Assembly: GCA_017871115.1 (NCBI GenBank)
Contig: JAFCIZ010000010.1
Span: 800,636 to 864,635 of the forward strand
Origin: Cunninghamella blakesleeana
Lineage: Eukaryota; Mucoromycota; Mucoromycetes; Mucorales; Cunninghamellaceae
DNA length: 64,000 nucleotides
Direction of reading: 5' to 3'
The notes below the pieces were generated by a model, which saw only the letters and a list, made by a program, of their open reading frames with translations, did no database searches and had not been told where the DNA came from. Position 1 is the stretch's first letter; each line of letters starts with the position of its first letter. Positions 1-64,000 of this stretch are shown piece by piece. Both the position numbers and the translations under genes were made by a program.

Positions 1-842
1 ACAGAAAAGGAGTATTGGCAAAAAATAATAATTAAGCTAATAAAAAACATAATCAAGTATATAAATATATATTAGTAATTAATATTATTCTACATGTATA
101 CGTAAAGCTTCTTCTTTGGCCGTTATATATATATACATATATATATACATATATAACCTTACCAAAAGTAAACCATGTTTGTAAATTTGGTTAGTATATA
201 AGGTTTACAATTATTTTAAGCACAAGTCCTTTATTTCTTTAAGGTAATAAAATTAATAAGCTTCAGGAGTCATAATTCTTTTTTTTAGATAGTTTTGTCA
301 TTTGTAACTAAAATAAGATTAGACAATTGTTAATATTATAAATAATAAATGTAAAAAAAATAAATCAAGAAAGAAAAGGGGAGGAGTAAAAATAAAAAAA
401 AAATGTAATTTTTATTTTTGTAAAAAAATTAAGCGCACCAGCCTTCCGAATTTTTTGCAACAGGAACGCTTTTTTTTTTTTATTATTATTTATATCAATA
501 TGTTTATAAATTATGGTATACGCATAATTAAAATAAAGAATGAATAAAAAAAAAAAAAAAAAAAAAAGCAAAAGCAAATATAATTATGCTCATATTTTTA
601 ACAAAATAAAAATTCACAACGAGATTATCCTTACCTACTTCTAGTCCCCTTCCATATATTAATAACTATTTTTTATTTAGTTTAAAAGCGATTAACAATC
701 AGTATGTTTTGATTTATTATATAAATATTAAATTCTGTTCCAAAGCGAATTGTTATTTTTTATTTTATTTTATTTTAACCATCGCTCTAATACCAATCAA
801 TACTTGTATAATTTTCTTTTTTTCCCTTCATTTATATATTTG

Positions 843-875
<33 letters not shown>

Positions 876-884
876 CGATCTTAT
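1..884. other. AT-rich intergenic DNA at left edge
   Basis: No coding region is visible. The stretch contains (TA)n tracts, long A and T homopolymers and a (TAA)n run near 843-873 just beyond the stop of the next gene. The only reading frames are low-complexity Phe/Lys runs. Confidence 0.6.
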
Positions 885-1736
885 TTAATTGATATGAATC
901 TCTTGTACATTTTTATCTCTATTTTCTAATATGTATTGAGCATTTAGTACATCATTCCTATTAAACCTATTAATGCCTTCTTCTATACTTTTAACTAATC
1001 CACTTTCATAATGTCGTCTACTAACCCTAAGGCGCGCTTCATCCATATCAATAGGAATAAACCATTTTTCATCCAATAAAGAAGCCACTTGATCCCATGG
1101 TTCTGGCTGTGTTAAATGTAAATAAATTCCGTCCATTATAATTATTCGATGCGAAGGTTTAATGATAATATCATCTTCAATGGGATCCCCTATATGATGA
1201 TCAAAAGATGGTGCTTTGATGATGCCTTGATCTTTATCTTTTTTAGTTGTATCTTTTAAATCGGTTAAAAACGCAATCATTTTAGTAGGATTAAAGGTCC
1301 AATAAGCACCTCTTCGTTCATGCATTTCTTTTGCATTGGGATATGTATCTAAAGTAGCTTTTGGTAAATGAAATCCATCCATTGATACTGCTATACATGC
1401 TTCTTCTTGGCAATATCCTTTTTTATTGTTAGTTTTACATTGTTCATTAAATTCTTTGACAAGTTGATTGACAAAAGTGGTCTTTCCAGAACCTGGGATT
1501 CCACTAAACAGCACAAAGTATATTAATATATATATAATAAAAAAGAAAAAAGAAAATAAAAATAAAAATGATATTGAAATATAGAACCTCTAAATATTTT
1601 TTTAAAAATATACATGTATAAAAGATTCATACCTAACTCCAATGATATATCGTTGTTGTTGTTGTTCTCTATTATTATTTACAATAAGATTGTCAAGTAT
1701 ATTATTTAGTTTTTTAAGTGCATCTTCTTTATCCAT
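885..1736 (-). CDS. P-loop nucleoside/uridine-kinase-like protein (YFH7-like family)
   Basis: Two exons, 1736-1633 and 1503-885, join in frame to give 240 residues. The intron has a GTATGA donor and a TTTAG acceptor, and it splits the Ser codon just before the Walker A loop. Walker A is GIPGSGKTT at about residues 36-44. It is followed by SMDGFHLP and a HERRGAYWTF segment, which is the lid/substrate pattern of the PRK/uridine-kinase-like P-loop kinases found in fungi. The C-terminal RRHYESG and NRNDVLNA stretches also fit that family. The likely activity is ATP-dependent phosphorylation of a small metabolite; the substrate cannot be read from sequence. The ATG at 1736 was chosen because the upstream in-frame extension is low-complexity Phe. 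The family is fairly secure and the substrate unknown. Confidence 0.82.
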
Positions 1737-2097
1737 ATTTTTTTTAAAAAAAAAAAAATAAAAAAGAAAAAATAAAAAAGCAATAAAAAAAGATCTTTTT
1801 TTAACATTAAAAAAACTTGAGATTAAATGTTTCAAAAAATTAAAAAAAAAAATAGCCCTTGGGTACTTGGTAATTTTTGATATTGATCATGATAAATAAA
1901 ATAGTGAAATCACGTTTAAAGCTATTTAATATGCGTATTTATATTTATGTTTGTATATATATATATAAGATATTTTTTATTTTTATTTTTTATTTTTTAA
2001 ATAATTAAATTATAAGTGTATAAAAAGGTTATATATTAATTATAAATATATATGAGATTCGTACAAGAAAAAAAAAAAAAAAGAGAAAATGCTTTTT
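1737..2097. other. Intergenic region between kinase-like gene and eIF3b
   Basis: This 361-bp AT-rich spacer must hold the promoter of the kinase-like gene and the 3' end of eIF3b. It contains homopolymer A/T runs and a short (TA)n tract. No RNA gene or further ORF is seen. Confidence 0.5.
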
Positions 2098-4645
2098 TTA
2101 ATCTACAATTTCTTCAGTTTCATCAATAACTTCTTCAACCCATTCTTCGATGATTTCAGATTTGCCTTCATCACTTCTAACCAATTCCTTACCCAATTCC
2201 TTACGTTCTTGAGCAACTCTACGTTCCACAGCCTTACGCCATCCATACCAATCTTCAATAGCTTTACGACGAGCGGCGATCAATTTAGCAGCATTAGCAT
2301 CACCAGCAGCCAAATCATCTTCTTCAAATTGTTTAGAGTATTGACGTAAATTCTTCTTAATCTTACGTTTCATTTCAGGAGTTAATAAAGAAGGAGGACG
2401 AGGACGCCATAATAATTGTTTGAATTTATCAATGTTTTGTCTAAATAAGGCTTGACCTTTGAAATCCCAAAGTACAAATCCATGATCAGCTGTTTGACGC
2501 CACATACTAGAACCACTAACAACATAACGACCAGTAGGATCCCATTCAATATCAGATACGCCATAATGTTCTTGAGTACTTAATAATTGAATAACAGTAT
2601 TGACAACATTGGCATTCTTACCGGTTGCAGTAGCAGGAAGAGAAGGTGTAGCTGTGGTAGGAGTAGAGGCACCATCAGTAGCTGTTGCTGTGGTAGCAAG
2701 GGGTTCAAAGTCCATATCCCAAAATTCTAAATCAAAAACAGATGGACTACGTAAAGTGGCAGTAACCAAATGACGACCCTTTGGAGACCAGAATAAATAG
2801 TTACATGTTTTTTTATCAAATGTTTTCAAGATACGGAATCCGTGGTTGGCTTTAGAGCTACGATCCATGTAATAGAAATTAAGAGCTGTCTTGAGAGTGA
2901 TGGGGCCACCACCAGCAACACCAGGTTGACCAAAGTTAGGATCATTAGTAGTAATGGTAGCAAATCGTTCTCCATTAGGTTCCCAAGCAAAGGCCAAGAC
3001 AGGATCTTTGATTTCTAATGTTTCAACAGGAATACCCTTTTCACCAAGACGGAAGATTTCAATATTAGCAAATTGTGATTTTTTGGTTTTGGTATGACGA
3101 TCTACTTTGACAGCTAAATATTGACCTTTGGATTGCCAGTGTAATTTACAATCATGAACATTGAATAAATTTTTTGTACGAGTGATTTCTTTTGAGGGAA
3201 CATTCATTAAAGTGACACGAGCAGGTTGATTGCTTATTTCTGTTTTTTTTTAAAAAATAAATAAATAAATAAATAAAAGGAAAATAACAAAGATTAGTTG
3301 CCGTTTTCTCTCTCTCTCTCTTTTTTCCCTCTTCATTTATCTATTCATATTATTATTTATTACCAGGAGTCCAATAAGCAATGACATCTTCTTTACGATC
3401 AGCAACTGGGGGAGACCATTCAAAATCAACGATACCAGGAATTTTGATACTCTTTTTTTCTAATAAACCCATAGAAGGAGCTTCATAAATAGATAATTGT
3501 TGGCCAGAGATAACACGGGCAAAATATTTTTCACTAGAACTCCATTTAAACATTGGCCAATGAACAGTTTTATTAGGTTGTTGATCATTGTTATTGGCTG
3601 GGAAACTACGTAAAAGAGCACCAGTCATGACATCCCAAATAATAACTTGATTGCCTTCATCATATTCAGTAAAAGGATTAGGTGAGCCTTCAGGGATTTT
3701 ACTTAATTGAATAGGTTCGTTAGACCAAGTCACCAAATAACGTTCATTAGGGGAGAAATCAATTAATTTAACACCTGGATGTACAAATCGAACAATCTTA
3801 TTCCAACTGGGTCCACCCCATAATGCAATCCCTTGTGTATGGAATGTAGATAAATAACTTCCTAATGGTGACCATTGTACATAGGTTTCTGTCCAGTTTT
3901 GTCGAGTATAAATATGTTCAGGTTCTTCACTTTTACGGTTCCAGAAAATGGATACATCATCATTACGATACATGACAAATTGATCTCTAGCTTGTTCATC
4001 TGTTAACCAGCTCTTGATATGTTCTTTAGGTTGATAAGGTTCAATATGTGGTTCAACATAATTTTCAGATAAGTTGGTGTATTTTTCGACATCAGTAAAC
4101 TTGTTTACAGATAATTGATGTGATTTACTCATTTTATGTCCATCTAAATTCTTGACGGCTGCTTGTGCGCTTTCTGCTGTTTCAAAATCGATGAAAAGGT
4201 ATCTAAAAGAATAGTAACAAATAATAAAAAGATAATAAAAAATGGATAATAAAAAAACGTAAGTAAAAAGCTTTATATAGTGAATGCATTCATTATAAAT
4301 ATATTATTACTATTATTTATTATCAACATTTTACTAATATACATTATAAATTATTAGCATTATTTCATATTTAGTTTACCCTTTGCTTTCCAATTTTCCA
4401 TCAGCATTAGGTGATAAAGGCATCCAAATACCACCTTCTTTAATTTCACCAGCACCTTTTACGAATAATTTAGTTAAAACAGATATTAATTTTTCTTCCT
4501 TTTTTTCATCTACAATAGGTGCACCATCTACAACAACGATAGTATTGAAATCATCTTCTTCTACAACTTGATGTTTTTCATAAATATCACTAAAGTCGAT
4601 ATCTTCTTCTCTTTCAGGAAGATGTTTATAATCGAGACCTGGCAT
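2098..4645 (-). CDS. Eukaryotic translation initiation factor 3 subunit B (Prt1/eIF3b)
   Basis: Three exons, 4645-4380, 4202-3364 and 3239-2098, give 748 residues, the usual size for fungal eIF3b. The N-terminal RRM has an RNP2-like NTIVVVDGAP. Its RNP1-like SKGYLFIDF is rebuilt exactly across intron 1. A WD/beta-propeller body follows, with blades such as YVQWSPLGSYLSTFH, LIDFSPNERYLVTW and YLFWSPKGRHLVTA. Intron 2 falls inside the conserved AYWTPE...PARVTL region and restores it. The acidic C-terminus (EEWVEEVIDETEE) is typical. eIF3b scaffolds eIF3 on the 40S ribosomal subunit during initiation. The donors (GTAAAC, GTAATA) and acceptors are canonical, and I see no defect. Confidence 0.96.
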
Positions 4646-5102
4646 TATATAATATGTATATATAAAATGGCAAAGTTGAAAAGAAAAAGAGAAAAGAAAG
4701 GTTTATTTTAAAAAAAAGCGTGGTGTTTTAAAAAAAATTGCTGGTGACCATCTTTTATCCAGCCACACTGAAGATAAAAAAATATCGAGGTTTTAAAATT
4801 CTAACCTTTTTTTGATCAATGCTATTCTTTCCTTTTTTAAAAAAAACCTACTATATACTTTTTTTATTTATTTTTTAAAAAATAAAAGACAATGCTATAT
4901 ATATTATTTATTAAAAATAAAAACTATTTTTTTTGTGGATAAAATTATATATATTTATAAATGTGTGTATATATGAATGTATGTACGTAGAAATATGTAT
5001 AAAAAGTAGATAAAATAATATTAGTTTCTATTTTTTTAAAATTATATATTATTATTATTATTATTATAATTATAATTATAATTATTATAATTATAATTAT
5101 AA
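4646..5102. other. Intergenic region upstream of eIF3b
   Basis: This 457-bp AT-rich spacer is the likely eIF3b promoter on one side. On the other side it ends in an imperfect (TTA/TAA)n, ATTATAATT-type repeat at about 5050-5102, beside the stop codon of the next gene. No ORF is supported. Confidence 0.5.
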
Positions 5103-8100
5103 TTAAGCAGGAGTAGGCGGTACATAAAGAGTAGCGACTCTTGTTGGTAACACATCAGCAGTAGCCTCTTTCATCGGTAATTCAACTATACGAGCAAAAG
5201 GACATAATAAATCTGAAGGATCAAAAGCTAGGTCCAAAGAAGGAGGGCAAGCAGAAACAGATTGTTGTAATAAACGGCCTCTATCAGTTAAAATAGTATG
5301 AGGAAGTGGATTACCCCATAAATCAAATGTGGTCAATGTATCCAAATCGGGTAAATAGTTAGGCTGCTGTTGTTGTTGTTGCTGATGTTGCAAAAATGGA
5401 TTATCATCATTTATTATCATATCACCATGTATAAGAGGAACATTAAATAAAGATAATACTGCCCGATGATCTTCATCATTTTCCATCATTGCTTCATCAT
5501 GAGCATGATCTTGTTGTAATTGAGGGAATTGTTTCATCAAATCATTTGCAAAAGTACCATTTTCTAAGGTATGGTGATGTTTTAAATCTAAGTGTAATGT
5601 ACTATAACTTTGTCCAGCTTCATGCAATGGATAAAGAAGCACATAACCACGTAAATACATCAATTCATCCATATATTTTCTCCAAGAATTAATCCATGTT
5701 GATGATCTAGCTAATGGGATGGTGATGTTTTGTAATTTCTTTTTTCGAATATCCGCAAACCGAGCTGTAATATAATCATGAAACTCGCGCCAATGTTCAG
5801 GAAAAACCAATGTACCTCCGTTTGTCATGAGTTGCATTAAAAATGGATGCGTGGTACTCGATAAAGAAGGTTGGAATAATTTTCTACTACTTTCATTACT
5901 GTTGTTACCATTATCACCATTACTAATATTATTAATATTATTATTATCATCTTCGTCACTGTCAGCTTTTACTTCATCTTCTGTTTTATATGAATCAATA
6001 AGAGCAGGTGTATACAAACTAATCCCCATGACTGATTTTGATAAGGCTTGATCATTATCGCTGTTGAGGTAATTGTACCGATAATGCAATAAACTTCGTT
6101 TGGCCCAAATATAATACATGTCTGATAATTCAATGTTGTCGTTTAATAAAATAGCATAATCATCGTTACTTTGAGGATACCAGGATTCTACAAAGATAGG
6201 CATACGATTCATTTTTACTATACGGTGTCTGATTTTTTTATCTCCATGCATCCACTGAACATCATTGATAAACTTTTGTGTCACCTTATCACTACTTTGA
6301 TCCATTAATACAGTTATATCAACTTGATCTCCTAAATAATGTGCTCTATGTGCCGATCTTAAAAGTCTTGCTAATGAACGTGGATTTCTATCTGTTGTGA
6401 TCATCAATTGAATTCTAAAATCATTCCATCCTAAAAATTTTAAAAATATAATGATAATAATAAATAATAAAAATTGAATATAATTAATTCCTTATCCGAA
6501 TTCTCGCAAATACTCGATTTCTATAAATTCTTGATATTCTCCATTTTCCTTTTTTATATTTTCTCTCTTTCATATTTTTTTTTATTATTTTTATTTTTAC
6601 CAGTTTCTCACCTACACACACTTTTTTCATTTCTCTTTTTTTTGCCTTTATACCTTTTTTTATAATTATTCTTATATAATCGTACTTTTAACTATTACTT
6701 ACTTTTTAATGTTGATAAAGGAATATCCATGATCCACTGAGCATGATTAATGTCTCTTGATGGTAAACCAATCACTGTAACCATATCTTGACAAGGTGAC
6801 AATTGTAAAGCTTTTGTTAAAGGATCGTTCTGTCTCAACGTGTGAATTAAAACACCATTTAAACGAGTTTGTTTTAATAATGTAGGTAATTGATGAACAA
6901 TTTTTTGACCAAGGTACCATTTTTCTTGATTTCCAACAAAAGGTAACCAACCGGTGTTATGAATAACAGGATGGGTACAAGAGGGATCAAATTTAATAAG
7001 ATGATTTCGAATTACTTCTGGGGTAAAAAAATGTTGAGATCTGACGCCAGTCATTAAAATATGAATAGGTAAGATTTGAGATACATGATGGTTTTGATGA
7101 CAAATAAGCGGTGTTAATTCATCCAATTGTTCAAATTGATCAATAAAAAAAATAAATGAATCAGGCGCGTTTTGCTCTTGTTCTTTGAGTATTCCATCTT
7201 CTTCTCCATCATTACTAATTGTTGTTGCTGCTAATGAAGGGAAAGGTAATGGTGATAAATCGCATGATTTTGTTATGGTTGTCAAGGAGTGATCATCAGG
7301 TAACAACACTGAGGGAATGCCAATATCATATAATTGCTGAGATAACCATGAACCAAGGTGATATTGATTTGTATCAGGTAATAAAGTTAAAGGAGATAGC
7401 CAAGAACGATGCAATAGCCATGTATGGTCAATGCTACTTACTTCCATCGACTTGAATTCCTTTTCTTTATTTTCTATACAATTGTTTTGTTGATCTAATC
7501 CATAAACGCCCAAAAATTTATGATCGTATTCCTTTGTCATTGAAAGAGATAACAATGTCTCTAAATACTGTTGACCCACATTCACTTTATCTTTTATTAA
7601 CCATATATAATCAGTTGTGGCATGTAATAATAACGTCAATAAATTGTTATCAGTAACATCCCCTTTTTCTTCATAAAGATGTACAAGTGTTTTTTGTTCT
7701 GCTGGTAAAGATTGAATATACATTGTTAATACCGTTTCAAGTTCTTTCGAATAAACAATCCATATTATAAAAGGTTGATGAGTCTGGTGTAATATTGTAT
7801 TTAATTGTGTATCGAGTTGCTTAGTTGAAGTCATGTGTATAATAGCAGTTACGGTTTTAGATGAAGGTGATTTATTATTAACGAGTCTAGTGATATCATT
7901 ATTATTGTGTCCAAAGGGAATATTGTCTTCTATATCTATAAATATGTAGATATAAATAAATATTTATTTAGTATAAACTATGTTATTAATTTAATTTTTA
8001 TAGTCTTTCCATATATACACAATACCTTGTTGTTTAAAAAGTAAATCTAGTTTTTCATTATACATTAACTGTGCACTTTCTAAGTAATCTACATGAGGGA

Positions 8101-8260
8101 GTAGCGGTTTTTTATCTTTCTTTTTACCAGCTGAAGAACGACTTGAAGTATATTTTATACTTAAAATAAATATTATAATAAAAACACATGAATAAAATAG
8201 AATCCGTATTTTTGATATTTTTGAAAGTGATGAATTTAAAGATGAAGATCTTATAGACAT
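5103..8260 (-). CDS. Type II membrane glycosyltransferase-like protein (two GT-A/GT2-like regions)
   Basis: Exons 8260-8026, 7935-6703 and 6430-5103 join in frame to give 931 residues. A short basic N-terminus and one hydrophobic segment (about residues 20-38, FYSCVFIIIFILSI) form a signal anchor, which predicts a Golgi/ER lumenal catalytic part. A first nucleotide-sugar-transferase-like region begins near residue 100 (TVTAIIHMTSTKQLDTQL, then TTDYIWLIKD). A second begins near residue 491 (WNDFRIQLMITTDRNPRSL) and carries AILLNDNIELS, a DxD-like acidic motif. Asp/Asn-rich and Gln-run insertions interrupt the C-terminal half. The fold is inferred from these motifs; donor and acceptor sugars are unknown. 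A shorter type II protein at 45995-48254 may have a related role. Confidence 0.7.
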
Positions 8261-8534
8261 ATTATATATATATATATATAATTATACAACTATAAGTGTA
8301 TATATAATAAATATATTATTGTAATAATATAAGGTATATAAAAAATAAAGTAAAATAAGAAGAAAGAAAGTTGAAAGAGAGAGAAAAAAAATTATAATCG
8401 AGGAATAAATATCAAAAATTCCTGACGGGGCTTAAATTCCTCCTTTTTTTTTTTATGTAATTAAATTGGTTAGGCCCAAGTTTCACAATAAAAGTTTATT
8501 TTATACTAATTTATATTAGAGTTTTATAATATAC

Positions 8535-8565
<31 letters not shown>

Positions 8566-9109
8566 GCCAATAATAAATTGCCAAAAGTGTAAGAGATATA
8601 GCTTCAAAAAAATAACAACTAACGTTATTTGTTATTATAGTGAGAGTTTATAAATTATATAAAAAAGGCAAAATATCACCTTCGGGTTCTTAAAATATAA
8701 GATTATTTAAATATGCCAATTGGTCTAAAAAACACATACCATTCATACGTTTTTAACTAACCAGAAATGCGTTAATTTGCCCTTTTCTTCTTTTTTTTTT
8801 TTTTTCTTTACATAGCATATATGAGGAATTTATAAGTGTTACCATAATAATACCTTTAGAAATTGATTGCTTTAAAGTTTTTTTTGTGTTCAGAAGTATC
8901 TGGATTACTGTAGGTTTGATATCTAGAACTACGTTGTACATGATTTTATTTATAACAAAATAAAATGAAGTGATAAAATGGTAATAATAATAAAAAGAAT
9001 GAAAGAAATAATTTTTTTTCAGAGATGTGAAAATAAAACCATTCATGAATCTGGGATTTTTTTTAGTTATTAAAAAAAAATAGATGATCTCTGATCAGCG
9101 AGTTTCCAA

Positions 9110-9151
<42 letters not shown>

Positions 9152-9540
9152 TTAATGATATTTTGATTTCTCTAATTTTCATTAAAACTTAAAAGTAACT
9201 TTTCACTTTTTAAATTAAGAAATATTATATATTGCTTTGCTGTCTTGTGTATGTATATCATCCATCAAATAAATATATATATATATAAGGTTAAACTAGA
9301 TCTTATTTTTTTTTATTGAAGGAAGCGATCGTAATTTAAAAAAAAAGTAAAAATCAATAAAAATCAATAAAAATACTTTACGAATACATATATGTTAGAA
9401 GCAAATATAAAAAAGTAATCACAACCGTTCTTTCCATGCAGTATCAAAGATTGAAAAGAATTAAAAGCAAGATGAAGAATATAAATATTTATAGTATAAA
9501 CAAGCTAACATGGATTTTACCTATTGTATACTATAAAAAA
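8261..9540. other. AT-rich intergenic region
   Basis: The region contains a (TTA)n run near 8536-8565 and a (TA)n tract near 9115-9147. A minus-strand frame at 8753-8941 has a moderately protein-like stretch (starting MYNVVLDIKPTVIQ) but ends in low-complexity Lys. I do not call it a gene. The upstream part should carry the promoter of the glycosyltransferase-like gene. Confidence 0.45.
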
Positions 9541-11451
9541 TCAATATACTACCCAACTATCACCTATACAAAGCCTATCAATTGCATGTACTACTATTAT
9601 CATATTAGCTAGTTTCCCATAATGGTGGTGTTGAGACCATACTAAATCTCCATCTTCATTAGTTGATGAAGTATTTAAGGTAACCTTAACAAAGCTGATA
9701 TTTTTGGTATAATTTAAAGGAAGGCATCGATGAGGATGAATATCAAACTCTTTTAAAGATAATTGCGGAGCATACAAGATAGACACAGCATCCATATCAT
9801 TTCCTTGACCATCATTTACTATATCCATGTCAGAATAATAATATAAGGATTCTATATTACATTTTAGTATTTCTATGTTGGGTGCATATTCACATAAGCA
9901 ATTCAACCCGCCTGTCATTTTGATAGTACAGTTATCAAATACACATTCTCTTAATGCTTTGTGCTGCTGTTGTTGCTGTTGTTCAGAAATGTCATCTTTA
10001 TCCTTAATAAATAATCCATTTAATGTCAGTGAATGCAAGGATGGTATTGCCTTGAGCCAGTCGTATATAGGAAATATAGGTTTATAATCAATATGTCCCC
10101 TTTCATCTTCATCTTCACTATAATAGCGGTTATAACGATGATAACGATGATAACGATTATACTGATTATACCGATTAGAATTATCATTAGTACGCGATGC
10201 TATTATAGTTAATGACTTTAAATGTGTTGATATTGTTTGATAACCATTTAAAAGATATTTTAAAGTGTTTGTCGTGCTTTGAGTTGTGTTAGAAATATTC
10301 AGAGTGAGGGTGTGTAAAAATTTGATAAATCCAATAGGAGGAGTTTCAATAGAGGATGGTGTTGATATTGTTGAAGGAATAATTGAGGATGGCAATTCCA
10401 GAGTAGTTAATTGCTGAGGATGATTATGTAACCATTGTAAGAATTCATCATGTGGCCACATTTCTCTGAAGCATGCATAAGATTTATCGAATGTGATTTT
10501 AAATAGTTTCAAGTTGGGTAATTGTTCTAGAGTGATAAAATCACAAATAGCAAATCTAAATTGATTAGATTCTTCTTGAGAAATACATGATATTTTTTCA
10601 AGCATCAACGATTCCAAGTTGGGGTGGCAGTTCGTAATTATTGGAAAAAACAATGGATCTTGAATTGTAATATTTTTAAAACGTAAATAGACAATTTTAT
10701 CCCATCGCCGATTCAGAAGTTGGCGCTGGCGAGATTGATACCGACTTAAAGCGCTGTTATTGCTACCATTGTTATCGTTATTACCAATGTTACCACTATT
10801 ACTATTATCATTATTGTCAATGATGGCATTGATAATGGTTAATTTTGTTAAAGCAGGACAAGCAGAATGGATTGCATCAAAATAAAATATATCCATGTTT
10901 TGATAATAAAAATTGAGATACAATTCTTGTAAATTAGTTGTAGCGGTGAAGAAGTTCAGTAAGTTATTGAAAGACCGTTCTGGTGAGCCATGATCAGGTA
11001 TATTCTTCAAACATAAATAAATATATTCCAAATTTGAACTTAAAGACTGAATTGTGCTACTACCCACTCTATATAATCCTTTTGGTAGTCGTTTCATATG
11101 GTGCCAGTCTTCCCATGCAAAATTATTTAATTTAATTTGTGGATAATCTATATACTGTATAAAAGGACAACATTGCTGTAAATTTATTAAAATTGGTGTT
11201 TGAACTGATTCTTTAAATAATATTTCAATATGATTTACAAAATGGCCAAGTGGTTTTTGTTGGCATGTTGTATCGGTAGCGAATCGAATAAAAAGTTTTA
11301 GCTGCTTAGTGGTATATATACTAATATGGCGATAAAATACAGGATCGATTGCTATTGAATACCATTGTTTGCAAACACTTGAGCAATTTGTAAGATATCT
11401 TTTAGATTCAAAATGGCAAAAGATTAGGTATAGTATTTCATTGGAAAACAT
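9541..11451 (-). CDS. F-box/LRR-like protein, paralogue 1
   Basis: A single exon of 636 residues. The N-terminal F-box (residues about 1-45) has FSNEILYLIFCHF, then SVCKQWYSIAIDPVFY. F-boxes bind Skp1 and recruit substrates to SCF ubiquitin ligases. The remainder consists of irregular leucine-rich segments such as LQELYLNFYY, LTKLTIINAI, LESLMLEKI and LHSLTLNGLF, likely an LRR-type substrate surface. A CCPFIQYIDYPQ segment near residue 90 and a short C-terminal strand recur in the three paralogues at 13642, 16819 and 23705. Low-complexity insertions include an Asn/Ser-rich loop, an RY-rich tract followed by acidic residues, and a run of seven Gln. The target is unknown. Confidence 0.85.
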   Translation of the reverse strand: MFSNEILYLIFCHFESKRYLTNCSSVCKQWYSIAIDPVFYRHISIYTTKQLKLFIRFATDTTCQQKPLGHFVNHIEILFKESVQTPILINLQQCCPFIQYIDYPQIKLNNFAWEDWHHMKRLPKGLYRVGSSTIQSLSSNLEYIYLCLKNIPDHGSPERSFNNLLNFFTATTNLQELYLNFYYQNMDIFYFDAIHSACPALTKLTIINAIIDNNDNSNSGNIGNNDNNGSNNSALSRYQSRQRQLLNRRWDKIVYLRFKNITIQDPLFFPIITNCHPNLESLMLEKISCISQEESNQFRFAICDFITLEQLPNLKLFKITFDKSYACFREMWPHDEFLQWLHNHPQQLTTLELPSSIIPSTISTPSSIETPPIGFIKFLHTLTLNISNTTQSTTNTLKYLLNGYQTISTHLKSLTIIASRTNDNSNRYNQYNRYHRYHRYNRYYSEDEDERGHIDYKPIFPIYDWLKAIPSLHSLTLNGLFIKDKDDISEQQQQQQHKALRECVFDNCTIKMTGGLNCLCEYAPNIEILKCNIESLYYYSDMDIVNDGQGNDMDAVSILYAPQLSLKEFDIHPHRCLPLNYTKNISFVKVTLNTSSTNEDGDLVWSQHHHYGKLANMIIVVHAIDRLCIGDSWVVY

Positions 11452-12112
11452 ATACTTTATAAGAAAGAAAAGACGAAGAAGGAGAAGAAAAACGCGTATA
11501 AGTGAATATTAAAAATATAATAATTGGCCAACGCATAAAAATATCTGATCCAGTTTACACATTTATTTATTTGTTTGTTTACCTTAATAATTTATTCACT
11601 TTTATATATTGCTGTTTTTTCAATTTAAAGTTTTTGTGTTTTTTTTTGTGTATTTTTCGCTTGGGTTTATGATAAACTTTCTAAATATTAGAAAATACGT
11701 AGAAAACGGTTAGGGAATATTATATCAACTTTATACAATTGAGGTGAGGTATAAATATATTTTTAAAAGAATCTAAAATAATCAGTGTAAAGTTTTCTAT
11801 TTAACTTTACTTTATTTTGATGATGGTGACCAAATATAGGTGTATAATTTAGTTGTAAATACTCATATATATTTTTTTTTATATTATTAGTTTTACAAGT
11901 AAAAAAAAAAAAAAAAAATTAAAAATTTTATAAAAAATTAAAAATTTTAATCCCAGATTGCTTTTTTTAAACTTTTTTTTAAAAAAAAACTCGCTTTCTC
12001 CTTCTTTAAAAATCTTTTTTAGTTTATTAATTATAATAACTGAATTAACAACAACAATAAAAACAGTCTACGATTCCGAACTCACATCATTCTAAAATTA
12101 ATAATTCTGAAA
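11452..12112. other. AT-rich intergenic region upstream of F-box paralogue 1
   Basis: Contains the presumed promoter of the minus-strand F-box gene, a poly-A run at about 11900 and short inverted AATTTTTAATTTT-like tracts near 11917-11950. No ORF is supported. Confidence 0.4.
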
Positions 12113-12511
12113 TGGAGGAATCGCTATTAGACTTTAAAGAATAGAGACCAGAACTTATCTGTAATGCCTATCAACTACTCAAGAAATGGATTTTGAAGTA
12201 CATGAAAACTCAGCTTTTATTGCAAATATGCTTCGGGACATAACCCAACATCAACAACAACAAAATGAAATCAATAATTGGTTAAACGTATTATCAGCTA
12301 TTAAAGGTGAATTAAATAACAAAAAGAAAAAGAACACAAAAAGGCAAAATCATTAAGGAATAGAAACAGCAAATCTAATTATTTCAAAACCAGGAAAACA
12401 ATTCTGATTCGAATGGTTCTGGTATAAATAATAATAACACTATCATAACATCCCAACAAACTTCTATCAACAAGACCAAACAACAACTTAGGCTAAGATA
12501 GAAAGTAGAAA
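12113..12511 (+). pseudogene. Remnant of a protein-coding sequence (unidentified)
   Basis: Protein-like but broken frames follow one another. MEESLLDFKE at 12113 ends in a stop. An ATG at 12186 opens 56 codons to 12356 (MDFEVHENSAFIANM..., then NEINNWLNVLSAIKGEL and a basic tail). A third frame reads NNSDSNGSGINNN and then INKTKQQLRLR to about 12511. The change of frame between adjacent protein-like segments suggests decay. Alternatively the 56-codon ORF is itself a small gene. No family is recognised. Confidence 0.4.
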
Positions 12512-13641
12512 TGCTTCACCACACTTGACTAAAAAAATTATTAGTTTAGATTAAAAAATTAGTGTTGATCTATATGCTTGTTCACGAGAGTATTTCGTTT
12601 TATTTACCAAATTAGTTGGTTATATTTCCAAATTTAGAAACCTTTATTGTATAGGTTTTAAATTTTATATTTTTTAAAAAATTTAATAACGATGAAATAC
12701 AACAAGAGCATGTATAGTGAATGATTCACTACTAAGAATAAGATAAATATATGATGGTAATGGAAATTCATCATTTTAAAACCTATTAATTCTTTAGGGA
12801 AAAAAAATCAAGATCTAATTATATATTTTTTCAATAATTCACAAAAAAAATAAAATAAAAAGTAGATATGGATTAAAAAACAATTGGTAGATTAATGGAA
12901 TAGGAATTCATTACTATTTTTTATCATCAAAATATTATTTTTTATTGATCATACACAATTATTTAGAATATATAGGCAACAGCATTCTTAAAACTTTAAT
13001 TTTATTATTATTATTTTTACCATACAATACCAAACTATATAATAACAAAAAGTATTTGATATATTTGATAAATTACTTGGCAATGGCTAAGACACCATTA
13101 TTTTATTTATTTATTTTAAAAGCAAGCTACTAAAATAAAATTATATATGATCATAATAAGTGTAAAATATTAATTGATAATGATATTAATTATAGAATAT
13201 AAAATGGATATATTACTGTATTATAAACACTATTCCTTTTTTTATATTGAGACTAAAGATAAAAGAAGTATAAAGTATTAGATTTATTTAATTTGAGTTT
13301 TTACATTAAAACTTCGATTTTATAATAATTTTGAACTTTTTAGTAGTTTCCTAGATATAATTATAAAGATATAATCTCTGTTTTTAGTAAATGTGTTTTA
13401 TAGTATTATTTATTTGCACATTAATAAAAAAAAAGAATAAACGGATTTGATATTTTCCTTTTGTTAAAATGCTTATTTTATTTAAAAAAAATTTTTCGTA
13501 ATAAATTTGTTGGAAGGAATGCAATTTTACATGAAATTGTTGGCTGGGAAAAAAAAATTAAATCCCAGTCTTTTTTTTTATAAAAATTAAAAAAAAGAAT
13601 ATATTTTTTTATACTTTTATTTTTATACACGCTATAAAAAA
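12512..13641. other. AT-rich intergenic region
   Basis: No gene is seen. The last 150 bases should hold the promoter of F-box paralogue 2. A short hydrophobic frame near 12945-13133 is compositionally unremarkable. Confidence 0.4.
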
Positions 13642-15612
13642 ATGGACATCCCTAAAGAAGTTCTTTTTTATATATTTCAACATTTACATTCACCAAGGTA
13701 TCTTTTAAATTGCTCTTTAGTGAGCAAAACTTGGTATGATATTACTACCTATCCTATTTTTTATGAAGCAATTACTATCTATAGTCCAAAACAACTTGGT
13801 TTATTCATTCAAATGACAAAAAATAAAAGGCACCAAAGGAAAAATATAGGACATTATGTAAAACATCTGGTTATTCAGTTCAAAGATCCTATTTCAAATC
13901 AAACTATGGTTCAATTACAAGAATGCTGTCCTAATCTCTCTACCATTTATTACAACATTAATGACTCACTTAATCAACAAAGGAAAAAATATGAATTATT
14001 AGGTTACTGGAGACAGCTAACCCATTTACCGACATGGCATAAAGAAGATAGATTTGCTATTATATTATCTAACGGCTCAAAATTAAAGCAGTTTACATTT
14101 TACCCTACTTTGGATGATATAAAAGCTATTTTGCTCTTAAATCCTATAAACGGGCTTCACTTATTTAAACCCTCTATTCATTTAAAGGAATTATGTTTGG
14201 ATTTCTCTCATTATCCTTTACCTTTCAACTTAGATTTGGACTATTTAAAAATTATCCACTTTTATTGCCCCAGTGTGGTTAAATTAACCATTATTCATGC
14301 GCTTTTATATTGTAAATTAAATTTAAAAAACCAATATATGAATTACCTTAATAATAATACTAATAGAATTAATGACAATAAAAATAGATTTCAAGAATTA
14401 TTTGACCAACAACGACATATCCATAGCTTATGCTTTGAAAATATAACGATCGATGATCCCTTCTTTTTCACTTTTATTACAAAAAAATACCCTCATTTAA
14501 CTTCACTTACATTAAAGAATATAAATTTTGTGAAAAATCAACACCACCACATGGAACATCAGACAGCTATTAAAAATATGCTTACAATGGATTTGCCATA
14601 CCTGAATCAACTGCATGTAACTATGAATAAGGCACAACTTTATTGGCCTAATGACAATCTTTTAAATTGGCTATCCGATCATCCTCAACAATTTAAACAT
14701 ATAAGCTGGCCATTTACTATTTATCCAACAACGCCAGCAAATGATCATGATAGTGGAATAGAAATGAACATTATTGAAGAACAAGAAAAAGAAATAACAA
14801 AGAAAAAAAATATAAAACTTAATATTCGGCATTATTTTCCTATATATCAAGAGGTACCAATGACTCGTTTTATGAATCATCTCGATACTCTCACTTTAAA
14901 ATTACCTGGTGATCCAAGGATTTCTTTTGATTATTTATTACATAATAATGGTGGTATTATCTCCACTACTTTAACTTCCTTAACCATTCAACCATTAATA
15001 ATTAATAACAATAATGATAAGGATAATAATATTGAGTATGATCAACAAAAATATACTTTTTACATTTATAATTGGCTAGATGCTTTACCGTCGTTGAAAA
15101 AATTATGTGTACACGATATGGCACTATGTTTATATAAACGGTTTAGCATAAGTCATTCTAATAAAAATATATTAATAGACCGCCCGCCTTCTCCATTAAA
15201 AGAACTTGTACTTTACCAATGCTCTATCCAAAGTCGCAGTAGCAATGGTTTTACTCTTTTATGTCAGTTTTGCCCTCAACTCACCATACTTGAAAACTAT
15301 CAGTGTACTCTTTTGATCGATGAAAAAGAAATAAAACAGCATCAATCTCAGTACTATTATACGCTTTTTAATTCACCTCAATCATCTTTTCACCAGTTAA
15401 TCCTTCAAGACTTGATGATCGTACCTAATAATTGTACAGCATCATTCCACCATTTTGATCTTTTTGTCAAATTAACATCAAGCCATCATGAGCATGGTAA
15501 TTATTATTTTGCTAGCCATCATCAACTAGAATCAAAAAGTAATCTACTTGTCAACATTTTATTACACTCTATAGATATATTAAATTTTGATGGACAATAT
15601 TTTATTCATTAA
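13642..15612 (+). CDS. F-box/LRR-like protein, paralogue 2
   Basis: A single exon of 656 residues. The F-box at the N-terminus reads MDIPKEVLFYIFQHLHSPRY, then SLVSKTWYDITTYPIFYEAI. It is followed by the family segment ECCPNLSTIYYN and LRR-like strands (LKELCLDFSHYPL, LTSLTLKNINF, LDTLTLKLPGD, LKELVLYQCSI). It should act as a substrate receptor of an SCF ubiquitin ligase, but no target can be inferred. It shares the whole layout with the other three F-box genes, including a terminal strand ending in a hydrophobic residue. A gene of the opposite orientation (paralogue 1) lies upstream, and paralogue 3 follows in the same orientation 1.2 kb downstream, consistent with tandem duplication. Confidence 0.85.
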   Translation: MDIPKEVLFYIFQHLHSPRYLLNCSLVSKTWYDITTYPIFYEAITIYSPKQLGLFIQMTKNKRHQRKNIGHYVKHLVIQFKDPISNQTMVQLQECCPNLSTIYYNINDSLNQQRKKYELLGYWRQLTHLPTWHKEDRFAIILSNGSKLKQFTFYPTLDDIKAILLLNPINGLHLFKPSIHLKELCLDFSHYPLPFNLDLDYLKIIHFYCPSVVKLTIIHALLYCKLNLKNQYMNYLNNNTNRINDNKNRFQELFDQQRHIHSLCFENITIDDPFFFTFITKKYPHLTSLTLKNINFVKNQHHHMEHQTAIKNMLTMDLPYLNQLHVTMNKAQLYWPNDNLLNWLSDHPQQFKHISWPFTIYPTTPANDHDSGIEMNIIEEQEKEITKKKNIKLNIRHYFPIYQEVPMTRFMNHLDTLTLKLPGDPRISFDYLLHNNGGIISTTLTSLTIQPLIINNNNDKDNNIEYDQQKYTFYIYNWLDALPSLKKLCVHDMALCLYKRFSISHSNKNILIDRPPSPLKELVLYQCSIQSRSSNGFTLLCQFCPQLTILENYQCTLLIDEKEIKQHQSQYYYTLFNSPQSSFHQLILQDLMIVPNNCTASFHHFDLFVKLTSSHHEHGNYYFASHHQLESKSNLLVNILLHSIDILNFDGQYFIH

Positions 15613-15632
15613 TATATATATATATATACTTG

Positions 15633-15663
<31 letters not shown>

Positions 15664-16818
15664 TATCAGTGCAGTGAAAATTTATTTATATCAACCATTC
15701 ATTTTAATTGCATTTTCAATACCATTTACCTTTTTTAATCAAGTTTATAATAAACTTTATATATCTTATTTCCATTATTATATTGATACTTTTAAATTTA
15801 ATTTTCTTGATGCTTTTTTTCTTTCTTTCTTTTTTTTTTTACAATGGTTATCTTGTGAATAGATACTTTGTGGTCATTTCATTTAGTACCAAGTAGGCCA
15901 TCCTCAGTCCTATTATACTAGGTTATGTATAAAATTGCCTTAATGTAAATAATAATTATGTTATTAACTGATGCAACTTAAATCAGCTGTATATTACTTA
16001 TATGCTGAATGATAAACAATTTTATAGGTTAACACTAGTTTTTTTTTAAATTGGTAAACCAATTTTCAAGACTATTTTGTGAAAATTAGTTTATATATAG
16101 AAAATAATTGCATTATTCAATTATAAAAATATTTAGTTGACCCATTTATTATTTGTGAATATATATAGTAATAATATGGATTAGTAATTAGATCAATCAA
16201 AATTTGAAATCATTTTATAAAAAATAGCTTATATATGGCTAATAATTATATAATTGATGCATTACAATACTATATCAATTGCCTTGCTATCAGTAGAAGA
16301 TAAATCTTTAGTGTGCTTATGAATATTCAAATAGACCGATGAGTATCCATGGTCATTTTATAAAAATTGGTCATTATTTAGATAACCATAAATTCATCAA
16401 TATGTTAAAACTTCAAGTTAATTGATTCATAATATATAAATATATGATATTATTTATATTTTTATTCGTAAACTTATGAAAAATTCTGATTTTTTTTAAG
16501 ATACGCAATGGTTTAACTTTTTAACATTATTGTCAAACAAATATGTATATATATAATATAAATAAAACTATAAATTTAATATCAATCAATTCCAATGCAT
16601 TAATAGGTGTTCCTTTTTTTTTTTTTTAACAGCAAAAATACATTTTTCTTTGAATATTTACTATATTAGACCTTAAAAAAATCATCCACCAAGTAAAAAT
16701 ATATTGTTTTCAGAATCAGGTTACACAGTATTTGTTTTTTATTTTTACTTTATAAACTCGAAAATAAATTTTCTTTTTCCTTTCTTTTTTCCTTTTTTTA
16801 TTTAAAAAAAAAAAAGAA
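15613..16818. other. AT-rich spacer between two F-box genes
   Basis: Includes a (TA)n tract and a long poly-A run at about 15632-15661 just after the stop of paralogue 2. The centre (15840-15950) has a less AT-rich patch whose plus frame reads LQWLSCE, stop, ILCGHFI, stop, YQVGHPQSYYTRL, possibly old coding sequence. No intact gene is seen. Confidence 0.4.
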
Positions 16819-18921
16819 ATGACTTTTTCTAATGAAATAATATATTCCATATTTAAAAAAATTTCTTCACAAGAAGACAAGTGTGTACTTCGATACGTGT
16901 CAAAACAATGGAACTTGATTGCCACAGATTTATTTTATCAAGATATTCATTTATACACAGTTTATCAACTTCATTCTTTTATAAAGACAGCAACAGAAAT
17001 GAAATATAAAAATAAACCAGTGGGCGAACACGTCAAATATCTATCTCTACATTTTATAGACCATATTGGTCACAAAACTATGGATAAACTACAAGACTGT
17101 TGTCCTAATATTACAACTATCGATTATTCACCTTTAGAAAACTATTTAGAAGACTGCGGTAAATTCAAGATAGTAGGAAAATGGCCATACTTAACTCATA
17201 CACCTTATTGGCATAAAGAATCAACGTTTGAATGTATCTCTTATTTAAAGAAAACACTGAAAACTATTACTCTAGATTTATCAAAAGATAATTATATAGA
17301 AATTGAACATCTTTCAGATCAATTAAACTCTCTATCCACAATACTAAATTTAACAGAACTACACTTAGTATACAATAATAAAGACCAACCATTTAATTTC
17401 CATAGCTCCTTTTTATATAACATCCATTCTATATGTACCCAGATAAAAGTGTTTACAATGGCTAATGATTTTGTATTCAATAAAGAAGAAGACAAACTTA
17501 ATGATACTAGTTACAACAACGACTCTGGTGATGATAACGATAATAACACTAGTAATGTTGATCTCGTTGATCTTTTTGATATTGATGATAACGATGATAT
17601 AGACAACACATGGCCTACAACTTCACCAGCACCATCAATATCATTATTACCTTCATCTTCATCTTCATCTCTTTCTTCTTCTTCTTCCTCAACATCAGGC
17701 ACAAAGGAGCATCAGTGGAATTCTATTACAACACTGTGTTTTAAAAATATAAAAATAAATGACCCATACTTCTTTACTTACATTAAACGAAGCTATCCCA
17801 ATTTAGAATCATTGATTTTGGAAAATATAACTATAACCAACTATTTACTCATGCATATTAATTTTTTTTCTCGGAAACAGCGAATTTCTAATGAATACAA
17901 AAATGCTTTGAAACGAATGGTTATTCATCACTCTCAACAATTAAAGACACTTCATATATCCTTTAGAAAAGCTAATGGTGACATATTACAAGATTATTGG
18001 GCAAACAACAATTTATTAAGTTATTTGAATTTATTTCCGCCTTCTCAATTAAAAGATTTAAAATGGCCATCAACCATTTATCCGTCTATAGTTGGGAAAT
18101 ATTACAATCAATATCAATATCAAAGTTTATATTGTAAAATCAAACCCATTAGCTTTATAAACCACCTTGAAACTCTTCACCTTTCTGTACCTATTATTTG
18201 TAAAGAAACATTGAATTATCTTTTGGATGGTAATAAGACGATTTTTCCTCAATTAAAAGAATTATCAGTAAAACAAATGAACGAAGATGAAGAAAAACCA
18301 CTTTTCAATTTATATAATTGGTTGGCTGCATTTCCAAATTTACAATCCTTAACCACTTTGAATATGTGCCTCATCACGTACGAACCATTTGTCAATATCA
18401 ACAAAGATAAACAACAAGTTAATCATTATCATCAATACAAACTAAAAAAACTAACCATACATGAATGTCATCTTTATTTTGAAGGTGGATTTTCTCAGGT
18501 ATTACAGCGGTGCTCTCAATTGGAATATTTGAATTGTCAGAAAAGCACCTATTATTTTCTTTCACGTATTTATTTAAATGATATCCAGGACATTTTGGAT
18601 AAAATGAATGATCATAATTTGAAAAACAGTAGAACTGAACATGAAATCGAAGATTATTATACTTTTATTTATGCACCTCATCTCAATTTGAAAACGTTAA
18701 TAATGAGTAATATGAAATTTACTAATGATAAACCACTAACTTTTAGTCGATATTTATTCGCAACAACAACTTCAATGTATATGGAACACTTTGGGGATAT
18801 GGGTGAGGAATTTAATAATGGTCAAGAATATAAAGATGTAAATGATAATACTTACGTAGTTATAGTTACAAATAGCCGTATTGAGAAATATATGCATAAT
18901 GAAGTTTGGAAGTTATTTTAA
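16819..18921 (+). CDS. F-box/LRR-like protein, paralogue 3
   Basis: A single exon of 700 residues. The F-box is FSNEIIYSIFKKISSQEDK, then YVSKQWNLIATDLFYQDI. The family motif DCCPNITTIDYS lies near residue 95. LRR-like strands include LTELHLVYNN, LESLILENI, LETLHLSVPI and LKKLTIHECH. A hypervariable insertion near residues 215-300 is Asp/Asn-rich and then a long Ser run, probably a disordered linker. The C-terminus ends NEVWKLF. As with its paralogues, a role as an SCF substrate receptor is inferred from the F-box. The ATG at 16819 follows a pyrimidine-rich then poly-A leader. Confidence 0.85.
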   Translation: MTFSNEIIYSIFKKISSQEDKCVLRYVSKQWNLIATDLFYQDIHLYTVYQLHSFIKTATEMKYKNKPVGEHVKYLSLHFIDHIGHKTMDKLQDCCPNITTIDYSPLENYLEDCGKFKIVGKWPYLTHTPYWHKESTFECISYLKKTLKTITLDLSKDNYIEIEHLSDQLNSLSTILNLTELHLVYNNKDQPFNFHSSFLYNIHSICTQIKVFTMANDFVFNKEEDKLNDTSYNNDSGDDNDNNTSNVDLVDLFDIDDNDDIDNTWPTTSPAPSISLLPSSSSSSLSSSSSSTSGTKEHQWNSITTLCFKNIKINDPYFFTYIKRSYPNLESLILENITITNYLLMHINFFSRKQRISNEYKNALKRMVIHHSQQLKTLHISFRKANGDILQDYWANNNLLSYLNLFPPSQLKDLKWPSTIYPSIVGKYYNQYQYQSLYCKIKPISFINHLETLHLSVPIICKETLNYLLDGNKTIFPQLKELSVKQMNEDEEKPLFNLYNWLAAFPNLQSLTTLNMCLITYEPFVNINKDKQQVNHYHQYKLKKLTIHECHLYFEGGFSQVLQRCSQLEYLNCQKSTYYFLSRIYLNDIQDILDKMNDHNLKNSRTEHEIEDYYTFIYAPHLNLKTLIMSNMKFTNDKPLTFSRYLFATTTSMYMEHFGDMGEEFNNGQEYKDVNDNTYVVIVTNSRIEKYMHNEVWKLF

Positions 18922-20373
18922 TCTGTTAGTAATAATTGGGGGTTTTAAATATGATTATAACGATAACTATATTAATGATTTAATTTAATTCTTGAAATTC
19001 TATACTTAATAAATTTTTATCTTTATTGGCATTGCTTTATTTTATAATAATAATAATAATAATAATATCAATTCGTATTTATACATAATTATTTGCTAAA
19101 TTTCTCCAATAGTATCAAAAATTGTTTTGAAAGGTTTCCTTCCTAACTTTTTTTTTTATTCGATTTAATTTAATAACTCTGTATTTTTTTATTCGATTTA
19201 ATTTAATAACTCTGTATTTTTTTACACAAGTTTATATCAATAATCAGTTTATAATTATTAATAAACTATATATGACTCTATCACAACAAAGTAACATTTT
19301 TATTTATTACTATATTCTATTAAATATTTAAACTTAATAACACACTAAAAAAATATATTTTTCGTATAAATATATATATATAAATGCAAAAGATTTAAAT
19401 TTGATAAAAAATAAATAAATAATTAAAATATACATACACATATAGATTACAAGGTAAAAACTACTATCTATATTTCCAATTTTCCTGTCTTTAACTATTT
19501 AGGAAAATATATATATCGGAGCTTTGAGCGCGTTACTAATTCGCCAATTCATGCATTAATATATAGAAAACAAGATTAGAGGTTAAACCCGCTTATTAGA
19601 ATATTAAATGTAGATATATATAAAAAAAAACATAATACAAAAATAAGTATATTAAAAATGAATGAAAATAATTTTTTATACTTGCAAAGCATTAATAATA
19701 AAAAGAACAATATAGAAGATCTATATATAGCGGTGTATTGCTACGGTAATATATATTCATATTTATATATTATATTATAAAAAAGCACGGTTAGGGTCCT
19801 TTAGATTTTCATAAAGTTCCCACATTTTTTTAACCTTATTTTTTCTATTTATTTTATTTATTTTATACTAAAACAAGGATAGAGTACTTTTGGTGATAAA
19901 AAACTAAACGATATTATTTGTATATATATTATTATAAATATAAATCTATCTTGGTAAAAATCTCTGTAACACTTAAAAAAGAAAATATTAGTATAGTTAA
20001 ACTCTAATTTTCATAAAACCATTTTCTTTCACATTTTTAAGTAATTGTAATACCTTTTTTAATATTTTATTATCAATAAATTTTATTTGATAATGAGAAA
20101 GAGTTAAATATAGACTGCTTTATTTTACATTTTTGGTTAAATAAATAATAAATAATATATGTCATTAATTTTTATACTGGTTTTTATAATATAAAGTATG
20201 AAACGTTATTTACTAGAAGTAATCTTCCGCAGACAAGGGTAAAAAATCAACTGGCATGATTTTTTTTATTTAAGTTCAGATTAGCTATAAAAGAAGCTTT
20301 TTTTTTTTTTTAATCTGTTACTTTATCTTTTATTAATTTTAATATAAATTTTACTTGTTTTATTTTAAAAAAT
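18922..20373. other. AT-rich intergenic region
   Basis: Contains a (TAA)n run near 19045-19065 and the 33-bp tandem duplication listed separately. The last part should contain the promoter of the hydrolase gene (pyrimidine-rich leader at about 20290-20370). No gene is seen. Confidence 0.45.
19153..19222. repeat. 33-bp direct tandem duplication
   Basis: The unit starting ATTCGATTTAATTTAATAAC occurs at about 19158 and again at 19191, each followed by TCTGTATTTTTTT. The two copies look identical. Confidence 0.85.
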
Positions 20374-21884
20374 ATGACTAGCAATAAAAAGGTACCTCCT
20401 CATCCTACTTATGATGCTATTCTTAAAGCAATGCGGGCAAGTGGTTTTAGTTGGACAGCAGATGAGCCTGCTCCCTATAGAGAAAAGTTAGATAACTTAC
20501 CTTTACCTCCTAATGTTGTTTTACCTGATACTTTAATGGAAAAAAAAGAAATCACTATTGACTTGCAAAATACTGACGGTCTGCAGACTTCTTCCACCTT
20601 AAAATTAATTATAACACGTCCCCCTGGTACCGAAAATAAAACTATACCTGCTCTTATTTATTTGTAAGTTTAAAGTAATTATATTATTAACAATAATAAA
20701 AAAAACCAGTGATAATATTTATTATTTATAATAATTAAATGCTATTCCTTTGACTTTACTTCAGTATTGGTAAGTAATCAATAACAATTATAATAATATC
20801 AATGTGTTTCTTTTTTATCTAACTTACCCAGATTTTCGTTTTTTTTTTATTTTTAGGTGGCGGTTTTAGGTTTGGTTCATTCAGAGTAGCAGAAAAATTT
20901 ATTAAAGATGTAAGTACCATATATACATGTATATGTGTGGTAATAAAATTAATGTAGCGAATGTAGTGATGATGATAATAATAAAATAATAATGATAATG
21001 TGATTGTTATATCTATATATATATATATATTAGATTACCGTTCAAGCCAATGTAGCTGTTATTTTTGTTTGTTATAGTTTAGCACCTGAAGTGAAGTTTC
21101 CTGTAGCAACCGAAGAATGCTATTCATCTATTTTATGGATCCACCAACATGCGAACGAATTAAAAGTTGACCCTTCCAAATTAGTAGTTGGCGGTGATAG
21201 TGCTGGTAATTAAAAATAAAATAAATATATATTAAAGTTGTTGTTAAATGAAAAAATGATTATTTCCATTAACTTTTTACCTTTATTTTATTTTAATAAT
21301 TTTCTACTGTGATCAATTTATATATATATTAAGGTGGTAATCTCTCTGCTGTATCATCAAGTAAGTTCTCATTTTAGCTATATTTATCTAAGAAAAATTC
21401 TGATATAATAAATTTCATTTCTCTATTTTTAGTTTTATTGAAAAAACGTGGATATAAGGATATTCTTAAAGGGCAAATTTTGATTTATCCTACGGTAGAT
21501 CTTACTAACGATGGGTATGAATCTTTTGAACTGTATGGTGATGGGGATTACATGTTATCAAAGTACGAATTGGAATATATTACGCGTACATATCTTGGAA
21601 ATGATTATAAAGAAAAAGAATGGAATGACATCCGTTTAAGACCTATTATTGCAACTGATGAAGAATTAAGCGGATTGCCTAGAGCTTTAGTGATTACAGC
21701 CGAATGTGATATACTTCGCGATGAAGGTGAGGATTATGCCCACCGTTTATTAAAAGCTGGTGTGAAAACAACCGCCATTCGTTCTCTTTCTGCTTCTCAT
21801 GGTTTTATGACCGCTTTTGCCGATACTGAAAACTATATTCAATGTTTGGGTACAATTACTAAATTTATTAATGACTCTTTTTAA
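20374..21884 (+). CDS. Alpha/beta hydrolase, hormone-sensitive-lipase (HSL) type
   Basis: Six exons, 20374-20663, 20765-20769, 20857-20909, 21034-21205, 21334-21360 and 21433-21884, give 332 residues in frame. All introns are GT-AG, most with GTAAGT donors. The nucleophile elbow GDSAGGN (Ser172) is created across the intron between exons 4 and 5. The catalytic Asp is D275 in AECDILRDEG and the His is H305 in SASHGF. The spacing and motifs match HSL-family esterases/lipases, which hydrolyse carboxyl esters or lipids. The usual HGGG oxyanion motif reads IGGG here (residues 98-101), assembled through the 5-nt exon 2. No signal peptide is evident, so a cytosolic location is likely. It is flanked by F-box genes on both sides. 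Confidence 0.88.
20765..20769 (+). other. 5-nt microexon of the hydrolase gene
   Basis: The bases TATTG are flanked by a TTCAG acceptor and a perfect GTAAGT donor. Including them keeps frame from exon 1 (ends TT) to exon 3 (starts GT) and builds Phe-Ile-Gly-Gly-Gly-Phe. Skipping them shifts the frame. Confidence 0.8.
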
Positions 21885-23704
21885 GAGTGTATTTAAATAC
21901 TAGTACTTCTATTTTCATTGTTCTTTTTTCTTTTTTCTATTACCTTTTTTTATTTTACTTTTGTTTTAATTATATTGTATTATCAATAAATATATTTACA
22001 TTAGTAAAAACGTTGTGAAAAATAATTACTATGATAATTCCATATCAGTACTTTTTTTTATCCACAAGAAAAATATGAAATGTAACATCAGGGGTCAAAA
22101 ATAACCAATTTTATTTTTCATAATGATTTTATCAACACGTTATTCAAGATTATTAATAAATTATTTTTATCTATTTATTTTTTAAAAAATAAAATAAAAA
22201 TAAAAAAGAATAGGTAATGATGATAAATATGAGTTTCCATATTTTTTCATATTTTATATACTAATATACTTGGTTAAATTAATTCAATTATAAATATTAG
22301 CACTAGTATTATTATATATTTTAATCAGCTATTATATTTATATGTACATGTATACTCCTTCGCTTTATTCCGTTTTATTTTATAAAAAGAAAAAGAAGTT
22401 TTAAAGATTCCTTGGTAAAATCGAAAAAAAAAAATTCAGCGAATACCATATTATTGTATTATTTCTTATTTAGCTTAGAATATTCAATTTATTTTTTTTC
22501 CCAGCTTGCTTATATCTAAAGGCATTCATATAATCAATTTTATCATTATGTTAGAACTCTTAGGTATATCTTATCTGTGTGAAATTAATTCAAAGTAGAA
22601 GAAAAATCATTGGATGGCTATTCTTTGTATTAAAAATATATATAAAAATATATTTTACATCAATCCTACGGTATTATTTGTTTTTTTATACGCAAGAAGT
22701 TTATGAGAAAAAATAAATAAATTTATATATATATATATATTATGTAAATTTCTTTGTGATGACCATTATATTGAGATCAACAAAACGATAACCAAAGGTG
22801 CTGGGACTACATAAAATGAATTAGCATTTTTTTTTTTTACTACTTTCGTATAAACAAACTCTTACTATATAAATTAAGTTTTTTATCATATACTATAATT
22901 ATTCAGTTTACTTTTATCTATATCTAAATTCTATTTTGTAAAAGTTAACTAGGCAATTAAAAGAAAAGAGTCCTTAGAAATATACAGTTATTGTATATAT
23001 TATAGCATAATAGTTGCCTATGATCTAGTAAAAATATATAAATAAAAATAATATTTAAATAATGGTTATGTATATTTTATTCAAGTTCTTAATACTATAT
23101 ATACTGTTCTGTTAAAAAAAATAAAAATTTACATTATCCATTTGAACAAGTTGGTATATTGAAGTTAGGTTGTACTTGATCTTCACAGCTTCATATGATC
23201 ATCACTCAATATATCTTTATATTAGTACTATTTTATTTTTCTCAATGGTCTTTACGATATAATAATATAATAATATTTTCTTGTCTACAAAGCTATTTTA
23301 TTAATAAAATATTTACGTCATTTTCACTATATATATAACCCAGAAAAAAAGAGTATATATTATTTTATATGTAGAGCTCTTGTATCAAAAATTCAGTTTT
23401 TGACGATAGGATTTCTCTGGCCCAATAACTATAATATTAATAATAATATTAATAATAATAAAAATGATTATTTTTTTTTTTTCAATTATAAAAAATTAAA
23501 AGTAAATATTAACACAATAAAAAAGCATTTTATTTATTATTTACAAGCGCATATACCTATATATGAGCAACTATTAAATAGTTATAAATAAAAAAATTTA
23601 ATTAATAAAAAATATGTGTATGCATTTATAAATATATATATATAGTTATTTACAAAAATTAAATGTAAAAAAATAGAAAACAGCAGTAATAATGATAAAC
23701 GTAA
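21885..23704. other. AT-rich intergenic region with possible coding relics
   Basis: No intact gene. A plus frame near 22760-22826 reads DDHYIEINKTITKGAGTT before a TAA. A second plus frame at about 23146-23337 stays open apart from one TGA (EQVGILKLGC, stop, SSQLHMIITQYIF). These could be decayed genes but are short. The rest is (TA)n and homopolymer-rich. Confidence 0.35.
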
Positions 23705-25828
23705 TCAAAATATAATCCTTTCCACAGAATTACATTTAAAATATAAATGATGAGAATTAATAGAACCGGAATTAATACCACCATAAGACCTTGTTCCAGA
23801 CCCTAATCTTTCCTCCACCGTCAAATATTCAATCAATACTGAAGTATCTTTTTTAACTTCGGTACTATCAAAATCCACATGAAATAACTCCAATTCATCC
23901 AAATCCCATCGACCAGCTTCTATAACAATTGCATTTAATTCTTCATCATAATGATCTTTTGTAATCACAGTCGAGAGTGAATAATCATAAAAAAAGCAAA
24001 CTGTTGTGAGATATAAAGCACGTAAATTGGGAAATAAATTACATAATTCTGATAATCCTCCTTGGATCTTTACGTTTGTTTGACATAAATCTAAAATCTC
24101 TAATGGACAATTGTTATAACATTTATCTTCCTCTTTTTCTTGCTGTTGCTGTTGTTGTTGATGCTGGTCTGATTCTATACTTCCTCTTCCATATACAATA
24201 CACCCCATCCTTTTTAGTGATAATTCTCTTAAATTTGGAAAGGCATTCAGCCATTGTTCAAGATCAAATTCTGAATCATTTTTCGACATATATGTATGAG
24301 CACTTTTTAGTTTTAATGTTGTGATAGAAGTAGACGCATAGCTTTGCTGATTACAGTTGTTTAGTAGTTTATGGTCGAGTAATATAGATGGTGGATCGGT
24401 AATATTAGCCAATGAAAGTGTTTTTAAATGATTTAAATACTTCATGGAATGATAAGTATTACGGTCCTTTATAAATTCATACCATGTTTCCAAATGCTTT
24501 AGTTGATAAGGGTGATCCATGAGCCACTCATTTAATTCCTGAACTGGCCAGAATTGTCGATTAAATTTATTATACCTATAAAAATCCTGTTCATCCATTT
24601 TCATTGTTAATGTTGTTAAATCTTTATATTGAATGATCATACGATATAGAGCATCTTTATAATCATGGTATCTATGGGGTGGATAAATTTTGCTTGTTTG
24701 TAATTCAATTTTTAGGGTATTTAATTCAGGAAACTTGATAGAAAAATAGTCATATATGAGTGGGTCTTGTAGATTTGAATGTTGAAGCTCCAAATGGGAT
24801 AAGCTTGGGCTTGGTAGAACGTGTGCATTATCATAATCGCTCGATAAAACCATATCCAGACAATTCAATGTCAAGGAAGTCAAAGAAGGACAGGAAGTCA
24901 TGATGGAGTCAAAGCTACGCTCATCTATGCCGCATAGAGGTGTATATTGACTACAGGTTGTATCACAAAAATCAATATAAAGAGTTGACAAATGAATCCA
25001 ATGGGCTGTGGATAGTACTAATACTTGACCATAAAAATCCTTCACTTGAACTTCATCACCGTTATTATTTTCATCATCATTAATTGCGCTGTTGTTGTTA
25101 TAAATATTGTGAATGCTTCTAGATATATATTCATTTAAATGATTTCTAAATGTTCTTTCTGCTTCTATACTGGTATCTCCTATTGATTTTTGGTGCTCTT
25201 TTATATCATCATCATCCATATAAAATACAAGTATACGATTTCTTTGTAATTTAGGTGGGTTATCTTTTTGGAAAGTAATTAATGTTGTTGTACCATCAGT
25301 TGTATTATTATGATCTATTAATTTTTTATCAACACATAGTTGAAGAGATTCTATATCTTCTCCTAAATTATCCATCCAATTGATATAATACTTGGTATAC
25401 CATAAATTAATATGCTTCAAATGCTTCGACAAGTGTTGTTGTTGCTGTGATTCCTTTCTAGCGATATAAATAGAGTTATTACTGTTGTTACTATTGTAAT
25501 CATTATTGATACTAATGTCATTGATAAAAGTTATATTAGGACATATGTCATTCAGAGAATAGAATAAACTAGGAGATATACTTTTACCAAAGTAAAATAA
25601 CTGATAAACAAAATGGCCAAGTGGTATATGGCTTTTTGTATTTTTCGTCTTCACAAAGCTAAGAAACTTGACGAGTTGTTTTTCTGAGTAGATGTAGATT
25701 GTTTCATAAAAAGTAGGACAAAGTGTTATTTGATGCCATTTTTTACACACTAGAGATGTTCTTACTAACTGTTTTTGTGATAAATACGATAATATAATTG
25801 TGATAAGTTCATTAGAAAGTATTTCCAT
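23705..25828 (-). CDS. F-box/LRR-like protein, paralogue 4
   Basis: A single exon of 707 residues. The F-box is MEILSNELITIILSYLSQK, then SLVCKKWHQITLCPTFYETI. The family segment DICPNITFINDI lies near residue 90. LRR-like strands include LTSLTLNCLDM, LSHLELQHSN, LNTLKIELQT and LRELSLKRMG, and a final strand precedes the C-terminal VERIIF. Insertions include an Asn-rich loop, an acidic/Asn loop and a Gln run near residue 565. It is the longest of the four paralogues and lies in opposite orientation to paralogues 2 and 3. A role as an SCF substrate receptor is inferred from the F-box; the target is unknown. Confidence 0.85.
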   Translation of the reverse strand: MEILSNELITIILSYLSQKQLVRTSLVCKKWHQITLCPTFYETIYIYSEKQLVKFLSFVKTKNTKSHIPLGHFVYQLFYFGKSISPSLFYSLNDICPNITFINDISINNDYNSNNSNNSIYIARKESQQQQHLSKHLKHINLWYTKYYINWMDNLGEDIESLQLCVDKKLIDHNNTTDGTTTLITFQKDNPPKLQRNRILVFYMDDDDIKEHQKSIGDTSIEAERTFRNHLNEYISRSIHNIYNNNSAINDDENNNGDEVQVKDFYGQVLVLSTAHWIHLSTLYIDFCDTTCSQYTPLCGIDERSFDSIMTSCPSLTSLTLNCLDMVLSSDYDNAHVLPSPSLSHLELQHSNLQDPLIYDYFSIKFPELNTLKIELQTSKIYPPHRYHDYKDALYRMIIQYKDLTTLTMKMDEQDFYRYNKFNRQFWPVQELNEWLMDHPYQLKHLETWYEFIKDRNTYHSMKYLNHLKTLSLANITDPPSILLDHKLLNNCNQQSYASTSITTLKLKSAHTYMSKNDSEFDLEQWLNAFPNLRELSLKRMGCIVYGRGSIESDQHQQQQQQQEKEEDKCYNNCPLEILDLCQTNVKIQGGLSELCNLFPNLRALYLTTVCFFYDYSLSTVITKDHYDEELNAIVIEAGRWDLDELELFHVDFDSTEVKKDTSVLIEYLTVEERLGSGTRSYGGINSGSINSHHLYFKCNSVERIIF

Positions 25829-28199
25829 TTACTTTGAAAATGACAATATATAATATTTTTTTTATGGAAAAAAAAGAAAGAAAGAAAAAAAAATCCTGTA
25901 GTTTTTAAAAAAATTTTCTCTTCAGAAAATTTAAAAATCCGACAGTGGAAAAATGATTAACCTATTGGTATATAAGAAGATGTTTGGAGTAAAAAAAATC
26001 TATAAAAATATATACTAGAGATAAAATAAATATATAGATAAAAATGCCATCTTTTTATTTCAGGATGTAAATATAACTTTTATTGTTTTTTTTATGAAAA
26101 GAGTACGCAAAAACTCCATTTTATTGAACTTACACTTTCTATTTGTCATAATCCACGCTTTTTTTAACTTTAGTAACTATAATGTGATCTTTACCATTCT
26201 CTTTAATATGGCATCTTTTTGGAGTTTACATGTTTTTTTTTTTTTTTTTTTTTTTTTTTCATCCTAAAATAATTCTTAATATATGTTTTTTTTAGTTATA
26301 ATCAGTATATATGTAAATGTTTGGAGAGTATAAGTGCGTATGATCAAACGAATTAATCTTTTTTCTCGAAGGAATAAATACAAACCTTGCTGAAATTTAG
26401 TTTTTTCTTGTTCTTACTGATTAAACTTTTATACAATAATAATAGAGATGAATATCCTAACCGAAGTTTTTGGTTTAACTCTTGGGTGAGAACTCAGTGA
26501 TTTGGTTGATTCTAATAAAAACACCCCCTCCCCTTTTTTTTTATTGTATCTCGTTAAACTAACTAGAGTGAGGACTACAGTAAGGAAGCAGAAATCAAAA
26601 AATCAAAATCAAAAAAAAGTTAAATTACACCACACCTTTTTTTTTGGCAAACCTATTTTTTTTCCAGTACTTTTACATCATAATTAGTTAATTCTATTAT
26701 TTAAGATATAAATATATTAATTTGCTTTTTGAAATAAGATACATGTAGGAAAAAAAAGCGAAAGGAAATAAAAACCCACACACTATAAAAAAGAAAAAAT
26801 CAGAGTTTGGATATATTTATTTTAAAAAAAAAAAAGAAAAAAAAACTGATGTTCAGAAATGAAAGGTTACACAATAATGCAACTTCAATAGTATAATATT
26901 ATCATGGATACATCACTAATAAAATAATAATCAAGTTTCATTAATAACTATAGATCAAAAGGTAACTATACATATATAAACATATATAATAATAATAGCC
27001 ATTATCACTATTTAGGTATATAATATTATTTATATGCTACTATAACATATATAAAAGCTACTTGTATTATCAAGAAATATCAGGTATTATTCAAATAATT
27101 ACTATGATAAAAAACTTTATTATTAAATTGTTATTACTAGCAAATAAATACATTGTTAGTATCAAGGTCGTCTATTATAATTCTCAAGTACTCCATGTCT
27201 AATATCAAAATTATCGCTTATACATTTACCTTTGCATTTGTATATTAATAAAATTATTATTTTTGTAATCAATCTATCCGTGATTTACTTCAATACTATA
27301 CTAAATCTGTATACTATGATATAGAAAATAATATTAATTAATCAAACTTATTACAGTATAAAAATCAAATAAGAAATTTCATATTTTTTAAAAAAAAATG
27401 TTACTTTTTATTAATTAATTTTATGATAAATCAATCATTTTTTTCTAATTTTTTTAAAAAGCCTTAAAAATAAAGAGATATATGTTTTATACGCATTTTT
27501 TTTTGTTTCGTCTCTTCCTGAATTAGTTTGCTTTTTAATTTTTTTATAAATCAACTAAAAGAAATTCCAACTTCTATTATATAATACGTTTTAACTTGAA
27601 ATTTTATATTGTAATTATATCAATTGATAAAATTAATCATCTCTATAAAACATTTTTTAAATGATTATGGTTATCTTTGCAACAAAATTAAATTTATACC
27701 CTTGGGTATAATTTATTTTAACCATACTAATTATCAATTAAAATAATGCAAGGTTTCTACCATTACATATATTATGTATATATATTAAAAAAAAAAGTGG
27801 ATCATGATGCAACAAAAAAAATTAAAAGTTATCATTGAAAAATCGATTGATTTTTACTGGGTACTAAAAAATAGAAAAAAATAATTGCAGGCTATAAAAG
27901 AAATTTATAAACGCATATTATCATTTATGATCTCATCAAATATTTAGTTTAATCATTTTATATTCAGATATAAAATAATTTGTTTCGTAGTCAATTGCTA
28001 TATATGGGTTTTAAACTCCCCTACTATAATACCTATAGCATAATTGAAGAGAAACATTTTTCTTTACAAACACATGATACTTTAAATTATATTTTACTCC
28101 TTAAGTCAATCTTATAAAACCAATTACGTGACGTTTTTACAAAATTTCAAATAAAATACTTTTTTATTTTTCTAATAAAAAAATTCAATACAAACATAT

Positions 28200-29040
28200 C
28201 CGTAGGAACTCCGCCACCAAAAACGTTTTATAATTGAAAACAAAAGGACGCACACCCCAATGATGGGATATGGCCAAAGAGCTATCTGCCAACCTTTAGT
28301 AAAAAGAAGCTGTCTATTCATTTTTTTAAAATAAATAAATAAAAAAGAAATTAAGTATATTTAATTAACATCCTCTAAATTATTTTTTATTCATTCACCT
28401 AATCACTATATATATTATATTTACCTTAATTACTTGAACTACTTCGATTCTTTTTTTTGGACCGAATTTTTGGAACCATTCCCATCCTCAAGCCAGACAA
28501 AAAAGAGAGACGAGGGAGAACGACAATGAATGGTGATGATGATGGCGCCCCAATGGATATGTTTATTTTTGATTTTATTCCTTCCTAACCAAAAGGAAAA
28601 AAAAGAGAAAAAAAAAGGAAAAAAAAAAAAGAAAAAAGAAATACCAAAAAAGGACCAAAAATAATAGTATTAAAAAAAAAGTTAACCCAAACCCACCCAA
28701 ACCAAAAAAAAAAAACTAACCAAAAGAAGAAAAGCCAAAAGATTCCATTGCGGCTTTCATACAGATGTCCAATTTTTATATATATATGTATAACAAAACA
28801 TGTATATATTATTTAAAAAAAGGATTTTTTTTTTTCGGCCCCACTTAGTCCAAAGACCTCAAAACATCCAAAGATCCCATTGCCCAGAGCCTAACGGTCA
28901 AACCGCCAACGGCTCAGAGTCCTGTATTGAGAGGACTCCACACACAAAGCCCAAAGATCCCAGCGCCCCAGATAAAAGACGGAAAAAAAAAAAAAAAGAA
29001 AGAGAAGAGAGGAAGAGAAAGAGAGATCCTATTTAAAAAA
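28200..29040. other. GC-richer island in the desert
   Basis: Three patches (28200-28310, 28440-28560, 28838-28990) are far richer in G+C than surrounding DNA. The middle patch contains a short frame (MNGDDDGAPMDMFIFDFIPS, 28526-28588). The last contains two copies of CCAAAGATCCCA-like sequence about 85 bp apart and a hairpin. Intervening DNA is strongly purine-biased (A-rich with G). It could be a promoter or structured RNA, or a remnant of foreign DNA. No identity is recognised. Confidence 0.45.
28917..28938. other. Perfect 7-bp hairpin (GAGTCCT/AGGACTC, 8-nt loop)
   Basis: GAGTCCT at 28917-28923 pairs perfectly with AGGACTC at 28932-28938 across the loop GTATTGAG. It lies within the GC-rich patch. 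No T-run follows immediately, so a simple terminator is unlikely. Confidence 0.5.
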
Positions 29041-30329
29041 AATCAGCAAATAAATTAGAACCAAATGTTTAAAAATGACACTTGATTCTTTTTTATTTAT
29101 TATTGTTTCATTACCTTTTATTTATTTTCCACATGGCTTTATTTACAAAATTAACCCCATTTATATCCATGGCCAGTCCGTAGGATGATGGTTTATTTTC
29201 TTATACTTTCAAATTTTTTAAATTTTTATTTTTTTAGAGCACCAAAAAATAAGGAAAAAAAATAAAAATTGCGCCATCTACCTTTTTTTTTTGGATGATT
29301 TTTCTATTGATGCTATTGTTGATTTTTTAATAGGCTACATTGATTTTTTTGTTGCAAAAGTCGTAGTGAATTATTATTGATGATCACGATCCAAAATAAA
29401 AAAATAAAAAAATAAAAAAATTGCCAATTTTTTAATTTTTTATATAAAAAAAAGTACAATAAAAAAGGATTTATAGATCTTTAAAGCAAAATAGAGAAAA
29501 GACGGTAGAGTGAATATAAGAGTGACCAATTTATATTTATGATTATATATATATATATTTATTCTATACCTTTTTCTTTCTTCATATTCTTTATAAATAA
29601 ATACGCTAATATAATATTTATTGAGTAGAGAAAGGAAAGAAAAGTAATAAAATGCTAAAAGGAGAAATTTATGTTTTTGAAAATTTTTGGTTGGTTGCAT
29701 GGGTCACCGAGAAAAGCTAGTTTTAATTGGAGGAAGCATTACCAAATTGGGTTTAGACTTCGTCTCCTTTTTTATTACTTTTTTTATTTTTTTATGATTC
29801 TCTTCCATGCTTTTTTTTTTTGTAAACCAAACTTAATAAATGCTGGCTAAAGCGAAAAACCTAAATGGATATATTCCATATTGGTTATAGAATGGATGAT
29901 TTTCGAACTATATTAGTAAGAAAAGTTTTATATTTATCTTTAATATATGTAACATATAAATATTTTGAATTGGTATTTAAAATATAGTTTTTGTTTTTTA
30001 TTCTTATCCAATCAGTATCCAAAACACTTTGCCCCCCTCTCCTTAATATTGTTGAGTACACTGATAATTTATAACAGTGTGGGGTAAAGATAGCAACGTT
30101 CTTGTGAGTGGATTATACGATAAATCCAATATATTAGTATCCTAGTAACATATATTGTTTCCTCCTTTTATATCTACTAGTATCTTTTTTTAAAGAGAAA
30201 AACTTGTTAAAAAATAAATAATTACAATTATTTTAAGCTTTATGAAAGTTTTATTCAGATATTATCGTTACACATATATAACACAAGCACTTTAATTTGA
30301 CTAAATCCATTATGCATTTTTAAAAAATA

Positions 30330-31400
30330 AAACAAAATCTAGATCTTCGATATTATCGCCTACCGATTGTTCACAATCACCACATTCTTGGTTATATTTA
30401 GTCGTTTTGCAGTAGCAAACCCACTGTTTAAATAGGAACCTGGTTTGAAAACTATTGATATTATTGATGTATGATCAAGACTCTCTTCGTCTGTTCTATT
30501 ATCGTTAATATAAATATAAAAACCAAGGAAATTAAGTGATTGATTGATTGCTAATGATAATATCTTTTTTATTCTTCACTTTTTTGTATACTGGTTAAAA
30601 TTTAACTTCCTTTTTTATTTTTTTTAAAAAAAAAAAATTCTTGCACATACTTTGTTTTTTATGCAGGGATTCAATATTCAAGTTTCCATTTTGTTTTATA
30701 TATAGATCACGATGGATAGCGAAATATAAATTTACCAAGTACCTTTCGGTTATTCCTCGAGTATACTAAGTATGTTTGTAGAGTTCGTCATTTTCCATAA
30801 TCACTAATCAATCCAATATTTACTAGTTGCATTGATAATACCCTGCATAGAGTGGTTAGAATGTATGTGCTTGTTTATTTTTTTTATCGTTATTCCAAAA
30901 TATATTCACGTTCCAAAATTAGTATCTTCAAATCACATCATTGTTAACGAAAATCGAGTGTATTAATCAAAGATCGATTTTATATCTTTGCCTGCATTTT
31001 TTAAAAAAATAAAAAATAAAACCTTCCACCATATTTATGATCATAATCACAAGTATTACATCAATATTTACATAATTCAGCATTTTCTTCAATCGATAAA
31101 TAATTTTATTATGCCAATTGAATTACTAGATTATGATTGATTTATATTATGGCTATTCGAATAATCAAATAAAAGCTAGAGCAATAAAGAAACCAAAGTA
31201 CTAAAATAATATAATAACCATCACTTGATCATTGATTGCTTTATGGCGAAGAGTCACTTTACAAACTATATGTATATATATAAAGAGTGCCTGTTTTTTT
31301 AAATATATTCATGGGGTAGATTTATCAGAAAATCTTTGCTTTATTATCATTCTTGCCAAATTATTTAATACATCTAATTGAAAATAAAATAACATCATAA
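30330..31400 (-). pseudogene. Decayed coding sequence, unidentified Cys-containing protein
   Basis: Read on the minus strand, protein-like segments are broken by stops and frame changes. From the 5' side: QLDVLNNLARMIIKQRF and CKVTLRHKAINDQVMV (about 31400-31200); ENAELCKY, stop, CNTCDYDHKYGG (about 31080-31025); then after an intron-like gap VNIFWNNDKKNKQAHTF (about 30910) and MENDELYKHT, stop, YTRGITERYLVN (about 30800-30735). Near the 3' side come WVCYCKTTKYNQECGDCE and VGDNIEDLDFVLFFKNA before a terminal stop. Cysteine pairs suggest a metal-binding or disulfide-rich region. I do not recognise the family, and random AT-rich sequence is a possible alternative for the weaker segments. Confidence 0.4.
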
Positions 31401-32794
31401 ACTTTTTTTATTTTCCCTATAAATGGTAGTATGCATACCTAATTCAATTTACCTTTTCCAGATTTTAAAAGTTTTTTATGGAAACAACTCATGGTTCCAT
31501 TCTGTCCATTCCATTAGATACTATTCTATATATGGTGAATACTATGCGAATATTACCTCTCATTTTATTTATCAAGATTCATACTCACCATTTGGCTACT
31601 TGTTAATCTTACGTATTTTTTTTTCCAAATTTCATTTAATATATAGAGAGTCATCATTATTTTAGTAAGAACCTTAAAATTGATAGCTTGACTTTATTTC
31701 TAGTGCAAAATAAAACCACAATAATTATTTATTATTAGTTAACTTTTGTGTGTATATTTACTTGTTTGTCCATTATATATATATATATATATATATATAT
31801 AGGTATATTTATATTATCTTATTTAAATATATTAATATGAAAATTTTCCAGAGATATTTTCAACTTGATTTATACGTTTCGTTAAAAGAATGTACGATTT
31901 ATTCTCTAATATATATTTTGGTTGTATTATTGTGTATCACTTTATAGATTAAATAATGGATATTCATTTTGTTTTGTATAAAATTATAAATATATACAAA
32001 GTAAAACTAAAGAGCTACTGGGTATACTATAAACCTATATTTTTGATGGCCATTTATAAAAAAGAAAATTGTATAATAAATGATTATGCATATATATTTT
32101 TCGCACTATCATTATTGTTATTGTTATTTTCTTTTATATTGCATTTAATTGAAGTTGAGAAATAACATTATTATCCTTTATTAATAAAATTTATAAAGTA
32201 AATATCATGTATTGTTTTAGTATAAAAAAAAATCTTTGAACAGTTTAAAAATAATTTTCTTTAAAAAACAAACTATAGTGAAAAAAATAACTAATAAGGC
32301 TACCTGGAGTCGATTATTTGTATAGTTTACTTTTATATTTTACTGTATCATTATATTAGACGTTGTAAATAATATATAAAATTGATACACAATCATAATA
32401 ATAATAATAAAATCGGAGCGCAAATAGTTTCATTATTTTATTAGAATACCTGTTGCATTAAACATATAAATTATTTCTGTATTTAAATAATATGTTTATA
32501 AATATGAATTTATATCATATTTATTATAATATAACCATCAACTTGTACACTGATAAAAAGTATAGAATTACATATGTAATGAATAAGAAAACTCGATAAA
32601 GAAATAAATAGACAACATTATTTTTGCACGAGTTCTAATCTGATACAAATAAAAGTATTTATTATTATTATTTTATAAACGAATATGTAAAACTTGCAGA
32701 AACAATAAATAAAAAAAAGTCTTACCCCTTATAATATGGACTATGATAAAGGTCTCAGCTTTGTTTTAGTATTATAAAAAATCCATGTTCTCAA

Positions 32795-32934
<140 letters not shown>

Positions 32935-33151
32935 TTTTTTTTTTTTTTTATTTTATTTTATTTTTTATTTTATTTTATTTTTTATTTTATTTTTTATTTT
33001 ATTTTTTATTTATTTAATTTTCATTCTCTTGGTATCTTTCCATTTTTATTATGCATTCAACATAAAAAAATGACTAAACACTGATACATCTTATTAATAA
33101 TTGTTTTTTTCAATTCATTATTACCTCTTCCATCACTATAAGGGATAATTT

Positions 33152-33298
33152 ATGCCAGTTGATAATGACTACTGTCTTGGTAAAGGCCTTAATCCATCAT
33201 CCTCACTTGATCATATTACTTTCAAGAATGAAAAACGCGTTGCAGTTTACTGGGATATCTATGATAAAGTGGTATGTTCTGGAAGCCCTACTGAATAA
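33152..33298 (+). CDS. Small ORF or first exon (48 codons)
   Basis: ATG at 33152 opens 48 codons with balanced, protein-like composition: MPVDNDYCLGKGLNP, then FKNEKRVAVYWDIYDKV. A GTATGT donor-like site directly follows the DKV codons, so this may be exon 1 of a longer or broken gene. The adjacent downstream sequence offers no convincing continuation. VAVYWDIYD faintly resembles the start of NYN-type nuclease domains, but that is speculative. Nothing else identifies it. Confidence 0.35.
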   Translation: MPVDNDYCLGKGLNPSSSLDHITFKNEKRVAVYWDIYDKVVCSGSPTE

Positions 33299-33513
33299 TT
33301 ACAATAAAAATACAAAATTGTACAACATAATTTTATATTTAAAAATGTGTGTGTTAATGACTAAATAATAGTAATAATAATTTTTATTAAATAATGTACT
33401 GATAATTATTATAAAAATAAATAAAAAACAATTCAGATTTCAACTATTCTATTTTGTTGATATAAACGGAAATGGTATCAATTTTTTTTTTTTTTTTTTT
33501 TTGGAAGATAGGT

Positions 33514-33618
33514 TTATTCTTTAGATTTAGATCCAAAGATAGCTTTGATAAGTTTGACCAAAATTTTCTTGATGGATAAGCGAGTTGCTTTTTTTGCTTC
33601 TCTTTCAGCAATATTCAT
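33514..33618 (-). CDS. Small basic ORF, 34 codons
   Basis: ATG at 33618, stop at 33514-33516. The peptide is MNIAEREAKKATRLS, then KKILVKLIKAIFGSKSKE: highly basic and amphipathic, predicted as one helix. Codon content is far less A/T-homopolymeric than the neighbouring DNA. A long pyrimidine-rich tract (on the coding strand) lies about 70 bases upstream and a poly-T/poly-A run follows the stop. It could be a genuine micropeptide gene or a last exon. No family is recognised. Confidence 0.35.
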   Translation of the reverse strand: MNIAEREAKKATRLSIKKILVKLIKAIFGSKSKE

Positions 33619-34049
33619 CTTGTAATTTTTATATAATAAAAGAGCAAATATACAGTTAAAAGTTTGTCGTTTTTTTTTTAAAAAAAAAAAGAAAAAGAAA
33701 AAGAAAAGAGAAAGAAGGAGAAAAAAGATCGTCCTACCTTTTATTATAAAAGATCAGCCTCATTTTCTTTGCTAGGGCTTAGTGAAGTATAAATGGTTAC
33801 ACAGTAGCACGTTCTTTTTTAAAAAAGGTTAATTGCTTCATATATGAAGCAAATCTTGTTGTATTTTATTCGATGGAATATTTTAAAAATGGTAGCTGAA
33901 GTGTTTTTATTTTATTAATATTAGAAAGAGAAAAAAAGAAAGAGGAATATAGCGTTGTAACAAAAAATAAAATGATAAATAAAAAATAACTTGTAGTACA
34001 GCACCTTACTTTTATTATTTGTTGCTTCAATATTTGTAATCGTTTTTTT

Positions 34050-35546
34050 TTTTTTTTTTAACCTCTATGTCTTGAACGTCTATACTTTATTATTATCTTC
34101 AGAATAGAATAAAGTTGATCAAGATGATTGAATAGAATTATCGATATTTTCATGATGAGGTTGAGACAATACATTACTTTAATCCCAATTACTCGGGTTA
34201 TGTTCAGGAAAAGGTTGATAAAATTTTGGCTTACTGATATTACTACCCCTTTTGCTTAACGTTTGCAATTACTTGCGAGAATCTTTATTTTTTAGTGCTA
34301 ACAAATACTTCAGTTTATACCTATTTTAAAAGCACTTTATTTAATACACTAGATTACAGATCTTTATTTCTTTTTTTAATTAAAGATAGCCGATATATAA
34401 TATAAATAATCACTTGCAAAAACCAACGTACTAACAATAGAATGTTGATAATATACTGTCTGGGAACTTGATAATTATTATTATGATAGATAATAGGGGT
34501 CGTTAGTTGAACTTTAACTTACGGGAATAGTTAGTCAAGTTACATTGTTTAAATCACCAATTCCAGTATTTATATAACTTCAGAAGGTTATTCTGCGTAT
34601 GTGTAACCAAATTTTAAAAGAAGGTAAATATTTCTATATATAGTATCTATCATAATAATAATCATAAAAAAAAAAAGTTGTATAATTTCTTTATTTTATT
34701 TTATTTTCACCTGTATAAGCTTGCTATTTACAAATTTATTTCCATTCGAATATTTTACAAAAATGACTGTATCTTTCATTTCCAATAAGAAATAAGATGA
34801 TTTGACAGATGAGAAAACATCGAACATAGTATCAAATATAGCTTATCTCTTGCATTGGTTCATTTATTGTGTAAAAGAATAAAATGATATTAAATAAAAT
34901 AATTAATAATGGCTGATTACCAAATCATGTAAAACTATCCCTATCATTTATTCTTTTATTAGTAATTTCCGTACTACTTTCTCCATTTCTTTCACCATAA
35001 ATGAATAAAACGTCTTTATTAGGTACTAAAAAACATAAGATAAAACAAGTTTAGTATGTAACAAGTTAAAAATAAGTAATATATAAATAAATAAAATGCA
35101 CTGGTCGTTTTTTACTGATTTATTACTTTTTGGAATACATCTTGGACGGTTGAATAACTTGACATATTTGATAATATCTTATTGCCAACTACCAAGCTAT
35201 TATTAAGATTTTTTCAGCGATAAGCCTTGGTATGAAATGCTATTACATCTGTAAAATCTGTGTGCCTTGTGGAATTACCCACACTGACAAAATAGCCATC
35301 TATAATATATAGTTTATCATTGGAGGAGAATAATAGAGATGAAAATATATGTTAATTGTTAGTTACCCTTGCTGTTTTACTGTAATATATTATTGATTTA
35401 TTATTATAATTATAGTTATAATAATGTTGTCTAGAAGTAGCTATAGATTCAAGGAACGCCTCATATGCAAAAAGAAAAGCTAAGGTGGATAAACTTGTTA
35501 ACCATTGAATCCTATTGATTACAATAATAAATAATAAATGGACCAA
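34050..35546 (-). pseudogene. Pseudogene of a kelch/beta-propeller-like protein with C-terminal tail
   Basis: On the minus strand one frame runs from about 35520 to 35115 with stops at 35354-35352 (TAA), 35216-35214 (TGA) and 35114-35112 (TAA). Between them lie LSTLAFLFAYEAFLESIA, then NDKLYIIDGYFVSVGNS, DFTDVIAFHTKAYR, and NLNNSLVVGNKILSNMS. After an intron-like TTTTTAG at about 35022 comes DVLFIYGERNGESSTEI. Further segments are MFDVFSSVKSSYFLLEM (about 34840), HSIVSTLVFASDYLYYI (about 34440) and SKPKFYQPFPEHNPSNWD (about 34240). Beyond that a polar tail is broken by four in-frame stops (34181, 34121, 34082, 34067). KLYII-G and VLFIYG resemble kelch blades. The tail resembles a cytoplasmic C-terminus. 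It is a broken gene with reasonable confidence; the family is tentative. Confidence 0.55.
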
Positions 35547-35831
35547 AGAGAAGGTATAAAATAAAATATGAAAAAGTCCAAAAATTCATTATGCTGAAAA
35601 ATCAAGTATGATGATGATCCTTTTTCCAAATAAAATAAAGTTTTACATTTACATTTTTTCTTCTTCAAGGGGGGAATATGCATACATTGTATTTTCAAAC
35701 CACTAAACCAGAAAATAAAATATAAAGAATAATGTCTCTCATAGTCAGTAAATAAAAAACAATAAAAATTAGTCTTTTGCATTTTTCATTACATGCATCC
35801 ATCACATAAACTTTTTATAAAAGAGAATATA

Positions 35832-35870
<39 letters not shown>

Positions 35871-36383
35871 TTCCTTATTTTAATAGCTGGGATTGTTTAA
35901 TAAAATTTACAAAAAGATTTTATATGTAGTTGGTATAAAAAAAAGTGGCACTATTTTTCAAGTATTTTTTTATTATAAAAAATATTTTCAACTGTTATTA
36001 TGTTATTTGTATAGTACGTTATAATTACTCCAATAAATATGCTTACATTGAATATCAATAGGTCATATATAATTAAAAAAAAGAGAATAATAAAAAAAAA
36101 TTAAAATTATACATATTGTACAAGTTACTTTTTATCTAATTAACATTAATATATTTACATATTGTATTCTATTGTAAAAGGGTGAATCTAATGACTCTTA
36201 AAAATAAAATTTTGCATCTACCTTTTTATTTTTAATGAATAAAAATAAATATGAATACATATATATTGGTAAATAAATAAAGAGAGTATTTTTAATATTT
36301 ATATTTATATTTGTGATAATGATAATACACTAAAAACAAAGTAAGACAAAAGAGTAAGAGTAAAAATAATAGTTTATAATATT

Positions 36384-36421
<38 letters not shown>

Positions 36422-36628
36422 ATAATTATTATGTGTATTATTAGTATTAGCAGATAAAAGGATACTAGAATATAAAAATAGTAAGTGAATGGTATATATA
36501 TATGGCTTTTTAAAGCGGTGGGAATAAAAATTAGGCTACGAAAATTAAATTGCTTTTCTTTTATCTAGAAGCTGATTATGCTGACTATTATTCATATCAT
36601 ATACATCAGGTAATGTATTTAATTATAA
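35547..36628. other. AT-rich intergenic region
   Basis: Contains a (TA)n tract near 35832-35870 and a T36 homopolymer at 36385-36420. A minus frame at 35519-35782 has no recognisable features beyond Lys/Phe bias. No gene is called. Confidence 0.4.
36385..36420. repeat. T36 homopolymer
   Basis: An uninterrupted run of 36 T bases, one of several very long homopolymers in this window. Confidence 0.95.
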
Positions 36629-37859
36629 TTAATACCTATCGTGTTCAAGAAGATAGCCACTGTTACTGGTGGAAGGTAAAGATGGATTAATTAACAAATC
36701 TCCTCCACTAGGATTTTCTGATACTACTGTAATTGTTTTTAGACTTTTACTTTGAAATGGCGTAGTAGTAGTTGAAGACGATGATGTTGGTGAAGTGACC
36801 CAGTTAATAGCAACGACATTAACCATCATATCTAGATCACAGCCTAATTGACATATCACCCCGCGCTCATAACCATGAAGAATAATGAAAAATAATACAT
36901 TCGTAAACGATGCAAATAATGCAATAATGGAAGCAATTAAGGATCTATAGGCTAACTTTGTTAAACGAGACTTTCGACGACGAACAATGGTTCTATTTTT
37001 ACTAATTTTAAAAAGTGGTTTAAGGAAGAGTGCAGTTAATAATAGATTAATGATCTAGAGCCAATATAATATAAAGAAAAAAAAAGTTAGTCTTTTTATT
37101 ATATATTATTACTATAATAATATTCAAGTTATTTAACTACATACAAAATCGTAAACCAGCATAATAGTTGCTATTAAAAATATGAGTATAATATAGCACG
37201 TTCCATCCGATGTTACTTCAATTTTACGATAATAAATCTAAATTATTAAGCAATTTGAATATATATAATTCAATCAAATTTTCTATAAAGCTTTTTTTTA
37301 TTTATTTATTTTTACCACTAAAAAACAATGTATTGAACTGTATGGAATAACAATTATAATAAGAAACCGATACATTTTACTATTCCAACGAGTTGTTTTA
37401 TCTACTTTAACTAGCCATACTCTTTCTACCAACCAAAAATAAATGATTGCTTTTGTAGATCCATAAAAAGCTGCACAAAGCCAGTCTTCTGCATTACATG
37501 ATGTAGGATTTGCTAGTAAAACAATAATAATAAAAATAAAAAAGTAAAATAAATTCCGGTAGATCAATTTTTTTAAAATATATTAGAATAAAATAAAATA
37601 AAATAATATTCATAACGTTACCATTGTTAGTTAATATGATAAAAGTACCACTTATTATATATGCCCATGAAAAAACAATAAGTAAAACAACTAATCCTTT
37701 TGCGTATGTTAAACCATGTACTTGAATATAATATGTTTTCATGCCAAAAAAGACACCCATTAAAGTTATTCCGATAGTAGTAACAAATAATGTTAATATT
37801 TCTATGTGATCAGGTTGTGGTGTAGAAATGTAATCTGGGTACTTTTCTTGGATAGACAT
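36629..37859 (-). CDS. Multi-pass (about seven-helix) membrane protein, unknown function
   Basis: Four exons, 37859-37622, 37512-37316, 37237-37145 and 37054-36629, close in frame to 317 residues. Hydrophobic segments include ILTLFVTTIGITLMGVFFG, GLVVLLIVFSWAYIISGTF, the WLCAAFYGSTKAIIYFWLV region, FLIIIVIPYSSIHCFLV, CYIILIFLIATIMLVYDF, IINLLLTALFLKPLF and LIASIIALFASFTNVLFFI. A basic loop KNRTIVRRRKSRLTK precedes the last strong helix. The C-terminal tail is Ser/Thr-rich and polar. About seven helices with a short N-terminus and polar tail recall a GPCR-like topology, but no receptor family motif is visible. Paired Cys residues near the loops could form disulfides. Donors GTAACG, GTAAAA and GTATGT are used. 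Confidence 0.75.
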
Positions 37860-40800
37860 TTATTATTATTATTATTGTTAACACCAAGAGTAAAAAATGA
37901 AGAATCTTTTAAAATAATAAGAAAGAGAAAGAGAAAAAAGAAATAACAAAAAACTATTTTTATACAAACTTATAATGCATAAATTTTCATTTCATTGGTA
38001 AAAAAAAAAAAAATGTTTCGGGTACACATTGATAATTATTACAATATTTTGCCCACTTCTAATTCTTTTAGAAGCTAAACTAAAGGTACGATATTTATTG
38101 TTATTATAATAGTAATAATAATAATAATAATAATAATTAAAATATATCCTCTTTAGAATAAATGATAGGTATTTACATTATAGTATAGAATTCTTATTTT
38201 TTGTAATGAATTTTTTTTATCTCTCTAAGCTTTAATAACACAAAAAGTACTGTAATTTTCTAATTACTTGCATATATTCTATACCATCTTTTTATTATTA
38301 TTACATTTTATTTGGATTTATATATTTGTGTTTGATATAATATAAAAATATAGTAATTTATTCATAATAGCTTTTATTTTTCCAAGGTAAAAGAAAAAAA
38401 AGAAAAAAAAAAGTTGGTAGTAAAAAAATTGTCAAAATTCGGAAAAATATAATCCGAAGTCGGAGTTTCCATATATTTATATATATCATTTTTTGACATA
38501 AAAAAAATGCTGGCCTATTTATTATCCATTATTTTTCTTCGTTTGTATTCATATATATTATTTTAGTATTACATATAAAAAATTACATTTAATTTGTAAT
38601 ATTTTTCTATTAAATATCCATTATATATTTAATACAAGTAGAGGTGAATGTTATAAAAAATAGATATAAAAAAAGTTATGGGATATGAATAAATAGTTGC
38701 TTAGAAAATCATATGAGTAATTTACTTTATTGACGATTCTCTATACTAGCATTAATATATATATATTAAATCTATATACTACATATTATTGAGTCTTTAA
38801 TAATTAAAAAAAAAAGTCAATAGAATATCATCTTTATTTTCAAAACACTGTGATTATTTTTATAAATAACATACATTCAATAATATATTTGATTTGATAG
38901 TATTATATGATAATAAACCCATATTCTGGTGATACCTGCATATAATAGCAAGTTAATGAAAATATAAACATATATAAAATTAATAGTATTTAATGATATG
39001 CATATTTTTCTTTTATTATTTAATTTTATATCATTGTTGTTGTATTTACCAAATTAAATGATACATAAAGATTGCTTTCGTATTGTAGAATAGATATTTG
39101 TTATGTTACTAATAATACATTGATATCGTTATTAATAAAATAATATATTTTGTTTGGTGTTTATATAGTTATTAATACTATTTTTTTATTTTGTTTTATT
39201 TTTATTAATCGAATATGAGAGCGATAATATCTTTTTTAAAAATATACATAACTGAATAAATTTAAAGTTATAAAAAAGTTAAAAAAACATATTTTCTAAC
39301 CCTGTTTGTAATGGCATATCAACATTTTAGATTATTCTTTAAAGCAATAAAACAAAGGTCAATATACTTTTACTGAATTTCAATTCTTCTTACACGCTAT
39401 TTATCATAAAACTTTGTAACTCGAATGCTCTTTCCAAAGATTTTTATAAAACGACTATTTTCTTTTTTATAATCTTTTATTTATTTTATTTAAATGCATT
39501 ATTAAGTATGCTTCTATATTAAATTTTTAATTTGAAGGTAAGAATATACCAAGAACCTAACTCTAAGAATACATTACTGAAAAAATGCTCTTTTTAGTTA
39601 ATAGTTTGAAAGAAAAAAAAAAATTCATAAACCACTTCACCCAAATAATATATGAAATAAAACAATTCTCATTTTTATTTTTATTTTTACTGAGTTTATC
39701 AAAATAAAAATTAAAAAAATAAAATAAAGACAAATACAATATAATAAAACTTTTTGGCTGGTCTTTATTCAATCATTCTAAACATATGTTATTTGAGCAA
39801 ATCTATGTGCAATGAATAATTTTGTCGAGGTTTAAAAGTTCAAATATATTTAATTTTTACGTTATTCTTCTCTCTCTCTCTTTTATTAGCCCAATTGAAA
39901 AGAAATTTAAACTTTATAAACAATACAATTCATCTATTTGAGGGCGTAAAACTATTTTAATTATAATCATTCTATCCACACTTTAGTACTGGAGTCTAAT
40001 AAAGGAAGATTAGAAATGATGGTAAACATAATGAAGAGAGATGACCAAAAGTAAAGCTGGACATTGCAATATAATTATTATAATTTTTATTTGAAAATTT
40101 ATAAAAAATAAACAAAAAATTAAAATATAAAGGTATAAAATGTGTAATAATCTGAAACTATCAGTCTCTGAGAAAATATTATTTGTTTTTATTATACGTT
40201 TACTAGCCTTATTTCTCTTCTTTGTTCCATTTTATATTTATTGTTATCTTTATTATTATATTATTATATTCTATCCATTTTACTTTAGTACACCATTTGT
40301 TTATCATATATATTTATATTAGTTGGCTATCTTAGAAAATAAATAAGCACGCGCTTTCTGAAAAAAAAATACTAAAATATCAAGCCATTCTTGAAAAAGT
40401 CGTGATTAATATTACTTACAAAGTTTAATCAAAACATATTCCAAGATATACTTCCAAAGATGTCAAGTTATGCTGCTGTAGGTTTTATAGGCGATAATTA
40501 GTGTATAAAAGGGATTAATTCTTTTATTTTTCATTCATTTTTAAAATCACAATCTATTAACAACACAAAACTTATTAAATATTTTTTAATTGAATTTGAT
40601 AAATCACTTCTAATTCTGTCTTTAATGTACCTGAAAGTTTATAAAAGTTGCTATATTAGGTAATTTTATTATTTTAATAGTATATTGATATCAATAAAAT
40701 AACATATTTTAATGTGTCAAGTACAACAACGAATGTTGAATGATGGCTAATATTTTATTTATAGAGTTAAATTATCTTGGAATAATACATGCACATTTAA

Positions 40801-41878
40801 TTTGGTCTTGCTTTGAAAGTATTGTTCTACTTGTAGTGCTAATTTAATACAATCCATTTATTTATAATATCCATAATAAATTTCAATTAAAATTTTTTTT
40901 CATTTACTTTAACTCATCACAAACATAAAAAAATACCCATACAATTGATATATACATGGATTGATCTTATAATATCTTTAATTTATTTAATATGATACGA
41001 TTTTAATCAAATGGAATCGAGAGTCATCATTTCATATTGGTTTATTGTTTATTGAATATTTAAAATACTTTTATAATAAAATACTAAATACCTTTTACCC
41101 AATATATAAAAATTCATTTATATATATTATCCAATTTATGCGCAATAAATAAAAATAAAGAAATATAAAAAAGAGTGTCAGTATTAAATTTTATCATATT
41201 TTCATTTTTAGTTACTATTATAACAATGATATTATTTTATTTAATTATTTTATTTGCAAACTTACCCAATGAGCCATTTATTAATATAGTCATATTGTTG
41301 GATTATTTTTATTTGGTATTCGTACTCTATTGTACTGATTATTTTAGTTTTGATACAACTACAGTATGTTTTGAAGGTATTGTAATGAATTAAGAATCGA
41401 TTATGCTGAGATATAATGTATTAAAGCTTTTTTTCATTTTTTTCAAATCAATGCAAAAAATTGTCATTCATTGATTATCGTCTTGGTTATTGATGATAAT
41501 TTGTTAGATATTTATTCAATAAATGAATTTTTCTTTGTTTCAACTATATATTATCCCCATTTTACAATAAACAGTGTTGTCGAATATTAAATTCTTTATT
41601 GGTGGTATAAGGATTTTATTATGAATCCATAGAAAATAATATATACATAATGTTGATATTAATATTACTATACTTAGATATATATTAGAAACCATTATAA
41701 TTCATGCTGATAAGACTATGTATGGAAGGTATTGAATTATTAAAAAACCTAATGTATAACAATAATAATTATATAAGTATCAGTATTACTAGTTTGTCGA
41801 TTAATATATATATATATATATCCATTTTTTAATTTATTACTTTTTAAATACTTGATTCCCAAAATCAACACTACTAAT
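37860..41878. other. 4-kb gene-poor AT-rich region
   Basis: No supported gene. A 32-codon minus ORF at 40857-40759 (MDCIKLALQVEQYFQSKTKL, then HVLFQDNLTL) is protein-like but short and could be a relic. A 60-codon plus ORF at 40140-40322 is hydrophobic and aromatic. A plus frame at 41175-41393 is membrane-like but lacks an ATG. (TAA)n and (TA)n tracts lie near 38110-38140 and 41800-41820. Confidence 0.4.
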
Positions 41879-42818
41879 TTATTCTCCAAACCAATCCTTT
41901 CTTTCTTGAACTAACATATCTTGCTGATGTATAAACCAGGAAGGTAAATCTTTAGGTAAAGTAACCAAATCCAAATCAAATAATTCTATAAATTGTTCAT
42001 TAACATATCTAGCTTTTGGTCCAGCAAATGATCGATACTATGTTTATATATATATAATTATTAAGGTTGATATGTTTAAGGTTTATCATTTTTTTAAAAA
42101 AAAATTTTTTTCCTTCCTTTTTATTTTATACTATTTTATTCTTTCATTTTTTTATTGTTACTATAAATTGCTTAACTTTATTTATATTTTCTTTTTATAC
42201 TTCATTAAATCGCGTTCCCCATTTTATTTATTTTACCTCTGTAACTATGGAACTAAAATTCCATCTTTCTAGTTTTCTTAAACAACCAACTAAAGTGCCA
42301 GTTTCATGTATTCCAGACGTACACATAATTAATATTGGGTGAGTTTGAACGTTAAGTATTAATTCTAATCCTTCCTTTATTAATTCTTCAGATATTGGTC
42401 TCCAAGTGCTAGGTTGTGTTGGTTTCCAAGTTGCCATCCCAAGTTGTATCTTTTTTATTTTTTAAAAAATACAAATAAAAAAAAAATGCATATTATAAAA
42501 TAATTGTCATTATTTTTTATCATCGTTTAATATATATCTTTAATTAGTTTTTTTTTTTTTTTTTTTTACAAGTTCAATATTATTTTCTTCGATTAAATTG
42601 ATAGTTAAACGATGAGGTATTTCAGGACTTAACATAACGATAGTTTTTATTCCAAATTGTTTAATAAAAGGAAAGTGAATTGGTTGCAGCATATCAGAAC
42701 GGTAAATCCCCGTCGCAACAATACCAAACTGTTCCGGAGGTGTATATAATATAGGTGAGGATGAAGTAGATACTGTTGTATTAGCTGCTGAAGTTGAAGT
42801 AGGTGTTGACAATTCCAT
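41879..42818 (-). CDS. Oca1/Siw14-family tyrosine-phosphatase-like protein, probable pseudophosphatase
   Basis: Exons 42818-42570, 42449-42237 and 42037-41879 give 206 residues. After a Ser/Thr-rich N-terminus the fold starts with PPEQFGIVATGIYRSDMLQP and IKTIVMLSPEIP. It continues with WRPISEELIKEGLELIL and the P-loop region IMCTSGIHETGTLVGCLRKL. The C-terminal YRSFAGPKARYVNEQFIELFD is characteristic of the fungal Oca1/Siw14 (DSP) group, which acts in stress and inositol-pyrophosphate or cell-cycle signalling. In the signature C-x5-R the nucleophile Cys126 is present but the Arg position holds Glu132, so phosphatase activity is doubtful. The residue before Cys is Met rather than His. A scaffold or regulatory role is a reasonable inference. 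Confidence 0.85.
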
Positions 42819-42913
42819 TGTTGAATAAAAAATAAAAAATAAAAAATAAAAAAAAAAAGGTAAAAGGGTATATAAAAAAAAATTTTATTTATAAAATAAA
42901 TTTTTAAAATCCG

Positions 42914-43915
42914 TCAGAGTGGCAATAATAAAGTTGTAGTAGAAGCATCATCAGATTGAGTAATAGAAGAATGCCTTGAATGTAGTAACATTGATTTTAT
43001 ATTATTAAAAGATATATCAATTATTAAATCATTATGATAAAATAGATGGTCTCCGTTATTGCTGTTACTATCATCACTATCATTGTCATCATCATAATCA
43101 TTATCATGATCACTTTCATTATGCACACTACTATCGTTATCTTGCATAGTTCCTCTTTCTCGACTATTTCTATCTCTATTTCTTCTTCTATTTCTTCTTC
43201 TTCTTCTTTCTCTATTATTATTGTTATTGTTATTTGATCTTGAAGTGGATGGTATCATTAAACGTAATTGACTAGCTCCTCCAAAAGCATGTGCAAGGGT
43301 TGGTGGCACTTGTAACGTATGAGTTATCATTGTATTATCATTAGTTTGATCTAATAGCTGTTGAGACACTTTAAAGGATATATATAATCGAATAATTTGA
43401 TAAGATACTATAAATAAGTCAAGTATAAACAATCGTAGTAAAGTTGGAGGATAATCTATTTAAAATAATTAAATAAAATAGAAGAATAAAAAAAGTAAGA
43501 ATTAAAGTATTACAGTTGTTATTTAGTAACTATGAATATGGATATCTACAAGAATTACTACTTACGATTCCCTATAAAATCAATAATAATACCAGGTTCG
43601 CCAATGACAGTACTAAAAAGATGTATACAAGTGCTTAATAAAAAGACAGTACATATAATGAGAAATATAACAAGGTACGATCGCTGTTGAAAAGTGTAAC
43701 TTGAAGATATTAATTGCTAGTATAATAAAAAATAAAAATTAAAAAACAAATAAAACTAAAAAATAGTTTGATGATATAATGTAATTTACCAGTTGTAAAC
43801 AAAAGCGTAATATTAATAATAAAAAACTTGCATCAAGAAAATAAGTATATACAATTAAACAATATAATAAATAATCAAAGGATTGTAATAACTCTCGTTT
43901 ACCACGTAGATTCAT
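42914..43915 (-). CDS. DUF1746-type membrane protein (Dsc E3 ligase subunit-like)
   Basis: Exons 43915-43790, 43716-43566 and 43455-42914 close in frame to 272 residues. The N-terminal KRELLQSFDYLLYCLIVYTYF, LDASFLLLILRFCLQL, the hydrophobic stretch YLVIFLIICTVFLL, then FIGNHYPPTLLRLFILDLFI form the hydrophobic core typical of fungal DUF1746 proteins. In fission yeast a DUF1746 protein is a subunit of the Golgi Dsc ubiquitin ligase. The C-terminal half is cytosolic-looking: an Asn run, an Arg-rich RERRRRRNRRRNRDR stretch and a strongly acidic Asp/Asn/Ser tract. The domain name rests on pattern recognition, and the Dsc role is an inference. The stop lies 95 bp from the start codon of the Oca-like gene. 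Confidence 0.72.
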
Positions 43916-44390
43916 GGCATACCCAAAATAAAAAATAAAATAAAAAATAAAAATGAAAGGTAGTAATTTTTTTAAAAAAAATAATTTTGCTCTGTATTTA
44001 TCTTTAAAACTCCACCTTTTTTCTTCCTTTTCACTTTTGAATAATATGAAAAATAAATTCTCTTTCTGTCTTTTTTTTTTTTTGAAAAAAGAAGAAAATG
44101 AATGAAATAAGAATAAATTACAAAAATAGTTATAAGGGCAAAAATATAATCATTCTACCCACAATTATAATAACTTTTGATGAAGTTTTTAATACAAAAT
44201 ATAAAAGTAAAAAAGAAACTGAGAGTCTTTACTTTGCGCAAATTGGAAAAAGCATTTTTATTTTTTTCAAGTAAAAACTCTTTTAAAATAAAATAAAATT
44301 ATAATAATAGTAAAAAAAAAAGTTTATTTATTTATAATGATAGAGAAAAATAAAAAGAATATATTTTATAATATAATATATAGATCATGC
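43916..44390. other. Intergenic region upstream of the DUF1746 gene
   Basis: 475 bp with A/T homopolymers. It presumably holds the promoter of the minus-strand DUF1746 gene and the 3' end of the minus-strand small membrane protein gene. No additional ORF is supported. Confidence 0.45.
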
Positions 44391-44630
44391 TTATTTATTT
44401 TTTGTTTCAGCACTAGCAACAGAATTAGTAGAACTATATTGACCAATAACGATATCATCCACATTAACAAGGAAATAAAGAATACCCATTATAACACAAT
44501 AGACAATGAGATTAACAATATTATTGTAAGGTGACCAATTACCAATAAAGATACCAGCAAATTTTAATATAAAGAATATGATAAAGACAAGTAAAAAAAC
44601 CATTTTTGCTTTAATTGTTATTTGAGCCAT
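44391..44630 (-). CDS. Small two-helix membrane protein, copy A
   Basis: A single exon of 79 residues. After TIKAKMVFLLVFIIFFILKF (helix 1) comes a conserved-looking GNWSPYNNIVNLIVYC, a second helix VIMGILYFLV and a VDDIVIGQYSST tail. It is clearly homologous to the protein encoded divergently at 45575-45799: the motifs TIK.K, GSW/GNWSPYN, YCVIMG.LY and DDIVI are shared. The conservation between diverged copies supports a real gene. The family is unknown to me. A role in an internal membrane is plausible because there is no cleavable signal. Confidence 0.7.
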   Translation of the reverse strand: MAQITIKAKMVFLLVFIIFFILKFAGIFIGNWSPYNNIVNLIVYCVIMGILYFLVNVDDIVIGQYSSTNSVASAETKNK

Positions 44631-45574
44631 TTTGATGCTAAATTTAATTTTGTTTTTGAAATAATAGATAATAAAAAAAAAAAGATTAAAATTTAAAAAA
44701 AAAATCTTTTTTATATTTTATTCAAATAAAAAAAATCCAGGACAATTTTTTTTTTGGAATACATGTATTGGATTTTTTTTTTTCTCTACGTGGCAAACTA
44801 ATCATTTAAAGATGTATTTTTATTAAAAAAAAAAAAAAAAAGAATATACGTGGTAAACTAACTAATTATTTACATAAACATGTTTATGCCTATTTTTATT
44901 ATTTTTGAACATACGTGGCAAAAAAGGAAATGATTACGTTGGAAAAAAAAAAATTCAAAATACAATTTTTAATTTTTATTGCAAATTATTTCTAATTTAT
45001 TGTATATACTTATTATAAGAATTAAATAGAGATATTCAATTCATTTATATATATTTTGTATCTATTATATTGCTAATATTTTTACAGTTTAATTTAATGA
45101 AGCATATTTAGAGTTTTTGATCTTTTTAAAAAAAAAATTTTTTATCTTTCTCCACAATGAGTGTAACATAAATATGTATGATTACCTTTTATAACCAAAA
45201 ATTAAAAAATAATTACCCTTTTTATTATTAATAAATCAATAATATAAATACTTTGACATGATATCATAGATTATTTTATAAATTTGTATAAAAATTATTG
45301 GAATCATATGTTTTTTTTATTAAAAAACAAAATATAGTAATTTTGGGATCTTGAAATAGCATTTACCGAGTAATGTTGTACAAAAATACTGTTTTTTTGA
45401 TTTCCCTATTTTTTAAAAAAAATTATAAAAATGGAAAAATAGATTTGTATATTTATTTTCTTTACTTTTATTTCTTTTAAACATTATAAATTTTTAATAG
45501 GTATAGATTATATATATATATATTTACCTATTTTAATATTTTACTCAACTTTACTTTTTTTTAGTAAAACAAAA
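44631..45574. other. Divergent promoter region between the small membrane protein paralogues
   Basis: 944 bp separate the two start codons, so both promoters lie here. ACGTGG-type hexamers recur near 44789, 44849 and 44914 (TACGTGGCAAACTAA, TACGTGGTAAACTAAC, TACGTGGCAAA), a possible shared regulatory repeat beside copy A. The rest is AT-rich. Confidence 0.45.
44788..44923. promoter_or_regulatory. Three spaced TACGTGG(C/T)AAA repeats
   Basis: TACGTGGCAAACTAA near 44789, TACGTGGTAAACTAAC near 44849 and TACGTGGCAAA near 44911 are spaced about 60 bp apart upstream of copy A. The ACGTG core is the kind bound by bZIP/bHLH factors. Function is inferred only from repetition and position. Confidence 0.4.
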
Positions 45575-45799
45575 ATGACACCATTGACAATCAAAGGAAA
45601 ATATGTCTTTTTATTCGTATTCTTCATATTCTATAAATTAAAGTCCATTGGTATCTCTATTGGCTCTTGGTCGCCTTATAATGATATTATTGATCTTATT
45701 GCTTACTGTGTTATAATGGGTAATCTCTATTTACTTATTGATTTTGATGATATAGTTATTAGTTATCATACCTCCACTGAAGCAAAAAAAATTAAATAA
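45575..45799 (+). CDS. Small two-helix membrane protein, copy B
   Basis: A single exon of 74 residues. TIKGKYVFLFVFFIFYKLKS is helix 1, ISIGSWSPYNDIIDLIAYC is the conserved connector, VIMGNLYLLIDF is helix 2 and DDIVISYHTSTEAKK is the tail. It lies in inverted orientation to copy A at 44391-44630, with start codons facing each other. Diverged residues alongside preserved motifs show both copies have been under constraint since duplication. Function is unknown. Confidence 0.7.
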   Translation: MTPLTIKGKYVFLFVFFIFYKLKSIGISIGSWSPYNDIIDLIAYCVIMGNLYLLIDFDDIVISYHTSTEAKKIK

Positions 45800-45994
45800 A
45801 TATAAAATACACTACATATGATTTTATATTTTATATTTTATCACTCCTTTCAACTTCTCTCTTTCTATTTATTAAATTATCTATTCATTTATACATTTAA
45901 AAAAAAATTAAAATAAATATGATTTTTAAAAATACATATAAAATTACATTTTTATTTAGTTATTATATATTATTGTTATTATTTTATTAATTAT

Positions 45995-48254
45995 TTAAAC
46001 ACTTAATGAATTAATGGATAAACCGCATAAATAAAATGGATTTATCCAATCATCATTGAAACTAATTTTAAGAGCATGAGCAAATTGATCTACTTCTGTC
46101 GCGAAAGTTTCAGTGGTATCTTTTACTGTCGATGAGCAATCAAGATTATATCTAGTTCCTTGCATTTGATTTGATGTTATTAATGTTGATTTACAGGGTA
46201 CCTAAAATAAAATAAATCATGGATCAAGAATAATTAATTTAAGTCATTTTTTATTTATATATTATCATATTTATATTTGCTTACCCAATCTGTCTGGTTT
46301 CTTAATAGAGAAAAGGTAAATGTACTTGAAGTGATGGTGCTCAATTCAAGATTTATATTGATAGATGCACTAGTAGGTAATTGATTCATCATTGTAACAA
46401 GTCCAAAATAATCATCTTTTTTAGGAGCTATATTAAAATCAAAAAAATAAAGTAAATAAAAGTATATATAAATATATGTTTTATAGTACAATTCATGTTT
46501 TTTTTTTTTTAAAAAAAAAAAAAAATGTCACTTACATTTAATTGTTTTCCAACAAGTAGAAGGATCGCCATCAACAGCTAAATGGTAATTATAATCTTTT
46601 AACCAACGATAATTACCAATAAAGTTTTCTTGAAATGTATTATTAAGTACTGTATCCCAATCTTTTGGTCCTGCATATTTTTCTCTATCAAAGGGCGGCA
46701 TATCAACTAAAGGCATTGCATCATTTAAATTTGTTATAAATAAACATTGATCATTCCAACAACTTGATTTGGTATCCCGTTGTCGCATAGGTGGCATTTC
46801 TTCTACTCTTTCTATATAATCCTTGGGTTGAGTTGTAGTATCACTTGCTAAAGCACGATGTAACCTTTTAATAGCGTCGTACTTTTTTTAAAAATAAATA
46901 AATATATGAATGAATATTAATAATAGTTAATACATTTACATTTAAAATTTTAGTTCATATATATATATATATCAATAAATATGTATTCGCTTACAATCAT
47001 TCTTCTTCTATCTCCTAAATGAGGCTGAACATTTATAACAGTATCTAATTGATTATTTAACAACCATGGATATTGATTCGCCCAAATAGCAAAATAAGCA
47101 TCTGCCTCTAATAATCGCACTTTTCCTAATCCACTTTTTCCTAATTGTGTTAAAAAATGTTGAACTTTCCATCTAGGAACAATAGCACCAAAGGATAAAT
47201 CTGCATAACCAGTATGCATATGAATATCTAAATGTGTAAAAATATAATAATACATATCAAGATAATATATAAATGAATAAACTAAAATGTGAATTATATG
47301 CATACCCATTTCTAATCTTATATGTTTAATTACCATCTTCATAAAATCGCCATTTTTGATGATCCATATACCTTGAGGGCGAAATATTAGCATGAATTAG
47401 AGCAGGGTATCTTAAAAAATTTAAATATAAAGTATCCAAATATATATTATGAGTTGTATCATCTTGAAAATAACAATAATCATTGGAAGCCATAGTTGAA
47501 CATATGGTATATCTTGATAATTGGTTTAATTTTTCACTTGATGAAGTTGCCGATATGATCACTCCCAATTTTGAAGCAAGATTCAGTATTGTCGCCTATT
47601 TTTTAAGAAAATAAATAAAAATAAAAATATAATAATAACAATAATAATAATAATAATAATAATAGCAATAGGTAAGCTTAATAAATATGTAAAGAAAGGA
47701 GAAATATATATATAATTATATATCGCATATTAACATCTATATATAGTGTATATGTAATACTTTACATCAATTTTAGGAGTTGCCATTTGATTATAAATAA
47801 ATATCTCATTGATAAAAGGATAATTTAGCAAGTGTTCTATCTCTTGATGTAAACGAAGATCATTGGTTGAAGCTTGTAATAAAACAGCACTTAATCTTGG
47901 TGTATTAAAAGTAGATGATTGGTGAAATAAATTAGGAGGAAATAAACTTTGCTTATATTTTTGCTTCTGTTGTGGTTGTTGCTGATTCATAATAGATGAA
48001 GGAATAGTTGGTAGATGATATTGTGGATCATCTAATAACATATCAATATAACCATCCCCATCAGCATCTATTCCAGCTTGTTTTTTTACGATCTTTTGGT
48101 TTGTTGAGAAAATATTCCCAAAACACAGATAAAACAATATAAAAATACAAATAAAAGTATAAACTTTACGCTGTAAAAGGAATTGTATATATTTTTGTAT
48201 TTTTTTAGAGGAAAAAGTCGATGATTTATGTTTACGATGACCAGATAAATCCAT
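45995..48254 (-). CDS. Type II membrane glycosyltransferase-like protein, six exons
   Basis: Exons 48254-47766, 47595-47334, 47227-46995, 46881-46536, 46427-46285 and 46201-45995 close to 559 residues. All donors are GTAA-type. A basic N-terminus precedes a single anchor (about residues 31-49, VYTFICIFILFYLCFG), then a Gln-rich stalk. The lumenal domain begins LSAVLLQASTNDLRLHQEIE and continues with NEIFIYNQM. YCYFQDD at about residues 203-209 looks like a metal-binding DxD-type motif of GT-A transferases. HTGYADLSFGAIVPR and LLEADAYFAIWANQYPWLL follow. It is probably a Golgi sugar transferase; the linkage is unknown. Cys residues in the C-terminal region could form disulfides. Confidence 0.7.
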
Positions 48255-48792
48255 TTTTCTTTATTTATTTTGAAGGTGTATATAATTATATATAAATATA
48301 TATAAATATATATATATATATATTATATATATTAAAAAAAAGGAAAAAAAAAAATTGAAAAGTGAAACAAAAAAAAAAAAAATGAAAAATGAAAAATGAA
48401 ATTTAATTCTTCTAAAAAATTAAAATCCAGCAAAAATTTACATGTTATTTTTTAAAAGAGCCAGTTTATATTTGACGTATGTATCACGAAAGCTTCATAG
48501 CCTTTATTATAAAGGATATTTAATTTTTATTAAATAGAACTATTTTATTTGTATAAAAATAAATCCAATATAATATAAAAATAAAACTAGTACAATATAA
48601 AAATGATGTCAATATACTATTTTTCATTATAATTACTATTCCCAAGCTGTTGTTTTTTTAATTTATTTTAAAAGATGGTTTATGAAAAAATAGAAAATAA
48701 AAATTGTGATAAAAATACGAGATAATAATTTAAAAATTTAAAAATAAATAATGACTATAAACAATTAAGTTAAAAGAAATAAAAATAGAGCG

Positions 48793-48827
<35 letters not shown>

Positions 48828-48895
48828 ATATAAATATATAATATCCTATTCATATTTTTTATTTTTTATTTTTTTTCGCTATTATCCTTTTATTT
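48255..48895. other. Intergenic region upstream of the six-exon gene
   Basis: 641 bp with (TA)n tracts at about 48283-48330 and 48793-48823. It holds the presumed promoter of the glycosyltransferase-like gene and the 3' end of the R3H gene. No ORF is supported. Confidence 0.45.
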
Positions 48896-49970
48896 TTAAG
48901 TGGAAGAGGGTTGTTGCTTTTGTTCTAAATCATTAAAAATTCTAGCTCTTGCAATTTCATACGCCGTCTTTCTTTCTTCATACGTTAACATCTTTTTTCT
49001 TTGATCTGATGAATCGCTATTACTATCACTATTATTTTGATGATGATGATTTGAATGACGATGATGATGTTTATTATTTAATGGTGTACGTCGCATAATT
49101 TTAAAAGCATTTTGGCCAGATTGTTCACCATTCTCAGGTTTTACTGTATCACTAAAGCTAATTGGTGGTCTATTTTTTTATTTTATTTTTTAAAATAAAT
49201 ACAACATTACTGGATTAGAAATCTTTTATTATTTCTTTTTTCTTTCTCTTTATCTTTATAATCAATTTCATTATCATCATCATAATTATCTATTAATATA
49301 GTTACTTACACATCGGTATATGGGTTTTTACATAAAAAGATAGATTGTCTTGCTGGATCGTAAAAATGACTAAGGTTAAAATAAGGGGCAACTTTATGAA
49401 TCATCAATCTTTGATACGAATTCATCCCAGGAAGATCCAATCGATACATTCTAAATAATGTAAAAAGAAAAAAAAATCATTGTTTTAGTTCATATATATT
49501 TCTTTTATTTAAAATTACTCTTAATATTATTTCCCTCATTATAATTATTTTATTATTTTTACAACTTACTGGTGATTCTTTACAAACTGAATTAAATCTT
49601 GTTCAAGTTTCAACAAGAATAATCTTTCAGCAGGCTTACTTAATAGCTCTATGATAAATTCATCCAAAGCGGGCCATTCTGTAGGTTTTGTATTTAATAA
49701 ATTTGTAGAGCTATTATTATTACTATTATTGTTATTATTGTTATTATTATTGTTGATAAGTTCAGTAGCACTAATGTTACTATTTGATGAAGAGGAAGAT
49801 AGTGGACTGGATTCTCTTTTCAGTAATTGAGGTTGAGAGTGTTGTCTAGTTAATAAATTTATTTGTGGTTGAATTGGTTGCTGAGAAGTTGTGTTATTAC
49901 TGCAGTTGTTAATTAAGGTGTCCATATTTTTATTATCTTCATTCATAATATAATTTTCTTTATCATTCAA
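48896..49970 (-). CDS. R3H-SUZ domain RNA-binding protein
   Basis: Exons 49970-49570, 49450-49310 and 49169-48896 close to 271 residues. A disordered Asn/Gln/Ser-rich N-terminus precedes the R3H domain at about residues 105-175: LLKLEQDLIQFVKNHQ, then YRLDLPGMNSYQRLMIHKVA and YFNLSHF. Intron 1 (GTAAGT donor) lies within the domain. A His/Asn/Ser-rich linker leads to a SUZ-type motif near the C-terminus (LTYEERKTAYEIARARIF, about residues 242-259). R3H plus SUZ proteins bind single-stranded RNA and act in cytoplasmic mRNA regulation. It is divergent from the UCH gene across a 590-bp shared upstream region. Confidence 0.88.
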
Positions 49971-50560
49971 ATATATAATAAAAGTTATTTTTTTTTTTTT
50001 GTTATATTTTTTTCTTGCTAAAAAAAAGAATATTTATATAGATATAATAATTATTTTATGTACTATAATGATATCTAATATATATATATAAAAAAAAAAA
50101 AAAGATGAGTGAGCCATACTATTTTATTTTATATACGTATAAAATATATATATAAATAATTATATTATATTTATTTATTTATTTACCATAATCTATGTAA
50201 GCAAGATGAAAAGTACAAATTAGCTAAAATTTGAAAATTTTCTCTAGCTTTTTATATTTTATATATTAAATAAAAAAAAATAGTCTAACAAGTTAAAAAG
50301 GAAAAAAGGAAAAAAAGGCAAAGGTGGTATGAAAGTATATACAAAAAAATAAAATAAAATAAAGAAAAAGTAAAATAATAGGAAAACAAATTTTTTTTAT
50401 TTTAAAAAAAGTCACTGAAACTCCGCGTCGGGTTTTTTATTTTATCCAACCAAGTTTTCTAATTTATTTAAAGCATAAATAAACTTATACACGTAATTTT
50501 TTTTCTTTCATTTTTATTTCACTCTTCCATATTTTATACTATTTTAAATATTAAATATTA
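49971..50560. promoter_or_regulatory. Bidirectional promoter region, R3H gene / UCH gene
   Basis: The two start codons face away from each other across 590 bp, so both promoters must lie here. The sequence has homopolymer runs and (TA)n, plus a GC-richer patch CTCCGCGTCGGG near 50420-50431 that could be a factor site. Only the geometry is direct evidence. Confidence 0.5.
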
Positions 50561-50898
50561 ATGACGCCCGAGATTGAGAAAAGAAAAATCAAATGGTTGC
50601 CCCTTGAAGCCAATCCTGAAGTAAATATAAAAAAATAGAAAATAAAATAAAAATAACATACATCTATATTGCAAAAGTATATACTTACTTTTTTTATTCT
50701 ACTTTTTTTAAAATAAAAACGCATGTTGTATAGGTTTGGAATAAGGTTCATATAAGCACATACATATACATAAATACCTATTTATTTATGTACAAGTAGC
50801 TCAACGTTTATTTTTATTATTATTTTTATTATTGCTATATATTAAATAGATTATCCATGAAAATGGTGTTGATCCAAGTTGGCAGTTTACTGATGTTT

Positions 50899-50941
<43 letters not shown>

Positions 50942-51566
50942 ATAATGAATAATGAATAATGAAAAATGAAAAATGAAAAATGAAAAATCAAAATAAAATA
51001 AAAGAGTAGAAAATAGTAACTACCAGGCACTAATATTATCATTTTTCAATAAAATAAAATAAAAAATAGGTTTTGATCCCGAATTATTAGCCATGGTACC
51101 TCAACCTGTAAAAGCCATTATCTTTTTATTCCCACTTACAGATGCTTACGAAAAAGACAGACTTGAAGAACAAGAAAAATTATTAGCCAATCCACCTACC
51201 ATCGATTCTTCTACTTTTTTCTTTAAACAAACTATTTCCAATGCTTGTGGTATGATAGGCTTATTACACTCTTTAGCTAATAACCAAGATATTATCACCA
51301 ACAAAGATGGATTATTTAATAATATATTTACAAAAACATCCAACATGACACCAGATGAAAGGGCTACCTTTTTGGAAACATGTGAACCTTTAGCTTCCAT
51401 TCATGCATCAAGTGCCCAAGAAGGTCAAACGTCAGCTCCGAGTTTAGATGAACAGATTTACTTGCATTTTATTTGTTTTGTGAATGTAAATGGTCAGCTT
51501 TATGAATTAGATGGCCGTAAACCTTACCCTATTCACCATGGTTCTTGTGATAATTTATTGGAGGTA

Positions 51567-51611
<45 letters not shown>

Positions 51612-51788
51612 TTAATATATAGTGAAAAAAATATATAATATAAAAATAATATATATATATTGATAGAAATAATAAACTGATTATTAATTGTTTATAATTA
51701 GGATGCTGCTATTGTTATGCGTAAATTTATTGCCCGCGATCCTCAGGAGTGCAATTTTAATGCTATTGCACTATCTAAATTTGATTAA
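50561..51788 (+). CDS. Ubiquitin C-terminal hydrolase, UCH-L3/Yuh1 type
   Basis: Exons 50561-50620, 50850-50901, 51070-51563 and 51702-51788 close to 230 residues, the same length as UCH-L3. The catalytic motif QTISNACGMIGLLHS gives oxyanion Gln91 and nucleophile Cys97. YLHFICFVNVNGQLYELDGR supplies His170 and Asp185. These positions almost match the human UCH-L3 triad (Cys95, His169, Asp184). It cleaves small adducts from the ubiquitin or NEDD8 C-terminus and processes precursors in cytosol and nucleus. The start was chosen because MTPEIEKRKIKWLPLEANPE matches the family N-terminus. It is the last ordinary protein gene before the transposon-rich chromosome end. Confidence 0.96.
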
Positions 51789-52549
51789 ATAAAACAAGGT
51801 GTGATGTATATATAATTTTTAAATTTTACTTTAAATCATAGTAATTAAAAGAAAAAACATAGTTATTTTATGTTGGATATAATCAATAATTGGATAATCA
51901 AAAAATAATAATTATATAAAGCTGTATGTCTTACTATGTAAATATATTTAAAACTTCAATTATTATAGCTATTATCATTATTGTTATTATTATTATTATT
52001 ATTACTATTTATTCTTGTATCGTTTGTTAATATTATTATGGCTTTGTCGTTCTTAATTCTTATTCGAATATTATTACTATTATTTCATTATTGCCATTAT
52101 GCTTTTATTTATATTTTATTTAAATAATTGAATATTGAATTGTTTAAATTATTACTCTTCTTTAATTTTACTTTATTATTTAAAAAAAAATCTTTTATTT
52201 TATTTATATGTTTATATCTTTTTGTTATAATTATATTTTTTATGTTTATATTTTACTATTATATTTTTTGTATTTATATTTTAATATCATTATATTTTTT
52301 ATATTTATAAATTATAAAATTCTATTCATTATACCAGTTTTATTTTTATTATTATCATTTATTATTTTTTTTGAGCTCTTTCTTTCTTTCTTTCTTTCTT
52401 TATATACATATTCAGTTTTGTTATTATTTTAATTAAATATCTGCCTCTCATTTTAATTTTTATTTTAACATTTTTTTTTTTATTTTATACTTTATATTTG
52501 TATTATTATTCTCTATATTCTAGTATATATACATATTTATATATTGTTA
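51789..52549. other. AT-rich spacer before the transposon array
   Basis: Low-complexity Ile/Phe/Tyr frames only, from T-rich DNA, with (TTA)n near 51980-52010 and a TTTC repeat near 52381-52400. No gene is seen. It ends at the TA target (52548-52549) of element 1. Confidence 0.5.
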
Positions 52550-52813
52550 CAGTGACGAGCGAAATTGTTCACGATTTTTTTTTTTTTTTACATTTTTTCA
52601 TTTATCTTGAAAAGTACATATTTAACTGTAGACATATGTTATATCATTCGAAAGCCCTATTAAAATACTAAATGTAAATAAACAATTTTCCATATAATAT
52701 ATATTAACATAACTGATAAAGAAGCACTTGAAAAAAAAAAGTCTCAAAAATGCATATTTTTTTTTATTAAAAAAATTAAATATATTATTATTTGCTAATT
52801 AAATTCAACAAAA

Positions 52814-53827
52814 TCACCATTTAGTTGCCCCTCCTTTTTGTTTTATCACAGCCTCTATACGTCTAGGCATACTTTCAATATGTTTTATGCACATTTCCGG
52901 TGTTATTTTTTTGTACCATATGTGGGCCGCGCGCTCCCATAGTTCTTGTTTGTTTTTAGGCGGTATGTTGTATGCTGCAAGTTGACACTTAAGATAAAAC
53001 CACATATTTTCGATTGGATTTAAATCTGGAGAGTATGGTGGCCAATCTAGAACGTTTATATGATGTTTTTTTATCCATTTAGTGGTAAAAGCTGACTTAT
53101 GTTTAGGATCATTGTCTTGTTGCAGAAGAACCTCATTCAGTTTCATGCCATAATCTTTTAAGGTGCCTTTGAAATCGTCCCCTAAAATCTCACAGTACAA
53201 TTTAGAGTCCATTCCACCTTCTATTTTTGCAATATAACCTGGTCCGTGTTGCGTAAAACAACTCCACAACATTAAACTTCCACCACCACCCTTATACTTG
53301 AAATTGAAATTATGGTCTCGTAAAGGTCTTCCTTTTTTAACCCACGTCCATAATTTCCCATCCGATCCAAAACGATTTATTTTTGTTTCGTCACTAAAGA
53401 CGACCTTTTTCCAATCTTCAACTGTCCAGTGTCTATGTGCTTTTGCCCAATTTAAACGCTTTTTCTTTCGTATAGTAGTAAGTGGCAAAGCGGACTTTTT
53501 AATCTCCGAAGCAAAATCATTATTACCAAGGAATCTTCGTATAGAATATGCTGAAATATTATAGCCACTAAAACGTAAAGCCCTTGAAGCACCTATAGCT
53601 GTAGAAAACTTGCCAGTATAGAAGTTACGAGCAATCAACCTGCCTAAATTACATGAGATTTCTGAATGTCGACCAGCATTATTTTTACAATTAACGTAAT
53701 TGCGTTTTGCAATTTTACTAATGAGACCGAGTGAAATATTCAGTGAACTTGCAATACTTCTATATGTTTCTTTATTATTAAGTTTTTCCAAAACTGCCAT
53801 TTTTTTGTTGTGAGATGTCTTCACCAT
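52814..53827 (-). CDS. Tc1-type DD34E transposase of element 1
   Basis: A single exon of 337 residues without defects. The N-terminal paired/HTH-like DNA-binding region contains ETYRSIASSLNISLGLISKI. The DDE core has VVFSDETKINRFGSDGK (first Asp), LLQQDNDPKHKSA (second Asp) and PPYSPDLNPIENMW (Glu). Thirty-four residues separate the second Asp from Glu, the Tc1 spacing. It cuts and pastes the element at TA sites. It is clearly diverged from the transposases of elements 2-5, so this is a separate lineage. Confidence 0.94.
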   Translation of the reverse strand: MVKTSHNKKMAVLEKLNNKETYRSIASSLNISLGLISKIAKRNYVNCKNNAGRHSEISCNLGRLIARNFYTGKFSTAIGASRALRFSGYNISAYSIRRFLGNNDFASEIKKSALPLTTIRKKKRLNWAKAHRHWTVEDWKKVVFSDETKINRFGSDGKLWTWVKKGRPLRDHNFNFKYKGGGGSLMLWSCFTQHGPGYIAKIEGGMDSKLYCEILGDDFKGTLKDYGMKLNEVLLQQDNDPKHKSAFTTKWIKKHHINVLDWPPYSPDLNPIENMWFYLKCQLAAYNIPPKNKQELWERAAHIWYKKITPEMCIKHIESMPRRIEAVIKQKGGATKW

Positions 53828-53955
53828 TGTTAATGGAATTAGGTTAATGAGTAGTAAGATGGTAAAGATTCAAAAAAAATAAAAAAATAAAAAAAAATGT
53901 AATTATAGTGACTTAAGGTCTCGGAAAATTTAAAAAATAAAAAAAAAAAGCATTT

Positions 53956-54226
53956 TATAATGTCACATAAAAAATTATATTTAAAAGAATTTTATATCTA
54001 TCATAAAAACAGAAAAAAAAAAACAGGTTTTTCATACTTTTTTTGAAACCCCGTTCATTTAAGGCTTCATACTTTCTCCAGCGCCAATTAGTATATAAAG
54101 CATGAAAGCTCATAACCACAGCTCTCATTTGATATAAAAGTTACCATTTTGTATTTATATTTAATTTCGAGAAAAATAAAAAAATATAAAAAAAAAAAAA
54201 ATCGTGAACAATTTCGCTCGTCACTG
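53956..54226. repeat. 271-bp tail of element 1, copy 1 of tandem duplication
   Basis: This segment, from TATAATGTCACAT to the right TIR end, is repeated with an exact period of 271 bp. The second copy starts at 54227 and is interrupted by element 2. Confidence 0.93.
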
Positions 54227-54364
54227 TATAATGTCACATAAAAAATTATATTTAAAAGAATTTTATATCTATCATAAAAACAGAAAAAAAAAAACAGGTT
54301 TTTCATACTTTTTTTGAAACCCCGTTCATTTAAGGCTTCATACTTTCTCCAGCGCCAATTAGTA

Positions 54365-56044
54365 CAGTGGCTTCCAGAAGTGATCGAATGTTTTCGTTTT
54401 TTTTATAAAATCAATTGTATCAATAAAATTTACTATTTAACCATGCATAATTTTTATATCAATCGAAAGCTCTATTGATTGGCTTTCATATGAATATATT
54501 TATATGCATTTCCATATTTGGGTTGCGGAGTAAATGGTGTTTGAAAATTATTGGCACATTCGATCACTTGTGTTGCGATACCAAAAAAATTAAAAATATA
54601 ATTAAAACACAATATAAATGGTACAAAAAGTCTTTATTTAATAATCAATCCAATAGCCCTTTGCTTTTATTACATCATTACAACGTTTAGGCATTGTTTC
54701 TATCACTTTTTTACAATCTTCAGCCGTGATTGTATTCCATACTTCCTGAGTACGGTCCCACAAGTCTAACATCCCTTTTGGTGGTGTAGTATAGTTGCTA
54801 AAGAGCCTGTTTTTCACTAAAGCCCATATATTCTCAATGGGATTCAAGTCAGGCGACTGTGCTGGCCATTCCATTACCGAAAAAGGCTGGTTTTCCAAGT
54901 ATTCTTTGACTGTTTTGGCTGTGTGTTTTGGATCGTTATCTTGTTGAAAGACCATTTTGCTTTGATCCATGCCATACCAGTCAAATGTATGCACTAATTC
55001 ATGCTCCAAAATAGCTTGGTAGAGTTCCTTATCTAAAACTGTATCAATTTTAGTCATGTAACCCGGGCCATCGTACGAAATGCATCCCCAAACCATTATG
55101 TTTCCACCACCATGTTTGACTGTTTGCTTGACATGTTTAGGTTGAAGCTTTTCCTCGGCCCTTTTCCAAGCATAGCGGCGTCCATCCGATCCAAAACGAT
55201 TAATTTTGGTTTCCTCTGACCAAATGACACGACTCCAGTCATCCAAAGTCCAATCTTTGTGTGCTTTTGCCCAAGCTAAACGAGCTTTAACATTTTTGGC
55301 ACTGAGGAGAGGTTTCTTTGGCTTGACAAAGGACCCTAATCCTTTTTCTTTAAGTGCTCTACGGACTGTTTGAGCACTTATATCGATTTCCAAATGTTCC
55401 TTTAATGCCTTCTGCACCTCAGTAGCATTACTTTTACCTCCTTTGGTCACTTGATGTACACAAAAGGACTTGTCTCTACCAGTGAGCTTGGATACAGCAC
55501 CACCAACAGCCATAGGAATCTCCCGTTCAAGACCTGCAGAGATATTGTGAACTGTTCCATAGCTAACACCAACATCCTTAGCTACTTGACGCATAGATTT
55601 ACCTTGTTTGAGAAGGTTAATGACTTGGTTCTTAATGGAATTTTGAATAGGACGCATGTTGATAACAGATCACTAAAAAATGGACAATATTGATATAAAA
55701 AATATATAAAAAATAGAATATTAGCTATAGATTTGAACTAAGAAAGTGCGAAACAGGTTTATTCTAACATTTTATAGGTTATTTTATACTCTATTATTGT
55801 TTTATTACAAGTTGTGGTATTTTTTTGGCATCGCAACACAAGTGATCGAATGTACCAATAATTTTCAAACACCATTTACTCCGCAACCCAAATATGGAAA
55901 TGCATATAAATATATTCACAAGAAAGCCAATCAACAGGGCTTTCGATTGATGTATAAATCATGCATGGTTGAATAGTAAGTTTTATTGATACAATTGATT
56001 TTATAAAAAAAACGAAAACATTCGATCACTTCTGGAAGCCACTG
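54365..56044 (-). mobile_element. Tc1/mariner element 2 (1,680 bp), nested in the duplicated tail
   Basis: Long terminal inverted repeats of about 226 bp (54365-54590 and 55819-56044), starting CAGTGGCTTCCAGAAGTGAT. They are flanked by TA at 54363-54364 and 56045-56046. Removing the element and one TA restores the element 1 tail exactly. It is the same family and same length as element 3. Its transposase carries a catalytic-site substitution. Confidence 0.94.
54638..55657 (-). CDS. Tc1-type transposase of element 2, first catalytic Asp replaced by Glu
   Basis: The 339-residue frame is open. HTH regions are VINLLKQGKSMRQVAKDVGV and a second helix-turn-helix near residue 75. The DDE core keeps FQQDNDPKHTAK and QSPDLNPIENIW, 34 residues apart. 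The first acidic site reads WSEETKINRF, whereas element 3 has WSDETKINRF; the codon at 55216-55214 is GAG instead of GAC. Asp at this place is invariant in active DDE/D transposases, so this copy is probably inactive although full length. The N-terminal region differs from element 3 at several residues (for example VSYGTVHNIS against VGYGTVQKYS). Confidence 0.92.
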   Translation of the reverse strand: MRPIQNSIKNQVINLLKQGKSMRQVAKDVGVSYGTVHNISAGLEREIPMAVGGAVSKLTGRDKSFCVHQVTKGGKSNATEVQKALKEHLEIDISAQTVRRALKEKGLGSFVKPKKPLLSAKNVKARLAWAKAHKDWTLDDWSRVIWSEETKINRFGSDGRRYAWKRAEEKLQPKHVKQTVKHGGGNIMVWGCISYDGPGYMTKIDTVLDKELYQAILEHELVHTFDWYGMDQSKMVFQQDNDPKHTAKTVKEYLENQPFSVMEWPAQSPDLNPIENIWALVKNRLFSNYTTPPKGMLDLWDRTQEVWNTITAEDCKKVIETMPKRCNDVIKAKGYWIDY

Positions 56045-56181
56045 TATATAAAGCATGAAAGCTCATAACCACAGCTCTCATTTGATATAAAAGTTACCAT
56101 TTTGTATTTATATTTAATTTCGAGAAAAATAAAAAAATATAAAAAAAAAAAAAATCGTGAACAATTTTGCTCGTCACTGTA

Positions 56182-57103
56182 ACTAATTATGAGATTTATA
56201 AAGAAGCTCCCGTGTTCCATCGACATAAGGAAAACTAAGGTCACCCAAAGATACAATATTGATTCGTTTAATAATGATGGGCGAGGAGGGTCTCTGCGTA
56301 AACATATTTATATAATTTTTTTATTTTTTATTTAATTCATATGGGTTCTACTTTTTAAAAATATCGAAAACAAATTATTGTTTTTTTTTTAATTTTTTTT
56401 CAAAATTTCAAATTTTTATTTGGATTTTGAAAATTTTTGAAAATTTTTTAAAAAATTGAAAAATAAATAAAATAAATGTAAAATAAAATAAAACAATAGA
56501 AAATAGAAATAAAATATAACTGGTTCTACTTCAGGCCTAAAAAATAAAACAATTTTAAAACGAAGGCAGGTGACTAATACACTAAGAGAATCAATTCATT
56601 CTTTTTAAAAATTATTAAAATAAAAATATAAAAAAATTAAAAGTTTTTTGTTATTTTCATTGAAAACCTTGGGGTTCATTCTTGAGATGAATTATGAAGT
56701 TAATGAAAAATTGGAAAAATAATTAACTTTATAAATTTATTTTAACTTTTTAATTTTTTTTTTTTTTTTTTTTTAAATATTTAGTAATTGTTATAGATTT
56801 CATTATTTTAATGAAATATATGTTTATATTTGCATATTTTTACCAAAATCCAAAATATAGTAAAGTTTAAATAAAAAATTAATAGTAATAAAAATAAATA
56901 ATAAAAATGATAAAGTGATAAAAACAACAAAAAATAACAAAAAATAACAAAAAATAACAAAAAATAACAAAAAATAACAAAAAATAACAAAAAATAACAA
57001 AAAATAACAAAAAATAACAAAAAATAACAAAAAATAACAAAAAATAACAAAACCAGGATAATGTAAACATAAATAAATGTAAGCGCTCTAAAAGATATCA
57101 AAT
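56182..57103. other. AT-rich spacer with decanucleotide minisatellite
   Basis: Contains strongly A/T-biased DNA, one poly-T run near 56755-56774 and the AAAATAACAA array. No gene is seen. Confidence 0.5.
56931..57050. repeat. (AAAATAACAA)12 minisatellite
   Basis: Twelve essentially perfect 10-bp units. On the minus strand the array is open in all frames and makes artefactual Phe/Leu/Cys peptides. It ends about 50 bp upstream of the tRNA gene. Confidence 0.97.
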
Positions 57104-57177
57104 GATTCCTTGGTGTAGTCGGTTATCACGCCTGTCTAACACACAGGCGGTCGCCAGTTCGAATCTGGCAGGAATCA
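57104..57177 (+). tRNA. tRNA-Val (anticodon AAC)
   Basis: The acceptor stem GATTCCT (57104-57110) pairs fully with AGGAATC (57170-57176), and the discriminator is A57177. The anticodon stem CCTGT/ACAGG encloses the loop CTAACAC with anticodon AAC. The T arm is GCCAG-TTCGAAT-CTGGC. An A box (TGGTGTAGTCGG) and a B-box-like sequence (AGTTCGAATCT) are present. There is no intron. CCA is not encoded, as expected in eukaryotes. Confidence 0.95.
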
Positions 57178-57179
57178 TA

Positions 57180-57184
57180 TTTTT
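57180..57184 (+). terminator. RNA polymerase III terminator after tRNA-Val
   Basis: A run of five T starts three bases beyond the tRNA, the usual Pol III stop signal. Confidence 0.7.
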
Positions 57185-58049
57185 GCAAATATTACGCAAG
57201 AATAATCACGTGATTTTTTGAAGTATATGTTGTGTGTGTTATTGGTAAGAGTTATTTTTGTTAAAATAAAATAAGAGAGTTTGTATTTATATTGTTGTGT
57301 AATGTTGTGTAAATTTTTGGTTGTTGTAAAAGTAGAATTTCCTTTTATAGTTTTGGAAAGTAGATAGCTTTGTAGTTTAGTTTAGTTGTCAGTGAGCACC
57401 AGTATCTTGTGTTATGTGGGTTTTTGGTTAAGATTTATTTTTGAAATGAGGAATGAGTATTATAAGTTATATTTGGAGTATATTGTTGTGTGGATTTTTG
57501 TTTAAGATTTATTTTTTTTGAAATGAGGAATGAGTATTATAAGTAATATTTGATATGTATAATATAATTCCAGTGAGCACCAGTTCCTGTTTTATAAGTA
57601 GAACGACTTAATATAAAGGAATAAAAAATAAAATAAAATAAAGTAAAAATAAAGAAATAAAAATATAAAAATTTTAAAAGGTGTAATATAATTGCAGGAT
57701 TAAAGAGAGATTTCAGTAACCGCAATATAAAATAAATATAATAAGAAAATTTAAAAAAAGTAATTTAAATTTGAGTGGTTGAATAATATTTAAGTAAATA
57801 AATATAAAAATGTAAAATAAAATAAAATGGTTTGTTATAAAAAAATAGATAAATTCAGTAACTTGAATGAGTTATAAGTAAAATAAGTTAAAATTATAAA
57901 ATATGATTTATAAAGTGGACAAGTTCAATAATTATTTAATAGATAATAATTTATTATAAAAATTTGACAATTTAAAAGAAAGAAAGAGAGAAAAATTGGT
58001 TCTATTTATATTTAAAAAAAAATTAAAATTTATAAAGATCGGGTAAGGA

Positions 58050-58145
58050 ACAAAAGCACCTTGGTGTTTTTGTACCTTTGGTGTTTTTGCACCTTTGGTG
58101 TTTTTGCACCTTGGTGTTTTTGCACCTTGGTGTTTTTGCACCAGT
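58050..58145. repeat. CACCTTGGTGTTTTTG minisatellite
   Basis: Six tandem units of 16-17 bp, each containing the palindrome CACCTTGGTG or CACC(T)TTGGTG. The array could form serial small hairpins. It encodes only an artefactual repeated peptide on the minus strand. Confidence 0.9.
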
Positions 58146-58238
58146 AGCACAAAGCCAATCCAAAAAAGGAAAGAAAAATCAGAGAGCGTTATTGCTAACA
58201 ATATAATAAGTTTCCAGTGAGCACCAGTTCCTGTTTTA

Positions 58239-59918
58239 CAGTGGCTTCCAGAAGTGTTCGAATGTTTTCGTTTTTTTTATAAAATCAATTGTATCAATAA
58301 AACTTATTATTTAACCATGCATGATTTATACATCAATCGAAAGCCCTATTGATTGGCTTTCATATGAATATATTTATATGCATTTCCATATTTGGGTTGC
58401 GGAGTAAATGGTGTTTGAAAATTATTGGCACATTCGAACAGTTGTGTTGCGATACCAAAAAAATTAAAAATATAATTAAAACACAATATAAATGGTACAA
58501 AAAGTCTTTATTTAATAATCAATCCAATAGCCCTTTGCTTTTATTACATCATTACAACGTTTAGGCATTGTTTCTATTACTTTTTTACAATCTTCAGCCG
58601 TGATTGTATTCCATACTTCCTGAGTACGGTCCCACAAGTCTAACATCCCTTTTGGTGGTGTAGTATAGTTGCTAAAGAGTCTGTTTTTCACCAAAGCCCA
58701 TATATTCTCAATGGGATTCAAGTCAGGCGACTGTGCAGGCCATTCCATTACCGAAAAAGGCTGGTTTTCCAAGTATTCTTTGACTGTTTTGGCAGTGTGT
58801 TTTGGATCGTTATCTTGTTGAAAGACCATTTTGCTTTGATCCATGCCATACCAGTCAAATGTATGCACTAATTCATGCTCCAAAATAGCTTGGTAGAGTT
58901 CCTTATCTAAAACTGTATCAATTTTAGTCATGTAACCCGGGCCATCGTACGAAATGCATCCCCAAACCATTATGTTTCCACCGCCATGTTTGACTGTTTG
59001 CTTGACATGTTTAGGTTGGAGCTTTTCTTCGGCCCTTTTCCAAGCATAGCGGCGTCCATCCGATCCAAAACGATTAATTTTGGTTTCGTCTGACCAAATG
59101 ACACGACTCCAGTCATCCAAAGTCCAATCTTTGTGTGCTTTTGCCCAAGCTAAACGAGCTTTAACATTTTTGGCACTGAGGAGAGGTTTCTTTGGCTTGA
59201 CAAAGGACCCTAATCCTTTTTCTTTAAGTGTTCTACGGACTGTTTGAGCACTTATATCGATTTCCAAATGTTGCTTTAATGCCTTTCGCACCTCAGTAGC
59301 ATTACTTTTACCTCCTTTGGTCACTTGATGCACACAAAAGGACTTGTCTCTACCAGTGAGCTTGGATACAGCACCACCAACAGCCATAGGAATCTCCCGT
59401 TCAAGACCTGCAGAGTACTTTTGAACTGTTCCATAGCCTACACCAACATCCTTTGCTACTTGACGCATGGACTTACCTTGTTTGAGAAGGTTAATGACTT
59501 GGTTCTTAACAGAATTTTGAATAGGACGCATAATGATAACAGAGTACTAAAAAATGGACAATATTGATATAAAAAATATATAAAAAATAGAATATTAGCT
59601 ATAGATTTGAACTAAGAAAGTGCGAAACAGGTTTATTCTAACATTTTATAGGTTATTTTATACTCTATTATTGTTTTATTACAAGTTGTGGTATTTTTTT
59701 GGCATCGCAACACAAGTGATCGAATGTACCAATAATTTTCAAACACCATTTACTCCGCAACCCAAATATGGAAATGCATATAAATATATTCACAAGAAAA
59801 CCAATCAACAGGGCTTTCGATTGATGTATAAATCATGCATGGCTGAATAGTAAGTTTTATTGATACAGTTGATTTTATAAAAAAAACGAAAACATTCGAT
59901 CACTTCTGGAAGCCACTG
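58239..59918 (-). mobile_element. Tc1/mariner element 3 (1,680 bp), apparently intact
   Basis: Same family and length as element 2, with 226-bp TIRs at 58239-58464 and 59693-59918 and TA at 58237-58238 and 59919-59920. The right TA is shared with element 4, which begins at 59921. The transposase is full length with all catalytic residues. Confidence 0.94.
58512..59531 (-). CDS. Tc1-type DD34E transposase of element 3
   Basis: 339 residues, intact. Two HTH motifs (KQGKSMRQVAKDVGVGYGTV and the segment around TEVRKALKQHLEID) form the paired-like DNA-binding part. The catalytic residues are in WSDETKINRFGSDGRR, FQQDNDPKHTAK and QSPDLNPIENIW, with DD34E spacing. It is nearly identical to element 2 but keeps the first Asp, so it could supply transposase for the non-autonomous relatives here (elements 2 and 6). 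Confidence 0.94.
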   Translation of the reverse strand: MRPIQNSVKNQVINLLKQGKSMRQVAKDVGVGYGTVQKYSAGLEREIPMAVGGAVSKLTGRDKSFCVHQVTKGGKSNATEVRKALKQHLEIDISAQTVRRTLKEKGLGSFVKPKKPLLSAKNVKARLAWAKAHKDWTLDDWSRVIWSDETKINRFGSDGRRYAWKRAEEKLQPKHVKQTVKHGGGNIMVWGCISYDGPGYMTKIDTVLDKELYQAILEHELVHTFDWYGMDQSKMVFQQDNDPKHTAKTVKEYLENQPFSVMEWPAQSPDLNPIENIWALVKNRLFSNYTTPPKGMLDLWDRTQEVWNTITAEDCKKVIETMPKRCNDVIKAKGYWIDY

Positions 59919-59920
59919 TA

Positions 59921-61576
59921 CAGTGGGTGAAAAAATTGTTCACGTGTTACTCACTTTTTCACTTTTTCACTTGTATCTCTACAACGGTCAGCAGCAGCAC
60001 AAAGCCAAATACAGTATTTGAAAGCCACGTTAAACAGGGTTATTTTGATGTGTAACATAGGCGGAGTTTATTATTAATATAAGCAATGAGAGCGATATAA
60101 AGGGGAAGGGGTTACGTGAACAATTTTTTCCAATGGAAAACATTTTCAATAATTCGCGTGGTACCACCAAGAACTGCTAATTAATCGTGCTGACAAATGC
60201 ATTGGAGCCTTCTAGATGGTCCTACAAATTATAAAAAGTATATAAACACCATGATTTTGCTGGGAAATTCCCTATTTTACCTTCTTTTTTCGCTGAACTC
60301 TTTTGCTTACGATACTTCCCTTATCATGACTCGTGCTCTTCCTGTTGGCGTCCAAATGGATTTAAAAAACCTTCTTATGAAAGATGTACCCATGGTAACT
60401 ATCTCCAAGAGGCTGGGTGTATCCAAAGGGGTGATCAGCAAGTATGCCAACAAGTGGTTTCCCAACCGCGATCGCAACCGAGCTGGTAGACCGGCGATTG
60501 TGGCTGATGCAAGCAAGTCTTTGGTGCGTAGGAAGGTTCTTTCTGGTGCTCTTCTTACTGCTCATGATGTCCATAAAGAGCTCTTGCAGCTTGGGTACAC
60601 CTTGACAGCAAAAACGGCCGGTAATGTCCTCAAGTCAATGAATTTCTTTTCCGCCATTAAGAAGAAGAAGCCTTTGTTGGGCGCCAGGCACATGAAGGCG
60701 AGGTTTGACTGGGCGAAACGACACCAACATTGGACCATCGATGATTGGAGAAGAGTCATCTTCTCAGATGAGACCAAAATCAACATTTGGGGGTCAGATG
60801 GGTGCAAGTACTATTGGTCAAGACCTGATGATGATCTCAAGCCGCATCATATCGATGTTACTGTCAAGCATGGTGGTGGAAGCCTGATGATGTGGGGTTG
60901 TATGACCTACTATGGACCTGGATATGCATGTCAAGTATACGATGGGACCATGAAGTCGGAGGATTATATTCACATCTTGGATACAAGTCTGCGTGACACC
61001 ATGGAGTACTATGGTCTGGACTGGTCAGAGATGTATTTTCAAGACGATAATGCACCCAATCACCGTTCCGTTGCCACCAAAAGATGGATCCAGGACCAAG
61101 GCATCGTTGTTCTAGAAGATTGGCCTGCTCAGAGCCCAGATTTGAATCCAATTGAGCACCTGTGGCATCATCTCAAGCTCAAACTTAGTGTCTATGAGAA
61201 GAAGGCCAAAGGTGTCCATGAACTTTGGGAAAGATGTGATAAAGAGTGGAATACATTCACCAAGGATGAGTGTAGAAGGTATATTGACAGTATGCCAAAG
61301 AGAATCAAGGCTGTAATTGACGCTAAGGGTGGCTCAACAAGGTATTAGTGATAGATTTTAGAGAAGGAAAAAATTGTTCACGTAACCCCTTCCCCTTTAT
61401 ATCGCTCTCATTGCTTATATTAATAATAAACTCCGCCTATGTTACACATCAAAATAAACCTGTTTAACATGGCTTTCAAATACTGTATTTGGCTTTGTGC
61501 TGCTGCTGACCGTTGTTGAGATACAAGTGAAAAAGTGAAAAAGTGAGTAACACGTGAACAATTTTTTCACCCACTG
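59921..61576 (+). mobile_element. Tc1/mariner element 4 (1,656 bp), GC-rich, apparently intact
   Basis: TIRs of about 211 bp at 59921-60131 and 61366-61576, starting CAGTGGGTGAAAAAATTGTT. They are flanked by TA at 59919-59920 and 61577-61578. The transposase gene is roughly half G+C while the host genes and element 5 are around a quarter to a third. The TIRs are also less AT-rich than the host. Confidence 0.94.
60326..61348 (+). CDS. Tc1/mariner DD35E transposase of element 4
   Basis: 340 residues from the ATG at 60326. An upstream in-frame ATG at 60197 exists, but the 60326 start aligns with the start of the element 5 transposase (M.RALPV against M.QALPV). HTH: VPMVTISKRLGVSKGVISKY. The core has VIFSDETKINIWGSDGCK, YFQDDNAPNHRSV and QSPDLNPIEHLW. 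Thirty-five residues separate the second Asp from Glu, unlike the 34 of elements 1-3. It has no stops or shifts. Codon choice is markedly GC-richer than in the neighbours (for example AAG, GCC and CTC), suggesting recent arrival from a less AT-rich genome. Confidence 0.94.
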   Translation: MTRALPVGVQMDLKNLLMKDVPMVTISKRLGVSKGVISKYANKWFPNRDRNRAGRPAIVADASKSLVRRKVLSGALLTAHDVHKELLQLGYTLTAKTAGNVLKSMNFFSAIKKKKPLLGARHMKARFDWAKRHQHWTIDDWRRVIFSDETKINIWGSDGCKYYWSRPDDDLKPHHIDVTVKHGGGSLMMWGCMTYYGPGYACQVYDGTMKSEDYIHILDTSLRDTMEYYGLDWSEMYFQDDNAPNHRSVATKRWIQDQGIVVLEDWPAQSPDLNPIEHLWHHLKLKLSVYEKKAKGVHELWERCDKEWNTFTKDECRRYIDSMPKRIKAVIDAKGGSTRY

Positions 61577-61582
61577 TATATA

Positions 61583-63245
61583 CAGTGGGGGAAAAAACTG
61601 TTCGGACGTTTTCAAAATTTGACTTTATTCTTTAATTACTCTATCAATACTTTATCAATCCTTATGAAACTTAGAATAGTAATAGAATAGCTTATTTATA
61701 AATATATTACAAAGTTTGAGTTTAAAATATTTAGATCTCCGGTTTTTATTAAGGTTTTAATCAGCGATGTCTATTCGAACAGTTTTTTCCATAATGTGAT
61801 TATTAAGTATTTTCGTTATGTTTTCCCATTTTACTTGCTATTATTGGTTCGGAAAGTATAGAATAATAATTACTAATGTAAATATATCCCGAAAAACTAT
61901 TTAAACCATTATTTTTCAATTTAATTATTTTTATTTTCTTTCACTTTTCTTTATCACTTCAATTAAACTACCTATTCACTTTATCCATTAATCAAGATGC
62001 CTCAAGCTTTACCTGTAGATGTCCAAAACGATTTAAAAGCAATGCTGATCAATGAAATACCATATAGTATCATTTCTAGTAGACTTAACTTATCAAAAAG
62101 TACCATTAGCTCTTATTCTAATAAGTGGTTCCCTAATAGAAACCGTAATCTTGGTGGAAGACCTATTGTTGTAGCCGACAAAACTAAATCTCTTATTAAA
62201 AAAATGGTTCTATCAGGTCAACTACTAACTGCCACGGATGTCCAAAGGATGTTATCGAACCTAGGATATGAATTGACAGTCAAAACATCGGCTAATGTTT
62301 TAAAATCTATGAATTTTTTTTCTGCTATTAAAAAAAAAGAAGCCACTTTTGTCAAAAAAGCATCAACAGGATTGTTTAAACTTTGCAAAAAGATACAAAA
62401 ACTGGACTATTGATGACTGGAGACGTGTAGTATTCTCTGACGAAACCAAAATAAACGTCTGGGAGTCTGATGGCTGCAAATATTATTGGTCAAGACCAGG
62501 TGACAAATTGAAGCCTCATCATCTTGATTTAACAGTCAAGCATGGGGGTGGAAATATAATGATGTGGGGTTGTATAACTCATTCTGGACCAGGATATGCA
62601 TGTCAAGTTTACGATGGGACTATGAAAGCTAAGGATTATCAAGAAATTTTGAACACTACATTCAGAGATAGCATGGAATACTATGGTTTTGACTGGTCAG
62701 AGTATTATTTTCAACAGGATAACGACCCAAAACATAAAGCAACATCAACTATGGAATGGATGCGACAAGAAAAGATAAAAATACTCGAAGATTGGCCAGC
62801 ACAAAGTCCTGACTTAAACCCAATTGAACATGTGTGGCACCATTTGAAGTTAAAGCTTAGTGAATACAGTACCAGGGCTAAAGGTGTTCACGAATTATGG
62901 GAAAGAATTGATGTAGAATGGAATTCTTTTACACAGGAACAATGTAGAAGATACATAGATAGTATGCCTGATCGTATTCAAGCTGTATTGGATGCTAAAG
63001 GCGGACCAACAAGATATTAGTTATTTAATTAGAAATTGGAAAAAACTGTTCGAATAGACATCGCTGTTTAAAACCTTAATAAAAACCGGAGATCTAAATA
63101 TTTTAAACTCAAACTTTGTAATATATTTATAAATAAGCTATTCTATTACTATTCTAAGTTTCATAAGGATTGATAAAGTATTGATAGAGTAATTAAAGAA
63201 CAAAGTCAAATTTTGAAAACGTCCGAACAGTTTTTTCCCCCACTG
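61583..63245 (+). mobile_element. Tc1/mariner element 5 (1,663 bp), frameshifted
   Basis: TIRs of about 209 bp at 61583-61791 and 63037-63245, starting CAGTGGGGGAAAAAACTGTT. They are flanked by TA at 61581-61582 and 63246-63247. Only TATATA separates it from element 4. It is of the same DD35E subgroup as element 4 but AT-rich like the host. Confidence 0.94.
61997..63020 (+). pseudogene. DD35E transposase of element 5, single frameshift
   Basis: The start MPQALPVDVQNDLKAML and HTH (IPYSIISSRLNLSKSTISSY) lie in one frame to an A9 run at 62330-62338. The rest (KNWTIDDWRRVVFSDETKIN, FQQDNDPKHKAT, QSPDLNPIEHVW) lies in another frame and ends at 63020. Alignment with element 4 puts a one-base gain in that A run. 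All three catalytic residues are present downstream, with DD35E spacing. It is either a recent inactivating slip or a sequencing error in a homopolymer. Similarity to the element 4 protein is high throughout despite very different base composition. Confidence 0.9.
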
Positions 63246-63247
63246 TA

Positions 63248-63724
63248 TATGGGCTTTGGTGAAAAACAGACTCTTTAGCAACTATACTACACCACCAAAA
63301 GGGATGTTAGACTTGTGGGACCGTACTCAGGAAGTATGGAATACAATCACGGCTGAAGATTGTAAAAAAGTAATAGAAACAATGCCTAAACGTTGTAATG
63401 ATGTAATAAAAGCAAAGGGCTATTGGATTGAATATTAAATAAAGACTTTTTGTACCATTTATATTGTGTTTTAATTATATTTTTAATTTTTTTGGTATCG
63501 CAACACAACTGTTCGAATATGCCAATAATTTTCAAACACCATTTACCCCGCAACCCAAATATGGAAATGCATATAAATATATTCATATGAAAGCCAATCA
63601 ATAGGGCTTTCGATTGATGTATAAATCATGCATGGTTAAATAGTAAATTGTATTGGATACAATTGATTTTATAAAAAAAAAAAAAAAAAAAACGAAAACA
63701 TTCGATCACTTCCGGAAGACACTG
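63248..63724 (+). mobile_element. Tc1/mariner element 6, 5'-truncated copy of the element 2/3 family
   Basis: Only the last 477 bp remain, inverted relative to elements 2 and 3. It carries the transposase C-terminus and the whole right TIR ending ACACTG, then TA at 63725-63726. Its A run inside the TIR is longer than in elements 2 and 3. The truncation point is TATATGGGC, directly abutting the TA of element 5. Confidence 0.92.
63250..63438 (+). pseudogene. C-terminal fragment of an element 2/3-type transposase
   Basis: The frame reads NRLFSNYTTPPKGMLDLWDR, continues NTITAEDCKKVIETMP and ends KAKGYWIEY. This is nearly identical to the C-termini of the element 2 and 3 transposases (which end YWIDY). 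The catalytic domain is missing. Confidence 0.93.
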
Positions 63725-63738
63725 TATATATATATATA

Positions 63739-63778
<40 letters not shown>

Positions 63779-63926
63779 AATAAGAAACGAAGACAAGCAT
63801 AAGAGAAGAACAAATAGAGCCACATACAAACAAAGAACAGACAAAGCATAATAGGATCAAATTAAAGTAAGGACAACATGAATTTAACAGATAAGAAAAA
63901 ACAAAACAGAAAATCAAGGGTCAGGA
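63725..63926. other. Telomere-adjacent spacer
   Basis: A (TA)n tract (63725-63742), a poly-A run of about 34, then A/G/C-biased DNA nearly free of T on this strand (63776-63920). No gene is seen; short Phe-rich minus frames are artefacts. Confidence 0.6.
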
Positions 63927-64000
63927 TTAGGGTTAGGGTTAGGGTTAGGGTTAGGGTTAGGGTTAGGGTTAGGGTTAGGGTTAGGGTTAGGGTTAGGGTT
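63927..64000 (+). repeat. Telomere repeat array (TTAGGG)12
   Basis: Twelve perfect TTAGGG units plus TT run to the last base, with the G-rich strand oriented 5' to 3' outward. The right edge is therefore a chromosome end, or the assembled part of one. Confidence 0.98.

Follow-up and report, generated by a model that had tools for sequence, protein, structure and literature searches.

Nested Tc1-like transposons at a chromosome end of Cunninghamella blakesleeana and a possible joint change of recognition helix and terminal sites

The window analysed here is a 64,000-nucleotide stretch of Cunninghamella blakesleeana DNA, and its region 52548-63727, which adjoins a TTAGGG telomere (63917-64000, plus strand), is two nests of Tc1-like elements and not a row. 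Five full-length elements and one truncated copy are present, and the pieces together span about 9.1 of the last 11.4 kb. This bears out a sequence-only reading that had described such a filling of the chromosome end by at least three lineages, told apart by DD34E or DD35E signatures and the length of their terminal inverted repeats (TIRs); the lineages are four, families A to D. The account that we favour, and regard as probable when its parts are taken jointly, is a nest of four Tc1-like families that prefer ATATATAT as target and are likely tolerated where they lie, in which recognition helix and terminal sites would have switched together and recombination would have trimmed nested copies.

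The elements have the features of the Tc1-like (IS630-Tc1-mariner) group, namely TA duplication and a DDE_3 catalytic domain with a Tc1/Tc3-type helix-turn-helix (HTH). The spacing between the last two catalytic residues (D-E) is 34 in A and B and 35 in C and D. PF13358 (DDE_3) scores above its cut-off in E1 to E4 and in the 3' piece of E5, while PF01498 (HTH) does so in B and C, falls below in A (25.7 vs 31.5 bits) and is absent from the open pieces of the broken E5. Among 120 listed homologs of the C transposase the spacing is 35 in 47, 34 in 41, 37 in nine and unread in 23, and the named relatives are mostly from Rhizopus (best 64% identity) and Mucor. By sequence, the only solved structure that C matches is Sleeping Beauty 5cr4, which also heads the fold matches of B; a sequence comparison of the N-terminal domain with solved structures gave no credible match (best E 0.019).

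The first nest begins with E1, a family A element on the minus strand (52548-54228, TA included) with an ORF of 337 aa (52814-53827, DD34E) and short TIRs, the first 41 bp being identical between its two ends. Directly after it comes a piece of another A element, A', which comprises the right end (A positions 1409-1681) and is also on the minus strand. The left half (54227-54364, A positions 1409-1546) meets E1 at a TA, and the right half (56044-56181, A positions 1544-1681) retains its end intact. Because E2 splits this fragment, E2 is nested in it, and its insertion point is the TATATA of A'. E2 is a family B element with AA/AA ends (54363-56046, minus strand; ORF 54638-55657, 339 aa, DD34E). 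A tRNA-Val gene (AAC; 57103-57178, plus strand), the only tRNA found in the window, lies between the two nests.

The second nest opens with E3, a family B element on the minus strand (58237-59920; ORF 58512-59531, DD34E) with mixed ends, the left of the TTCGAA type and the right of the ATCGAA type; the TIRs of E2 and E3 are about 226 bp long. E4 (family C, 59919-61578, plus strand) has 213-bp TIRs and an ORF of 340 aa (60326-61348, DD35E) whose frame is open already from an ATG at 60197, and it is identical to eight other full C copies among the matches listed. It is followed by TATATA (61577-61582) and by E5 (family D, subtype D1, 61581-63247, plus strand; TIRs of about 211 bp, DD35E), which is full length as DNA and has a broken frame with open pieces at 61997-62413 and 62349-63020. 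E6 (63246-63726, plus strand) corresponds to positions 1-468 of family B in the orientation opposite to E3 and starts at an internal TATAT after E5. The junctions read CACTG-TA-CAGTG between E3 and E4, CACTG-TATATA-CAGTG between E4 and E5 and CACTG-TATATGGGC between E5 and E6. The earlier description of elements 3 to 6 as parted only by TA or TATATA thus holds for E3/E4 and E4/E5, the sole end-to-end contacts in the window, and fails for E5/E6, where an element end faces a TATAT internal to B. This is the arrangement expected had E5 inserted into a B copy; E6 lacks its other half. Chance does not account for the array, since TIR arms of 213-252 nt reach 90-99% complementarity and TA flanks the element on both sides, as a target-site duplication, in all 49 full copies for which the two flanks were available.

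Nesting of this kind recurs at many other places in the 31.9 Mb genome. Of 48 abutting pairs, 44 place an element end against an internal TA, four are end to end and none joins two internal sites. An internal A-D site is adjoined by 20 of the 82 full copies found, among the matches listed, a rate that fits the A-D content of the islands described below (18-39% in five of six, 3% in the sixth). The sites struck repeatedly are internal, B TA1017 and D TA542 with three hits each; the hot-spot simulation used 26 events hand-listed from abutting pairs plus one C3 case, and one of its positions, B 731, has no TA in the reference copy. A composite moving as a unit was considered and rejected: two B[B]B nests, one on C1 and one on C3, have the same insertion site and orientation but show 62 differences over 3,366 positions, and of two D nests at TA542 the one on C1 contains a B element and the one on C3 a member of another Tc1 family. 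Repeated hits are therefore likelier than a mobile composite, although the two B[B]B nests may have a common origin. Trimming was associated with same-orientation nesting (4 vs 4 cases, Fisher p 0.029) in a test that left out two unclear cases, C3:201019 and C10:652867, and for which the missing half of C1:3759206, C2:1424434 and C2:1474508 was judged from match lists.

The choice of insertion site points to sequence preference. At 47 distinct insertion sites the mean match to ATATATAT is 3.62 of 6, against 2.24 for 12,126 nearby TAs, background TAs being counted more than once where flanks overlap, and none of 20,000 resamplings reached this value. TATA alone was tried as the target motif (9 of 21 distinct internal sites vs 4.6 expected, p 0.024) and performs less well than the ATATATAT match. 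The same palindrome has been described, in the portions of the papers available, as the target of Sleeping Beauty and ZB (PMC7077980, PMC7913693).

The proposal that elements target the ends of other elements and so pile up end to end draws on the three consecutive junctions from E3 to E6 and on two single-TA end-to-end junctions genome-wide, where TA counts predict about 0.39 (P = 0.06). The enrichment that was to be sought at such junctions is thus not clear, and the ends may have a mild effect on insertion. Against targeting stand the internal position of nearly all abutting contacts and of the repeatedly hit sites, and an exact-pattern scan of 31.9 Mb that returned only four end-to-end junctions, two of CACTGTACAGTG and two of CACTGTA-N0-12-TACAGTG, two of the four being those of this window. 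One on C3 lies in a TA microsatellite, so that both elements will have hit the same tract. Targeting of ends is not needed once the preference for TA tracts and the 44 internal contacts are taken into account; of the suggestion of repeated targeting of TA tracts at element ends, the preference for TA tracts survives and the targeting of ends, which we judge improbable, does not. Still more improbable is that collapsed repeats produced the array during assembly: long TIRs and near identity make such copies difficult to assemble, but the consistent TA duplication and the similar nests at many other places in the genome speak against it. A more serious contender, though a doubtful one, is that the transposases are actively drawn to the heterochromatin of islands and ends by chromatin tethering, instead of the elements surviving there for lack of selection. 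The search for copies (the best 40 of 99-109 candidates per family) yielded 82 full copies, 40 of B, 19 of D, 12 of A and 11 of C. Of these, 76 are found either no more than 40 kb from a telomeric contig end (13 ends, one of them inferred; 1.6% of the genome) or in six islands (2.4%) that were delimited after inspection of the data. The even genome-wide distribution that would have spoken against the sequence-only reading is therefore not seen, and the other chromosome ends, like internal TE islands, are also enriched in A-D. For tethering speaks the young family C, already confined, with 9 of 11 full copies identical and eight of those nine in islands or at the chromosome end of the window (among the matches listed), and so does family B, of which none of the 57 matches falls on C5, C7, C9 or C11. 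The islands also contain Ty3-like retrotransposons, seen as ORFs for reverse transcriptase and integrase. Against tethering, these integrases cluster as well, with a wider dispersal, so that compartments may plausibly be hostile to, or tolerant of, TEs in general; among the scored matches, A-D copies are lacking from some Ty3-rich stretches (C5 3.28-3.32 Mb, C8 1.42-1.45 Mb). The telomere itself is not special for A-D elements. About 67% of the A-D bases found are in internal islands and about 27% near ends, copies occur within 40 kb of 6 of the 12 telomeric ends listed (among scored matches), and the confinement to ends that marks telomere-targeted elements is lacking.

Sleeping Beauty has inner sites that are direct repeats, and Tc1-like elements of the IR/DR group are defined by an inner copy that repeats the end motif directly. 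In B, C and D the TIRs, about 210-226 bp long, hold instead an inner copy in inverted orientation, exemplified by the left inner site of E4 (60109-60134, minus strand; ACGTGAACAATTTTTTCC), and the direct inner copy of the IR/DR group was found at neither end of B, C or D. The best inverted inner match reaches 15-18 of 24 bases at both ends of the three families, a score attained by 0-3 of 300 single-base shuffles except at the left end of B (31 of 300), whereas direct matches of 12-15 of 24 were reached by 22-296 of 300. The inner-site cores occupy constant places at both ends in 31/31 B and 11/11 C copies, and the inverted site is present in the five full D copies examined. No inner site was found in the short TIRs of E1. 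Family F has an inverted inner site likewise, judged by eye. A non-exhaustive look through the matches listed for B, C and D brought up no solo TIRs of the MITE kind. This end architecture may alter how the ends are paired; a literature search gave no apparently relevant report of inverted inner sites, which is weak evidence of absence.

Within B and D the ends vary together with the transposase. For B, 31 full copies and four fragments were in hand (57 matches known), and outer and inner variants agree in 62/62 ends. The majority sequences of the TT and AA types differ at 34 nucleotides, yet at only four of 339 residues (33, 34, 38 and 39), each of which the model places in the third HTH helix (residues 33-40). 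From the ORF coordinates this predicted recognition helix is encoded at 55538-55561 in E2 (YGTVHNIS) and at 59412-59435 in E3 (YGTVQKYS), both on the minus strand. The D set comprised 14 copies with the helix and at least one end read. Five residue differences are shared (31, 35, 36, 39 and 42), three inside the corresponding helix and two next to it; counted from the ORF start, codons 31-42 of E5, in and beside the predicted helix, lie at 62087-62122 on the plus strand (NLSKSTISSYSN). Helix and sites are concordant in 9/9 D copies compared. Of 16 copies with the D1 helix, eight had D1 ends read directly, one was mixed and seven were assigned from position and mismatch count; a Fisher test on D helix and end types is not relied on because it uses these assigned types. 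Differences falling in the helix region (14 codons) and the site cores number 16 of 34 in B (1.8 expected) and 17 of 51 in D (2.7), against 1 of 49 in the control family C (2.6). The 24 B copies with TT/TT ends are near-identical and so do not represent 24 independent cases. The exceptions are C3:217326, with AA/AA ends and a TT-type helix, C3:230366 and E3, with a third helix type, and in D one mixed copy, C3:331374. A simple helix-to-base rule across families was tried and dropped, as F fits it loosely and H does not. The helix is also not the most variable part among homologs; it is moderately variable, with 54 of 328 (B) and 105 of 329 (C) windows more so.

On sequence evidence we read the differences in B and D as a probable natural co-switching of transposase specificity. 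The stronger claim, that both families independently swapped a recognition-helix cassette and all four TIR sites, the two inverted inner ones included, and so became orthogonal lineages with E3-like hybrids caught between, seems to us evenly poised. It is unlikely, but deserves weight, that the differences are mere subfamily descent or block conversion with no effect on recognition. Independent lineages are few, among the helix codons that changed, 4 of 8 in B and 2 of 7 in D show synonymous changes, and 40 of the 51 shared D differences lie in the first 541 bp, so that left TIR and helix could be one block. The synonymous changes also mean that patch conversion, and not point selection, may have moved the helix changes. 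Descent by block, however, sits poorly with the roughly 260 bp free of differences between the B helix and the right TIR, with the switch of right-end D sites, with two helix positions altered in B and D alike, and with family C, which diverged similarly (49-51 bases) and left helix and sites untouched.

Under the favoured explanation, the nest is made up of cut-and-paste Tc1-like transposons whose insertions at TA favour ATATATAT, and it likely persists as insertions in gene-poor islands and chromosome ends are tolerated. We propose that a transposase reads its four end motifs through the third helix of the HTH at its N-terminus; in both B and D this helix and the sites would have changed together, partly through short patch conversion, and the subfamilies of each would likely stop mobilising one another. 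Self-nesting in the same orientation followed by direct-repeat recombination would trim one half of the host copy, yielding E1 with its A' remnant, and the same exchange could build tandem arrays elsewhere. The nests thus suggest a route from transposons to tandem repeats. In our judgement it is an open question how a DNA transposon and its transposase can change recognition jointly without loss of mobility, and co-switching would allow one family to divide into versions that move separately. A single genome here offers the two matched states together with a diverged control family and hybrid copies, for two families at once, so that short HTH domains and 25-bp sites would give a direct test of the relation of residue to base.

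Among the closest known systems are the Mucorales Tc1-like elements RdTc1, RoTc1, CreTc1 and MraTc1, found with a DD37E query (Zhang et al. 2016, PMC5630946). As far as the available part of that paper goes, they share with the present families their Mucorales hosts, a length of about 1.65 kb, long TIRs (211-218 bp in theirs) and tens to hundreds of copies; unlike that DD37E group, B is DD34E and C and D are DD35E. The same part makes no mention of inner inverted sites, helix/TIR co-switching or nesting. The placement of the present host in Mucorales is matched by its eIF3b, for which Absidia cylindrospora gives the best named match (73%). C and D share their 35-residue spacing with Traveler, which the accessible text gives as reported only from vertebrates (PMC7093834); the named relatives of C, by contrast, come mostly from Rhizopus and Mucor. 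In Paracoccidioides nested copies of Tc1/mariner elements were not seen, according to the sections available (PMC2836289). In Mycosphaerella graminicola, TE-in-TE nests at verified duplications consist mainly of LTR elements, and nested clusters in other fungi are mentioned in the portion at hand (PMC4522978). In contrast to both, Tc1-in-Tc1 nesting is common in C. blakesleeana.

The window forms the right-hand end of contig C10 (positions 800636-864635) in the 12-contig, 31.9 Mb genome that was searched. Its last 11.4 kb contain six Tc1-like elements, five of them full-length and one truncated, as the sequence-only reading had stated. E1 (family A), E2 and E3 (both family B) and E4 (family C) are full-length with open frames, E5 (family D) is full-length with a broken frame, and E6 is a truncated B copy comprising positions 1-468. 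The catalytic spacing is DD34E in families A and B and DD35E in C and D. The same reading had described a single array in which E3 to E6 are parted only by TA or TATATA; this holds for the E3/E4 and E4/E5 junctions, but the elements form two nests. In the first nest A', a fragment of a second family A copy between E1 and E2, is joined at TA to E1 from an internal position (1409-1411) and is split by E2, which lies in a TATATA at its position 1545. In the second nest the terminal TA of E3 is the start of E4, E4 and E5 are set apart by TATATA, and E5 ends at an internal TATAT of E6, which is without its left half; this tract of B also carries a C insertion on contig C3. Beside the tRNA a CAGTGAGCACCAGT stretch is present in three copies (57387-58237), together with a 77-bp tandem repeat (57410-57552) and an array of the 16-bp GCACCTTGGTGTTTTT (58056-58142). 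The window also holds an eIF3b gene, whose best named match is an Absidia cylindrospora protein (73% identity), which places the host in the Mucorales. At 9541-25828 lie four large ORFs (636-707 aa) that read as F-box-like from their translations and are perhaps a local family expansion.

Each of the 49 full copies for which both flanks were read has TA on either side. At 47 distinct empty sites a mean of 3.62 of the six flanking positions agree with ATATATAT, versus 2.24 at 12,126 nearby TAs, a level reached in none of 20,000 resamplings, which bears out the proposed targeting of TA tracts. Among 48 abutting pairs, 44 join an end to an internal TA and four are end to end. Two internal TAs, B 1017 and D 542, have been struck three times each, the latter by B, D and an element of the further Tc1 family G; a simulation with uniform TA choice, assuming independent hits, gave two or more triple-hit TAs in 6 of 200,000 runs. 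Twenty of the 82 full copies found sit against an internal position in some other A-D copy. This agrees with how much of the six islands, internal TE-rich regions that were delimited after seeing the data, consists of A-D sequence: 18-39% in five of them and 3% in the remaining one. Because of the end-to-internal pairs, the ATATATAT preference and this nesting share, the array requires that TA tracts be preferred and that the neighbourhood tolerate insertions, and the attraction to element ends that had also been suggested is not needed.

Genome searches with the four elements yielded at least 146 pieces and at least 82 full copies of A-D from the best 40 of 99-109 first-look candidates per element; all A-D counts are lower bounds, and the full B copies, at least 40, are the best 40 scored. 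Telomere repeat is present at no fewer than 12 contig ends among the matches listed, and the left end of C12 is probably a thirteenth. Other chromosome ends do carry the elements (A-D copies within 40 kb of 6 of the 12 listed telomeric ends among scored matches), but more of the A-D bases found lie in the islands (67%) than in the outermost 40 kb at the 13 ends (about 27%), and the distribution is not uniform. A 26-base B pattern has 57 matches in the whole genome (control 0); a hand tally puts 14 of them no more than 40 kb from a telomeric end, 39 in the six islands and 4 elsewhere, with no match on C5, C7, C9 or C11. The islands also contain Tc1 families F, G and H as well as reverse transcriptase and integrase ORFs, which read as Ty3-like by domain content. 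Dense Ty3-like integrase clusters at C6:3.26-3.38 Mb, C5:3.28-3.32 Mb and C1:3.74-3.83 Mb could be centromeric; no A-D copies were found in that of C5.

Self-insertions in opposite orientation keep both halves of the host copy (C1:1210505, C3:169024, C3:981029, C1:7751820), whereas those in the same orientation are missing one half (E1/A' in the window, C1:3759206, C2:1424434, C2:1474508; Fisher p 0.029 on four versus four cases, two unclear cases excluded). Recombination between direct repeats would yield such a half-loss. At C2:1424434-1428149 a full B copy is followed by B 1-1018 twice in tandem (C2:1426116-1428149), joined at TA, an arrangement that unequal exchange in a B self-nest would give. 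Tandem 4.51-kb units of B, an integrase ORF and part of C at the subtelomeric left end of C2 (C2:21175-36866), with 6 and 10 differing positions among three units compared, are a transposon-built satellite.

Each end of families B, C and D carries a motif at about 16-27, the outer site, that is repeated inverted near 193-207, just within the end of the TIR. At the left end of B, 31 of 300 shuffles reached the inverted match of this inner site, and 0-3 of 300 did so at each of the other five ends; direct-orientation copies were no better than shuffled sequence in B and D, and in C they fell short of the inverted copy. The site cores occupy constant positions at both ends of 31/31 B and 11/11 C copies. 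The five full D copies read here all have the same inverted arrangement, although the search pattern failed on three of them because their sites vary. Family F has an inverted inner site too, by eye, and none stood out in a scan of the family A ends.

The ends of B are of a TT (TTCGAA) or an AA (ATCGAA) type. The 31 full copies read comprise 24 TT/TT, six AA/AA and one TT/AA (left/right), the last being E3, and outer and inner variants are concordant in all 62 ends. In the predicted recognition helix of the transposase HTH, every TT/TT copy has SCTTVHKYS, the AA/AA copies have SYGTVHNIS (four), SCTTVHKYS (one) or GYGTVQKYS (one), and E3 has GYGTVQKYS; four one-ended fragments pair TT with SCTTVHKYS (three) and AA with GYGTVQKYS (one). 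The TT and AA majority sequences are 34 bases and four residues (33, 34, 38, 39) apart. The E3 transposase was modelled with AlphaFold from residue 2 (38 sequences, mean pLDDT 80.5). The model, whose best fold matches are Sleeping Beauty and Mos1, places the N-terminal helices at residues 6-17, 22-29 and 33-40 of the protein, so that all four differing residues are within the third. The third helix of an HTH is usually the recognition helix, and that of B probably serves as such. Nine of the 31 copies have a stop within the transposase (e.g. C4:6789-8472), with the longest ORF down to 152 aa, and may spread as a non-autonomous subgroup.

This pattern was first suggested by B, with D as second family and C as control. 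In D, CTGTTCGGACG/CTGTTCGAATA sites go with NLSKSTISSYSN and CTGTTCATACG/CTGTTCATATG with GLSKGVISNYSS in 9/9 copies; four of five additional copies conform, one of them with N in place of S at the end of the motif, and the fifth is mixed (C3:331374). The shared residue differences of D are 31, 35, 36, 39 and 42, of which 35, 36 and 39 lie in the helix equivalent to the third helix of B and 31 and 42 beside it; 35 and 39 are the counterparts of B 34 and 38 in a manual alignment. Two C subfamilies, 49-51 bases and 3-4 residues apart, share the same helix residues and the same site cores. Taken together, the helix region (14 codons) and site cores account for 16 of the 34 differences of B, 17 of the 51 of D and 1 of the 49 of C, against 1.8, 2.7 and 2.6 expected. 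As to C itself, 9 of the 11 full copies found, E4 (59919-61578) and eight at other places, show no difference along their 1,660 bp, have open frames and represent a very recent burst. All 11 retain 43 further in-frame open codons ahead of the start of the 340-aa ORF (60197-60325). A protein assigned to a Paenibacillus MAG has 63% identity to the fungal C transposase over 79% of the latter and is probably contamination.

The simplest account is a joint change of helix and sites in B and in D, whereby the helix patch and the four sites that it reads would have changed together. This would have occurred at least partly by conversion, because synonymous codons are among the changed helix codons (4/8 in B, 2/7 in D). 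The main rival is that the helix and site differences reflect descent without functional effect. The hybrids E3 and C3:331374 show that helix and sites can be mixed, and, on the evidence of family H, no simple helix-to-base rule spans the families seen. Joint helix and site change would leave subfamilies unable to mobilise one another.

Neither inverted inner sites nor helix-plus-TIR co-switching was found reported in the open-licence literature, with queries not aimed at co-switching as such. Clusters of nested TEs have been observed in fungi before, and the Tc1/mariner elements of Paracoccidioides are described as being without nested copies, both according to extracts of the reports (PMC4522978; PMC2836289). 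Mucorales Tc1 elements with 211-218-bp TIRs were found via DD37E, going by part of that paper (Zhang et al. 2016, PMC5630946), whereas here A and B are DD34E and C and D DD35E. For the DD35E Traveler only vertebrate hosts are reported (PMC7093834), whereas C and D have this spacing in a fungal host. Like ZB and Sleeping Beauty, for which passages of the cited studies report a preference for the same palindrome, the insertion sites of A-D favour ATATATAT (PMC7913693; PMC7077980).
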